Origin: a virus
Length of the DNA stretch: 51,319 nt
Strand: one strand, 5' to 3'
IMG/VR virus record: IMGVR_UViG_3300020198_000025
Coordinates: 1-51,319 of that record
Shown here: piece by piece, positions 1 through 51,319 of the stretch
Layout: each line of letters starts with the position of its first letter
Position numbering within the stretch: the first letter of the stretch is position 1
Made by a program: the position numbers and the translations under genes
Notes under the pieces: model-generated
What the model was told of the DNA's origin: nothing
Databases searched by the model: none
The model's input: the letters and a program-made list of their open reading frames with translations, nothing else

Positions 1-72
1 AGCACGATCAGCGACCATCGGGCACTGAAGAACATTGAGCGAGACTGCCGCCGTGCGCTGATGGCAGTCTGA
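1..72 (+). CDS. C-terminal end of an unidentified upstream gene (partial)
   Basis: Frame 1 is open from the window edge to a TGA at 70-72 and gives a 23-residue tail ending RRALMAV. The other two forward frames meet stops within the first 40 bases, so this is the most plausible coding frame. The tail is rich in Arg, Asp and Glu. The segment is clearly more GC-rich than the rest of the window. Too little is visible to assign a function. It could also be non-coding, because an 8-bp perfect hairpin (42-49 with 63-70) lies over the last codons. Confidence 0.4.
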   Translation, partial: STISDHRALKNIERDCRRALMAV

Positions 73-88
73 CCCTACAGCATAGCAC

Positions 89-120
89 ACCCCCGACCGA
101 TTGGACAGTCGTTTGGGGGT
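89..120 (+). terminator. GC-rich hairpin after the upstream gene
   Basis: ACCCCC at 89-94 pairs with GGGGGT at 115-120. Inside it GAC (95-97) can pair with GTC (108-110), leaving a 4-base bulge. It lies 17 bases after the stop of the partial upstream gene, where a terminator would be expected. No T-run follows, so intrinsic termination is uncertain. It could equally be a processing or stability hairpin. Confidence 0.3.
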
Positions 121-125
121 AATAC

Positions 126-163
126 GTATGTATCGGGGGAGCCGAGCGAAAAACGATAGATAC
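126..163 (+). other. Imperfect inverted repeat in the leader
   Basis: GTATGTATCG (126-135) is complementary to CGATAGATAC (154-163) with one mismatch, giving a 10-bp stem around an 18-base loop. It lies in the 161-base stretch without a gene between the partial upstream gene and the ORF at 234. Its role is unknown. It could be an mRNA 5' structure or a processing site. Confidence 0.35.
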
Positions 164-207
164 TATTAACCTACAAAACTTTGAAAACGCTCGACTGATT
201 ACACGTT

Positions 208-215
208 TATAAAAA
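208..215 (+). promoter_or_regulatory. Possible late promoter (TATAAAAA)
   Basis: TATAAAAA differs by one base from the T4 late element TATAAATA and lies 18 bases before the ATG at 234, at the head of the small-gene cluster. The setting is a run of A residues, so a chance match is quite possible. Confidence 0.3.
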
Positions 216-233
216 AAATTTTTCCCCAACAAA

Positions 234-389
234 ATGACTCAAAAACCTCTAAGTACTCACACAACGTCAAGCGAAGAGTTTTCATATATCTTCATGGTCG
301 TAAAAGAACTTTGGAAGATAGCATTGGAAAGCTTGACAAAGCGTAGAGAAACTGTTAGAATCATAGTATCTGAAAAATCAACATCATGA
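234..389 (+). CDS. Small hypothetical protein, 51 aa
   Basis: The ORF runs from ATG 234 to TGA 387-389 and encodes 51 residues starting MTQKPLSTHT. The middle contains an aromatic and aliphatic stretch (FSYIFMVVKELW), and the C-terminal part is basic (LTKRRETVRI). The stop overlaps the next start in an ATGA arrangement, the usual sign of translational coupling, which is the best evidence that it is real. No Shine-Dalgarno sequence is visible upstream, only A and T runs followed by CCCC. No family is recognised. It may be an amphipathic or membrane-associated peptide, but that is inference. Confidence 0.55.
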   Translation: MTQKPLSTHTTSSEEFSYIFMVVKELWKIALESLTKRRETVRIIVSEKSTS

Positions 390-793
390 AAAAAATCAGT
401 ATTCTTGGAGTAACACTGGCAACCTTCTTATTTCCTTTGAGTGCTTTTGCTACTGCTGCTCACTCTCAGAATTATTCTACGGAATGGTCAGACAAACCAA
501 GGGGAGCCACTTGGATTTTAAAAAACGGTGCAAGAATTCATATTACTCCTGGACCAGGCATCAATGCTAAAATAAAAGAAGTTGAAGCATGGATCAAAGC
601 ACAAGAAAGTTCTCAGGTTGCACAGTATGCTGCACCTGCTCAAGTACAGTATCAACCACCGAGCTTCTTTCAAGGATCATCAGGAGCACCAGTAGTAGTT
701 CCTCCCACTGTGATTAACAATCAACCCAACAAGTGTCGTCAAAAGCGTATCAATCTTCTGTTAGTGTTTGATGTAGAATCTTCTGATTGTTAA
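386..793 (+). CDS. Secreted protein with Sec signal peptide, 135 aa
   Basis: The N-terminus is a textbook Sec signal peptide: a Lys pair after Met, a hydrophobic core (ILGVTLATFLFPLSA) and an AFA cleavage motif near residues 21-23. The mature part has a compact segment (about residues 31-70, GATWILKNGARIHITPGPG) followed by a Gln/Pro-rich tail. A phage-encoded exported protein could act in the periplasm, for example in lysis or superinfection exclusion, but no family is recognised. The start is coupled to the upstream ORF (ATGA), and the TAA overlaps the next ATG by one base. The last 26 residues (from NKCRQKRIN) look unlike the preceding Q/P/V-rich linker, so a frameshift or sequence error near 730 is possible. 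Confidence 0.75.
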   Translation: MKKISILGVTLATFLFPLSAFATAAHSQNYSTEWSDKPRGATWILKNGARIHITPGPGINAKIKEVEAWIKAQESSQVAQYAAPAQVQYQPPSFFQGSSGAPVVVPPTVINNQPNKCRQKRINLLLVFDVESSDC

Positions 794-960
794 TGGAGCA
801 AGTAACACATATACTTGTTGATACAAATAGTTACAGTATTATTGTATTTGGAAACATGGGATCTCAAAGAACATTGAGATTCCATTTTAGTATTTTTTAT
901 GATGCGCTGGAATATTGTGCAGCTCGTATGAGAAGAGAACATATTTTGTATTTAAGTTGA
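793..960 (+). CDS. Small hypothetical protein, 55 aa
   Basis: ATG 793 overlaps the stop of the signal-peptide gene (TAATG) and the ORF ends at TGA 958-960. The 55-residue product has a beta-like N-terminal half (VTHILVDTNSYSIIVFG) and an aromatic, basic C-terminal half (FYDALEYCAARMRREHILYL). One-base stop/start overlap with its neighbour and a fit into the otherwise gap-free cluster support it as a real gene. No family is recognised. Confidence 0.6.
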   Translation: MEQVTHILVDTNSYSIIVFGNMGSQRTLRFHFSIFYDALEYCAARMRREHILYLS

Positions 961-985
961 TATATAATGAAGATGTAAAAAAAAT

Positions 986-1186
986 ATGATTCCGCATACT
1001 TACGAGACAACCGTAGAATACAATCCAGACTTTGGAGAATATTTTGTAACATTACCTGATGAATTAACTGATCTAATAGGTTGGGAAGAAGGTGATGTAA
1101 TAGAATGGAAAATTAACAAAGATGGTACTGTATCACTTGAAAAAATAGATGATTTTTTTGATGAAGGAGAAGAAGATAATGATTGA
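986..1186 (+). CDS. AbrB/SpoVT-like small protein, 66 aa
   Basis: Residues about 20-53 (VTLPDELTDLIGWEEGDVI, then a beta strand ending GTVSLEK) match the pattern of the AbrB/SpoVT swapped-hairpin fold: a strand, LPxEL, a short helix, a G-W-x-x-GD turn, then paired strands. AbrB-type proteins bind DNA as dimers and include transition regulators and antitoxins. This protein is strongly acidic (C-terminus DDFFDEGEEDND), so DNA binding is not certain, and no toxin partner is adjacent. The ORF overlaps the next gene by 8 bases. There is no strong Shine-Dalgarno before the ATG, only an A-run. The fold call is based on pattern, not on a search. Confidence 0.75.
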   Translation: MIPHTYETTVEYNPDFGEYFVTLPDELTDLIGWEEGDVIEWKINKDGTVSLEKIDDFFDEGEEDND

Positions 1187-1526
1187 TGATGAAAAAACAG
1201 TACAATACAAGATTGTAGACAAATCAGGTAAAGTTGTTGAAGATGTAACATTCAATGACTATGAAAAACTGGCAGATCATATGCTTGGATTGGCAGAAAA
1301 ATGGTACACTGGATTATACGATGTTGATGATACGTTAGAGATTTCTACGTTTGATAAAACTGGAGAACTTATTTACTCAGATACGGCAACATTTGGAGAA
1401 ACAATGAATGATGAATCAAGTTTGGAAGACGAACTTAAGCAACTTGCTGCAATCCAACACCAACCAACAAATGAAAGTTCTGGAAGAAAGTCTACAAAGA
1501 CTAGAAAAAAGAGTAAAAAATCTTGA
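1179..1526 (+). CDS. Hypothetical protein with basic tail, 115 aa
   Basis: The chosen start is ATG 1179, inside the end of the AbrB-like gene, because AAGGAG lies about 10 bases upstream. Longer in-frame starts at 1149 or 1161 would increase the overlap without a better ribosome site. The protein begins MIDDEKTVQYKIVDKSG and has alternating beta and helix character, with YEKLADHMLGLAEKWY as a likely helix. An acidic stretch (DESSLEDELKQ) precedes a Lys/Arg/Ser-rich tail (KSTKTRKKSKKS) that could contact nucleic acid. No family is recognised. The 3' end overlaps the next ORF. Confidence 0.75.
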   Translation: MIDDEKTVQYKIVDKSGKVVEDVTFNDYEKLADHMLGLAEKWYTGLYDVDDTLEISTFDKTGELIYSDTATFGETMNDESSLEDELKQLAAIQHQPTNESSGRKSTKTRKKSKKS

Positions 1527-1701
1527 GATTCGTATATCAAAAATACCAGATCCTTTCGTAATATTATACAGACCACCTAATTCAGACTATGTAAAGCTTA
1601 ACGAGGCTTTGGATGCTTTGTTTAATCGTCTAAATAATATGGAGAATTTTTTAGCAGGAGTTGAAGAGTGCCAGCAGCAGCAAAACAAGGAAGTACAATA
1701 A
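1408..1701 (+). CDS. Coiled-coil protein, 97 aa (76 aa if ATG 1471 is used)
   Basis: From about residue 22 the protein has clear heptads (MKVLEESLQRLEKRVKNLEI), then a short PDPFVILYRPPNSDY segment, then a second helix (LNEALDALFNRLNNMENFL) and a Gln-rich end. Two coiled segments around a Pro-rich link suggest a small trimeric structural or chaperone-like protein. The start is ambiguous: 1408 has GGAG 10 bases upstream but overlaps the previous gene by 119 bases, while ATG 1471 starts exactly at the coiled coil but has no Shine-Dalgarno. The 3' end overlaps the PAAR gene. Position next to the spike-tip gene hints at a baseplate-related role, which is inference. Confidence 0.6.
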   Translation: MMNQVWKTNLSNLLQSNTNQQMKVLEESLQRLEKRVKNLEIRISKIPDPFVILYRPPNSDYVKLNEALDALFNRLNNMENFLAGVEECQQQQNKEVQ

Positions 1702-1979
1702 CGATTGTTCCGCCAACTCCATGTCAAACAACGACTACGTGTGCAGGTGGAACAGGGCAAGTATTAATTAATGGTGCGCGAGCAGCAACTGTAACCAGTC
1801 CAGTAACTCCATGGCTAGTTGGAGTACCACCTGTATGTGTTACGGTATCAGGTACAGTGACTGGTCCTGGATCTTCAAGTGTTTTAGTAAATGGGCAACC
1901 ATTAGCATATTTGGGATCTATGACTTCTGCTGGTCCTATCAATGGTAATTGTGCCCCTGATGTAATAGTTGGTGCGTAA
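1668..1979 (+). CDS. PAAR-like membrane-puncturing spike tip (T4 gp5.4 type)
   Basis: PAAR-repeat proteins cap the central baseplate spike (gp5 in T4) and sharpen it for membrane puncture on tail contraction. This 103-aa protein starts MPAAAKQGS and has the paired glycine-rich hairpins typical of the fold: GTGQVLINGARAATVTSPVTP (about 28-48) and GPGSSSVLVNGQPLAYLGS (about 66-84). Length matches T4 gp5.4 (97 aa). Translation most likely starts at GTG 1668, which has AGGAG about 8 bases upstream and lies inside the end of the coiled-coil gene. There is no histidine, although classic PAAR tips bind metal through three His and one Cys. Four cysteines (19, 25, 57, 95) are present instead. Location just before gp25 fits the role. 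Confidence 0.85.
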   Translation: MPAAAKQGSTITIVPPTPCQTTTTCAGGTGQVLINGARAATVTSPVTPWLVGVPPVCVTVSGTVTGPGSSSVLVNGQPLAYLGSMTSAGPINGNCAPDVIVGA

Positions 1980-2022
1980 TAATTAGTTTTATGTTATAAT
2001 ATTTTAGTTATTGAGGTAATAA

Positions 2023-2166
2023 ATGGCAAAATCAAAAAGTTTCAATATATCAACCTATGTCCCTGGAAAACCTAAATGCACTCGTCAAGGTCGCAGTAAA
2101 AATACAAACCTTGCTGCATCCGCACGTAATGGGCGCAAAAAACGTTATCGTGGGCAAGGAAGGTAA
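2023..2166 (+). CDS. Small basic protein, 47 aa
   Basis: ATG 2023 to TAA 2164-2166 encodes 47 residues starting MAKSKSFNISTYVPGKPKC and ending RKKRYRGQGR. It is very rich in Lys, Arg, Ser and Asn, so it is probably a nucleic-acid or ribosome-associated peptide. I have the impression that a small protein ending RYRGQGR recurs in T4-like cyanophages, but its function is not known to me. The Shine-Dalgarno GAGGT sits in the loop of a 5-bp hairpin (2008-2022) that ends exactly at the ATG. An intrinsic terminator follows within 15 bases, so this gene closes the first small-gene transcript. Confidence 0.75.
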   Translation: MAKSKSFNISTYVPGKPKCTRQGRSKNTNLAASARNGRKKRYRGQGR

Positions 2167-2180
2167 AAAATTATGATTTT

Positions 2181-2202
2181 AACGCCATTTTGGCGTTTTT
2201 TT
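2181..2202 (+). terminator. Intrinsic terminator
   Basis: AACGCC (2181-2186) pairs perfectly with GGCGTT (2192-2197) around the loop ATTTT, followed by a T-run to 2202. It lies 15 bases after the stop of the 47-aa gene and separates the small-gene cluster from the next transcript. Confidence 0.85.
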
Positions 2203-2236
2203 ATGTTTTGACGGGATAGCAACCCCGTAAAAAGTT

Positions 2237-2266
2237 CTGTTTTCACTCAAATAAGGAGAAAAACAG
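2237..2266 (+). promoter_or_regulatory. Ribosome-binding-site hairpin before the 66-aa gene
   Basis: CTGTTTT (2237-2243) is perfectly complementary to AAAACAG (2260-2266). The 16-base loop contains the Shine-Dalgarno AAGGAG, and the 3' arm ends at the base before ATG 2267. The structure would display the ribosome site in the loop and shorten the effective distance to the start. A smaller hairpin (ACGGG 2211-2215 with CCCGT 2224-2228) lies just upstream. Confidence 0.5.
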
Positions 2267-2467
2267 ATGGCTGTTCATTCAAATCCAGATCGAGATCAAA
2301 AATATATGAAAGAAATGTGGGGTACAACACGTTTAATCACGGATTATACCCCTATGGAGCAAAAAACTCCGTCAAAAATAAGAAAAAATGACCCTCCACA
2401 AAATAGAATGTCAAAAATGTGTGGAGGAAAGGAAGGATTTGATGATTATGTTGAATGGTGGGTATAA
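2267..2467 (+). CDS. Hypothetical protein, 66 aa
   Basis: The protein begins MAVHSNPDRDQKYMKEMWG and ends GFDDYVEWWV. It is hydrophilic, with many Met, Lys, Pro and Trp and no evident domain. A strong AAGGAG lies 9 bases before the ATG, inside the loop of a 7-bp hairpin. The stop codon TAA (2465-2467) lies inside the late promoter of the gp25 operon, so the gene ends exactly where the next transcript begins. A terminator upstream at 2181-2202 suggests separate transcription or read-through. No family is recognised. Confidence 0.7.
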   Translation: MAVHSNPDRDQKYMKEMWGTTRLITDYTPMEQKTPSKIRKNDPPQNRMSKMCGGKEGFDDYVEWWV

Positions 2468-2470
2468 ATA
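2463..2470 (+). promoter_or_regulatory. Late promoter of the baseplate operon (TATAAATA)
   Basis: An exact match to the T4 late promoter element TATAAATA (recognised by gp55 with sliding clamp gp45 in T4) lies 20 bases before the gp25 start and overlaps the stop of the 66-aa gene. It would drive gp25, gp6 and the genes downstream. Confidence 0.75.
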
Positions 2471-2490
2471 ATAGAAAATAGTACAGTTCT

Positions 2491-2907
2491 ATGCCCGTCA
2501 GTAGGTCTTTTACGGATCTGAGTATTACATTTGATAAACATCCTATCACCAATGACTTACTGGTGGTCAAAGATTTTGTTGCAATTAAAAAATCTGTGCA
2601 AAATTTATTAACTACTTTTCCTGGAGAACGTTTTTTTAATCCAAATATTGGTAGTAGAATAACAAAATTATTGTTTGAACCCGTTGATTTTATTACCTCG
2701 ACCTCTCTCCGTGAAGAAATAGAGTATACAATCAAAGCTTTTGAACCAAGAGTACTGTTAGTTTCCTCAACTAATGGTAATACGGGAGTAGAGGTAGTAC
2801 CAAATTTTACTGAAGATGGATATGATATTGAAATAGAGTATTCTATAATTGGATTGCCAGAAAAAACAGATACAATTTCCATCTTTTTGGAGAGAACTAG
2901 AGGATAA
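2491..2907 (+). CDS. 25: gp25-like baseplate wedge subunit
   Basis: gp25 is the small lysozyme-fold wedge protein that, with gp6 and gp53, forms the inner baseplate ring and starts sheath assembly. The type VI secretion protein TssE is its homologue. This 138-aa protein matches T4 gp25 in length (132 aa). It shows the family motifs PGERFFNPNIGSRI at about 44-57 and EPR at 85-87 within AFEPRVLL. The ORF overlaps gp6 by one base (TAATG), as expected for wedge partners made together. There is no Shine-Dalgarno before ATG 2491. ATAGAA (2471-2476) can pair with TTCTAT (2487-2492) across the start. Confidence 0.95.
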   Translation: MPVSRSFTDLSITFDKHPITNDLLVVKDFVAIKKSVQNLLTTFPGERFFNPNIGSRITKLLFEPVDFITSTSLREEIEYTIKAFEPRVLLVSSTNGNTGVEVVPNFTEDGYDIEIEYSIIGLPEKTDTISIFLERTRG

Positions 2908-4712
2908 TGGCATACAATCAATTAACAAATTTAGACTATTTTGATATAAAGAATGCTCTTATAGATTATTTAAGGGCAAATTCTACTTTTAGTGATTACG
3001 ATTTTGAAGGATCTACTCTGAGTATGCTGCTGGATGTATTGGCGTATAACACATACTATACATCTTTCAATGCAAATATGCTTGTTAATGAATCATTTCT
3101 TGATTCAGCAACTCTTAGAGATAATGTAGTATCTCTTGCAAAACAACTTGGGTATACTCCACGCTCTGCTGTAGCAGCTGCGACTGCAGTAAATCTTAAT
3201 GCAACATTAAATGGCACCACAATACCGAAATCAGTTTTCTTAAAAAGAGGAAATGCGTTTATAACCATAGTAGATGAAACACTTTATCAATATGTTTTAC
3301 TTGATGATGTACAGACAGCAGTATTACCAAATAACACTGTAGATTTTCAAAATATTAAAATATACGAGGGATTATACATTTCTAACAGATACACCGTACC
3401 TGCTTATACAGGGGCATATAACGTGGTCTTACAGAACGCTAACATCGATACATCATCCATTCGTGTAAATGTTTTCGAAAGTGCAACGTCTTCTTCTTTT
3501 GAAAAATTTGTACAATCTGATAATATTTTAAATGTAGGTGGGCAATCACCAACTTATTTTGTAACAGAGGTTGAAGATGAAAATTACAAACTTTCATTTG
3601 GCGATGGAATTTTTGGTAAAAAATTAATTCCTGGGCAAGTCGTCGAAATTAGCTATCTTGTTACAAATGCAAGCGCAACAAATGGAGCTACAGTATTTAC
3701 ATATAATGGAGTGATTACTGATGTTGCTGGAGGAGTAAATTTCTCAATAACAGTAAATAGTGTAACTTCTTTGACAAAGGCATTTGGTGGAGAGTCTATC
3801 GAAAGTATCGATAGTATTAAAAGAAATGCTCCTGCATCATTTGGAGCTCAAAATCGTGCGGTAACTTCTCTGGATTACGAAGCAATTATTCGCCGCGTTT
3901 ATCCAGCAACTGCAGATGTCATTTCATATGGGGGAGAAGAAGAAAATCCTCCTGAATATGGAAAAGTTAAAATTTCAATTAAACCAAGAAATCTTAATTT
4001 TCTTTCCTCTTACACAAAAAGCGTTATTATACAAGAACTTAAAAAATATTCTGTTGGTGCAGTCACTCCAGAAATAGTAGATCCATCTATTATTTTTGTT
4101 GAGTTGATTTCCAGAATATTTTATAATCAGTCAATAACCAATTTAAATTCTGACCAAATTAAACAAAGAGTAATTGCTAATTTAACAAACTATATTAGAT
4201 TATCAGATACAGAAAAATTTGGCGGTAAATTTAAATATAGCAAGGCAATTAGTACAATTGATGCATCGGATAGATCTATTAGCTCTAATCTAACTGATAT
4301 TAGAATGAGAAAAGATTTTTATCCTTCGTTAAATAACAATGCATATTATGAGTTTTGTTTTAACAATCCATTTGATGATGATATTGATGTTCAAACATTA
4401 GTTTCTACGGGATTTGTTGTACAACAATATCCCAACAATATTGTTTATATCGAAGATAGAGACTTAAAAATTGTATTATATCGTTTAGATTCTCAAACTG
4501 GCGATAAAATTGTATTAAATTCTGAACAAGGAGAAATTGATTATAAAAAAGGTGATATACGATTATACAATTTAAATATCATAAAAGGATCTTTTTCTGA
4601 TAATAAAATAGAGATTAGATTAAAACCATTGTATAACGATATCATTTCTAAACGTCAAGTTTATCTTGATGTAGATATTGAAAAAAGTTCATTTACTTTA
4701 ATTCAAGAATAA
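2907..4712 (+). CDS. 6: gp6-like baseplate wedge protein (baseplate J family)
   Basis: gp6 forms the ring that clamps the wedges around the hub and interacts with gp25 and gp53. The 601-aa product compares with 660 aa in T4. It begins MAYNQLTNLDYFDIKNALID, a typical cyanophage gp6 start. The region GSTLSMLLDVLAYNTYYTSF at about 35-54 is the family's N-terminal motif. A baseplate-J-like core follows (YKLSFGDGIFGKKL near 228-241, then NRAVTSLDYEAIIRRVYP near 315-332). Start overlaps the gp25 stop by one base, and the giant gene follows after 6 bases, so all three are probably one operon. Confidence 0.93.
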   Translation: MAYNQLTNLDYFDIKNALIDYLRANSTFSDYDFEGSTLSMLLDVLAYNTYYTSFNANMLVNESFLDSATLRDNVVSLAKQLGYTPRSAVAAATAVNLNATLNGTTIPKSVFLKRGNAFITIVDETLYQYVLLDDVQTAVLPNNTVDFQNIKIYEGLYISNRYTVPAYTGAYNVVLQNANIDTSSIRVNVFESATSSSFEKFVQSDNILNVGGQSPTYFVTEVEDENYKLSFGDGIFGKKLIPGQVVEISYLVTNASATNGATVFTYNGVITDVAGGVNFSITVNSVTSLTKAFGGESIESIDSIKRNAPASFGAQNRAVTSLDYEAIIRRVYPATADVISYGGEEENPPEYGKVKISIKPRNLNFLSSYTKSVIIQELKKYSVGAVTPEIVDPSIIFVELISRIFYNQSITNLNSDQIKQRVIANLTNYIRLSDTEKFGGKFKYSKAISTIDASDRSISSNLTDIRMRKDFYPSLNNNAYYEFCFNNPFDDDIDVQTLVSTGFVVQQYPNNIVYIEDRDLKIVLYRLDSQTGDKIVLNSEQGEIDYKKGDIRLYNLNIIKGSFSDNKIEIRLKPLYNDIISKRQVYLDVDIEKSSFTLIQE

Positions 4713-4718
4713 AAATAA

Positions 4719-7700
4719 ATGGCAACGAAAATAAAAACTTTATCCGCTCTTATTGATGGGCAATTACCAGATTTTATTTCTTCTGAGTATCCCAAGTTTT
4801 CTGCGTTCATGCAGAAATACTATGAGCAGCTTGAGTTGCCAGGACAACCTGTTGATTTAATATCAAACTTAGATAAGTATCGTGATATTGATACTTACAC
4901 CAATACCTTATTAAATCAACAAACTGTATTAACACAAAACATTACAGCAACCTCGACAACTATTAATGTTGCCGATACTTCTTCTTTCCCAGAAATAAAT
5001 GGATATGTATTAATTGATGATGAAGTAATTTTTTACAAAACAAAAACTGCTACATCATTTTTAAATTGTTATCGTAATATTAGTTCTACTACTAAACTTG
5101 GCGATTTATATACTCCACTTCAATTCAAGCGTGTTCCAACAGCTGAATCTGGAATTGGTGTACAACACCTAAACGGTGATAAGATACTTAATATTAGTAA
5201 TCTATTTTTATATTCACTAATCAAAAATTTTGAATCAGAATATTTGTCGTCTTTTCCAGAAGCAGCATTAAAAACGACAGCTGATAAAACACTATTAATT
5301 AAAAACATTAAAAAGTTTTATGCATCAAAGGGAACAGAGTCTTCAATAAAATTTCTATTCAATTCATTAGTTCCAAATGACGGACCAAACGAACCCACTG
5401 TTTACTATCCAAAAGATTCTACAGTTAAATCATCAAATGGTGAATGGGTTCACAATTATTCCTTAAAAGCAAAAATTTTAGGTAATGTTGGTGATATTCG
5501 GTATTTAATTGGTGGTAAAATTACACAACCACAAGATAAAAATGATTCAAGTATAGGATATGCCTCTGCGGTAATTGATAATATTATTTCTATAGGTGAA
5601 GGGTACTATGAAATAGTATTAGCAGAACAAAGTGTAGTGGGGCAGTTTTCTGTAATTTCAGAAACGTATTTAACTACGAATCTTTTAGCAAATCAATCAA
5701 CCAATAAAAGAATTAATGTTTATTCTACATCTGGTTGGAGAACCAATACTGGCAGCTTGATTATTGGGTCTGAAGAAATAACGTACAAGTCAAAAACAGT
5801 AAATCAGTTTATTATTGACAGTAGATCATCTACTCCTGGAACATATTTTTCTAATACCCCAGTTTTTAAGAAATCAAATGTTATTGTAAACTATATTGAT
5901 GAAAATAATCAAACCCAAAATAGATCTATTCTTATTTTAGGAATACTCTATAATTTAAATCAAAATATTCCTACTCCATATTCAGTGCCAGGAGATAGTA
6001 TTCAAATTGCTCCTTCTGGATTTGAAACTAAAAATCCAATTATATTTAATAAAATTACAAACTCTATTCGATGGAGTTTAAATGAAACTAATATATTTTC
6101 TTCTGTTAGTTCGCTATCTGATGTATTAGTTAATGTATCTGCGATTTATGAAGACGATCAGTATTATTATATTGCGTCATCTGGATATCCTAATCATTCG
6201 ATAGGAAAAACTAATTGGACTGTAACTTTACAAGATCAGAAGAATTTAAAATTAATTAGAAAATATCCTACCAGAACTACTGAAGTATACGAAACAACAA
6301 ACAAAGATGTTGGTGTGCTTATAAATGGCGTTCCAATTAGAGGAGTTAAGGATGATGAAACTATTACATTTGGAGAAATAACGAAATTTATTATAACTAA
6401 CAAAGGAAATGGGTATTTAAATCCTCCCAGAGTCTTAGTTATTAGTAATGCTGGTGTAAGCGGAGTAGCTGAAGGTCGTGCAGTGCTGTCTGGAGATGTT
6501 GTAGACCGAATTGATATCGTAAACGGTGGTCAAGGATTTTTTCCTCCCGTTCCAACAATTATACTTACCTCTGGAAGAAATGCTACTGCAGAACCAGTAA
6601 TTACAAATGGCAGAATAACTAGCATAAAAGTAATAAATCCTGGGGAGTACTATACTACTCCGCCTAAAGTAATCATTACTGATTCATCGAGCAAAGGAAG
6701 ATTTGCTAACTTTACTGCAACGATTTCAGATGATGGAAAACTTACTGGATTTATTAAAATAGAGGAAGGAAAATTTTATGATCCAGAACGAACTACAGTA
6801 ACAATTAAAGAAATTGGTTCTGGGGCTCAAGCAACAGCGTTTGTAAGAACTTGGACTAAAAATAGATTTGAAAAATTAAAATCAAATTTAGATAGTAGTA
6901 ATGGTCATTATTTTTTAAATAACAATCCTGCGCTTGGTTATGGTTACAATTATGTTGGCAATCCAAAATCATTACGAGTAGCATTGGGCGATAATTTAGA
7001 TAATTTAGGAAATGTGCCGACTACGCTAACGCATTCTCCTATTATTGGGTTTGCTTATGATGGAAATCCTATCTATGGTCCGTATGGATATCAAGATCCA
7101 GGAAATTCTACATCTTCTGTTGTTAGAATGACTACCAGTTACAAATTAAAGACTTCAAGACCTAAAGGACCAGCAACAAGTGAATACTTCTTAGGTTCTT
7201 TTATTGAAGATTATGAATATCTTCATAGATCAGGAAGTTTAGACGAAAATAATGGAAGATTTTGTGTTACACCAGACTATCCAGAAGGAACATATGCATA
7301 TTTTGTAACAATCCAAGCAGATAATACTCCAGTATATCCATATTTTATAGGAAAAAATTATTATGCAATTCCAGTAGATTCAAACTATAATAAAACGATA
7401 TCTCAAGATGATTTACCGTTAAACATCTCCAGATTAAGAACTTCCAGAACAACAAACAATGGAGATGGTGTAGTTGCATTTGTCGAAGAAGTTAAAACAG
7501 GATCTATTTCGAATGTTGATGTGAACTTTTCTCACAATAATTTTTCGGTCGATGGAGTAGTAAATGTAGATTATTCTGGGACAGGTGGTTCTGATATTTT
7601 AGCTCAAGTTGCTACTTTAAAGGGTAAATCAGTAAACTCTTTAGTATCTTCTTTTGGGATATTCAAATTTTTTGATTATTTTACGGCAACTATTACTTCT

Positions 7701-10700
7701 CAATTAATTTCAACAGGAACTACTAATTTTCCTGTTAACGTAAACTCTTTAGGATTTTCTCTGGTAATTTCTTCCAGAGCAATTCCTAATTATTCTTTGA
7801 CTAGTACCAATGTATTGATACGTGGTGGTTCAAATAATTCATTTGTTGCTTTATTGCCACCATCTTTAGATAAGTGCATTAAATTAACCACAGAGTCTCC
7901 ATGTTATTTGTATGATGGAGATATCTTAAGACAGGATCAAACATTAGCCTCAGGAAAAGTTGTTGGTGATGTGTTTAATTCAAAAGTTATTGTGTTGAAA
8001 GAGGTTACTAAATCATTCACAAATATTAACGCAACTGCAACAAATAAAGCATCAGCTTCCATAGAAGTAATAAGTATTGTTGTAGACAAAGTTTCCAGTT
8101 ATAGTTTAGGTTCATTTATTTCACAGACGAATGGAAGACAAGCAATAATTCTTTCTTCATCAAATAATAGAATTAATTTAGCATCAAATACATTTGAATT
8201 AAATGAGCCTATTATATTTTCTGCTGCTTTTTCTGGATTAGTAACTGATAAAATTTATTACGTAGTTAATCCAACCCCAACAAATTTTGAAGTTGCGTTG
8301 ACTCCAAATGGAAGTCCTATACTAATATCTAATAATACCTCTCCTGGAGCAGTAGTAATAAACCAAAAAGCTTTAGGAGTTGTTTTGGAGGCAACCCAAG
8401 AAAAAAATACTTGTCAAATTCGCGTGATACGTGGAAATTTTGAAGTTTCATCTACATATTTCTTAAAAACTAATGATTTAAAAGACACGGTAGGTAGTAA
8501 AATTGTACAAAAAAATCCATTAAGTTATGATATAAAAATATTATCAAATACCGATAAAATTGCTATTTTAAAAACTAACGAGAATCATAATGTATCGGTA
8601 GGAGACCTAATTAATGTAAATATTAACCCAGATGATGCGGTCAGCACCACCACAATATATGTACGAAGAAAAATTTATCAAAGAGTTAAGTTAAATTCAC
8701 CAACATATAGCAAAATATTGAATGATAGTGGTGTGGGAAGAATTTTAACACTCAATAGTGGTTCTGACTATGCATATGACACGTCTGGCAACAATACTTA
8801 CACAAACGTTGAGTTGATTTTTGCAAATCAAACATTGTGCAGAAATGAAACGGGTCAAGTAACTAGTGATTTGACAACCGCTGTCATAGGAAACCCTGGA
8901 AATCAAAATAATGCCCGAGCTACAATTTCAGTAACAAATGGATTAGTTACTTCCATCACAATTACATCTAAAGGCAGATTATATAAGAAAGGAGATCTTC
9001 TTAGTGTAGCACCTGCATCAATTTCCAGAAATCCAACATCAATCTCCACCAGATCACTTATAATAGAAGTTGATCATGCTGGATTTGCAAAGTTAAACAC
9101 TAAATTATTTTTAAGTGACATAAATTCTATATCCGTCAATGATTTTCTGCAATTAGGGACAGAAGTCGTTAAGGTAACAGCAGTTAATGCTGTAGAAAAT
9201 TCAATTACTGTATTGCGAGCGCAAGAAAATACAACCACATCAGATCATATCAGTGGGCAAGTAGTAGAAGCATATTTACCTAAGTATCTTTTTAATTCTA
9301 ATTACCAATTAGGCAATACACCTTCAGATCCATATGTTTCTTTTTATGATCCTGTATCAAGAGAATTAGAGGTAACATTTGATACTGGTAATACACTAAC
9401 TACGATTAATCCATTAAGTGCTTCAAGTTTCTTTTATGATCAAAATGTTCCTCGAAAAATAGTTGGTGTTGTTGATATTTTAAAAAATTCATCTTATAAA
9501 TTTGAATTTTCTTACGATAATATTAATTGGTCTAAAAATCCGATTATTCCTATACAAAAGTATTACAAATATAAATTTGATACGTCAAACCCATCATTAT
9601 CTGGAAGTTTTCTTGAATTTTCTCCCAGTGGTAATTACAATATACTTACTTTAGAAGTAGATAGGAGTCCAATTGTACCAGGATTTGCAAATTCTTTTAC
9701 AACAATGAAAGTGGGATTTGGCGCTAATATTGCATCAAACACTTTTACAAATCAAAAAGATATAGAGTTCACAAATTATTACTACTTTGATAAAAATAAT
9801 ATTATCGATCCAGAAAAATCTTATTTAAAAGTCATTGATGATCCTTTGCAAGGAGAGCATAAAATCATATACACCACTCCTCGGGAAATGGTCTATGAAG
9901 TCAATAGCTATCCTCAACACTCTGGATCTGGATCTATTTCATATGTAACTTCGTCTCTTGGCGCAACAGGAGAAATAAATTCTTTTAAAATAGTAAATTC
10001 TGGCAAAAATATGTCTAAACTGCCAGTAATACTTGGAGTTCAACCTTCTCCTTCCTTAGAATGTAAAGTAAATGTTGATTGGAATGAAAATACTCGTAAA
10101 ATTGTCGGGCTTTCTATAATTAACCCAGGATCTAATTATTCTAAACCAAAAGTTGTTGTGGCAAAGGGAGATGGAATAAATTTTGAATTTGATGTTAGAA
10201 AAAGTGCCGATAATAGTATTTCCGCAGTTATATTATTAAATGGTGGATCAGGATTTACGTTCAAACCAGAAGTTAGGGTTATAGAGACAGATGTCAAAGC
10301 ATATTTCTATAGTAAAGAAATTGGTGTTCCCTCTAAAATATCGATAATAGACAACGGAAAAGGATTCAATAGTGATGTAACCACTAAAAGAAAAATTACT
10401 TCTGATAGAATTTTAGTTCTTAAAAATTTTCCAGCAAAAGCATTTTTTGAAAATGAAATCGTGCAGCAATATGATGGATCTACAATAATTGCTTCGGGAT
10501 ATGTTTCTAAAGAAGGATGGAAAGAAGGAAGCAATATTCTTCGATTGAATCGAGTGACTGGAGAATTTAAAAACAATTTACCAGTTGTTGGTAAAACGCA
10601 AAATAATACTGCTACCGTAGTTTCTTCTTTTGTTGGAGAATTTAATTATGATATCAAATCTTATTTTGATAATATTGGATACTATATCTCTGATAGGTCT

Positions 10701-13676
10701 AAACTTAGTTCTTCATCTCAAAAATTAACAGATTCTTATTTTTATCAAGATTATTCTTATGTTATTAGATCCAGAACTCCCATAGACATTTGGAGAAGAT
10801 TAATAAAATCTTCTACTCACCCAGCTGGATTTGAATTATTTGGTGAAGTTGCCATAGATTCTGTAGGTATTGCTAAAATTAACAGTATACAACCAAAAAT
10901 TGATCATATTTCTTCTATTCAACTGTGGGATCCGCAAAAAAATAAGATCACAATTGAAAAATCTTACAGAACTATTACTAATCTAACAGTATCATCCAAT
11001 TTTGTTGATAAGCAAAGAGGAAAAGGATCTGTATTTGTAAATACTTTTGATGATTCAGAAACCCAAAGTTTTGAGTTTTATTTAACGCCAGAATTTAATG
11101 GGTATTTTGATTCTAATGGAAATAGAGCAGGGAATAAAGTATTTACTATGAAAATTATTGGAAGCAACAATAATTTATCTCTTCCTGCTAAAGAAAATGT
11201 TGTTATTTCATTAGATGGCGTAGTCCAGCAACCAGGAAAAACATTTACGATTTCTAATACACAAATTACATTTGCTGAGGCTCCTTTGGGATATAGAAAT
11301 GCTATCGGGCAACCAATACCAGCATCATCATATATTGAAGGAGTTGATACCGTTAAACAAAAATTTATTGGAAAAGCGTTACGATATAGAAATAGCACAA
11401 TAAATTCTGCTTATTTTAAATCTATATCGGATATTTCTTCTCAATTCAATGGAGTAAAAACTAATTTTAAATTATTAGATTATAACAATAATTCAGATAT
11501 TATATTAGAATCTGGCGATAATTTAATTGTGTCTGTAGACGGAATTTTGCAGAATCCTGGAATAACCCCAACTTTTCCTGTTGATAGATCATACTATATC
11601 AAGAGATCCGTTACTCCAAATGAAATTATTTTTACCGAACCTCCAAAATCTGGTCAAACATTTGGGGCATACTCAATTTCTAATTATGAATTAGCAGAAA
11701 TTGATGAATCCTTCGTAAGTGGAACTTTTTATGGTCCATTCATTATGCGAAGAAAATTTAATAAAAAACCATTAGAAGTTTTTAATGATAATAATGTATT
11801 GGTTTTTATAGACCGCGTACTACAGAAAAAAACCAGAAATTATAATATTCAAGGTTCTTCAATAACTTTTTCCTCTCCAATTCTTCCTGGGCAAAAAGTT
11901 ACAATATTGTATTTTTATGGAAGAAGCGCAGCGACTACAGTAACTGCGTTTAATTACGAAGAAGATACCTATTTCAACTTAGTAAAAATTGCTTTAAATT
12001 ATGTTCCGCCCTTAGCTCAATATGCAGATAGAATTGCTTATCAAGGTAGCAATATTAGTAATTATACTGCTATAGGAAAAGCAAAAGGAGTATCTGTAAC
12101 TCCTACTGGATCTGTATTGTTATTACAAGCACAAAATGCTCCATTTCTAACTAATAAAGATATTACCATTATTAATGGATTAGCATCTGGTATTGGAGAT
12201 TTAGTAATTCCACAATCGGCAATTATTAGTATAAGTCCTTTTGAATCTGATGAAGAAACACTGGGTATTTTACAAAAAGATAATTCTGGTTGGTTGCTTG
12301 GATCATCTTTAGGTAAAAAAACTCCTAATTTTATTGATATTGGCGATCAAATTAGAATTGATGGAGAAACTAAGTATAGAACTATTCTTTCTCTTCCTGA
12401 TAAAGTTTTAAAGAGCCAATATAATAACAATTCTTCAATTGCAAATAATTTCTTTGGAAAACTTGGCGTTACTCCAAATGATGAAACATTCAAAGGAGAG
12501 GGATTGACAGTATTTGCAAAAGTTGAAAATGGAAAAATTTCTGCTTTAGAATGGAATGATAGAAAATATAATCAATATGGGTTTGGTAAGATTCAACCTG
12601 GAGCATACGGATACGAAAATGCTCCTAAATTAACGTTTGTTCCTCAACCTGTAAGAGATGATGGAGGGAGTATTATTTCTCCAGCTCAGGGAGGAGGTGC
12701 TGAAGGATTTGTAGTAGTAAGTGGTGGAGAAGTTATTGATGTTGTTTTGACTAATCCTGGCAGCAATTATTTAACTTCTCCAAAAGTTTATGTTGCAAAA
12801 GGATATGATATTATTAAAAACCCAGAAAAAAGAGTTAATAGTAAATTTGAAATAAGCTTTTTCCCTAAAATTTCTACAACTTTTATAGTATCTTCTGTAA
12901 TAAATCTTGAGTATGGGTTTGCAGTTCATGAAGATCCATATATTATCAGTCCTACTGCAAAATTAGATAGATCAATTGTAATTACAACAGAAGTCAATAC
13001 TTTAAGCACTACTCCAAATATTGTGAATGTTGCATATAATGCTACATTTATAAATTGTCAATTACATAAACTTGCCACAATAAATTCTGTAGTTTCATTA
13101 ACAAAAGATATTATTGTAAATGTTCATACACTATGGGAAAATGTAAAAGAAACTACAATTAAAAATATTCAACAAGAAATTAAAAAAACCATCCCAACTG
13201 GGTTTGTAGATATGCTTGCCGAACCAGTAAATACTGAAATTTCGTATGCTTCTCTTACTCTTGGTCCTACCTTAAGAAAATTTGAAAATGGTGCTTTTAA
13301 TGATATGGGGTTTGTAAACATCGGCGGGATTAGTTTAGAACAATTCACAAGAACTTATGGTGATATAACCATCCAAGATTTTGAGGTAAGAGCTCATAGC
13401 GCCAAAGCAACGGTAGAAGAAACTTTGATGAATTTAGGATATGGATCTACAAATGAGTATGGTGCATTTTTACAAACGAACCTTACTACGACTAGTTCTA
13501 TTATTTACATCTCTAATACAAGTCGATTCCCTGCATCAGGAAAACTTTTGGTGGGAGATGAAATAATTACGTATAGTTCTAAGTTATCTGATCGTTTTGT
13601 GGGCGTTTTGCGTGGTCAATATAATACTACTGCAAAAGCTCATACTGCTGGAGATTATTTAAGAACTTTGAATTAA
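4719..13676 (+). CDS. Giant baseplate protein with YHYH domain (gp7 position), 2985 aa
   Basis: This gene holds the map position of T4 gene 7, the central wedge protein, but is almost three times as long as T4 gp7 (1032 aa). The N-terminus (MATKIKTLSALIDGQLPDFI) precedes a helix-rich anchor (about 1-220). Three GxGY blocks lie near 555-710, 1760-1870 and 2613-2700 (for example NPGEYYTTPPKVIIT). A YHYH domain is visible at about 770-870 (HSPIIGFAYDGNPIYGPYGY, then CVTPDYPEGTYAYFV). Three (V/I)DGVLQxPG-type units lie near 2158-2405. A strand motif with a GDEIITY core occurs near both termini. It is probably a wedge backbone carrying surface-exposed beta domains. Homology to gp7 is inferred from position only. 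Six bases separate it from gp6. Confidence 0.85.
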   Translation: MATKIKTLSALIDGQLPDFISSEYPKFSAFMQKYYEQLELPGQPVDLISNLDKYRDIDTYTNTLLNQQTVLTQNITATSTTINVADTSSFPEINGYVLIDDEVIFYKTKTATSFLNCYRNISSTTKLGDLYTPLQFKRVPTAESGIGVQHLNGDKILNISNLFLYSLIKNFESEYLSSFPEAALKTTADKTLLIKNIKKFYASKGTESSIKFLFNSLVPNDGPNEPTVYYPKDSTVKSSNGEWVHNYSLKAKILGNVGDIRYLIGGKITQPQDKNDSSIGYASAVIDNIISIGEGYYEIVLAEQSVVGQFSVISETYLTTNLLANQSTNKRINVYSTSGWRTNTGSLIIGSEEITYKSKTVNQFIIDSRSSTPGTYFSNTPVFKKSNVIVNYIDENNQTQNRSILILGILYNLNQNIPTPYSVPGDSIQIAPSGFETKNPIIFNKITNSIRWSLNETNIFSSVSSLSDVLVNVSAIYEDDQYYYIASSGYPNHSIGKTNWTVTLQDQKNLKLIRKYPTRTTEVYETTNKDVGVLINGVPIRGVKDDETITFGEITKFIITNKGNGYLNPPRVLVISNAGVSGVAEGRAVLSGDVVDRIDIVNGGQGFFPPVPTIILTSGRNATAEPVITNGRITSIKVINPGEYYTTPPKVIITDSSSKGRFANFTATISDDGKLTGFIKIEEGKFYDPERTTVTIKEIGSGAQATAFVRTWTKNRFEKLKSNLDSSNGHYFLNNNPALGYGYNYVGNPKSLRVALGDNLDNLGNVPTTLTHSPIIGFAYDGNPIYGPYGYQDPGNSTSSVVRMTTSYKLKTSRPKGPATSEYFLGSFIEDYEYLHRSGSLDENNGRFCVTPDYPEGTYAYFVTIQADNTPVYPYFIGKNYYAIPVDSNYNKTISQDDLPLNISRLRTSRTTNNGDGVVAFVEEVKTGSISNVDVNFSHNNFSVDGVVNVDYSGTGGSDILAQVATLKGKSVNSLVSSFGIFKFFDYFTATITSQLISTGTTNFPVNVNSLGFSLVISSRAIPNYSLTSTNVLIRGGSNNSFVALLPPSLDKCIKLTTESPCYLYDGDILRQDQTLASGKVVGDVFNSKVIVLKEVTKSFTNINATATNKASASIEVISIVVDKVSSYSLGSFISQTNGRQAIILSSSNNRINLASNTFELNEPIIFSAAFSGLVTDKIYYVVNPTPTNFEVALTPNGSPILISNNTSPGAVVINQKALGVVLEATQEKNTCQIRVIRGNFEVSSTYFLKTNDLKDTVGSKIVQKNPLSYDIKILSNTDKIAILKTNENHNVSVGDLINVNINPDDAVSTTTIYVRRKIYQRVKLNSPTYSKILNDSGVGRILTLNSGSDYAYDTSGNNTYTNVELIFANQTLCRNETGQVTSDLTTAVIGNPGNQNNARATISVTNGLVTSITITSKGRLYKKGDLLSVAPASISRNPTSISTRSLIIEVDHAGFAKLNTKLFLSDINSISVNDFLQLGTEVVKVTAVNAVENSITVLRAQENTTTSDHISGQVVEAYLPKYLFNSNYQLGNTPSDPYVSFYDPVSRELEVTFDTGNTLTTINPLSASSFFYDQNVPRKIVGVVDILKNSSYKFEFSYDNINWSKNPIIPIQKYYKYKFDTSNPSLSGSFLEFSPSGNYNILTLEVDRSPIVPGFANSFTTMKVGFGANIASNTFTNQKDIEFTNYYYFDKNNIIDPEKSYLKVIDDPLQGEHKIIYTTPREMVYEVNSYPQHSGSGSISYVTSSLGATGEINSFKIVNSGKNMSKLPVILGVQPSPSLECKVNVDWNENTRKIVGLSIINPGSNYSKPKVVVAKGDGINFEFDVRKSADNSISAVILLNGGSGFTFKPEVRVIETDVKAYFYSKEIGVPSKISIIDNGKGFNSDVTTKRKITSDRILVLKNFPAKAFFENEIVQQYDGSTIIASGYVSKEGWKEGSNILRLNRVTGEFKNNLPVVGKTQNNTATVVSSFVGEFNYDIKSYFDNIGYYISDRSKLSSSSQKLTDSYFYQDYSYVIRSRTPIDIWRRLIKSSTHPAGFELFGEVAIDSVGIAKINSIQPKIDHISSIQLWDPQKNKITIEKSYRTITNLTVSSNFVDKQRGKGSVFVNTFDDSETQSFEFYLTPEFNGYFDSNGNRAGNKVFTMKIIGSNNNLSLPAKENVVISLDGVVQQPGKTFTISNTQITFAEAPLGYRNAIGQPIPASSYIEGVDTVKQKFIGKALRYRNSTINSAYFKSISDISSQFNGVKTNFKLLDYNNNSDIILESGDNLIVSVDGILQNPGITPTFPVDRSYYIKRSVTPNEIIFTEPPKSGQTFGAYSISNYELAEIDESFVSGTFYGPFIMRRKFNKKPLEVFNDNNVLVFIDRVLQKKTRNYNIQGSSITFSSPILPGQKVTILYFYGRSAATTVTAFNYEEDTYFNLVKIALNYVPPLAQYADRIAYQGSNISNYTAIGKAKGVSVTPTGSVLLLQAQNAPFLTNKDITIINGLASGIGDLVIPQSAIISISPFESDEETLGILQKDNSGWLLGSSLGKKTPNFIDIGDQIRIDGETKYRTILSLPDKVLKSQYNNNSSIANNFFGKLGVTPNDETFKGEGLTVFAKVENGKISALEWNDRKYNQYGFGKIQPGAYGYENAPKLTFVPQPVRDDGGSIISPAQGGGAEGFVVVSGGEVIDVVLTNPGSNYLTSPKVYVAKGYDIIKNPEKRVNSKFEISFFPKISTTFIVSSVINLEYGFAVHEDPYIISPTAKLDRSIVITTEVNTLSTTPNIVNVAYNATFINCQLHKLATINSVVSLTKDIIVNVHTLWENVKETTIKNIQQEIKKTIPTGFVDMLAEPVNTEISYASLTLGPTLRKFENGAFNDMGFVNIGGISLEQFTRTYGDITIQDFEVRAHSAKATVEETLMNLGYGSTNEYGAFLQTNLTTTSSIIYISNTSRFPASGKLLVGDEIITYSSKLSDRFVGVLRGQYNTTAKAHTAGDYLRTLN

Positions 13677-13679
13677 AGG

Positions 13680-13693
13680 TATAAATATAAATA
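13680..13693 (+). promoter_or_regulatory. Tandem late promoter before gp8
   Basis: Two overlapping exact TATAAATA elements (13680-13687 and 13686-13693) lie in the 53-base gap between the giant wedge gene and gp8. The second ends 36 bases before the gp8 ATG. This provides an internal late start within the baseplate block, after a 9-kb gene. Confidence 0.75.
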
Positions 13694-13729
13694 AGAATTA
13701 CGAACCAATTAGCAAGAGAGAAGTTTTCA

Positions 13730-15553
13730 ATGGCCGCAATTATTTCTGAAAAGTTTAGAATTTTTAATGCCAAGCAGTTTTATGAATCTCTAACAGAACC
13801 TGCAGGGGGTACAGATACCTCACCAGAAAGAACAAGAATGTATTTCTTTGTAGGAAGACCACAGAGATGGTTTGCGTATTTAGAAATTTTTAATAAGTCT
13901 TCAACTGATTTTGTTGCTGGGCAAAAAGTATTTGTAGGAGCAAACTTTGCTGCTGCTACATTTAGAGCTGATGTAATTGGGGCATTCCCTAATAGTTTAC
14001 TCTTATCTGCAGTTGGTCCTACTGCATCTGCATTTCCTGCTGCTGGTTCTACTATAACTGGATACAATCCAATTACAAGCACAGCAACCGCTGCTACAGC
14101 ATTAACTGGCGTATATCGTTTTGCTACAGACGATATTCCACCAGTTCCATTTGATAATCAGACAGAAAAATTTGTCTCGTATTCTGACATTTTAGCTGCA
14201 AAAAGAATTACAGGAGAATTTGCCAGACCTGTAATTAGAAGATTTAACTGGGATGTTGCAACTAATAATCGTTATGATATGTGGAGACCAGATTATTCTG
14301 AGAAAAAAACTTCTGCCGTAACTTATTCAGGAGGATCAACTGGTTCTCAAAATATCTCAACTGCTAAATTCTACGTTGTAAATAGTCGTTATGAGGTATT
14401 TAAGTGCCTCTACAACGGCGAAGCCCCTACTTCTCTACTAACAGGTGGCGTACTACCAACAGTGGCATATGAACCATCTACCGCGCCTTCCAGCGGCACC
14501 TTTGCAGCAGGCATTTACAAAGAACCAGTTGATGCAAATGGGCAATCAAATTATATTTGGAAATATATGTATACTATTTCCACAAATGACGTTTTGAGAT
14601 TCCTCTCTACAGATTTTATTCCTATTGTTACTGATACCACAGTTCAAGCAGCGGCAGTTGATGGAGCAATTAGTGCTGCTGTATTGAAATCAATTGGTTC
14701 AAATTTACCAACTAGTCAAACTGCACTTTATACTCCTATTTTGGGAGATGGAAGTGGTGGTGTTGTTAAATTTGGCACAACTGGTACTGGCACAATTAAT
14801 TATGCATATTTACATGCTGCTGGATCTGGATACACATATGCAAGCGTTATATTAAAAAATGGCAATGTATATTCTGATGCTGCTTTGACTACAGCTGTAA
14901 CTGTAGCTAATACTGCAACTGGTGCTGTTGAGTGTGTTCTTTCTCCTCAGGGAGGTCATGGAAAAGATCCATTTGTTGAATTAAATGCTAAGCGCATCAT
15001 GACAAACATTCGTTTGACATATGCTGAGGGTGGTGGAGATTTCCCAGTAGAAAACGATTTCAGAAGAATTGGTATTCTTCAAGACCCTCTACTCTATGGT
15101 ACTTCTAATTTTGCTACTGTCGATACTCTATCCAATTTGAGAGCGGTTAAACTAACGGGAGTCACAGGTCTTTTCCAGCAAGACGAAGAAATTACTCAAA
15201 CTAATGCTGGTAATGTTTCAAAAGGAACTGTAGTTGCCTGGACTCCAGATGCTGGCACAACAACTTCAGGGGTATTAAAATATTTTCAATCATCAGATTA
15301 TCATTTAGATAATGGCGTTATAAGACCTTTTGTATCAACCGCCGCAAATCCTATTACAGGATTAACATCTAATATTACTGGAACAGTTGATACCTCATTT
15401 AACGCTTCATCTTTGGGATCTACGTTTAGCAATGGGCTTGCTCTGCCAGAAATTCAACCAAATTCTGGTGAAATTGTATATATTGAAAATAGAAGATTAA
15501 TTACCAGAGCACCAGACCAAGTAGAAGATATTAAACTCGTTATTGAGTTCTAA
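13730..15553 (+). CDS. 8: gp8-like baseplate wedge protein, enlarged (607 aa)
   Basis: gp8 is a dimeric wedge protein that binds gp7 and gp10 in T4. Family hallmarks are at both ends: the N-terminal IISEKFRIFNAKQFYESL and TRMYFFVGRPQRW (T4: TSKFRTEKMLNFYNSI and FITFGRSEPW), YIWKYMYTIS near 273 (T4: YVWEYLFEIP), and the C-terminal GEIVYIENR...RAPDQVEDIKL (T4: GEMIYMENR...AMDQTEEINIL). At 607 aa it is nearly twice T4 gp8 (334 aa). The extra length is internal, includes a GxGY block (AAGSGYTYASVIL near 359) and a strand module near 480-560, and resembles modules in the giant neighbours. AGAGAGAAG before ATG 13730 is a fair Shine-Dalgarno. Confidence 0.9.
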   Translation: MAAIISEKFRIFNAKQFYESLTEPAGGTDTSPERTRMYFFVGRPQRWFAYLEIFNKSSTDFVAGQKVFVGANFAAATFRADVIGAFPNSLLLSAVGPTASAFPAAGSTITGYNPITSTATAATALTGVYRFATDDIPPVPFDNQTEKFVSYSDILAAKRITGEFARPVIRRFNWDVATNNRYDMWRPDYSEKKTSAVTYSGGSTGSQNISTAKFYVVNSRYEVFKCLYNGEAPTSLLTGGVLPTVAYEPSTAPSSGTFAAGIYKEPVDANGQSNYIWKYMYTISTNDVLRFLSTDFIPIVTDTTVQAAAVDGAISAAVLKSIGSNLPTSQTALYTPILGDGSGGVVKFGTTGTGTINYAYLHAAGSGYTYASVILKNGNVYSDAALTTAVTVANTATGAVECVLSPQGGHGKDPFVELNAKRIMTNIRLTYAEGGGDFPVENDFRRIGILQDPLLYGTSNFATVDTLSNLRAVKLTGVTGLFQQDEEITQTNAGNVSKGTVVAWTPDAGTTTSGVLKYFQSSDYHLDNGVIRPFVSTAANPITGLTSNITGTVDTSFNASSLGSTFSNGLALPEIQPNSGEIVYIENRRLITRAPDQVEDIKLVIEF

Positions 15554-15591
15554 TTAGAATAAAGTAAATTACGCAAGAGCTTGAGAATAAA

Positions 15592-18500
15592 ATGCCTCAA
15601 AAGACAAATCTTAACGTCCCACCATATAATGATGATTTTGACAAAGATAAGGGATTTTACAAGGTATTATTCCGTCCTGGTTATAGCATACAAACCAGAG
15701 AGTTAACTACTTTACAGTCTGTTCTACAAAACCAAATTGAGAATTTTGGCAGAAGTAGATTTAAACAAGGACAGCAAGTAGTTCCTGGTGAGGTAGCATT
15801 TAATAATAAATTAGATTATGTTAAATTATCTTCGGTTTCAGAAGTTGCAGTAAATGTAAACGGAAATATTGTATTTCAAAAATATGATATCACAAAATTA
15901 GTTGGAACAACTTTGCAGGGATTATCTTCAGGGGTACGTGCATCTGTTATTTGGTATGCTAAATCATCTGAGGTTGAATCTGATATTTTGTTCATAAAAT
16001 ATGTTAATAGTGGCAATGCTAATAATGAATTTACTTTTAGACAAGGAGAGACATTAGAAGTATTAGATATTGCAGATACTCCAAGACTTATTGTTGGAAC
16101 TGATGGTAGTGCTTTACCTACTACAATTACTGTAAAAGATTATGATACTGGAATTAGTAAAATAATTGATAGTCCTGCAATGGGATATGCTTCGGCAGTT
16201 AAAGTAGAATCTGGTGTTTATTTTGTTAATGGATATTTTGTTAATAACAAAGAACAATTAATTGTAGTTGACAAATATTATAATAAACCATCTGCAAAAG
16301 TTGGATTTTCAATTACCGAAAAGATTATCACTCCAGAGATAGACAGTTCTTTGTATGATAATTCAAGAGGATCATCTAATTTTGCGGCGCCTGGATCGCA
16401 TCGTTTAAACATTGATTTAAATTTGGTTGTTTTAGATTTCGATTCATTAACAGATAATCAATATATTCAATTAGTAACAATTAAAAACGGAGAGATACAA
16501 CAACTTGTAAAATCCACGGATTATAATATATTAGAAGAAACTTTAGCAAGAAGAACATTTGATGAATCTGGTGATTATGTTGTAGATAATTTTTCTTTAG
16601 ATTTAAGAGAGTATTACCAACAAGAAGATAACAAAGGTCTGTACCCATTAAATACAACTACTAATTTAGTTAATGGTAAGAAACCTGCAACTGCCTCTCA
16701 ATTAATGGTAGCGGGAATTGAATCTGGCAAAGCGTATATTAAAGGTTATGAAATTATCAACAAAGAAAAAAAATATTTGGAAGTTAATAAAGCTAGAGAT
16801 ACTTTAGTACAGCAAAATAATAGAACTAAATTTTCTTCGCTATCATACTTTAATGTTACTAATGTTCATGGTAGTGTTCCGCTCAATGCGGATGGAGCTG
16901 AATTAACTGCTTATCCCACACTTTTTTTAAATTCTACATTCAATGATGGATCTGTTGGATTAAATAATACCGAAATATCTACATATTCCAAACAAACTAT
17001 AAATCGTAGAGGTCAAAAATTTGGATTAGATGATGGTATTGTTACATTATACCTGAGAGATCCAGCAAATTATGCGACCAGGACTTTCCCCACAGATGCA
17101 ACGTTTGGAACAACATTTACAGATCTTTGGTTTGTTGTATCTTTAGGATCTACTGCGATTCAGACTATCGTAAGAAATATTAAGTTATTATCATACTCTG
17201 TTGTAAAAAGACCCGAGATTCCATATACAGGCACAACAGAACCAAACTATTTGGAGCTAACCGTATCCGCTAACAAAGAAGACATCCAATTCTTTTTGAA
17301 AGAATTTGATGAATTTGATACTGTCAAAAGAAGAAAACTTTTTGTAAGTCAGCAAGATGCCAAAGATTTTTATTTTCAAACTCAAGGGGCATCTGCTACC
17401 ATAAGCCCATATTCTGAAATTGTAGATTACAATACTGTAATTACTCCGATTGTTGGCGTGGCAAAACCAAAAGATTTTGTATTGCAAAAAATAGGAACAG
17501 GATTTAATGTAGACACTGATATTATTTTATCTCAGGGTAGATTAAATTCTGGTCAAAGAACATATAATTCTACATTTAAATTATCTTATTTCAATCCCAC
17601 ATTTTTTACAAAACTTGTTTTAGATGAAAATATTGCTACACAAACCTTTACAACTGGAAAATATGTGACTGGGTTGACCAGTAAAGCTTATGGCATTGTA
17701 GAAGGTTCTGCTGCTACAAAATATACATGTGGAAATCTTTTATTTGTCCGAGTATTATCTGGAGAATTTGTTTCTGGCGAAACCATTATAGACGAATCAG
17801 GAAATAATCAAAAAATAGCAAAAGATGGAACAATTTCTCATTTTATTGTAAATCATAGAGGAGAAGGATATCCTGCTACAACAAAATTAAAAATTAATGG
17901 GGTTACTTATAATAACTCTGCTGTAGAAATTGGTATTATTGGTAATAATATTTACAAAATTATTATAAAAGATAGAAACTTAGTATCTCAAATATATTCA
18001 AACACTCCAAGTATTTCTTTTGATACAGGAGCTGCCAATGTAATTTCAGAAGCCGTAGTCACCCCTGTTTTGTATAGAAATAGTGTACAAAGTTATGGGG
18101 CAGAAAATATAAAATCAATACATTCATCTTTTGGAGCTGGCGACGTATATACCTTTACTTGCGATGTAGAAACCTTTGATTCTTCATTTTTAAATACAAA
18201 AGTATTAACAGATTTTACTTTCTCTGGATCTAAAGGATCTAAATTTATTGAATGCAATGGATTCTCGGGAAATCCAGCAACAGAATTAGTTCCTGGAGAT
18301 TTAGTACAATTTACAGATGTTGCTAATAATGTTATTCGTGTAATTGTACAACGAATAGATTTGCCAGAGGGATTAATAAAAGCTAAAATTTATTTTGATA
18401 ATGTTTTACAAAATAACGTTACAAATGGCAGTGTAATTAAAGTTAGACCAAATATTGGTAACTCTGCAAAATCTACCTTACTTCTTAAAACATCGGCAAA

Positions 18501-21500
18501 ATATTTAAGCAAAATTGTACAAGATCCAGAAAATTCTGAAATTTCGTATTTCTTCAGAAGAGATTTTGTTACTATTGCTTCTACAAGTGGAGGCAATATT
18601 ACATTTGCTGCTCAACTTCCATATGGGACACAAAGATTTGCTCCATTTTCAAAAGAAAATTTTATTCTTACTGTTTTAGATAAAAAATCTTCTACTACAG
18701 TTCAAGACGGTGATATTATTTTCTTAAAAGAAGATCAAATTACGATTCAAAATTCTATCATCTCAGAAACGGGAGGAGTAACAGCTGGTAGTATTAGTAT
18801 TAACTTGCCCAGCGGATTTTTTGGAACAACTTCTAACTTCCCTATATTGAAGTTAACATCTACCGTAGAAGTTTTAAAAGCAAGACCAAGATTAAAAACT
18901 TTCTATAAAGATAAAAGAGTATTAATTATAACACCTGGGGACAAAGTTATTCCTATAAGAGGAGTTGATCTGAGTACAACCAGTGATGAAGTAGTATCAT
19001 ATTCCGATGTTGTCAAAATTAAATTTATTTACGAAGGAACATCGCAAACTCCTCCTGTAGTTTCTTCTACTGGAGAGTTAGTAACAGGGACAGATGTTAC
19101 TGATAAATTTACTTTTGATGATGGTCAACGTGATACTTTCTATGATGTTTCTCGTTTGGTTTTAAAACCTGGATCTGAAACTCCAACAGGGCAATTAATC
19201 GTGGGGTTTGATTACTTTGAACATTCTCAAGGAGACTTTTGCACGGTTGATTCTTATGTGCATGAATCGGGTGTTGCCATTTCTGATATACCAGATTTCA
19301 ACTCTGCAATTTTAGGGAAAATTTCTCTTAGAGATGTATTTGATTTTAGACCAAAAGTAGATTCCACAGCTATAATTAGTGGATATCAAGATACTTCTAT
19401 TTTATCAGTAACTGATTTTAACAGTTTTACAAAGTCAGCTGGAGTGGTGGCAAATTCTCTTGCTGCTGATGCTAATTTATCTTACAGTATCTCATATTCT
19501 GCATCTCAGTTCTTGGATAGAATTGATGGTATCTTCTTAGATAAGAAAGGAACATTTATTGTAAAAGAAGGAAACTCATCTTTAAATCCCACAAAACCTG
19601 CAGATGTTGATGATGCGGTTCCTTTGTATTATTTTTACGTTCCTGCATATACCTCCACGGCTGAAGATGTAAAAATCATACCAGTTGATAATAAGCGTTA
19701 TACAATGAGAGATATCGCTAAATTAGAAAAGCGTGTAGAAAGATTAGAAAACTATACTTTACTTAGCGTTTTGGAGCAGCAAGCTTTAAATATGCAAATC
19801 AAAGATGAAGTAGGTTTAGATAGATTTAAGAGTGGTTTTGTAGTAGATAATTTTGAAAATCATGGTGTTGGAAATGTTAAGTCATTTGATTATAGATGTT
19901 CTATAGATACTCAGCAGTCTTCATTGAGACCTCTATCCAATGAAACCTCACTTAGACTATCAGAGATAAGCGTCAATGATGATCAAAGATCTTTAAATAA
20001 CTATAAAAGAACAAATCAAATTATTACCTTACCATATACTGACTTAGTTTTTGCAAAAAATCCATTTGCTACTAAAAAATTACCAGTAAATCCATTTGTT
20101 GTTCTCCAATATGTTGGGGATGCTCGTCTAACACCCAATTTAGACAAATGGTTTGATCAAAAACAAAAACCGTTAGTATTAGATAACGACAGTCAAGTAT
20201 TTACAGCATTTTATGCTAAGTCTGATCCCAGAGAAGCATATGCTAGTTTGCATAATAATTTTATTGTTAATTGGATAGGAACAAACAGAGTATTCTTTAA
20301 TCTTACATCTTTGAGCAATTTGTCAAGTAATGTTGCAACCTCTTCTACCTCAACTGCTTCTACCTCAAGTGTTTCTAACATTAGCCCACAAAATAATCAG
20401 TTAGCACAAAACGTACCATCTAAATCTGTTGGGGCAAATTCAGTATCCACAGCTTTACAGCAATTTTGCAGATCTGTACCAGTATTTTTCACAATAACCA
20501 GAATGAAACCATTTACGAAGTTGTATTCGTTTATGGATAAACAATCAGTTGATCGTTGGGTTATTCAAGATTTTAGATATACTGGAGTTCCTGGGAATTC
20601 ATTAAGCACATTCAATAGCGGTATTGTTACAGATGCAAATGGCAACGCCAGTGGATTGCTCCTAATACCATCTGGATATGCTCCACAGACAGGATCAACA
20701 TGGACAGGAACTATAGAAGATATACAATATGATACCACCGTATCATTATTTTTTACTACTGGGATTAAAAATATTAAATTTAGCTCAAATAAAGAAGGAT
20801 TAATTGATAGCACCGTAGATACATATACTGAAATTAATTATTATGCTACTGGGTCTTTACCAGAACAACCTTCTTCTATTATTTCTACCAGTCCTGCTAT
20901 TCTAAAAGCCCCAGAAGGAATTCAGTTCATTGAAAACACCAAGGCACAAGTAAAACCAAATCCATTATCACAGTCATTTAAAATTGAAAAGTTTCCTGGT
21001 GGAATATTCTTAACAGGGGTAGATCTTTTCTTCAATAAAAAGAGTGCAACTATTCCGATTAAAGTTTATTTAACAAATATAGAGAGTAGCAAACCAGGAA
21101 AATATATTGTTCCAGGAAGCGAGTCCGTATTAAATCCAGATACTTATATTAGAGTATTCACTAATGGTACGTTAACTGTAACTCAGGGAGAAAATTGTAC
21201 TGGCGTTACATCTGGCGCAGTTGGTCCAGTTAAAGAAATATTTGATAGAAATAACATTGCTTTAGTCCCTTCAACTACTGGAAAATATACACTAACTAAT
21301 GATCAAGTGTATACTGTAGTGCTTAGTAATCATAATGGGAAATCATTTGTTGCAAATGAAGAATTGACATTCCCATCATTAACCACTTATAATGCTACTC
21401 AAAATACAAATTTGCGTGTCACTATTGCAAAAGACTCGGGAAGACTAACTGAACTAAAAGTTAATAATTTGGGATCTGGATATGATAGTGCTACGATTAC

Positions 21501-23751
21501 TGTAGAAAGTCCTCAATTACCTGGAGGGGTTCAAGCAAGAGCAGTTTGTTCAGTATCTGCTGGTAGTATTTTTGCAGCAGATATATTGATTGCTGGAAAT
21601 GGTTATACTAATCCACCAGCAATTATTATAAATGGTACAGGAACGTCAGCTTCTGCTGGTTCTATCCAGTCATTTATAGAAATAGATACTCCTGCTGTTA
21701 GGATGGGGGTTGCTACTGATCCTACTGTTGGGACTGTTTTAAATTCTACTACTCCAACTAAATTTGTTTTTGAATATCCAGTTTACTTACAAAATGAAAC
21801 CGAGTATGCTTTAGTGATTGAATCAGATTCAACCGATTACTTGCTGTGGGCATCCAAACTTGGGGAAATAGAAATCGCTTCTAATTCTGTAGTTACTGCA
21901 ACTCCTTTGTTAGGATCTGTATTTAAATCGCAAAATGTGGATTCTTGGACAGAAGATTTATTAGAAGATATTAAATTTACTCTTTATAGAGCAGAATTTG
22001 ATATTTCAAGAAATGGAATTGTAGAACTTTCTAATAAGTCATTAAATTATGAAATGTTAGATACTAATCCATTTGATACGGATTCATTATCTGATACTAC
22101 TGCTACATCTACTCTTTACAAAAATAACAATAAAATTATTAATGTAAAACACAAAATTAATGGGTTTGAAGATAGTGGTAAATCATATGTGAGTTTTAAA
22201 AACTCAAACAGTTTTGGTGGTTTTGATAGTTCACAAATTAATAATGTATTGTATCAAGTAAACAATGCAGGAATAAACACATATAACATTACTGCCAGCA
22301 CATTAGCATCATCAAATGCATCTGGTGGTGGATCTAAAGTTCTTGCTTCTTACAATAAGAAGTATGAAAAGCTTTTTGCTCAATTAGAATTTTTAAATTT
22401 TGCAGAAACAAAAATAAATGCAGAAGTAAAAACTACTAATATTTTACCTATTGATGTTGATGTAATTAATTATCAATCATATAGTCAAAGTGAATATGAA
22501 AAAACTTTTCTAAATGAAGAACATTTCTTCAATAATCAAAAAGTTGTTTGTTCTCGGGTTAATGAATTAAAGAATTTAAGCACGTCTTCTAAAAATTCTT
22601 TAGTTTACAAATTGTCTTTATCTTCTACAAAATCATATCTTTCTCCCGTTATTGATTTACGATCTTCCAATGTTATTTTAATCAGTAATGAAGTTGAAAA
22701 ATGTGAAGGCAAAGAAGATAGATATGGCAAAAGAGATCAACTATTACAGTTTTATCCTGTTTATAGATTTACAGTAGTTGGAACATCTGTCAGTAGTATT
22801 ATTGCTGGTGATGCAGGAAATGTTAAATTAATTAGTGGGAATACATCTAAAGCACAAGCTGCGATTGTTAAGTTTGATTCTACAACTTCTCAACTCTTTG
22901 TTAAAATGCTAACCGATACTTTGTTAAGTCCCAGTGAATCATTAACATTTGCCTCTCAACCAACATTGACTGGATTAACTGTTGGTGTAACTGGATTAAT
23001 TGAGGAAACATTTAATATTGCATCAAATTCAACGGTAACCGCAATTGATAAAACAAATACTACAAGATCTTATGATAATTTGATTAATGGAAAAGTAGTT
23101 TCTTGGGATTCTAAGAGAAAAGTTTTGAGGGTTTCTTGCAATAAACAACCAATTAATAATAATTATACAGCTGTATCTTCTATTGGATCTGATTTTGCTC
23201 GTATTCCTTTCTCCAGTTCTGCTGGTGCTCAAGGTAAAGATATTTTTAGAGTTAATGATTTGGTTGGATATGAAAATCAATCTGCAGATACTAAATCATT
23301 CTTAGAAGTGAAATCAGTATCTTATGCAGATGGTATATTATTTGTTTCAGAAAGTAACAATAATAGTTCTTCTTTAGCAAAATATCTTACTAAGGAAGTC
23401 ACTTTAGAGACACCTGCTACATCAATTGATGTGCGGTTGACTGCTAATTTGTTCCAAATAGATGATATTGAAGTCTTGTATAAAATAAATTATGCAACTT
23501 CTCAATACAAATTTGAAGATTTGTCATGGAAATATTTTAATGAGACTGGAAACCCAGACGTAGAAGTAATTCCATCTACTGATAATCTTATTGCTGGGTA
23601 TATTGAAAATCAAAAATCATACAAAGAATATAAGTATTCTGTAAATAATTTACAAGAATTTACTTCTTTTGCTGTGAAAGTTGTAATGAGATCTTCAAAT
23701 CCTGTATTTGTTCCTAAAGTTCAAGATATTCGTATTGTTTCGTCCTTCTGA
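15592..23751 (+). CDS. Giant DUF4815-type baseplate or fibre protein, 2719 aa
   Basis: The N-terminus (YNDDFDKDKGFYKVLFRPGY, then SIQTRELTTLQSVLQNQIENFG, about 12-53) is the signature of DUF4815 phage proteins, virion components usually encoded near baseplate genes. GxGY modules lie near 756 and 1950-2030. A coiled coil lies at about 1374-1404 (IAKLEKRVERLENYTLLSVL). The segment PFTKLYSFMDKQSVDRWV near 1637 and a jelly-roll-like module (FKIEKFPGGIFLTGVDLFF near 1794) follow. The location between gp8 and the fibre-like protein suggests it replaces the T4 gp9/gp10 connector, which is inference. A 12-base palindrome (15548-15559) overlaps the end of gp8. The next gene starts 2 bases after the stop. 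Confidence 0.82.
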   Translation: MPQKTNLNVPPYNDDFDKDKGFYKVLFRPGYSIQTRELTTLQSVLQNQIENFGRSRFKQGQQVVPGEVAFNNKLDYVKLSSVSEVAVNVNGNIVFQKYDITKLVGTTLQGLSSGVRASVIWYAKSSEVESDILFIKYVNSGNANNEFTFRQGETLEVLDIADTPRLIVGTDGSALPTTITVKDYDTGISKIIDSPAMGYASAVKVESGVYFVNGYFVNNKEQLIVVDKYYNKPSAKVGFSITEKIITPEIDSSLYDNSRGSSNFAAPGSHRLNIDLNLVVLDFDSLTDNQYIQLVTIKNGEIQQLVKSTDYNILEETLARRTFDESGDYVVDNFSLDLREYYQQEDNKGLYPLNTTTNLVNGKKPATASQLMVAGIESGKAYIKGYEIINKEKKYLEVNKARDTLVQQNNRTKFSSLSYFNVTNVHGSVPLNADGAELTAYPTLFLNSTFNDGSVGLNNTEISTYSKQTINRRGQKFGLDDGIVTLYLRDPANYATRTFPTDATFGTTFTDLWFVVSLGSTAIQTIVRNIKLLSYSVVKRPEIPYTGTTEPNYLELTVSANKEDIQFFLKEFDEFDTVKRRKLFVSQQDAKDFYFQTQGASATISPYSEIVDYNTVITPIVGVAKPKDFVLQKIGTGFNVDTDIILSQGRLNSGQRTYNSTFKLSYFNPTFFTKLVLDENIATQTFTTGKYVTGLTSKAYGIVEGSAATKYTCGNLLFVRVLSGEFVSGETIIDESGNNQKIAKDGTISHFIVNHRGEGYPATTKLKINGVTYNNSAVEIGIIGNNIYKIIIKDRNLVSQIYSNTPSISFDTGAANVISEAVVTPVLYRNSVQSYGAENIKSIHSSFGAGDVYTFTCDVETFDSSFLNTKVLTDFTFSGSKGSKFIECNGFSGNPATELVPGDLVQFTDVANNVIRVIVQRIDLPEGLIKAKIYFDNVLQNNVTNGSVIKVRPNIGNSAKSTLLLKTSAKYLSKIVQDPENSEISYFFRRDFVTIASTSGGNITFAAQLPYGTQRFAPFSKENFILTVLDKKSSTTVQDGDIIFLKEDQITIQNSIISETGGVTAGSISINLPSGFFGTTSNFPILKLTSTVEVLKARPRLKTFYKDKRVLIITPGDKVIPIRGVDLSTTSDEVVSYSDVVKIKFIYEGTSQTPPVVSSTGELVTGTDVTDKFTFDDGQRDTFYDVSRLVLKPGSETPTGQLIVGFDYFEHSQGDFCTVDSYVHESGVAISDIPDFNSAILGKISLRDVFDFRPKVDSTAIISGYQDTSILSVTDFNSFTKSAGVVANSLAADANLSYSISYSASQFLDRIDGIFLDKKGTFIVKEGNSSLNPTKPADVDDAVPLYYFYVPAYTSTAEDVKIIPVDNKRYTMRDIAKLEKRVERLENYTLLSVLEQQALNMQIKDEVGLDRFKSGFVVDNFENHGVGNVKSFDYRCSIDTQQSSLRPLSNETSLRLSEISVNDDQRSLNNYKRTNQIITLPYTDLVFAKNPFATKKLPVNPFVVLQYVGDARLTPNLDKWFDQKQKPLVLDNDSQVFTAFYAKSDPREAYASLHNNFIVNWIGTNRVFFNLTSLSNLSSNVATSSTSTASTSSVSNISPQNNQLAQNVPSKSVGANSVSTALQQFCRSVPVFFTITRMKPFTKLYSFMDKQSVDRWVIQDFRYTGVPGNSLSTFNSGIVTDANGNASGLLLIPSGYAPQTGSTWTGTIEDIQYDTTVSLFFTTGIKNIKFSSNKEGLIDSTVDTYTEINYYATGSLPEQPSSIISTSPAILKAPEGIQFIENTKAQVKPNPLSQSFKIEKFPGGIFLTGVDLFFNKKSATIPIKVYLTNIESSKPGKYIVPGSESVLNPDTYIRVFTNGTLTVTQGENCTGVTSGAVGPVKEIFDRNNIALVPSTTGKYTLTNDQVYTVVLSNHNGKSFVANEELTFPSLTTYNATQNTNLRVTIAKDSGRLTELKVNNLGSGYDSATITVESPQLPGGVQARAVCSVSAGSIFAADILIAGNGYTNPPAIIINGTGTSASAGSIQSFIEIDTPAVRMGVATDPTVGTVLNSTTPTKFVFEYPVYLQNETEYALVIESDSTDYLLWASKLGEIEIASNSVVTATPLLGSVFKSQNVDSWTEDLLEDIKFTLYRAEFDISRNGIVELSNKSLNYEMLDTNPFDTDSLSDTTATSTLYKNNNKIINVKHKINGFEDSGKSYVSFKNSNSFGGFDSSQINNVLYQVNNAGINTYNITASTLASSNASGGGSKVLASYNKKYEKLFAQLEFLNFAETKINAEVKTTNILPIDVDVINYQSYSQSEYEKTFLNEEHFFNNQKVVCSRVNELKNLSTSSKNSLVYKLSLSSTKSYLSPVIDLRSSNVILISNEVEKCEGKEDRYGKRDQLLQFYPVYRFTVVGTSVSSIIAGDAGNVKLISGNTSKAQAAIVKFDSTTSQLFVKMLTDTLLSPSESLTFASQPTLTGLTVGVTGLIEETFNIASNSTVTAIDKTNTTRSYDNLINGKVVSWDSKRKVLRVSCNKQPINNNYTAVSSIGSDFARIPFSSSAGAQGKDIFRVNDLVGYENQSADTKSFLEVKSVSYADGILFVSESNNNSSSLAKYLTKEVTLETPATSIDVRLTANLFQIDDIEVLYKINYATSQYKFEDLSWKYFNETGNPDVEVIPSTDNLIAGYIENQKSYKEYKYSVNNLQEFTSFAVKVVMRSSNPVFVPKVQDIRIVSSF

Positions 23752-23753
23752 TA

Positions 23754-23969
23754 ATGAATTATTCAAAAATAAAAGCTCACGACAATTTAGTTAGAGATAA
23801 CTCTACTGGAGCAGTTATAAATACTGATAAAAGTACATTTGAAGATATAAGAAGGATTCGGAGTAGTAGTTGTTCCGTCAAGCAATTGCAGTCAGATCTT
23901 GAGAGCTTAAAGCATGAATTGTCAGATATAAAAAATCTTCTAAGAGAACTAATAAAACATGGCGGTTAG
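23754..23969 (+). CDS. Small conserved-type virion or assembly protein, 71 aa
   Basis: The N-terminal half (HDNLVRDNSTGAVINTDK) is a motif I associate with short proteins in T4-like phage structural operons. The C-terminal half is a coiled coil (VKQLQSDLESLKHELSDIKN, then LLRELIKHGG). It is translationally tied to its neighbours: it starts 2 bases after the DUF4815 gene and overlaps the following giant gene by 11 bases. A role as a small structural or chaperone-like partner of the two giants is plausible but inferred. Confidence 0.78.
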   Translation: MNYSKIKAHDNLVRDNSTGAVINTDKSTFEDIRRIRSSSCSVKQLQSDLESLKHELSDIKNLLRELIKHGG

Positions 23970-26900
23970 AGAAGTATTAAAAACGTATACGTTTGAACAA
24001 CAACGTCAAGAAATTAATAGTTTATCCAACGATGTTGGAGACGCTGGTTCTCTTTCGACGACATCAAAAGTAATAACTCAAGCAATTAATGATGTTGTTA
24101 GTGGTGCTCAGCAATTAGTTAATGCAACATTAACTGGAGATTTAACTATCCAAGGTGGGGACATCTATCTCGACAATGCTGCCACTGATATTAAAATAAA
24201 AGATAATGTCCTAAATGCGTTATTAATCAAAGAAGGATCCAATCCATATATTAGTGTTGATACTACTGATACTACGGAATTAATTACTTTACATAAAAAT
24301 ACTCTTGTTGGTGGAAATTTAACAGTTAATGGGGACATTACTTTTAGAGCTGGACAAGGAAGTGCTGGGCAAATTACTTTAGGCGATTCAAATACTGATA
24401 ATATTGTATTTGGTGCTGATGTTAATTCCAGTATTATACCAAATACTAATAATACCTATAATTTGGGTTCATTATCCCAAATTTGGTCAAGTATTTTCTT
24501 AACAACTATTTCTGGAGGAACAAATGCGGATATTATTGTTGATCCAAATGGCACTGCTGATTTTATATTTAAAGGCGGGGTAGGGCAACAGTTTATTATT
24601 AATGATGGAACTGTAGAAAAATTTAGAATTGATAGTGAAACAGGAAGTGTTTTCTTCAGTGGTCCCATCAATGTTCCTGGTGGAATTGCATTACAAGATA
24701 ATACTGCAAATGCATTTACTATTACCGAAGGAACCAATCCATATTTCACTATTGATACAGTAAATAACGCAGAGAAAGTTACTGTTCATAAAAATCTTGA
24801 TGTTCTTGGCGATCTTTATGTTGCTGGTACAACAACCACAATTAATTCAGCGACAGTTACCGTAGATGACAAGAATATTGAATTAGGTAGTGTTGCAACT
24901 CCCACTGATATTACTGCTGACGGTGGTGGTATTACATTAAAAGCTGCTCAAGATAAAACTATTAAGTGGTTACAATCTACTAATTCTTGGGAATTCAATG
25001 TACCAACAAGAATTGAAGATGGATTAAAAATTTCTAAAAATGCAATTACAAATACCAATTCGACTGCTTCTGATATTACCGTTACTCCAGGATTAGATCG
25101 AGTTGTTATTCTTGACACTCGTGCTGGTCTCGTAATGCCCAAAGGAACTACTACGGAAAGACCTCTTACTCCAATTGCTACAGAAGGTCTTGTAAGATTC
25201 AATACCACAACAAACGAAATAGAAACATTTGTTGGAAATGAATTTACTTCTGTAACAAAACAATTTAAGTATGGTATTACTGCTCCCGCACCAACTTTAG
25301 GTAATAATGGAGATTTTTATTTTGATAAAGTAAAACAAGAATTTTATGGTCCAAAAGAAGGTAGTTCCTGGCCAGCACCTATTTGTATTAAAGAAGATAA
25401 ATCAGATAATGTAATTTATGTCTCTAAAAACGGAAGTGATACTGTTTATGATGGTTCGACTCCTGCAAAAGCATTTAAAACAATTAAGAGAGCAGCAGTA
25501 GCAGCTAGAGCAACTACTGGCAATACAACAATTAAAGTTGCTTCTGGTGATTACTTTGAAGATAATCCAATCTACTTACCAAAAGGAACTACATTAATTG
25601 GAGACAACCTTCGTGAAACTTTAATAAGACCAATTAATGACGGTGTTGATATGTTCTGGGTAACCAGTGGGTGTTATATTGCCCAACTTGTTATGAGAGA
25701 TAATTATGGAGATGTTACCAACTCAGCAGATTCTACTCGCGGTATTGGAACATTAAATGCTGGAGTAAATCCTTTTATCAGCGCAACAACGAATACATTT
25801 AATCTTTTTCCAGGGCATAATTTAAAAGAAGTTGAGGATATCTTTGGCGATGGCGCAAACATTCTTCAATACAAAAGAACTGATCTCGTAAATTATGCTT
25901 TTAATCAATTAGTTGCTGGATATCCAACTTTAGTTATTCCGCCAACTAATTTTACAGGTAATGTAACAAACGGAAATGCAATTATTACTGGAGTAACTAA
26001 CATAGGAATACTTCAAGTAGGCGAGGTTATTACTGGTGCTGGTATTCCTCCAGGAACTACAATCGTATCTGTTAATACAACAACATCTGAAATTACTATA
26101 AGTGCTCCCGTGACGGTGCCTGGAGGAGGTAGTGTAAATATTCCGTTGAGTGTTCCTGGAGCAGGAAAATGTAAGCGAGATCTTGGAGTGATTTTAGATG
26201 CAGTTATTCATGATATAAGATCAGGTGGTAACGTAAAATCAATTCAAGCGGGAGAATCGTATAGAGATGCTAACGGAAATCTCCAACACATTGTAACAGA
26301 ATTTGTACAAACCAAATATGCTATTGATCAATTGCGTTTAGCAGCAAGATTAGCTGTGATGGATGCTTCTATTATTATAGAACCAGGATTTCTTTCTCAA
26401 TATCCAGCTGTATTGGTTGGCGATTGCACAAATGTTAGAACAGCTGTAGATACTTTATTCGGTATTGTTGTTTCTATATTAGATGGTGCGGATAGTCCTG
26501 TATACAATCCAGGTCCAGGATATTTGTTGATAGATCAAGAATGGATGAAAGTTGATGATATCACTAATAATGTAGTTACAGTTTCCACAAATGGAAGAGG
26601 AGTTTCCAATCCAATTACAAATAAAGCATCTGTTGCCGCTCCCCATCCAAATGGTGCTGTTGTCACTCAGGGAGGAAGAATTTTTAGATATGCTGTTTCC
26701 TACCCTGATCAGAATGGTATTAAAGCTGCTGGAAGAATTACTTTACAGTCATCAACCTCAATTGTTCAAGGAACAAACACTAAATTTACTTCACAAACTT
26801 TTGCTGGTGGATCAATTAGAGTAGGCAATACTTCATATACTATTCTTTCTGTACAATCAGATACTCAGTTAACGCTCAGCACTGTTCCTTCTTCATCAGT

Positions 26901-29900
26901 ATCTTTAACTATCTACAAATTTATCCCACCAAAAGAAAGAATTTTCTTATCCCCCTATGTCCAAAACTGTTCCGTAATTTCTGTTCTTGGAGAAACTGAG
27001 TATAATCCAACAACTAAAGCATATGATTCACTTAAGACAAGAGGTGGCGGTCTTTTAATTGATGGTGCTAATCTTCTATCAGATACTCCATTAAAATCAA
27101 TGGTTGCTGATGCATTTACTCAAGTAGTATTCAATTCAATTGGATTCCACATGAAGAATGATGCATATTCTCAGTTGGTATCTGTTTTCCAAGTTTTTGA
27201 AGATGTTGGTGTTCTTTGTGAATCTGGTGGGTATGCTTCTGTTACTAACTCTGCTACAAACTTTGGCAACGAAGGAGTAAAAGCTATTGGTTTTAGTCCA
27301 GCAGCGTTGCCGTTTTACGCTAACGGGCGAGTTGCTGGCATTGTTAATATTACAAAAACATCTTTTGCAACAACATCATCTGGAATTCTTGGAACAACAT
27401 TTAGTTCAATACTAAGTGGAGCAAAAACACGAGTAACGGTAAAAGTATCTGCTAATGATATTAGTAAATTTGAAAGGGGTCAACTTATTACAATTGCTAA
27501 TCACACTGCTGTACCAAATATTAACGGAACTAATATAGAAATTGAAACGGTTAGATTCAGTGAAAACTTTTTTACTTTTATTTTAAATACTCCATTCCTT
27601 AGTTCATACGCACCCCCATATGCAGGAGGAACGTCTGGCAGCGTAACAGTTACCAGTGGATCCACCTTTACAAAAGTAACTGCAATTAATTTTGAAAAAG
27701 CTCCCCTCGCAAACCAAATTGTAAAAATTGATCAATTACCAGCATTGCCAGATGGAGAATATATTGTAGATGAGGTATTTGTATTTTCTCCACCAAATCT
27801 AACAAATACTTGCGAATTTAGTTTAGTACAAAAAGTTCCCAACGCAGACATTGCATTCGTTCCGAATAACGCTGCTTGCGAATTGCGTAATCCTTCAAGT
27901 GTCAATAGTTCTGGTCACACATTCGAATATGTTGGTTCTGGTGTAAATTACATGTCTCTTCCTACTAATGGTGGTAGAGCTGTCACAACAAAACAAGCAG
28001 TTGAAATTAATTCTGGTAAGTGTTATGTTTCTGCTACCGACCAAGATGGCAACTTTACGGTTGGTCCAAACTTCAATGTTGACTTAAGAACAGGTAAAGC
28101 GACATTTACTGGTGCTGTTGCTATTGGTATTCTTGATTCTTTACAATTAAAAGGGTCTCCAGGTACTCCAATTTTTGCTTTCTCTACAAATACTGATCTT
28201 GGTGGGTCGGCTGGAAGATCTGATACGGTTCTGCCCACACAAAAAGCAGTTAGAGATTTTATAGTAGATAAAGTTGGAAACTTTTTTGATTTAGACGTTG
28301 GTACTAATTCACAACCTGGCGTTGTAGTCCAGTTAGATGGTACTGGTAAAATTAATAGAGACCAAATTCCACCCCAGGAACCATTTAATGTATATGTTGT
28401 AGATACCGATGCAGAACGTTTGGTTGCTGCTATTCCAACATTATCCAAAACTGTAACTGCACATACTATTGGCAGCAATGTATTAACATTAAATAATTTG
28501 GTTGGGGTTGCAGTTGGATATGCAGTAACAGGTACAAATGTTCCTGCAAATGGATTAGTTGATGCTAAAGTAGCATCTATCAATACAGCTAATAATACTA
28601 TTACTTTGGATGTTCCTGGAGCCAATTTTACATCTCAAATTACTGGTACAGTTATAGTTAAAAATGCTACTCCATTAAAAGTTGGCGACTTTGTTGTACA
28701 AACAAATACCACCAACCCCCCTTCGAGGTCATACATTCTTTCAAGTTTGCCAGCAACCGTTAACACAGCATGGCAAGTTATTTCATCAGAACAAGTTGAT
28801 GCAAGTCAAATTGTTTCTGGTATTGTATCTCCAGCAAGATTAGGTACAAGAATCTCTAATGAGAATACATTTCTTTCTGGTCTCAGTAAGTATGTTCCTC
28901 TGCCAAAGGGTGTTAGAGCGGTTACTAACAGCATCTCAGGGCAACCTATCATTAGTCTTGGTGGTGATGGACCAACCACGGTAAAACGCACTGGAACTAA
29001 TATTGCTATTTCAAGTGCTTTCTATACTAGTGGTGGTACTCCAATATTTACTTTTAATACTGTAACTGCACATGGACTTTCAACTGGTGATTTCGTAGAA
29101 ATAGATGGTGTTTCTCCAGGTTCTTACAACGGATACTATCAAGTAACAGTTGTTAATACGACAAGAGTCACTGTTTCTGCTGCCGTAAATCCTGGTGTAT
29201 ATTCCAGCGGTGGTTTTATTACCAAAGGAGAACCATATAAAACTGGATTTTTAGATCTTGATGTTGCCATTGCTAAATTCTCAGCAGGGCAATCTGCTGG
29301 TAGCAGCGAATATGGTGTTGCAAGCTTTGACTACAATACTTTTGAAATGCTTTCTTCCACAGGATTTTCTGTTACTCTTCGAGACAAGGGCGTTTCGTTA
29401 GCAAAAATTCAAAATATTGGTCCTCGTTCTATTCTTGGTAATACATTTTATACAACACAAAATGTTGCTGAAGTACCATTAAGAGGATTTGCAGCTGAAA
29501 TTTTTGAATATGAAACTATTCCTAATGTCAGTGGTGTTTGGGAAATTAATGAATTAGTGACAGCAAGAAATTTGGGACCAAGACCACAACTTCAAATGGT
29601 TACAGGTCAGTCAATTAAATTTATTATGAAAGCATTAAATGCTGGTCATCCAATGTTTATTACTACAGTCCCTGGGCAAACTGGAACATTAGCAAACCCA
29701 CCAGCATCTGTTTATAATATTGGGGTTACTAAATTTGCAAGTAGTGTTCAAAGTAATGGATCTGGTATAGATCTTGGCGAAATAGTTGTTACAGTAACTC
29801 AAGATTCTCCATCTGTTCTTTATTACCAAGATGGTTCGGATGCATCTAATTATGGCGTTATCAATATTACTAATTTTAGAGGAACTACAGTAAATGTTTC

Positions 29901-30279
29901 TCAAACATTTTCTACTATTGCTCCAGTTGTCATTGATACTTTTTCAGCAAAAGATATCTTTACTGCCAAGTATTTAATTCAAGTTCATAATAAACTTATT
30001 GGACCAACAAACGTACAAAACCAAGAAACAAAATTTTTACACTCTACAGAACTAATGATTGTTCACGATGGTGTAGATGTTATGATTAGTGAGTATGGAA
30101 CGCTGCAAACAAAAAATCTTGGGCAGTTTACTGCAACTCTCAATAATAATATAATATCTGTTACTTATACTCCAACAGCTGTAAACGGCGTTCCTGCAGG
30201 CAATCCTGGGGGGTTCTGGAGTGGTGTTACTGATGTTATTTCAAACGCGATCAGATTGAGCAAAGATTACCTAACATAA
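23959..30279 (+). CDS. Large fibre-like virion protein with beta-helix, 2106 aa
   Basis: The protein starts MAVREVLKTYTFEQQRQEIN, a start I associate with cyanomyovirus structural proteins. Residues about 484-580 (VSKNGSDTVYDGSTPAKAFK, TIKVASGDYFEDNPIYLPKG) look like the start of a right-handed pectate-lyase-type beta-helix, continuing near 990-1100. An NHGL-type unit (TAHGLSTGDFVEIDG) is at about 1703. Near 1875-1970 a cupredoxin-like segment keeps HPMFITTVPG but lacks the usual Cys-His-Met ligands after LYYQ. The final part, from about 1990 (VVIDTFSAKDIFTAKYLIQV), resembles a C-terminal domain found on cyanophage fibres. It is probably a baseplate-attached adhesin or fibre. The start overlaps the 71-aa gene. 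Confidence 0.85.
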   Translation: MAVREVLKTYTFEQQRQEINSLSNDVGDAGSLSTTSKVITQAINDVVSGAQQLVNATLTGDLTIQGGDIYLDNAATDIKIKDNVLNALLIKEGSNPYISVDTTDTTELITLHKNTLVGGNLTVNGDITFRAGQGSAGQITLGDSNTDNIVFGADVNSSIIPNTNNTYNLGSLSQIWSSIFLTTISGGTNADIIVDPNGTADFIFKGGVGQQFIINDGTVEKFRIDSETGSVFFSGPINVPGGIALQDNTANAFTITEGTNPYFTIDTVNNAEKVTVHKNLDVLGDLYVAGTTTTINSATVTVDDKNIELGSVATPTDITADGGGITLKAAQDKTIKWLQSTNSWEFNVPTRIEDGLKISKNAITNTNSTASDITVTPGLDRVVILDTRAGLVMPKGTTTERPLTPIATEGLVRFNTTTNEIETFVGNEFTSVTKQFKYGITAPAPTLGNNGDFYFDKVKQEFYGPKEGSSWPAPICIKEDKSDNVIYVSKNGSDTVYDGSTPAKAFKTIKRAAVAARATTGNTTIKVASGDYFEDNPIYLPKGTTLIGDNLRETLIRPINDGVDMFWVTSGCYIAQLVMRDNYGDVTNSADSTRGIGTLNAGVNPFISATTNTFNLFPGHNLKEVEDIFGDGANILQYKRTDLVNYAFNQLVAGYPTLVIPPTNFTGNVTNGNAIITGVTNIGILQVGEVITGAGIPPGTTIVSVNTTTSEITISAPVTVPGGGSVNIPLSVPGAGKCKRDLGVILDAVIHDIRSGGNVKSIQAGESYRDANGNLQHIVTEFVQTKYAIDQLRLAARLAVMDASIIIEPGFLSQYPAVLVGDCTNVRTAVDTLFGIVVSILDGADSPVYNPGPGYLLIDQEWMKVDDITNNVVTVSTNGRGVSNPITNKASVAAPHPNGAVVTQGGRIFRYAVSYPDQNGIKAAGRITLQSSTSIVQGTNTKFTSQTFAGGSIRVGNTSYTILSVQSDTQLTLSTVPSSSVSLTIYKFIPPKERIFLSPYVQNCSVISVLGETEYNPTTKAYDSLKTRGGGLLIDGANLLSDTPLKSMVADAFTQVVFNSIGFHMKNDAYSQLVSVFQVFEDVGVLCESGGYASVTNSATNFGNEGVKAIGFSPAALPFYANGRVAGIVNITKTSFATTSSGILGTTFSSILSGAKTRVTVKVSANDISKFERGQLITIANHTAVPNINGTNIEIETVRFSENFFTFILNTPFLSSYAPPYAGGTSGSVTVTSGSTFTKVTAINFEKAPLANQIVKIDQLPALPDGEYIVDEVFVFSPPNLTNTCEFSLVQKVPNADIAFVPNNAACELRNPSSVNSSGHTFEYVGSGVNYMSLPTNGGRAVTTKQAVEINSGKCYVSATDQDGNFTVGPNFNVDLRTGKATFTGAVAIGILDSLQLKGSPGTPIFAFSTNTDLGGSAGRSDTVLPTQKAVRDFIVDKVGNFFDLDVGTNSQPGVVVQLDGTGKINRDQIPPQEPFNVYVVDTDAERLVAAIPTLSKTVTAHTIGSNVLTLNNLVGVAVGYAVTGTNVPANGLVDAKVASINTANNTITLDVPGANFTSQITGTVIVKNATPLKVGDFVVQTNTTNPPSRSYILSSLPATVNTAWQVISSEQVDASQIVSGIVSPARLGTRISNENTFLSGLSKYVPLPKGVRAVTNSISGQPIISLGGDGPTTVKRTGTNIAISSAFYTSGGTPIFTFNTVTAHGLSTGDFVEIDGVSPGSYNGYYQVTVVNTTRVTVSAAVNPGVYSSGGFITKGEPYKTGFLDLDVAIAKFSAGQSAGSSEYGVASFDYNTFEMLSSTGFSVTLRDKGVSLAKIQNIGPRSILGNTFYTTQNVAEVPLRGFAAEIFEYETIPNVSGVWEINELVTARNLGPRPQLQMVTGQSIKFIMKALNAGHPMFITTVPGQTGTLANPPASVYNIGVTKFASSVQSNGSGIDLGEIVVTVTQDSPSVLYYQDGSDASNYGVINITNFRGTTVNVSQTFSTIAPVVIDTFSAKDIFTAKYLIQVHNKLIGPTNVQNQETKFLHSTELMIVHDGVDVMISEYGTLQTKNLGQFTATLNNNIISVTYTPTAVNGVPAGNPGGFWSGVTDVISNAIRLSKDYLT

Positions 30280-30282
30280 ATA
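30275..30282 (+). promoter_or_regulatory. Possible late promoter (CATAAATA)
   Basis: CATAAATA overlaps the stop of the 2106-aa gene and ends 27 bases before the coiled-coil gene. It differs by one base from TATAAATA and is the same variant seen on the opposite strand at 35843-35850. Confidence 0.4.
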
Positions 30283-30309
30283 AAGCATGTTATAATTCTT
30301 TGATCATAT

Positions 30310-30495
30310 ATGAACACCGAAACTTTACGAACTAATTTTAATAATCAATTGAAAGAAACTGAAGGTCAGCTAGCTAAACTAAAAGGCGAGTTAGAAAAAC
30401 TGGAAGAATACAAACTAAAGTTACAAGGTGGTCTTGAGACTTTAGAACTACTGTCTGCTCAAGAAAGCGAGGAAGAAACGCCTACAGCAGAATAA
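30310..30495 (+). CDS. Small coiled-coil protein, 61 aa
   Basis: Nearly the whole chain is heptad-like helix (FNNQLKETEGQLAKLKGELE, KLEEYKLKLQGGLETLELL) with an acidic, Pro/Thr-containing end. It is the last rightward gene of the baseplate block and lies directly before the bidirectional terminator. Small coiled coils of this kind occur in T4-like cyanophage structural regions and may act as fibre chaperones or trimerisation partners. No function is assigned from sequence. No good Shine-Dalgarno is visible before ATG 30310. Confidence 0.75.
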   Translation: MNTETLRTNFNNQLKETEGQLAKLKGELEKLEEYKLKLQGGLETLELLSAQESEEETPTAE

Positions 30496-30525
30496 AAAAA
30501 TAGACCCCTTACGGGGTCTTTTTTT
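30494..30525. terminator. Bidirectional intrinsic terminator between converging genes
   Basis: AGACCCC (30502-30508) pairs with GGGGTCT (30513-30519) around TTAC. On the plus strand a T-run follows (30519-30525). On the minus strand the A-run at 30494-30500 provides the T-run. It ends the rightward baseplate block and the leftward adhesin cassette, and the minus-strand stop codon abuts it. Confidence 0.9.
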
Positions 30526-30802
30526 ATCGGTTGAAATAACCTCTTGGGAATAGTTGTCCAAATCGTGGTCTGCGTCCAATAAGAAGTCCTGGAACGGCAG
30601 ATGCCTTTAGTCCTGTCACAGGAGAATCTAAATTTGCAATAGTAAAATTTTTAGAAATTGCTACATTACTAATAGTTCTTATTATTGAAGAAAATATTGG
30701 ATCAATAAATCCAGTTGCAGTAGTTTGTTTAAATTGTATTGAACTATTTACAGCAGTTGCTGCAGTTGTTGGTTGTAATCCAGATAGAGCAATGTCTGCC
30801 AT
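30524..30802 (-). CDS. Hypothetical structural protein, 92 aa
   Basis: This is the last gene of the opposite-strand cassette. It begins MADIALSGLQPTTAATAVNS and ends in a basic, aromatic tail (RRPRFGQLFPRGYFNR). The middle is beta-like and low in charge. The ATG overlaps the stop of the 768-aa gene by one base (TAATG on the minus strand), so the two are probably co-translated. GAGGA lies a little upstream of the start. Its own stop lies against the bidirectional terminator. It may be a small decoration or assembly partner of the adhesin upstream; no family is recognised. Confidence 0.72.
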   Translation of the reverse strand: MADIALSGLQPTTAATAVNSSIQFKQTTATGFIDPIFSSIIRTISNVAISKNFTIANLDSPVTGLKASAVPGLLIGRRPRFGQLFPRGYFNR

Positions 30803-33108
30803 TAGGTTGTCCTCGCTGCAAAGACCATACCAATAGAATTATTTCCAGTTACATTATCTAAACCATTTTGAGCTGTTTGATATCCAGAAATAATAATTTC
30901 ATAAATTTCAGAAGCACTTACTGTAATTGTATCTCCAGGTCTAAACTCTGTTAATCCAGGAGCAGTTGCAACTTGCAGCATAATATAATCATCTGGTAAA
31001 TAATATGGGCAAGGCAGCAGGTGATTTGAAATTGGAATACCTTTCATTGGTTTGTAGTAGTTTGCTGAAGATGATACGTATTTGTTTCTATCAGCAAAAT
31101 TTAATTGTACGTAAGCATCTAAATGGCCATCATATGTTGAATTTCTATAATAAGTAACAGTATCAGTCTGTGAATTGTTTGTATCAATATTGCATGAATA
31201 AGTAGAGGTGGGGTAAACTATATTATTAGTGTTACGAACATATCCATAATTAGCTTCTCTGGCTAATGTACGAGTGTCAACTACTTCACGTTGTAAGGAG
31301 TTGCCCCACCAAGCATTCCACCCAGGACAGAAGTAACTTGTGCTAACGTGACGACCAGTGCCCTCATATGTTGTTATTCCTCCATTCCAAACATGATTTA
31401 AATCCCAAACATTAGATCCAAAATTACTTCCTTTATGAATTGAAAATGTACCAAATGGAATTATTTCGTTATTAATTGTTTGTGTAAATTGTATTACAGC
31501 AAAATTTGTATCTTGAGGAGACTGTGCTTTATATAATCTTATAGAAAGTGGATATGCAGTTGGAGTAGAAGAAGAAGCAATATTTATATGTGAAAAATTG
31601 TTATCGTCTGTAGTAAGATAATTGTAGCTTTCTTGATAATCCAGTCCTCTATCACCACCATAAGAACCATAATCCTGATATGCGTTAAAAGCACTTGTGT
31701 TTATTCCTCTCACATTCAAAGCACGCCACATTGGTCCAGAACTAATATACATTCTATAATTATTAGAATGTAATGAAAAACCATAATAAGTGGTTCCAAA
31801 AGTTTTGGTTGCGTCGTTTACATTCTTCAGCACAGCAAAATGACCATGTAAACTTTTTTGATACATAGTGGTGCCCGCACCATAATTAGTAATAATAAGA
31901 GTACAAACCCCAGTAGCTGCATTTTGCTGTGCTGTTGTTAAACTATTAACTCCAACTAAAATATCATTAGTTCCATCAACACCACCAATAGCAGATCCTG
32001 GAATGGTGAAACTTTCATCTGTTCCCCATCCAGATCCTTTGCTGTATACTTGTATCCCAGCAACTTTATTGCGGTAGGAGCTTCCAAATTGAGATGGAAA
32101 ACGGAAAACCTTAATTTTTAATGAAGATTTACTGCCAGAAGCTGGAACAGTATATTTCCAATACGGTATAAAGTCTGAGGAATTGGAGTTTTTAATACTT
32201 GGTATAACGTTAATTACGCCTTTCATTGCAGCATTTGCTGAATTGCCATATCCATACGAAAATATTCCTGGGTTTCCAGTTCCTAAGATTTCCTCAGGGG
32301 ACATATTTTCAGATTCTGTTTGAGGCCATCCTCTCACCTGCCAAGTTACATCTGTAGTTCCTTGACCAGTTGGAAATGTTTTGTAAGTATAAGGAGCAAA
32401 GTTTGCTGTACTTAATACTCGATTTGCTGCGTATCCAGTAGAAGGACTATCAATTAAAAAGAAATTTCCGCCACTGCCAGTATCATTTACTTCAAACTTT
32501 AAAGTATCTCCTATCTCAACATCAATTTGATAATTGTTATATAAAACATTAAAAGCTCTTCTTAATGGAGTTGTATTCCAATTACCAGAAACTGCAGTGA
32601 GATTTATTGCAATTCCGTTAGTGGCATCATCTAAAGTAGCTGCTAATTTAATAGTATTACCGTCAACTTTAATAACATAATAGGTAGTATTATTGACTAA
32701 TGGTGTAATAGTTACACCAGTAGAACTACTTGGGTTCCACACTACTGGATTTCCAGTTACTAAAGTGTGTTGTGTTAATGTAAGAGTATCGTTGGCAATA
32801 CTATAATTACTTAAATACCATTGTTCTAATAAATTATACGATGAAGTTCCGTTGTTAGTTACATAAAAATATCTCTCGATTGCACTACTTTCATTAGGGG
32901 CGGGACCACCACAATATCTCCAGTTTCCATCTGTCACATCAATTGAAAAATTTCCTGGTGCTTGAAACACTACTGGAGAACCAGAAACAGCAGTTCCGCC
33001 ATTAAATCCAAGTTGACCAAACGCAATTTCTAATGCATCCAATACATGTTGACGTGTCCATCCAGTGTTTCCGTTATTAACATTAATAACTGATTTAAAA
33101 ACTGCCAT
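30802..33108 (-). CDS. Virion/adhesin protein, 768 aa
   Basis: The start (MAVFKSVINVNNGNTGWTRQ, then HVLDALEIAFGQLGFNGG) looks like a compact N-terminal attachment domain. Near residues 110-185 there is an NHGL-type unit (TQHTLVTGNPVVW, then YYVIKVDGNTIKLA), as in the 2634-aa giant. The long middle is rich in Tyr, Asn, Ser and Trp (for example NYRMYISSGPMWRALN), as in exposed receptor-binding beta domains. The C-terminus is compact (IYEIIISGYQTAQNGLDN, SIGMVFAART). GGAG lies 9 bases before the ATG. The gene starts 3 bases after the 900-aa gene and overlaps the 92-aa gene. A fibre or baseplate adhesin is the likely role. Confidence 0.78.
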   Translation of the reverse strand: MAVFKSVINVNNGNTGWTRQHVLDALEIAFGQLGFNGGTAVSGSPVVFQAPGNFSIDVTDGNWRYCGGPAPNESSAIERYFYVTNNGTSSYNLLEQWYLSNYSIANDTLTLTQHTLVTGNPVVWNPSSSTGVTITPLVNNTTYYVIKVDGNTIKLAATLDDATNGIAINLTAVSGNWNTTPLRRAFNVLYNNYQIDVEIGDTLKFEVNDTGSGGNFFLIDSPSTGYAANRVLSTANFAPYTYKTFPTGQGTTDVTWQVRGWPQTESENMSPEEILGTGNPGIFSYGYGNSANAAMKGVINVIPSIKNSNSSDFIPYWKYTVPASGSKSSLKIKVFRFPSQFGSSYRNKVAGIQVYSKGSGWGTDESFTIPGSAIGGVDGTNDILVGVNSLTTAQQNAATGVCTLIITNYGAGTTMYQKSLHGHFAVLKNVNDATKTFGTTYYGFSLHSNNYRMYISSGPMWRALNVRGINTSAFNAYQDYGSYGGDRGLDYQESYNYLTTDDNNFSHINIASSSTPTAYPLSIRLYKAQSPQDTNFAVIQFTQTINNEIIPFGTFSIHKGSNFGSNVWDLNHVWNGGITTYEGTGRHVSTSYFCPGWNAWWGNSLQREVVDTRTLAREANYGYVRNTNNIVYPTSTYSCNIDTNNSQTDTVTYYRNSTYDGHLDAYVQLNFADRNKYVSSSANYYKPMKGIPISNHLLPCPYYLPDDYIMLQVATAPGLTEFRPGDTITVSASEIYEIIISGYQTAQNGLDNVTGNNSIGMVFAARTT

Positions 33109-33111
33109 TTT

Positions 33112-35814
33112 TTATTCTCCGATCTTTAATGCTGTTAGAGTAACTGTAATTGCTGTGGAAGAAGTACTTCTGTTTGTAACAGAAAGATAAATTGTAGTTG
33201 TTCTTGGGTTGTCATTATTAAAACCTAAGATTCCAGGACTGATTAATACTGTATTTGTAACACCATCAGTTCTGATTTCACTAATTACACCGCTGCCAGC
33301 AACAGGGTCTTGACCTTCACTTCTTGTAGTATCAGCATCTCTTGATGCATCATCTGTATAAACACGAACCCATGCTTCTGCAGTGGTGGTAATCTTAAAT
33401 AACGAATAGGCTTTGTATCCTGTAATATTTAGTTCTGCCGTTGCGTCAGGAGCGAGAGAAGCAGTAGTTCCTGACAAATCTTGAATTGAAGGAACGCTCG
33501 ATGCTACAGAAGCACTCACAACTCCGTTGCCATCTATTGTCAATCCAGATCCAATTTTGATACCACCAAGAACACTTGCGGTTGCCGTTGGTAATGTATA
33601 AGATCCAGGATTTGCATTAAGAACTCCTGTTACTGGATCAATTGTTAAATTAGATCCAATCTTGACTCCACCAAGAACGGTAGTTGTTGCTATTGGTAGC
33701 GTAAATGCCGCAGGAATGGTTGGTTTGTTTTGAATGAAATCAAGTGATGCACTGTTGGTTTGATTCCAATTTGCTTGAACGGGAGCAACACTACCAATTG
33801 TAATTCTTTTGTTTCCACTATCCCAGTTGACAGTGGTTCCTGCGCTGCCTGCAATTTCAATACTATCAGTTAATCCTGTACTGGGAATTAAATTAATGAA
33901 TGCATTATTGCTAGTTGTATTGGTTCCTTGTAAATCATAAGTAATTACATTACCACCTCCGCCTCCACCTCCGCCAGTAACAACCGTATTGATTACTTTA
34001 TTTACACTATCATAAGTATAACTAATACCAACTTTACTACCATTAATAAGTGCTAACGCAGCTGCATTTTTTGCAAAATCGTCTGTATATTGAGTTACTG
34101 TTGTTGCAGGTGCTCTAAATGTAATTGTAGTTGCGTTAGTTCTTTCAACTTGCAGTCCATCAGCACCAGCAAAAGTAATATCAGTGTTACTGGTAGCAAC
34201 TCCAATTTCTTGCAATCTTAATTTTACTTGATTACCAGTTGCGGTTTCTGTACTAAAGTTATAAACTCTACCTGTCAAGGTTAGTTCATTACTGAGTTTG
34301 GATATTGTAATACCAGAAGTTGCTCTAATTGTAATATCACTTGTAGCACCACCAGAAGCAGATAATCTAAGAATTTTTCTTTCTGCGTTTTGTGCAGTAG
34401 TTCCTGAAGTATAATCTTCAACTGATGTTGAATAAGTTTGTTGAAAATTACCAATTAAGGTTTGGAAGTCTGACGTTGTGGAACTTGTGGTAGTAACAAT
34501 TCTTTGATTGGTCCAATTACTGTTATGTGCATAATATAAAGCACCACCAGATTCTGTATAAGCTACTGCTCCAGCATTAGCAGAAGCAGAAGGAAGTTCT
34601 GCTAATGTGGCATAGTAAAATGGTATTAAGTTTTTTACTTTTGGTGCAGTAATAGATCCATCATCACCAATAATTACCAATGAGTTTTGAACTTCAAGAC
34701 CAGTAGTTCCATTGAATCTTGCAAGTGCTTTATCAGTTGATGTAATTGGACCGATCATGGTCCCGCTACCAGCACCAACTCCAGATGAACCAGCTGCTGC
34801 AGGTGCCCATTGTGTACCATTCCAACGAAGGACATTACCTGTTACTGGAACAGAACTTGAAACATTGCTAAGATTTTGAAGCAGAGTTGGGATTGTTGGT
34901 TTTCCTGTAAGATCTGCATATGCTCCACTAAACAAAGTGGGTTTGTTTAAAATAGAAGAAATACCAACTGTAGAATTCCAATCAGATTGAACTTGTGCTG
35001 CAGGAATTGTAGGTTTATTTAATAAGTTATTATAGTTATTGTAATCTGTGGGAACGGGTATATTAAAATAAGTAGTGCCATCATTTGTAAATTCCCAACG
35101 GTCGCTTGTTTCATTCCAACGTAATTCGGTATCAAGTAATGTTCCCCTATTAACTATTACATTAGCATTTGATGTTGGTTGACCGACTACATTATCATTC
35201 AATACAATTTGACTGTTTTGAATATTCAGAGTTGATAAATTGTTTGTGGTAATAGTTCCAGCAACACTTAAATTTCCAGTGATAGTTGCATTAGTAAAAG
35301 TGGGTGAACTATTTTCAGATACAAAACTAACTGTTGACCATGTAGCGCCTGTTCCTGTACTGGTAAGATATTGACCAGAATTTCCAAGGGATCCATTGAT
35401 AAATAACGCACTTGTAGTTAATCCGTTTGGAAATGTTGGAGATCCAGTACCAGCAAGATTTGTTATATTATTTGTTTGGATCGAACCAGATGTAATACTA
35501 GTATTAACAACTAATGAAGAAAAAGTTTCTGCTGCATTTCTCAGCGTATAATTAGTTAGAAGTGGTGGTGTATAAGTGATAACACCAGAAGTACTGTCAT
35601 ATACTAATGATCCAGAGCCAGATGCGCCCTGTGTTGCGATGCTTATACTTGGTGGAGAGGAACCGCTACCCCCGCCGCCGCCTGTTGCAGTAGCATTAAC
35701 TCGACCATTTATAGAATCATAAGCAAAACTAATGCCACTATGAAATCCATTTACTAAAAGGTTTGCAGCGATTTTTTCAACGGTTGACCAAGGAAATTGG
35801 TTTGGTGATGGCAT
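33112..35814 (-). CDS. Tail-fibre-type protein with glycine-rich loops, 900 aa
   Basis: This is the first gene of the leftward cassette. A module of the form LxxGxxxGISfxYDSxNxxxNxxxTGGGGG occurs twice, at the N-terminus (about 19-49) and near 585-620, each ending in a poly-Gly run. NKPTIP-type fibre repeats occur several times (LLNKPTIPAA, ILNKPTLFSG, IQNKPTIPAA), as do tandem LGG(V/I)KIGSxLTID units near 715-765. The last ~125 residues (LAPDATAELNITGYKAYSLF, AWVRVYTDDASRDADTTRSE) resemble a C-terminal domain of cyanophage fibres. These features fit a trimeric adhesin for host recognition. A late-type CATAAATA lies about 30 bases upstream on the minus strand. Confidence 0.83.
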   Translation of the reverse strand: MPSPNQFPWSTVEKIAANLLVNGFHSGISFAYDSINGRVNATATGGGGGSGSSPPSISIATQGASGSGSLVYDSTSGVITYTPPLLTNYTLRNAAETFSSLVVNTSITSGSIQTNNITNLAGTGSPTFPNGLTTSALFINGSLGNSGQYLTSTGTGATWSTVSFVSENSSPTFTNATITGNLSVAGTITTNNLSTLNIQNSQIVLNDNVVGQPTSNANVIVNRGTLLDTELRWNETSDRWEFTNDGTTYFNIPVPTDYNNYNNLLNKPTIPAAQVQSDWNSTVGISSILNKPTLFSGAYADLTGKPTIPTLLQNLSNVSSSVPVTGNVLRWNGTQWAPAAAGSSGVGAGSGTMIGPITSTDKALARFNGTTGLEVQNSLVIIGDDGSITAPKVKNLIPFYYATLAELPSASANAGAVAYTESGGALYYAHNSNWTNQRIVTTTSSTTSDFQTLIGNFQQTYSTSVEDYTSGTTAQNAERKILRLSASGGATSDITIRATSGITISKLSNELTLTGRVYNFSTETATGNQVKLRLQEIGVATSNTDITFAGADGLQVERTNATTITFRAPATTVTQYTDDFAKNAAALALINGSKVGISYTYDSVNKVINTVVTGGGGGGGGNVITYDLQGTNTTSNNAFINLIPSTGLTDSIEIAGSAGTTVNWDSGNKRITIGSVAPVQANWNQTNSASLDFIQNKPTIPAAFTLPIATTTVLGGVKIGSNLTIDPVTGVLNANPGSYTLPTATASVLGGIKIGSGLTIDGNGVVSASVASSVPSIQDLSGTTASLAPDATAELNITGYKAYSLFKITTTAEAWVRVYTDDASRDADTTRSEGQDPVAGSGVISEIRTDGVTNTVLISPGILGFNNDNPRTTTIYLSVTNRSTSSTAITVTLTALKIGE

Positions 35815-35842
35815 TATATTTTCCGATATTTTTCCTAATAGA

Positions 35843-35850
35843 TATTTATG
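35843..35850 (-). promoter_or_regulatory. Late promoter for the leftward adhesin cassette (CATAAATA)
   Basis: On the minus strand the sequence reads CATAAATA, one base from TATAAATA, about 29 bases before the start of the 900-aa gene. No other promoter-like element serves the cassette. It lies 19 bases from the divergent plus-strand late promoter. Confidence 0.55.
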
Positions 35851-35868
35851 TTTTCGGATTTTTTTTCT

Positions 35869-35876
35869 TATAAATA
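35869..35876 (+). promoter_or_regulatory. Late promoter for the rightward adhesin genes (TATAAATA)
   Basis: An exact TATAAATA lies 39 bases before ATG 35916 and 19 bases from the divergent minus-strand element. It is framed by an imperfect inverted repeat (GATTTTTTTTCT 35857-35868 and AGAAAAATC 35882-35890). Confidence 0.75.
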
Positions 35877-35895
35877 ATCATAGAAAAATCTAGCG

Positions 35896-35915
35896 GAAGG
35901 GGAGAGTGAACCTTC
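35896..35915 (+). promoter_or_regulatory. Ribosome-binding-site hairpin before the 89-aa fibre-anchor gene
   Basis: GAAGG (35896-35900) pairs with CCTTC (35911-35915) around the loop GGAGAGTGAA, which contains the Shine-Dalgarno GGAG. The 3' arm ends at the base before ATG 35916. Confidence 0.45.
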
Positions 35916-36185
35916 ATGGCAACGAATGCTAAGGCGTTCGTCGTTAAAAACGGCGTCGTCGTACAAAACCAAAATAAATTAGAGTTACAAGAATTATCCA
36001 TCAATGGAGAAAATTCGGTAGCACTTAGAGCGCCATCAAACCTTTCCGCTAGCTATACATTGACACTACCATCAGATGATGGTATAGATAGACAGGTGTT
36101 ACAAACGAATGGGTCTGGAGATCTTTCGTGGGTAACACCTGTTTTTGTTGAAGATGTTTTGGCATTATCAATTGCATTAGGATAA
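35916..36185 (+). CDS. Short fibre-anchor protein, 89 aa
   Basis: The start MATNAKAFVVKNGVVVQNQN resembles the N-terminal attachment domain of long cyanophage tail fibres. Here the chain continues only through a single LTLPSDDGIDRQVLQTNGSG segment followed by LSWV, a motif common in phage fibre shafts, and then ends. It may be a short fibre, an adaptor, or the remnant of a longer fibre that lost its shaft. The Shine-Dalgarno lies in a hairpin loop flush with the ATG. One base separates the stop from the next ATG. Confidence 0.75.
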   Translation: MATNAKAFVVKNGVVVQNQNKLELQELSINGENSVALRAPSNLSASYTLTLPSDDGIDRQVLQTNGSGDLSWVTPVFVEDVLALSIALG

Positions 36186-36186
36186 G

Positions 36187-36519
36187 ATGGCAACTAATAG
36201 TTTTAAGTCGAAAGTAAGTGCAGCTGTAGGAACAAATTTTACTTCTGTTTATACAGTTCCAGTAAACACATCATCAATTATTATTGGTATGAACCTTGCT
36301 TGTGTAGCAACTTCATCTGTTGTTGCCGATGTTGTTATCGATAAAGCAGTTGGTGCAGATGCTAACTTAATTAAAAATATTCCTATTCCAACAGGATCTT
36401 CTTTTGAAGTATTATCTGGTCAAAAAATTGTGTTGGAAGTTGGAGACATCGTAAAAGTGAGATGTGATACTGCTGGTGGCATGGATGTATTATTAAGCTT
36501 TTTAGAAATCACTAGTTAA
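36187..36519 (+). CDS. Small virion-type beta protein, 110 aa
   Basis: The product begins MATNSFKSKVSAAVGTNFTS and reads as one beta sandwich: VYTVPVNTSSIIIGMNLAC, VVADVVIDKAVG, then IPIPTGSSFEVLSGQKIVLE and GDIVKVRCD. Proteins of this form are known in cyanophage structural regions, where they may decorate fibres or the capsid, but I cannot name a family. It is nested between the fibre-anchor gene (1-base gap) and the repeat-rich fibre (11-base gap), which suggests it belongs to the same adhesin complex. Confidence 0.72.
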   Translation: MATNSFKSKVSAAVGTNFTSVYTVPVNTSSIIIGMNLACVATSSVVADVVIDKAVGADANLIKNIPIPTGSSFEVLSGQKIVLEVGDIVKVRCDTAGGMDVLLSFLEITS

Positions 36520-36530
36520 TACGGAGTAAC

Positions 36531-38756
36531 ATGCCATACTTAGGTATAAGTCCTACAAGGACAGATAACAGAAAAATTGACACTCCACTTCAAAGAGTTA
36601 GTGGTGGTACTGGATTTAATGGATCTGAAACTCAATTTTATTTAACAATTGAGCAAGAACCAGTTTATCCAGATACCGAGCTTCTTCTCCAAGCAGTATT
36701 GAATGGTGGTCAACTAAATCCTAAAGTTGATTTTACTATTCAAAGTAATATAATTACTTTTGCTATTGCTCCTTCGCAGAATGCTATTTTCTTTGCGATT
36801 ATTGGCGACAGAATTTCCTTAAATAAACCAGGGACAGATACTGTTACTACTGGCACCATTAAAGATTCTGCAGTAACAACTGCTAAAATTGCAAATAATT
36901 CAATCACTAGCGATAAGATTGCTCCTGGTACAGTAATAGCATCTGACGTTGCTGACGGTGCTATCACGACGATTAAACTTGATGGAACTATTGGTGCTGA
37001 AGCAGTATCAACTGCTAAAATTAGAGATCTGAATATTACTACTGTTAAGATTGCAGATTCTGCGGTAACAACTATTAAACTTGCCGATGCAGCAGTAGAT
37101 TCATTAAAGTTAAGATCTAGCGTATCAACTGATGCTGATAGAGCAGTAACTACTAATCATATACGTGATTTAAATATCACTACTGCAAAACTGGCAAGCA
37201 GTGCTGTCGATTCAACTAAATTAAAAAGCAGTACTTTAGTTGATGTCGATAGAGCTGTAACGACTAATCACATTCGTGATTTAAATATCACCACAGAAAA
37301 ATTAGCTAATGATTCTGTTACTTCTGACAAAATTGCAACTTTTGCGGTAGGTAATACAGAAATTTCTAATGCATCTGTTACCCCAGAAAAAATAAATCTT
37401 ACTGTTTTAACGGATCCATTAAATCCCGCTGATGGACAATTAATTTATAATACGTTTACAAATGCTCCCAAAATTTACAATCAAACTGCAAGCAAATGGG
37501 AAGAACTTTTAACACAATCAACTGCGGGTAGTCTTGTTGGTTCGACATTTATTGCTGCAATTCCAACTTCACTTTCTCCATTTACTGAAAGAAATACACA
37601 AGTTACTCCAGAAACTACAATAAAAAGTTATGCTTTTAATGATAGTATATTTGTTCCAAGACACGTTGTTGTCACAAATGGGGGTAAAATTTCGTCTTCA
37701 GCTAATTTAATTTCTTGGACAGCAAGAACATCAGGGACTGCTAATGATTTAAATTCCGTTTCTTGGAGCGGATCCTATTTCTTTGCTGGAGGAAATGCAA
37801 ATACTATATGCACTTCTTCAAATGCAGAAAGTTGGACTACTTCTGTTGGTCCTTTTGCATCCAGTACTAATATTACTACAACATTTTCTGCAAATGGTAA
37901 TGTCTTAATTGGTGGATCTAATGGAGAAATCGCAGGCGGTCTTCCATTTACATTAAGAAATAGTAATTTATCTTCTTCTATTACATCATTTGCATATAAT
38001 AATAATGTATATGTTGCTGGTGGATCTCAAGGAGATATTTCTTCTTCGGTTGATATTACTGCTTGGACTCAAAGATTAAACGGTGGTGGATCAAACAAAG
38101 TTTACTTGCAACCATTTGGAACTGGTTTTATAGCAGTAATTGATAATCAAACAAGTAATGATGTAACTATTAAAACGTCAACGAATGGAATTACTTGGGT
38201 AGATCTCATTATTAATCCACCAAATGTGCAAACTGTAAAATCTTTTAGATATTTTCCAGTAACTCAAGCTTATTTGATTGTTGATCAAAATGGAAATACT
38301 TTAAGATCTTCAAATGGAAAAGATTGGGCGATTTTCAATCAACCATCATTTGATATCAATACAAGTATTTCTATTAATGATTTTAATTATGCTCAACAAG
38401 GCGGTGTCCAATACTTTGTAATGATGGGTACAAAAAATGTTAGTGGAACTCTCTCACCATATTTTGTTACCGCAACATTTAATACAACAAACAATCAACT
38501 TGAGTCGAATAAAAATTATATCATTGATACATCATATGGTTTAGTTACTGTTAATTTACCATCAAATCCAAATGTAGGAGATACTGTTAGATTAGCTGAT
38601 GGAGGAAATACTTGGGGCACAGCAAATGCTGTGGTTAATGCAAACAATAAATCATTCTTGGTTAGTACAGGTAGTATAGATAATGTATTAATTCTTGATT
38701 ATTCTGGAGTGAATATTGATTTAATATGGACAGGTTCATATTGGAGGGTTTACTAA
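36531..38756 (+). CDS. Repeat-rich tail fibre with Asp-box-like motifs, 741 aa
   Basis: Domains in order: an N-terminal part with a DGVLQ-like unit (LLQAVLNGGQLNPKVDF, about 50-66); residues about 104-290 built of short repeats of the type (A/N)(V/I)TTxK(I/L)A, probably a trimeric beta shaft; a segment (about 387-643) with recurring SSNxxxW motifs (SSNAESWT, SSVDITAWT, STNGITWV, SSNGKDWA) resembling Asp-box beta-propeller blades; and a C-terminal domain (NYIIDTSYGLVTVNLPSNP to SYWRVY) typical of cyanophage fibres. A direct repeat of about 111 bp lies in the shaft. GGAG lies in the loop of a 4-bp hairpin (36515-36530) flush with the ATG. A sugar-binding adhesin is the likely role. Confidence 0.83.
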   Translation: MPYLGISPTRTDNRKIDTPLQRVSGGTGFNGSETQFYLTIEQEPVYPDTELLLQAVLNGGQLNPKVDFTIQSNIITFAIAPSQNAIFFAIIGDRISLNKPGTDTVTTGTIKDSAVTTAKIANNSITSDKIAPGTVIASDVADGAITTIKLDGTIGAEAVSTAKIRDLNITTVKIADSAVTTIKLADAAVDSLKLRSSVSTDADRAVTTNHIRDLNITTAKLASSAVDSTKLKSSTLVDVDRAVTTNHIRDLNITTEKLANDSVTSDKIATFAVGNTEISNASVTPEKINLTVLTDPLNPADGQLIYNTFTNAPKIYNQTASKWEELLTQSTAGSLVGSTFIAAIPTSLSPFTERNTQVTPETTIKSYAFNDSIFVPRHVVVTNGGKISSSANLISWTARTSGTANDLNSVSWSGSYFFAGGNANTICTSSNAESWTTSVGPFASSTNITTTFSANGNVLIGGSNGEIAGGLPFTLRNSNLSSSITSFAYNNNVYVAGGSQGDISSSVDITAWTQRLNGGGSNKVYLQPFGTGFIAVIDNQTSNDVTIKTSTNGITWVDLIINPPNVQTVKSFRYFPVTQAYLIVDQNGNTLRSSNGKDWAIFNQPSFDINTSISINDFNYAQQGGVQYFVMMGTKNVSGTLSPYFVTATFNTTNNQLESNKNYIIDTSYGLVTVNLPSNPNVGDTVRLADGGNTWGTANAVVNANNKSFLVSTGSIDNVLILDYSGVNIDLIWTGSYWRVY

Positions 38757-38757
38757 A

Positions 38758-39132
38758 ATGCCAATTAATTTAAGCAATTTAATATCAACAGGTTCTGGAT
38801 CAGGAACTAACATTTATGATTTTCATGCTTTAAAAAGAACTTCAGATGGTATGCTGATCTATACCTTAGAAGATACTCTTTCGAATACAGTCATTAATGT
38901 ATTCAATCAACCCACAAATAACGTATTTGCATCTCTTAACGAAGATTATACTACTGCATTACCTGCTGGTCGTGCTAAAAATAATATTAACGGCATGGGA
39001 GATTTAAATAGTGCTAATGATAAATACCAACAGTATAGATTTGAAAACAAAAAAGTGAGATATTTTATTGATGATGATGGTTATATGGTCGCAAGACTAA
39101 ACGCAAATTTTTCTTACTCAGGTCCAAAATAA
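38758..39132 (+). CDS. Hypothetical virion protein, 124 aa
   Basis: The N-terminus (MPINLSNLISTGSGSGTN) is flexible and Gly/Ser-rich. The chain then has DFHALKRTSDGMLIYTLED and a C-terminal RYFIDDDGYMVARLNANFSY that looks like a beta hairpin. One base separates it from the repeat-rich fibre, and the CBM-like gene follows after 12 bases, so co-expression is likely. The family is not recognised; its placement suggests an adhesin-associated structural protein. Confidence 0.72.
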   Translation: MPINLSNLISTGSGSGTNIYDFHALKRTSDGMLIYTLEDTLSNTVINVFNQPTNNVFASLNEDYTTALPAGRAKNNINGMGDLNSANDKYQQYRFENKKVRYFIDDDGYMVARLNANFSYSGPK

Positions 39133-39144
39133 TAGGAAACTAAA

Positions 39145-40044
39145 ATGGCAGATTTCAGATTAGGTAGATTAAAATTTAATTGGAGAGGCAGTTGGAGTGC
39201 TACAACAGCTTTCGAAATTGATGATATCGTGAAGTTTGGTGGTAACACATATGTTTGTGTTGCCAACCACACATCTGCCGCTTCTGAAGCGGCATTTTAT
39301 ACTGATGATCTTGGCGCAACTCCAACAAGATGGAATGTTCACGTTCCTGGTTACGAAGTAAAAGGAACATGGATAGCAAGTTATTTTTACAAACTAAATG
39401 ATCTTGTTACCTATGGTAACACAATTTATGTTTGCACAACTCAACACGCTTCAGGTAGCACATTCGATGCTACAAAATTCTCAACATATCTGGAAGGATT
39501 AAAGTTTGAGGATACTTGGAATAGTACAACAGAATATCAAAAAGGAGATATTGTATCCTATGGCGGTTATACATTTACCGCAAAAACAATAAACACAAAT
39601 GTTGTTCCAGGATCAAATGCAACCGATTGGGGTCTTTTAATCAAGGGGTTATTCCCCCAAGGAGCTTGGTCTGGATTAACGGCATATAAAGCAGGTGATG
39701 TAGTTCAGTATGGTGGGTCATTATATGTCGCAATATCTGCTAGCACAAATGTAAAACCTTCGTCAGATGTAACTAAATGGACATTTATGCAGTCTGGTCT
39801 CAAATGGAGAGGCAACTGGAGTGCAGTTACTGATTATAACATCGGTGAACTTGTATATAAGGGTGCAAGTGCTTGGATAAATATTCAAGAATACACAATT
39901 GCTCAAGGTGGTGCAAGAGATCCCGAACAAGCGCCTGCTTTCTGGGACCTTTTTGCTCAAGGTGATAACACCACCAACGTTTCGGGACAAATCGCTGCAG
40001 TTAAGGCGGCAGCTTTAACATTTTCGCTAACATTCGGATTCTAA
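39145..40044 (+). CDS. Five-repeat CBM5/12-like protein, 299 aa
   Basis: Five units of about 50 residues carry the pattern W(R/E/I)GxWxxxxxYxxxDxVxYGGxxYV (for example WRGSWSATTAFEIDDIVKFG, VKGTWIASYFYKLNDLVTYG, WSGLTAYKAGDVVQYGGSLY). This is the core of chitin-binding type-3 / CBM5/12 modules, which bind polysaccharide through exposed aromatics. The short C-terminal tail (SGQIAAVKAAALTFSLTFGF) is hydrophobic and may anchor the protein. A fair AGGAAA Shine-Dalgarno lies before ATG 39145. The protein probably helps reversible binding to cell-surface glycans. One extra unit of the same type lies in the 2634-aa protein next door. Confidence 0.83.
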   Translation: MADFRLGRLKFNWRGSWSATTAFEIDDIVKFGGNTYVCVANHTSAASEAAFYTDDLGATPTRWNVHVPGYEVKGTWIASYFYKLNDLVTYGNTIYVCTTQHASGSTFDATKFSTYLEGLKFEDTWNSTTEYQKGDIVSYGGYTFTAKTINTNVVPGSNATDWGLLIKGLFPQGAWSGLTAYKAGDVVQYGGSLYVAISASTNVKPSSDVTKWTFMQSGLKWRGNWSAVTDYNIGELVYKGASAWINIQEYTIAQGGARDPEQAPAFWDLFAQGDNTTNVSGQIAAVKAAALTFSLTFGF

Positions 40045-40068
40045 TTTTAAAAGGAGAGTTAAACTAAA

Positions 40069-43000
40069 ATGGCAAGAAAATTAGCATTTGACTACACATT
40101 TAACAAAGCTGCCAAGCAGATTATACTAAATGGTAACGTCAATTTCAAGAGATTACTCTTGATCAACAACGCAACCGCTAACATTGTTATCTACAATGTT
40201 GGTGATCCAGCACTAAAAGCTACGTCTGTTAATTACAATCCATCAACAGACCAAACAACTGTTACTCTAAATTATGACACCACTGGAATGAATAACAGTG
40301 ATGTTCTTCAAATTTTTACAGAGCAAGATGGTGTAGAAATTAAACCTGTTGATACTCTTTTAGATCCTGTATCAAAATTCCGTGTATCGGAACCAAACAC
40401 TCTGATCGATACCGATTTTGAGTATGGTCTACAAGCAACAAAATGGGAAACTCTAGAAAGAGTTAATAATATTCCAGGATATTATTCAATTACTGGCGAC
40501 ACCCCTCTCACCAACATTGCTGATGTTACTACAAACGGTACTAAAATTGTAACGGTAACTTGTACATCACCCCATGGTCTAACAACTGGTATTCCTATTG
40601 ATGTTCGTGGTCTTGACAGTATTACTGCCGAGGGAACATTCCTTGTTCGCAAGACAACAGATCTTTCTTTCACTTACGAAACCAGAACAGTTCAACCAGG
40701 AAGCGCATCAGTACCAGTAAGTATTAATACTGCTTATGTGACTGTTACAACGGGGCGCTTTTATGTACAATCCCAAATTCCTTTTGATAACAGCGCATCT
40801 GTAGATGAAGGTCCAGTTGTAACTAATGGCGCAAACGTTAGTACTTTAACAGTAACTACTCCATATAAGCATGGTTTCAAAGTCAATTCTCCTTTCTATT
40901 TAACAAATACTTTATCAAATTCTAAAGTACCATTTTCTGCTGGTTCAATTACTAATGGTGGCAGCGTAGAGGATAGAATCTCGTATTCTTTGGATACTGG
41001 AAACTTTAACCCATATGAACCATTCCACGATGGTACAAAACTTCGTGTATTAATCAATGCACTGGATGCTATTTCAGTAGCAAATGATACTATTACCATT
41101 CCTGATCACCAATTGGTAACTGGAGACCCTATTGCATATCTCGGATCAACTGGCGCTCATCCTACAATCAACGCAGTAACAACAGGAAGATTTAATGTTG
41201 CCGCTGGACAACTACCAGTTTACAATATTGGTACTGGTAGTGCAGCAGCTTCATATTTTTATGCCGTTGTTATTGACGCCGATACTATTAAATTAGCTAC
41301 CAACCCACAAAATGCATATAATGGTGATGTACTAGTTGATTTCAACAGTGCTGGTAGTGGCAATTTAACTTTCTCGTTATTTAGTTCCAGAGGTTATGAG
41401 ATTCAGCAAAGTATTAGCACAATTCAAACCGTAAATGGTCAATCTGAAATTAAAGTTACCTTTAATGGAAGAACCAACAAACAGATGCATGTATATCCTG
41501 AGCGTCAAATTACTTTGAGTGATACTAATATTCCTGGTTTGGATGGTGTTTATGTAGTTAAATCATCTCCTGTTGCAGCAGCTTTTGCAAGTCAGAATTG
41601 GAGAGAAACTGATACCTTCTTTATTATGGAAGGACCATCAAGCAGCAATGGAGCGGCGTTTGTTAATCAAACTGTTTCAGCAACATATACATTGAATGGC
41701 AATGCTGCAGCAATTAATGCTCCTTTAAGAACTAAAAATTACGAATATACTTTTAGTCCTACAATTTCTGGAGCATCTGGCGCTACTCTAACTGTAAGTG
41801 CCCTATCAAATCTTGGTGATGGAGACCTTCCAACTCGTGTGGGATCTGTAGTTAGATTTACAAATGTAGGTTCTCTTACTGGCGTAACAGCAAATACAAA
41901 TTATTTTGTTTCTGCAGTAACATCTACTTCTATCACACTATCGTCAACCAACCCAGTTCTTTCAGTAACTCCTATTGTATTTGGCGGAACAGTTGGTGCG
42001 GCTACCATTAAAGTATTCCGTTCTGGTGTCCGTGCTCAGGTTCATGATGGAGCTTCATCTTGGATGAATCATACTCGTGTATCTGTTCACGATTGGTGTT
42101 CAATTACAGGTAAAATGTTTACCCGTGAGTGTGTTTCTTCCGATAGAATTTTCATCAAAAACCACGGTTTGTCGTTAGGTACTCCAATTATATTTGTTGG
42201 CGGTGGTAATACTTGGACTGGAGGAGCTACAGCACCAGTGGAATCTGCCAACCAATCGATAATTTATTATGCTGATGTAATCAACAAAGACGAAATTTCT
42301 TTAAAGAACGCAGAGAGTATATCTGGAGTTGGTCCTTATTCTGGATCAGCGACTGGAGCAACTATCAATTTTTCTACTGCTAACACTTGGGCTGGGGGAA
42401 TTTATCAACTGCACCCAGGATTTGCTATTAGTAGTTTCTCACTAGCTGGTGGTGGATCTGGTGGGGGTCGAGATCGTGTCATTGGTTCATACGCAAACTT
42501 ACCTGCGTATATGACAGAAGATGCTGAAATTATTATAAAAAATGGAACTGGATCTGGTCTTCCAGGCGGTGTCCAGCAAACTCCAAATACATATACAGAA
42601 TATCAAAAATATTATGCAAGAACTCTTGTAAATAGTGGTCCAATTTCATCTGCTTGTGAATTTTCACTCACTCTTTCCGAAGCTGGTTCACCAGTTCACT
42701 TTACTACTAACTCAACCAACGGGGCGGGTCGTTTTATCTGTTGTCGTATTTCCGAAAATAGATTCTCGAATAGTTTCTTCTTGCCAAATCATGGTGGTAT
42801 TACTGGTCAAAGAACCACTTATAGTATTACTGGTTCCTTTACTAATGGCACTCGTGATGAACAAGCTATTTTCCCATCAACTGCAGGATTCCCTGGACCT
42901 TTATTTGATTATGTAACTGACATTACTGGCGTTAACTGGCCTAGAGTCAACATGATTTTGACTCATCCTACAGGTACACTCAATGGTTTATCCACTGCAG

Positions 43001-46000
43001 CTCCGAATAATCGTTATTACATGGTGCCAATCACTGATGATATATTTAAAGTTCAACTTTATGAAACTACAGCAAATGTATTGCCAACTGGTCAACCAAC
43101 ACGACAACTATTCCCAACTACAGCTGCTGCTCAAGCAACTGATGGTACGGCTGGTCCACTTGGAACAACTCGTATGAAGTTTGCGAATTCAACTGTTGCT
43201 AATGCTAATGGAAATAGAATTTTCCTCCCTATCGAAAATCAAAAATTAGTAGAAGCAGATGTTGTTCGTTACGAATCAACAGGTAGTTCCGAAGTAGGTA
43301 GTGCTTATCCAAACGCTCCTGGATTAGTAAATGGTAATTTATATAATGTAAGAAATGTAAGTGATTTTTCTCCTCTATCTACTGGATTTTTCACTACAAT
43401 CGCTCATGATTCTGATGCTACTGTTTTAACTTTAAACACTACTATTACTGGAGCTATTGTCCCAGGAAATACTCTATGGACTGGCGTATATTTAAATGAA
43501 AGAATGCTTGTCACTGGAGTATCTAATAATAAAGTTACTGTAATTAGAGGATACAATGGAACAACTGCTCAACCAATTCCTGCAGAAGTTACACTCTATA
43601 GAGTAAATGGAAGTTTCCAATTACAGATTAGAGATAGTGCAATCCCTAGAGCTCTTTCCGTTGGTAACACAGGTGCAAACGCAACTACTGATCAATGGAC
43701 TATAACTAATCATGGTTTAAGAATTGGTGAATCTGTTGCTATTTCTGGTTATGCAACTAGTGGTGTAATTAACAACACTATTCTTGGCCCCGCTGGTAAT
43801 TCTCAACCAGCTAATGCTCAAATTTACTATGCAATTCCAGTTGATGCAAATAACTTCCAACTAGCACATTCAAGAGCTGCTGCTTTTGCTGGATTCCCAA
43901 TTGATATCAGTGCTGCTGGTTCTGGTGGTACTTGGACGTTTGTGCAATATTACGATGCTGTTCCTCTTGCTTCTGCTGCAACTGGAGTTCATAATCTAAT
44001 TAATGTTTCATCAACAGGAACAATTGATGGTGGGTATGATGCTTCTTCTGTATCTGATTACAAAGTTACATTTAATCCAGGAACAAATATTCCTGCAAGA
44101 TCCATCGTTTTTGATCCAGCAAAGAATGTAGATTTGAAAACAGGATCATTCTACTACCAAAATCATGGATTAACTACTGGAACTAGAGTTGTTTATTCTA
44201 GAAATGGCAATAGTTTTGAAATTGGAAGATCATCTGGAACTACTCATCCACGCCAAGGATATAATGCATTATTTGATTTACAAATTACAAATATTACCTC
44301 AACAGGTACTCAAGTAACTTACAGTTTTGCAACTCTACCTGCTTCTCCATTTGATATCGTTCCAAATCAAACTATTACAGTTTCTGGAGTAACCGTTGGT
44401 GGTTCCACCAATAATGGTTATAATGGAACATTTAAAGTTGTTTCTTCTACAGTTTCTTCCGTTACGGTAAATAATACAACTACTGGTGGGTCTCCCGCTG
44501 GAACTGCATTTGTTGCTGGAACATATTATGTGATTAGAAGAAATCTCGATATGTATCAACTTGCATACACTAAAGAAGATTCTCTTGCTGGCAGAGCAAT
44601 TCAAAATTATTCGACAACTGGAACTACTAACTCAGGACACAGTTTAACTACTTCACAAGTAACTGGAGAATCTTTGGGTAATGGTCTTGCAACAATTGTT
44701 GCTAGAGATATTATTATAAATGGATCTTCTACTAATTTTGTGCTGGCTGCTTCTGATAGATTTGTATCGAATGGTCATGGTTTTACTACTGGTGATAGAA
44801 TAATCTATCAGGTATGGGGTAATGGCAGACAAATCAATGGTCTAGTTTCTGGGAGACAATATTTTGTCAATAACTCAGCAAACACAGTCACTCCTCGTGG
44901 TGGTGCACAAAGTGGTGCCTCCGCTAACCAGTTCTCACTCCACAATACATGGGTAGGTGCTTATACAAACACTGACCTTGTTGATATTCTTGGAGTTGGT
45001 ACAAGCACACTTCACCAGTTTAAGGTTACAAACCCATCACTCAGGGGAACAACATTCAAAGGTGATTGGAACACATCCGATAGTTATTTGTATGGAGATG
45101 TAGTACAATTCAGAAATAGTTACTATATGTCGGTTGTTGGTGCTACTCCTCCTGGATCAACTACACTTGTTGCAAATACTGGCCAACAACCAGTAAGAGA
45201 TAATGATGGAGCTGCAAACCTTAACTGGATGCTTCTTCCACCACTTCCTTCGTATACTACTAAATTCTTAGCTCAATATAGAGGAGGAGATACGGTTAAA
45301 TTATCTGGTCAAATGCCAGTTAAAACTTTAATTTTCTCTGGAACAAGCGCAGCTAATACAACTACTGGTATCTTTACAATTACTAATCATGGTTTATCGA
45401 CTGGCGATGCATTGATTTATAAATTAGATGCTGCAGGTGGATTACACCAAGGAACAAATGGTCTTTGGTCACAATATGTAAATGATGCTAACAGAGTGCA
45501 GCAACCATATTCGAATATGACACATAATACCATATATTATGTAAATATTATTGATCCAAATACATTTACCATTCATACTTCCCCATCGGGTGCATTTATC
45601 GGTGGTTCTAGTGGCACAGGTGTAGATCAAGTGATTCCTGCTGCTGTTGGAACTGGTGATAGACACAGATTTGAAAAATTAGAAGGTTTTGTGTTTGAAA
45701 TGGGAGTAGTTGCTGTTAATAATGAATCAGATATGATCGTTACCGATCCATATCCATCTCGTCAAATTGTTTTCAATCCTCAAACAACTCTCAATACTGT
45801 TCAAAACCTAGCAACTCCAGTTGTTTCCATTGAAAGAGGCGAAATTTATATTCCTAACCATGGTTTAAATACTGGGGTAAAGGTTTATTATTCTGCTGGT
45901 TTTGGTATTGGTAATATTATCGGTGGTCTATCTGAAGGTGGCGCATTCTTTGTAATTAAGATTAATGATGATGTAATTCGTCTTGCTAACTCGCTAAGCA

Positions 46001-47973
46001 ATGCTCTTACATTCCAGTTTATTGCCCTTTCATCAACTGGTGCTGGGTTTAACCATTATCTAGTTGCTGCTACATATTGCTCAAGCTCATACATTCGTTA
46101 TCAATCAGGTCCGCCCCCTAACACTTTGCTAGGAGGACTCGTTACAGATGGTGTGCTCGCAAACGCAAACTATTATCTAAACCAAAACGCATCAAATATC
46201 CGTGATGGTATTATTCAAGCAATTCCATTCATCTATGAAACACAAATGTTCGTAAGACCCGATTGCTTGAACCTACATAGATCATTTGATGGTGGTGTTG
46301 AAATTTCTGCTGCTCAAGCTCCTGGTGTTAATATTGTAAGACAAACTAGAAGATACTTCCGTTATCAGTCAGGTAAGGGTCTTCAGTATTCGACTGGTAT
46401 TAACTTCAGTCCTTCAATTGATGTTTCTAGCATCAACCACGATGGAACTCAGTTTGCTACAGTAGTAACTAGAAAACCACACAAACTTGTTGCTGGTAAT
46501 AAAATCATCATCGAGGATGTAGTAGTAACATCTGGTGTTAACTCACCATATATTACACCTTCAAATGGTCAATTCTTCACTGTGCATAGTGTTATCGATG
46601 AATTCACATTCCGTTACGCAACTAACGGCATTCCTTCTGATATATCCCCAGCTGGATTCCCCGCACTATTTGTTTATGAATGGCAAGATGCTGCAGTTCG
46701 TGCAGGTATGTATGATGATCAAAATGGTATGTTCTTCGAGTATGATGGACAAAATCTCTATTGTGTAAGAAGAAACGCCACTGCTCAAATGGCAGGAACA
46801 GTAGCTTGTATATTTAAGAGTAATGCTGTCGTAGGAACTGGCACTAAATTTACTAAGCAATTAGTAATTGGTGATCATATTGCGATTCGTGGTATGACTT
46901 ATAAAGTCACTGCAGTTGATTCGGACACTTCTATTCATATTTCACCATCATATAGAGGAACGACAAGATCAAAAATTATTATGTCAAAAGTTAGAGATCT
47001 CAAAGTTCCACAATCTCAGTGGAATATCGACAAGTGTGATGGAAATGGCGTAACTGGATTCAAGCTCGACATTCACCGTCAGCAAATGGCATACATGGAT
47101 TACTCCTGGTATGGTGCTGGTAAGGTTCGTTTTGGATTCAAAGATCAAGACGGTATCGTGACTTATATTCACGAGTTTGTCCACAACAACCACGAAAATG
47201 AAGCGTATCTCCGCTCAGGTAACCTACCTGCTCGTTACGAAATTATAAATGGTGACGGCCCAACCTATGCTCCATCACTTTATCACTGGGGTGCTTCGGT
47301 AATCATGGATGGTAAGTTTGAGGATGACAAGGCATACCTCTTCACGGTTGCTTCTGGTTCGGTTGGTTCTGATACGATTATTGTTCCTGGAACACTTTCT
47401 GGTACTGCAGTTCCAATTCTATCAATTCGCCTAGCACCATCAGTTGCTAGTTCTCTTGTTGGACCTCTTGGCGAAAGAGATCTTATCAATAGAATGATTC
47501 TTAAGATGAATTCTTGTGGTATTGTTTGCACACCAAGAGTCGTGAATCAAGCTGGAGTTGAGCAATCAATAACTCCCGCAAGAACAGATGCAACTTCAAT
47601 TCGTCTAATTCTCAATGGCAACCTATCCCAGTCAGCATACTTCACTAACTACGGTGCTCCTTCACTATGTCAAATCATCAAGCACACGGGTCAAGCAACG
47701 GATACAATCACTGGTGGTGTATCCATCTTTGAATTCCGTGCTGCTGCTGGCGCTCCTATTGCTCAACAGCTAGAAGACCTTGTTGAAATGGGTAATAGCA
47801 TCCTTGGTGGTGATTATGTATTCCCCAACGGACCTGACGTTCTAACTCTTGCAGTTGCAACGACAATTCCAGCTGGACAGGCAGCCGCGGCAAATAACCC
47901 CTTTAATGCTGCTGACCGATTCGGTCAAACGCAGGTTACTGCACGTATCACATGGGTTGAATCACAAGCCTGA
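40069..47973 (+). CDS. Giant virion protein with NHGL repeats, 2634 aa
   Basis: The N-terminus (MARKLAFDYTFNKAAKQIIL) and the DFEYGLQATKWETLERVNN segment (about 115-133) are of a type seen in large cyanophage structural proteins. At least nine units with an (N)HGLxTGxxxxY motif followed by YYVxxIDxxTxxLA recur near residues 166, 344, 696, 1212, 1363, 1566, 1771, 1928 and 2133. A RGxNGTTA module lies near 1163 and a CBM-like unit near 1662 (FKGDWNTSDSYLYGDVVQFR). The C-terminal ~400 residues (MDYSWYGAGKVRFGFKDQDG onward) are less repetitive. AAGGAGAG before the ATG is a strong ribosome site, and a strong terminator follows. The place before gp13 is that of T4 fibritin, but no fibritin features are seen. 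Confidence 0.83.
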   Translation: MARKLAFDYTFNKAAKQIILNGNVNFKRLLLINNATANIVIYNVGDPALKATSVNYNPSTDQTTVTLNYDTTGMNNSDVLQIFTEQDGVEIKPVDTLLDPVSKFRVSEPNTLIDTDFEYGLQATKWETLERVNNIPGYYSITGDTPLTNIADVTTNGTKIVTVTCTSPHGLTTGIPIDVRGLDSITAEGTFLVRKTTDLSFTYETRTVQPGSASVPVSINTAYVTVTTGRFYVQSQIPFDNSASVDEGPVVTNGANVSTLTVTTPYKHGFKVNSPFYLTNTLSNSKVPFSAGSITNGGSVEDRISYSLDTGNFNPYEPFHDGTKLRVLINALDAISVANDTITIPDHQLVTGDPIAYLGSTGAHPTINAVTTGRFNVAAGQLPVYNIGTGSAAASYFYAVVIDADTIKLATNPQNAYNGDVLVDFNSAGSGNLTFSLFSSRGYEIQQSISTIQTVNGQSEIKVTFNGRTNKQMHVYPERQITLSDTNIPGLDGVYVVKSSPVAAAFASQNWRETDTFFIMEGPSSSNGAAFVNQTVSATYTLNGNAAAINAPLRTKNYEYTFSPTISGASGATLTVSALSNLGDGDLPTRVGSVVRFTNVGSLTGVTANTNYFVSAVTSTSITLSSTNPVLSVTPIVFGGTVGAATIKVFRSGVRAQVHDGASSWMNHTRVSVHDWCSITGKMFTRECVSSDRIFIKNHGLSLGTPIIFVGGGNTWTGGATAPVESANQSIIYYADVINKDEISLKNAESISGVGPYSGSATGATINFSTANTWAGGIYQLHPGFAISSFSLAGGGSGGGRDRVIGSYANLPAYMTEDAEIIIKNGTGSGLPGGVQQTPNTYTEYQKYYARTLVNSGPISSACEFSLTLSEAGSPVHFTTNSTNGAGRFICCRISENRFSNSFFLPNHGGITGQRTTYSITGSFTNGTRDEQAIFPSTAGFPGPLFDYVTDITGVNWPRVNMILTHPTGTLNGLSTAAPNNRYYMVPITDDIFKVQLYETTANVLPTGQPTRQLFPTTAAAQATDGTAGPLGTTRMKFANSTVANANGNRIFLPIENQKLVEADVVRYESTGSSEVGSAYPNAPGLVNGNLYNVRNVSDFSPLSTGFFTTIAHDSDATVLTLNTTITGAIVPGNTLWTGVYLNERMLVTGVSNNKVTVIRGYNGTTAQPIPAEVTLYRVNGSFQLQIRDSAIPRALSVGNTGANATTDQWTITNHGLRIGESVAISGYATSGVINNTILGPAGNSQPANAQIYYAIPVDANNFQLAHSRAAAFAGFPIDISAAGSGGTWTFVQYYDAVPLASAATGVHNLINVSSTGTIDGGYDASSVSDYKVTFNPGTNIPARSIVFDPAKNVDLKTGSFYYQNHGLTTGTRVVYSRNGNSFEIGRSSGTTHPRQGYNALFDLQITNITSTGTQVTYSFATLPASPFDIVPNQTITVSGVTVGGSTNNGYNGTFKVVSSTVSSVTVNNTTTGGSPAGTAFVAGTYYVIRRNLDMYQLAYTKEDSLAGRAIQNYSTTGTTNSGHSLTTSQVTGESLGNGLATIVARDIIINGSSTNFVLAASDRFVSNGHGFTTGDRIIYQVWGNGRQINGLVSGRQYFVNNSANTVTPRGGAQSGASANQFSLHNTWVGAYTNTDLVDILGVGTSTLHQFKVTNPSLRGTTFKGDWNTSDSYLYGDVVQFRNSYYMSVVGATPPGSTTLVANTGQQPVRDNDGAANLNWMLLPPLPSYTTKFLAQYRGGDTVKLSGQMPVKTLIFSGTSAANTTTGIFTITNHGLSTGDALIYKLDAAGGLHQGTNGLWSQYVNDANRVQQPYSNMTHNTIYYVNIIDPNTFTIHTSPSGAFIGGSSGTGVDQVIPAAVGTGDRHRFEKLEGFVFEMGVVAVNNESDMIVTDPYPSRQIVFNPQTTLNTVQNLATPVVSIERGEIYIPNHGLNTGVKVYYSAGFGIGNIIGGLSEGGAFFVIKINDDVIRLANSLSNALTFQFIALSSTGAGFNHYLVAATYCSSSYIRYQSGPPPNTLLGGLVTDGVLANANYYLNQNASNIRDGIIQAIPFIYETQMFVRPDCLNLHRSFDGGVEISAAQAPGVNIVRQTRRYFRYQSGKGLQYSTGINFSPSIDVSSINHDGTQFATVVTRKPHKLVAGNKIIIEDVVVTSGVNSPYITPSNGQFFTVHSVIDEFTFRYATNGIPSDISPAGFPALFVYEWQDAAVRAGMYDDQNGMFFEYDGQNLYCVRRNATAQMAGTVACIFKSNAVVGTGTKFTKQLVIGDHIAIRGMTYKVTAVDSDTSIHISPSYRGTTRSKIIMSKVRDLKVPQSQWNIDKCDGNGVTGFKLDIHRQQMAYMDYSWYGAGKVRFGFKDQDGIVTYIHEFVHNNHENEAYLRSGNLPARYEIINGDGPTYAPSLYHWGASVIMDGKFEDDKAYLFTVASGSVGSDTIIVPGTLSGTAVPILSIRLAPSVASSLVGPLGERDLINRMILKMNSCGIVCTPRVVNQAGVEQSITPARTDATSIRLILNGNLSQSAYFTNYGAPSLCQIIKHTGQATDTITGGVSIFEFRAAAGAPIAQQLEDLVEMGNSILGGDYVFPNGPDVLTLAVATTIPAGQAAAANNPFNAADRFGQTQVTARITWVESQA

Positions 47974-47994
47974 TTCATTTTCCATATACTTCCA

Positions 47995-48019
47995 GAGGGG
48001 GGCAACCCCCTCTTTTTTT
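47995..48019 (+). terminator. Intrinsic terminator after the 2634-aa gene
   Basis: GAGGGGG (47995-48001) pairs perfectly with CCCCCTC (48006-48012) around GCAA, followed by TTTTTTT to 48019. It lies 22 bases after the stop. The end of the T-run is the first base of the next late promoter. Confidence 0.93.
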
Positions 48020-48026
48020 ATAAATA
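48019..48026 (+). promoter_or_regulatory. Late promoter of the neck operon (TATAAATA)
   Basis: An exact TATAAATA begins on the last T of the terminator and lies 29 bases before the gp13 ATG. The fused terminator and promoter separate the adhesin transcript from the neck, completion and packaging transcript. Confidence 0.8.
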
Positions 48027-48055
48027 TCTTTAGGAAATAAATATAGGACTGGTAA

Positions 48056-48868
48056 ATGTCGGCGTCAAAACCAGCAACACGAACAGAATTAAAAGATCAC
48101 TGTTTGCGTAAACTTGGTGCTCCTGTTCTCGAAATCAACGTTGATAATCAACAACTCGAAGATCGTATTGATGAGGCACTACAATTTTTCCAAGAACGTC
48201 ATTTTGACGGCATGGATAAAATGTATCTTAAACATACATTAACTCAAGCAGAAGTTGATAGGTTTAAAACAAATAATATTACTCACAATACTTCAGAAGG
48301 TGATATCTGGACCGAACGCGGCAACTATCTGGATCTACCAGATCATATCATAGGCGTAGAAAAAGTATTTGGTGTAACTTCAAGTAGTATTCGCGGTGAC
48401 CTGTTTGGTATTGAGTATCAGATATTCCTCAACGACTTATATGCTTTCGGTTCGATTGATATTCTAAACTACTATATGGTTAAGAGCTATATTGAAACTC
48501 TTGACATGGTTCTAAACACTGGTGCTTTAATTCGTTTTAGATTTACTAAAAGAGATGGTCGTCTTTTTATTGATTATGATCCCCAAATGCTAACAAAAGA
48601 CAAAATTCTAATCATCGAATGCTATCGAGCACTTGATCCAACAAATCTTGAAAAAATTTGGAATGACTTTTGGTTGAAGAGATATGTTACTGCTTTATTC
48701 AAACGTCAATGGGGGCAGAACCTCATCAAGTTTAATAATGTCCAATTACCTGGCGGTGTTTCTCTCAATGGTCGTCAAATCTATGAAGATGCTATCACAG
48801 AAATCAGGGACATTGAAGATAAAATGTTAACTGATTACGAACTACCACCTCTTGATATGATCGGATAA
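48056..48868 (+). CDS. 13: gp13-like neck protein (head completion)
   Basis: gp13 closes the portal after packaging and, with gp14, forms the neck that receives the tail. The 270-aa product (T4: 309 aa) begins MSASKPATRTELKDHCLRKL and has the family's N-terminal helix (GAPVLEINVDNQQLEDRIDE, ALQFFQERHFDGMDKMYLK). Other family-like segments are NYLDLPDHIIGVEKVF (near 97-112) and LEKIWNDFWLKRYVTALFKR, then QWGQNLIKF (near 198-226). It overlaps gp14 by one base (TAATG). The late promoter lies 29 bases upstream. Confidence 0.94.
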   Translation: MSASKPATRTELKDHCLRKLGAPVLEINVDNQQLEDRIDEALQFFQERHFDGMDKMYLKHTLTQAEVDRFKTNNITHNTSEGDIWTERGNYLDLPDHIIGVEKVFGVTSSSIRGDLFGIEYQIFLNDLYAFGSIDILNYYMVKSYIETLDMVLNTGALIRFRFTKRDGRLFIDYDPQMLTKDKILIIECYRALDPTNLEKIWNDFWLKRYVTALFKRQWGQNLIKFNNVQLPGGVSLNGRQIYEDAITEIRDIEDKMLTDYELPPLDMIG

Positions 48869-49773
48869 TGGCAAAGAGTCAATACTTTCCCCAGTATGGC
48901 GGAAGAACATCAGAACAAACACTACTTCAAAATCTTGTAGACGAACAGATTAAGCTGTTTGGTCAAGATGTTTATTATCTTCCCAAAACTATGCTAATTG
49001 ATAAGACTATAGATGATGTGATTCTTCAAAAATATGAAAATAGCGTACTTGTAGAAATGATGCTTATTAATGTGGAGGGATTTGGTGGAGCAAGTTCAGT
49101 GGGAATGTCAAAATTTGGTTTAAAATTAAGCGACGAAATTACATATGCAGTATCTAAAAGACGTTGGATTGACTATGTAGAAACTCAAATTGATACAAGA
49201 ATTCCCAATGTACCAAATGAAGGTGATCTAATTTATGTTCCAATGACTAAAAATTTATATGAAATTAAATATGTAGAAAGAGAAGTTCCTTTCTATCAGT
49301 TAGGAAAAAATTATATTTTTTCTATGACGTGCGAACTTATTGAAAATGCAAATAATTATTTTAAAACTGGTAATGCAGAAATTGATACTCTTACTCAGGA
49401 AACACATGTATTCCCAGTAACAGTAAAAGTTGGCGGAACTGGTTCTTATGTTGTTGGAGAAGAAGTAAGACAAACATATACACCAGTCGGTGGCACGCCC
49501 GTAATTACAAAAGCAACAGTTGCAGAATGGTTGCCTGCTACACGTAAACTTCGGTTAACCTATATAAATGGAGTGTTGACACCAAATGTTGCTTTAGTTG
49601 GGCAAACTAGTGCAGCTTCATGGGTTGTCGATTCATTCTCAACTATCAATTTTGAAATTGATAATTATGATAACGATGATAATTTGTTCTATGAGCAGAA
49701 AGCAGATGTTATCATTGATTTCACAGAAAAAAATCCGTTTGGTGAATATGGAAATATGGGAGGACCATTCTAA
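48868..49773 (+). CDS. 14: gp14-like neck protein with C-terminal insertion
   Basis: gp14 forms the neck ring with gp13. The 301-aa product (T4: 256 aa) starts MAKSQYFPQYGGRTSEQTLL and contains VEMMLINVEGFGGASSVGMS (about 67-86) and YEIKYVEREVPFYQLGKNYI (about 131-150), as expected for the family. Residues about 185-265 (VGGTGSYVVGEEVRQTY, then ATVAEWLPATRKLRLTYI) form a strand module absent from the usual gp14 length and similar to modules in gp8 and the DUF4815 giant. The acidic C-terminus (FEIDNYDNDDNLFYEQKADV) returns to the family pattern. One-base overlaps with gp13 and gp15. Confidence 0.92.
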   Translation: MAKSQYFPQYGGRTSEQTLLQNLVDEQIKLFGQDVYYLPKTMLIDKTIDDVILQKYENSVLVEMMLINVEGFGGASSVGMSKFGLKLSDEITYAVSKRRWIDYVETQIDTRIPNVPNEGDLIYVPMTKNLYEIKYVEREVPFYQLGKNYIFSMTCELIENANNYFKTGNAEIDTLTQETHVFPVTVKVGGTGSYVVGEEVRQTYTPVGGTPVITKATVAEWLPATRKLRLTYINGVLTPNVALVGQTSAASWVVDSFSTINFEIDNYDNDDNLFYEQKADVIIDFTEKNPFGEYGNMGGPF

Positions 49774-50576
49774 TGTTAGGTAATCGTCATTATTATCACG
49801 AAATAATTAAAAAAAATGTAAAGGCATTTGGAACCCTTTTCAATAACATTCAAATTGAAAGGAAAGATCCAGAGACGGGTAGCGTAATTCGTCAAGAAAA
49901 AGTAGCTCTTGCTTATGGTCCTAAGAGTAAATTTCTTGCGCGTCTTGATCAAGATCCAAGTACGGAGCGTAAAGTTAATATCACTATGCCACGTATCTCA
50001 TTTGAGATGACTGACATTACATATGACTCAGCAAGAAAGACATCTCCAATTCAAAAGTATTTAAAAAAAGGTACTGCCCCAACTGTTACTAAAGTTCAGT
50101 ACATGCCTGTTCCATATAATCTTCGTTTTGAACTTGGAATTCTTTCAAGAAATCAAGATGATGCTTTACAAATTCTTGAGCAAATCTTACCATACTTTCA
50201 ACCATCTTTCAATGTTACCGTAAATCTTATACCAGATATGGACGAGAAAAAAGATTTACCAATTATTTTAAATGGTATTACATATGAAGATGATTATGAA
50301 GGTGATATGATGCGTAGAAGAAGTATCGTTTATACTTTAGATTTTATTTTAAAAACATATCTTTATGGACCTGTTAGCGACGCAGCAATTATTCGTAAGG
50401 CTACAGTATACGAATCACTTGGAGATTTCCAACAACATCGCAAAAATCTAAAAATTGATGTAACTCCAAGAGCACTTACTGATAAAAATAATGATGGGCA
50501 AATCAATGATGCTGATAGTGCTTTACTTATGCCAGACGATGATTTTGGATTTAATGAAGGTATCACACTACTATGA
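49773..50576 (+). CDS. 15: gp15-like tail completion / sheath terminator
   Basis: gp15 caps the tail tube and sheath and joins the tail to the neck. The 267-aa product (T4: 272 aa) begins MLGNRHYYHEIIKKNVKAFG and contains the strongly conserved LQILEQILPYFQPSFNVTVN (near 132-151; T4: VEQILPYFQPHFN). RISFEMTDITYD (near 70-81) and DDYEGDMMRRRSIVYTLDF (near 171-189; T4: DGDNLSRRRIEWSLTFEV) also match. It overlaps gp14 by one base and gp16 by four (ATGA). Confidence 0.95.
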   Translation: MLGNRHYYHEIIKKNVKAFGTLFNNIQIERKDPETGSVIRQEKVALAYGPKSKFLARLDQDPSTERKVNITMPRISFEMTDITYDSARKTSPIQKYLKKGTAPTVTKVQYMPVPYNLRFELGILSRNQDDALQILEQILPYFQPSFNVTVNLIPDMDEKKDLPIILNGITYEDDYEGDMMRRRSIVYTLDFILKTYLYGPVSDAAIIRKATVYESLGDFQQHRKNLKIDVTPRALTDKNNDGQINDADSALLMPDDDFGFNEGITLL

Positions 50577-50986
50577 ATGAGTTTGAAAAAAACATGGAAG
50601 AAATTTTTGATATTGATATTGCACCCTTAGAAAAAACTACGGAAATGATTACACGAGCAAATAGTGAAGTATCTGTTGATGCTAATAAAGATTATGAATA
50701 TACCAGAGGTCAATTATACACTCTCATATCACAGGGTCAAGAGGCGGTACAAGGCGCCTTAGAGGTTGCTCAGGAGAGCGGACACCCCAGAGCGTATGAA
50801 GTCGCTGTGAACGCTATGAAGCAGGTCTCAGACATGACTGACAAACTTATAGACCTACAACACAAGATGAAGAGTCTTGGCAAAGACGATAAAAAGTTAA
50901 CTCCAACAACTGTTAATAATACAATGTTTATCGGAACTACTGCAGATCTCCAAAAGATGATTAAAGATGCTGCCAAGAATAAATAG
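50573..50986 (+). CDS. 16: gp16-like small terminase subunit
   Basis: The small terminase recognises concatemeric DNA and regulates the large subunit gp17 during packaging. The 137-aa product (T4: 164 aa) has an acidic N-terminus (MNEFEKNMEEIFDIDIAP) and a central coiled region (YTRGQLYTLISQGQEAVQGA, then RAYEVAVNAMKQVSDMTDKL) of the kind that forms the oligomeric ring in gp16. The C-terminal segment (TVNNTMFIGTTADLQKMIKD) is a conserved gp16 ending. It starts inside the end of gp15 (ATGA), so it is co-translated. The large terminase gp17 should lie downstream, outside the window. Confidence 0.93.
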   Translation: MNEFEKNMEEIFDIDIAPLEKTTEMITRANSEVSVDANKDYEYTRGQLYTLISQGQEAVQGALEVAQESGHPRAYEVAVNAMKQVSDMTDKLIDLQHKMKSLGKDDKKLTPTTVNNTMFIGTTADLQKMIKDAAKNK

Positions 50987-51006
50987 AAAATAAACGGTAA
51001 ATAATT

Positions 51007-51282
51007 ATGAGATTAAAAATTTTAGGAACGGAAGTAGCACTTCCAACTACAGCAAATGGAGCAACCACTGTTGGTGACGCAGTAGAAGTTCGTTTAATAC
51101 ACGATGCTCAAAGTAACACAACTCATTTAGTAACAATTACCGATGGTGCAGCATCGCCAGCAACAGTAGCAAGTTTTAGTATGGCTGCTGGTCAATCATT
51201 AGTTATCAGAAAATTGCCTACTCAAAAAATCTATGCTGCAAACAATGACATAAGAGCAGTGGCAGTTTCATATCAATCATGA
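51007..51282 (+). CDS. Small beta protein after gp16, 91 aa
   Basis: The product begins MRLKILGTEVALPTTANGAT and reads as a small beta sandwich (VEVRLIHDAQSNTTHLVTI, SFSMAAGQSLVIRKLPTQKI, NNDIRAVAVSYQS). It has the look of a decoration or head-to-tail accessory protein; I recall small proteins at this place in cyanomyoviruses but no assigned function. It lies 20 bases after gp16 and its stop overlaps the next start in an ATGA arrangement. No strong Shine-Dalgarno is visible. Confidence 0.72.
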   Translation: MRLKILGTEVALPTTANGATTVGDAVEVRLIHDAQSNTTHLVTITDGAASPATVASFSMAAGQSLVIRKLPTQKIYAANNDIRAVAVSYQS

Positions 51283-51319
51283 AAACATTTGCCGAGTTAC
51301 GAGAGCATCTCAACGCATA
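51279..51319 (+). CDS. Start of a further gene (partial, 13 codons)
   Basis: ATG 51279 overlaps the previous stop (ATGA) and stays open to the window end, encoding MKTFAELREHLNA. This does not look like the start of the large terminase gp17 but could be a small gene before it. Only the coupling to the upstream stop supports it. Confidence 0.5.
   Translation, partial: MKTFAELREHLNA

Follow-up and report, generated by a model that had tools for sequence, protein, structure and literature searches.

Introduction

In T-even phages, as Trojet et al. reportedly described in 2011, the tip of the long tail fibre is formed by gp37 with the adhesin gp38, which is said to have conserved attachment parts as well as hypervariable parts. 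In pelagimyophages and cyanomyophages, a host recognition cluster has been located between VrlC and gp14 (PMC7029224), and metaviromic islands with fibre genes are also known (PMC3909814). In addition, mobile gene cassettes have been reported in cyanomyoviruses at variable positions, some of them near psbA, with one class containing a plasmid-stability protein (PMC3037559). T4-like cyanophages have been noted for their 'missing' tail fiber proteins (PMC2984593), several of which await identification.

Here, we have analyzed a 51.3-kb virus record (51,319 nucleotides; this whole stretch of DNA is called the window below) of a virus of marine cyanobacteria, a T4-like cyanophage. The reading that we favor, with a probability of roughly two in three, is that the window contains an antisense, self-contained tail-tip module in its late structural region, in which the C-terminal domain (CTD) of the fibre protein C900 would be a socket, C768 the tip and the small protein C92 the source of a conserved tail. 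The order of these genes resembles that of gp37 and gp38 in that the shaft gene is followed directly by the putative tip gene; unlike in that pair, a third small gene carries the tail. It should be noted that gp38 is much smaller than the 768-aa putative tip, and that no gp37 or gp38 family was among the Pfam and PHROGs matches at E 0.01.

The locus shares with the host recognition cluster its part of the genome, its variable gene content and the presence of tail-fibre genes, whereas the available parts of that account contain neither an antisense unit that has a late promoter of its own nor a rule connecting the CTD with a partner (PMC7029224). Unlike the cluster, the cassette was also found outside it, beside talC/psbA. 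As in the mobile cassettes, a plasmid-stability protein is encoded near this module in ACG-2014i; however, the mobile cassettes carry metabolic, LPS or hypothetical genes, and no tail-tip cassette is described in the accessible part of that source (PMC3037559). The same order of a CTD-ending fibre, a C768-family protein and a small protein occurs in S-BM3, ACG-2014i, S-H9-1 and Sf-CH1b, but these copies lie on the strand of their neighbors, three of the four at another locus, and are annotated in GenBank only as tail fiber-like or hypothetical. No description of an antisense tip unit, of the rule for CTD and partner, of the shared tail or of the purge of antisense octamers was found in the accessible portions of open-access main texts, and both the antisense unit and the pairing rule appear undescribed so far in these sources.

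Genes of the antisense unit and their setting

Three genes are arranged as a single antisense unit, which has a late-promoter octamer of its own and is bounded by a bidirectional terminator (Table 1); the gap between C900 and C768 is 3 nt. A preliminary description of this DNA had noticed three co-oriented genes that oppose their neighbors, and this is borne out by open reading frames of 900, 768 and 92 aa, all on the minus strand of a rightward late region. All genes around the cassette are on the plus strand (23959-30279 and 30310-30495 on the left, and from 35916 onward on the right). The cassette lies in the structural region between gp8 and gp13, where host recognition clusters are located, with a gp8-like gene at 13730-15553 (phrog_438, E 3e-153); the other late flanks are a head-tail adaptor in the gp13 position (48056), head closure Hc2 (48868), a sheath stabiliser and a small terminase, so that baseplate and neck genes surround the unit.

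The fibre repeats that had been claimed for the 900-aa protein could be recovered as an internal repeat (72% over 79 nt), and the protein matched the PHROGs tail fiber family phrog_9729 (E 7e-19) as well as phrog_15343 and phrog_9627. The further claim of a 'fibre-type' C-terminal domain held in part: PHROGs and the gene context agree with it, whereas the Pfam scan gave no match for the domain itself, and the label therefore rests on PHROGs and context. Megablast of the region against phages gave no match, and nothing was found in Rfam and tRNA scans. A match of 38758-39132 to HlyE was weak, under its cut-off, and was discarded.

Table 1 Features of the antisense unit and its surroundings in the window
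Feature	Position	Strand	Basis
C900, tail-fibre shaft gene, 900 aa, first in antisense unit	33112..35814	-	ORF; PHROGs matches
C768, proposed tip adhesin, 768 aa, second gene	30802..33108	-	ORF; model pLDDT 91.4; most divergent neighbor
C92, small 92-aa protein, ends in conserved tail GRRPRFGQLFPRGYFNR	30524..30802	-	ORF; start overlaps C768 stop by 1 nt
CTD, final ~130 residues of C900, proposed docking end	33112..33504	-	Conserved domain, jelly-roll prediction, partner rule
Cupredoxin-like domain of C768 (residues 73-308), with inserted repeat domain at about 100-190	32185..32892	-	VIA Z 8.5, shared repeat, hhalign with protease domain
Most variable part of C768 (residues 561-680)	31069..31428	-	41-55% identity in lineage
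Late-promoter octamer CATAAATA of antisense unit	35850-35843	-	36 nt upstream of C900 start
Divergent late-promoter octamer TATAAATA of rightward genes	35869..35876	+	47 nt before next gene
Bidirectional terminator hairpin, 7 bp, T runs on both sides, between convergent genes	30502..30519	.	
Left flank gene, 61 aa, phrog_580	30310..30495	+	
Right flank gene, 89 aa	35916..36185	+	
Segment whose presence varies among relatives that are syntenic elsewhere	30496..35868	.	Empty site in L015

Late promoters and terminator

The late octamer of S-PM2 is NATAAATA (PMC2984593), and an NATAAATA octamer stands at promoter distance here, as in a T4-like late transcription unit. The divergent late promoter that had been assigned to the unit is present, with one octamer upstream of the 900-aa gene and the other facing rightward, and so is the bidirectional terminator. 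Both divergent octamers were kept at 8 out of 8 loci with a visible junction. The hairpin was kept in 8 of 9 rows and lost in L011; it was also absent from the empty site of L015 (see below).

An octamer 15-60 nt upstream was found for 6 of the 23 starts on the plus strand (0.2 expected; ≤2 in 200 Markov sequences) and also for the first of the three antisense genes (2/200 by chance). Antisense late octamers are otherwise purged in the window: only two were seen vs 13.1 expected from synonymous-codon shuffles (0/300 as low). The cassette promoter accounts for one of these two, and its octamer is therefore not a chance occurrence. ATAAATA was the most depleted of 21 anagrams on the antisense strand (z -4.1). 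A sum over 14 loci, not independent because seven of them (the window itself and six others) belong to one lineage, gave 17 antisense octamers vs ~102 expected on crude gene calls. In four contigs the cassette promoter was the sole antisense octamer in 19-22 kb, identified as such by gene arithmetic (L009, L012 and L014) or checked at the junction (L011), and the empty-site contig L015 had none vs 8.7 expected.

Sense copies of the cassette had a late octamer in 14 out of 23 cases near talC/psbA and in 12 out of 21 cases in the late region. Thus, a late promoter is a feature that the antisense form shares with many sense copies. A terminator scan gave four terminator-like sites vs 3.6 expected and is by itself no evidence; a sigma-70 promoter scan (28 sites vs 25.5 expected) was rejected as evidence.

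Occurrence of the unit at this site and at other loci

A search with the C-terminal part of the 2106-aa protein encoded upstream gave nine loci, eight of which were full-length relatives. The antisense cassette was present in seven of the eight and absent from L015 (68% identical), in which the flanking genes are separated by the rightward TATAAATA alone and the hairpin and the antisense octamer are missing. A second query, the 110-aa right-hand gene, gave 11 loci and added L214, which has a 100% identical C768 and is nearly the same virus as the window, as well as three contigs (L215, L216 and L220) in which an antisense C900 end, the only part visible, lies beside the same right flank. On this count, 11 IMG/VR contigs besides the window have the cassette in antisense at the same site (three of them showing the C900 end only). 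Gene content at the site varies between related genomes, as it does in the host recognition cluster. Because L015 is the only empty site with the same right flank, presence and absence fit gain or loss alike. No C768 was found at this place in ten distant loci showing both the 61-aa gene and gp13 (L182, L187, L188, L189, L191, L192, L208, L209, L210 and L212).

We also examined the contexts of the 768-aa family in 87 loci, near-copies included (the best 80 of 216 relatives, the window and six phage records). Among these, the genes were in the late region on the same strand as their neighbors in 27 and on the opposite strand in 9, on the talC/psbA side in 24 and 2, respectively, and on the helicase side in 4; 21 had no assigned context. 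In S-BM3, the homologues lie in the gp8-gp13 interval in sense. In a quick tree of 74 rows (SH-aLRT 99-100), the rows with the opposite orientation in the late region formed one clade (100), and its sister (99) was L033, the nearest relative outside the clade, which is antisense beside psbA. The antisense form is therefore one branch at two loci. Both L033 and L040 have TATAAATA 38-39 nt upstream of the fibre gene, and L033 has a strong hairpin between the end of the unit and a convergent ferredoxin gene. The contexts need 7 changes on the tree vs 26 in shuffles, so that moves are rare rather than constant.

Because antisense, absent, sense and talC/psbA placements all occur, the cassette is a movable, self-contained unit. 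This supports the exchangeable module of the preliminary description: across relatives, the unit is present in the 11 further contigs and wholly absent from the syntenic L015, homologues are in sense in S-BM3 or lie near talC/psbA, and the same order and orientation are not shared by all relatives.

The C-terminal domain and its partner genes

The CTD was predicted to be a small jelly roll (pLDDT 94.2). Structure comparison gave no confident relative, with generic jelly-roll matches of Z at most 7.2; Foldseek PDB matches were rejected as evidence, and a PDB sequence search gave three weak matches only (E 0.5-0.9).

The loci together contained 133 distinct CTD sequences, 132 of them at the extreme C-terminus. 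The following gene belonged to the C768 family in 71 cases and was a subtilisin-like protease in 52; the contig ended in 8, and the 2 'other' partners were C768 fragments, as judged by the N-terminus. Counted in this way, a C768-family gene or a protease followed the CTD in 125 out of 125 distinct readable cases. A CTD-only query, which was not chosen for C768 and for which the best 80 of at least 592 matches were kept, gave 43 C768, 32 protease, 8 contig ends and no other partner; the rule held here in 75 out of 75. In six phage records without a C768 match, the CTD was followed by a protease-family gene, and Pfam Peptidase_S8 was detected in all three members of this family that were tested. 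In the reverse direction, of 87 distinct C768 that had a gene upstream, 82 were preceded by a CTD, and the other five were later copies in paired arrays; for the protease, this was so in 63 of 68.

A fibre gene is thus directly followed by its partner gene, an order like that of the T-even phages, and the partner may be the tip. This socket-and-plug rule is the most useful outcome of the analysis. It provides a means to find the fibre end and the tip gene where they are annotated only as hypothetical, and it predicts a testable physical contact between the CTD and its partner.

Divergence of the cassette genes within the lineage

Mean identity over seven loci of the lineage was 70.4% for C768, 72.7% for C92, 84.1% for C900 and 75.7-92.8% for seven flanking genes, which makes C768 and C92 the most divergent of the ten genes. 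The ends of C768 are conserved (first 40 residues and residues 681-760, 80-89%), and within C900 conservation is highest in the CTD (89-94%). The conserved ends, the conserved socket and the variable middle fit a tip adhesin. Variability at the N-terminus of C900 (46%) was set aside, since a start-codon artefact in L011 inflates the value.

C900 followed the backbone tree (100/100; alternative rejected), whereas C768 grouped differently (95/96), with the backbone grouping rejected at the borderline (p-AU 0.0498). This borderline result weakly suggests C768 allele exchange within the close lineage, in which the flanking genes at 36531-38756 and 39145-40044 were discordant too.

Proposed function and alternative explanations

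In the proposed tail-tip module, late RNA polymerase would transcribe C900, C768 and C92 together. C768 would be fitted to the CTD socket as a variable host-binding tip, and C92 may supply the conserved tail peptide and help docking or assembly. The unit would work by analogy with the shaft-plus-adhesin pair gp37/gp38 of T-even phages, and elsewhere the same socket would be paired with a subtilisin-like protease carrying a similar tail in cis.

Alternatively, C768 and C92 might be fibre assembly factors (chaperone or capping), with the fibre's own CTD binding the host. Fibre genes are often followed directly by the gene of their chaperone, T4 gp38 assists the folding of gp37 (PMC6957217), and the CTD is a compact jelly roll, a fold often used in binding. 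However, we consider this unlikely, given that the CTD is so well conserved and the hypervariable stretch is in C768, and that the alternative partner is a large subtilisin-like protease, which is not chaperone-like. Moreover, relatives of C768 in S-SCSM1 are annotated as virion proteins; for this phage, 45 virion proteins have been reported by mass spectrometry (PMC9602691). It also seems improbable that a chance insertion left the unit in antisense as a neutral relic and that these are ordinary, vertically inherited tail genes of the lineage. The fixed orientation in the lineage, the agreement of C900 with the backbone tree and the finding of a single empty site would all suit such a relic, but both octamers and the hairpin are conserved while antisense octamers were otherwise purged, which argues that the arrangement is maintained, and the module is movable across the family.

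The family includes placements in sense as well as in antisense, as it would if the unit were an invertible switch that flips its orientation in one virus (phase variation). We regard this as highly improbable and rejected it: no pair of inverted repeats marks the boundaries (even the longest pairs, with 74% over 27 nt, were imperfect and fell within genes), no recombinase was found among the nine flanking and cassette proteins scanned against Pfam and PHROGs, and all cassette-holding contigs of the lineage have one orientation. In addition, the antisense clade is a separate branch. Thus, the modularity reading of the preliminary description is right and the unit is not a switch; as for host range, we infer from the sequences that the cassette may have a role in it.

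Marks common to the two partners

The model of C768 matched a cupredoxin-like fold over 99 residues (Z 8.5, rmsd 3.5), a score that barely exceeds the background of 7-8; Foldseek against the PDB gave no match for C768 at E 0.001 or better, and a PDB sequence search with it found nothing. C768 and the protease could be aligned only in the cupredoxin-like domain (hhalign prob 93.7). Of 29 proteases, 23 had the copper motif C..H..M, as did 10 of 84 distinct C768 (nine with an upstream His), and the type-1 copper ligand motif is lost in the C768 of the window.

A tail like RP..G..[FY]PR is present in cis in the protease family, whereas C768 lacks it. Instead, the small gene directly after C768 ends in this tail in 88 of 91 cases, C92 of the window included, and 83 of these 88 small genes overlap C768 (stop/start) by 1 nt; the three exceptions were two gene-calling artefacts and one variant. 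Among 1675 other genes, the tail was found in 13, of which 12 were labelled protease and one S_wedge by best BLAST hit. Excluded from this count were 45 duplicate pairs as well as 7 genes that were not followed by a complete gene. From this distribution we infer that RP..G..[FY]PR may be a docking tail common to both partners, which the protease would carry in cis and C768 would receive in trans.

A broader reading, which we offer tentatively and at somewhat less than even odds, is that cyanomyoviruses have one interchangeable fibre socket for two otherwise unrelated plugs, the adhesin (C768 with C92) or the subtilisin-like protease, which would have in common the cupredoxin-like domain and the RP..G..[FY]PR tail (trans for the adhesin, cis for the protease); in the window, the adhesin form would be present as an antisense late operon that is autonomous, in a genome of the kind that otherwise purges antisense late promoters. 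With a promoter and a terminator of its own, such an operon could occupy different loci. The antisense unit is an example of how the placement of a tip module at different sites can be independent of neighboring transcription.

It was also observed that the C768 profile matches 40069-47973 and its S-BM3 counterpart, via the inserted repeat only; both were dropped, which reduced the rows from 93 to 91.

Late-promoter cores on the antisense strand

The antisense strand of the window (1-51319) was strongly depleted of the late-promoter core ATAAATA, with 2 copies seen against 13.1 expected from synonymous-codon shuffles. Over 14 loci, which are not independent as they include the window and six members of its lineage, 17 copies were observed on this strand versus ∼102 expected. 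To judge from these sequence counts, it looks as if late promoters had been purged from the antisense strand.

The proposed tip adhesin and its small tail gene

The gene for C768, the proposed tip adhesin, has been duplicated in tandem together with its small tail gene (the C92 family) in four loci (L038, L044, L045 and L065), which suggests that the two genes form one unit. The C768 relatives of L003, L004, L007, L078, L087 and L092-L096 have a cupredoxin-like domain in which a C..H..M motif resembles that of type-1 copper sites, as do 23 of the 29 distinct neighbouring S8 (subtilisin-like) proteases.

Probable recombination, fibre length and other large proteins

Recombination seems to be common across this late region, because the trees of two genes (36531-38756 and 39145-40044) conflict with the tree for the 2106-aa protein encoded upstream. 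Fibre length also differs within the lineage, since the antisense fibre found at the same site in locus L220 has 1583 aa rather than ∼900.

Other large or carbohydrate-binding proteins and genes of the window
Position	Protein	Domains or family	Tree versus 2106-aa protein
4719-13676	2985 aa	YHYH domain (Pfam E 1.5e-32)	
36531-38756			discordant
39145-40044	299 aa	four CBM_5_12 carbohydrate-binding stretches; matches PHROG tail fiber family	discordant
40069-47973	2634 aa	repeat domain that interrupts the cupredoxin-like domain of C768, in ∼5 copies
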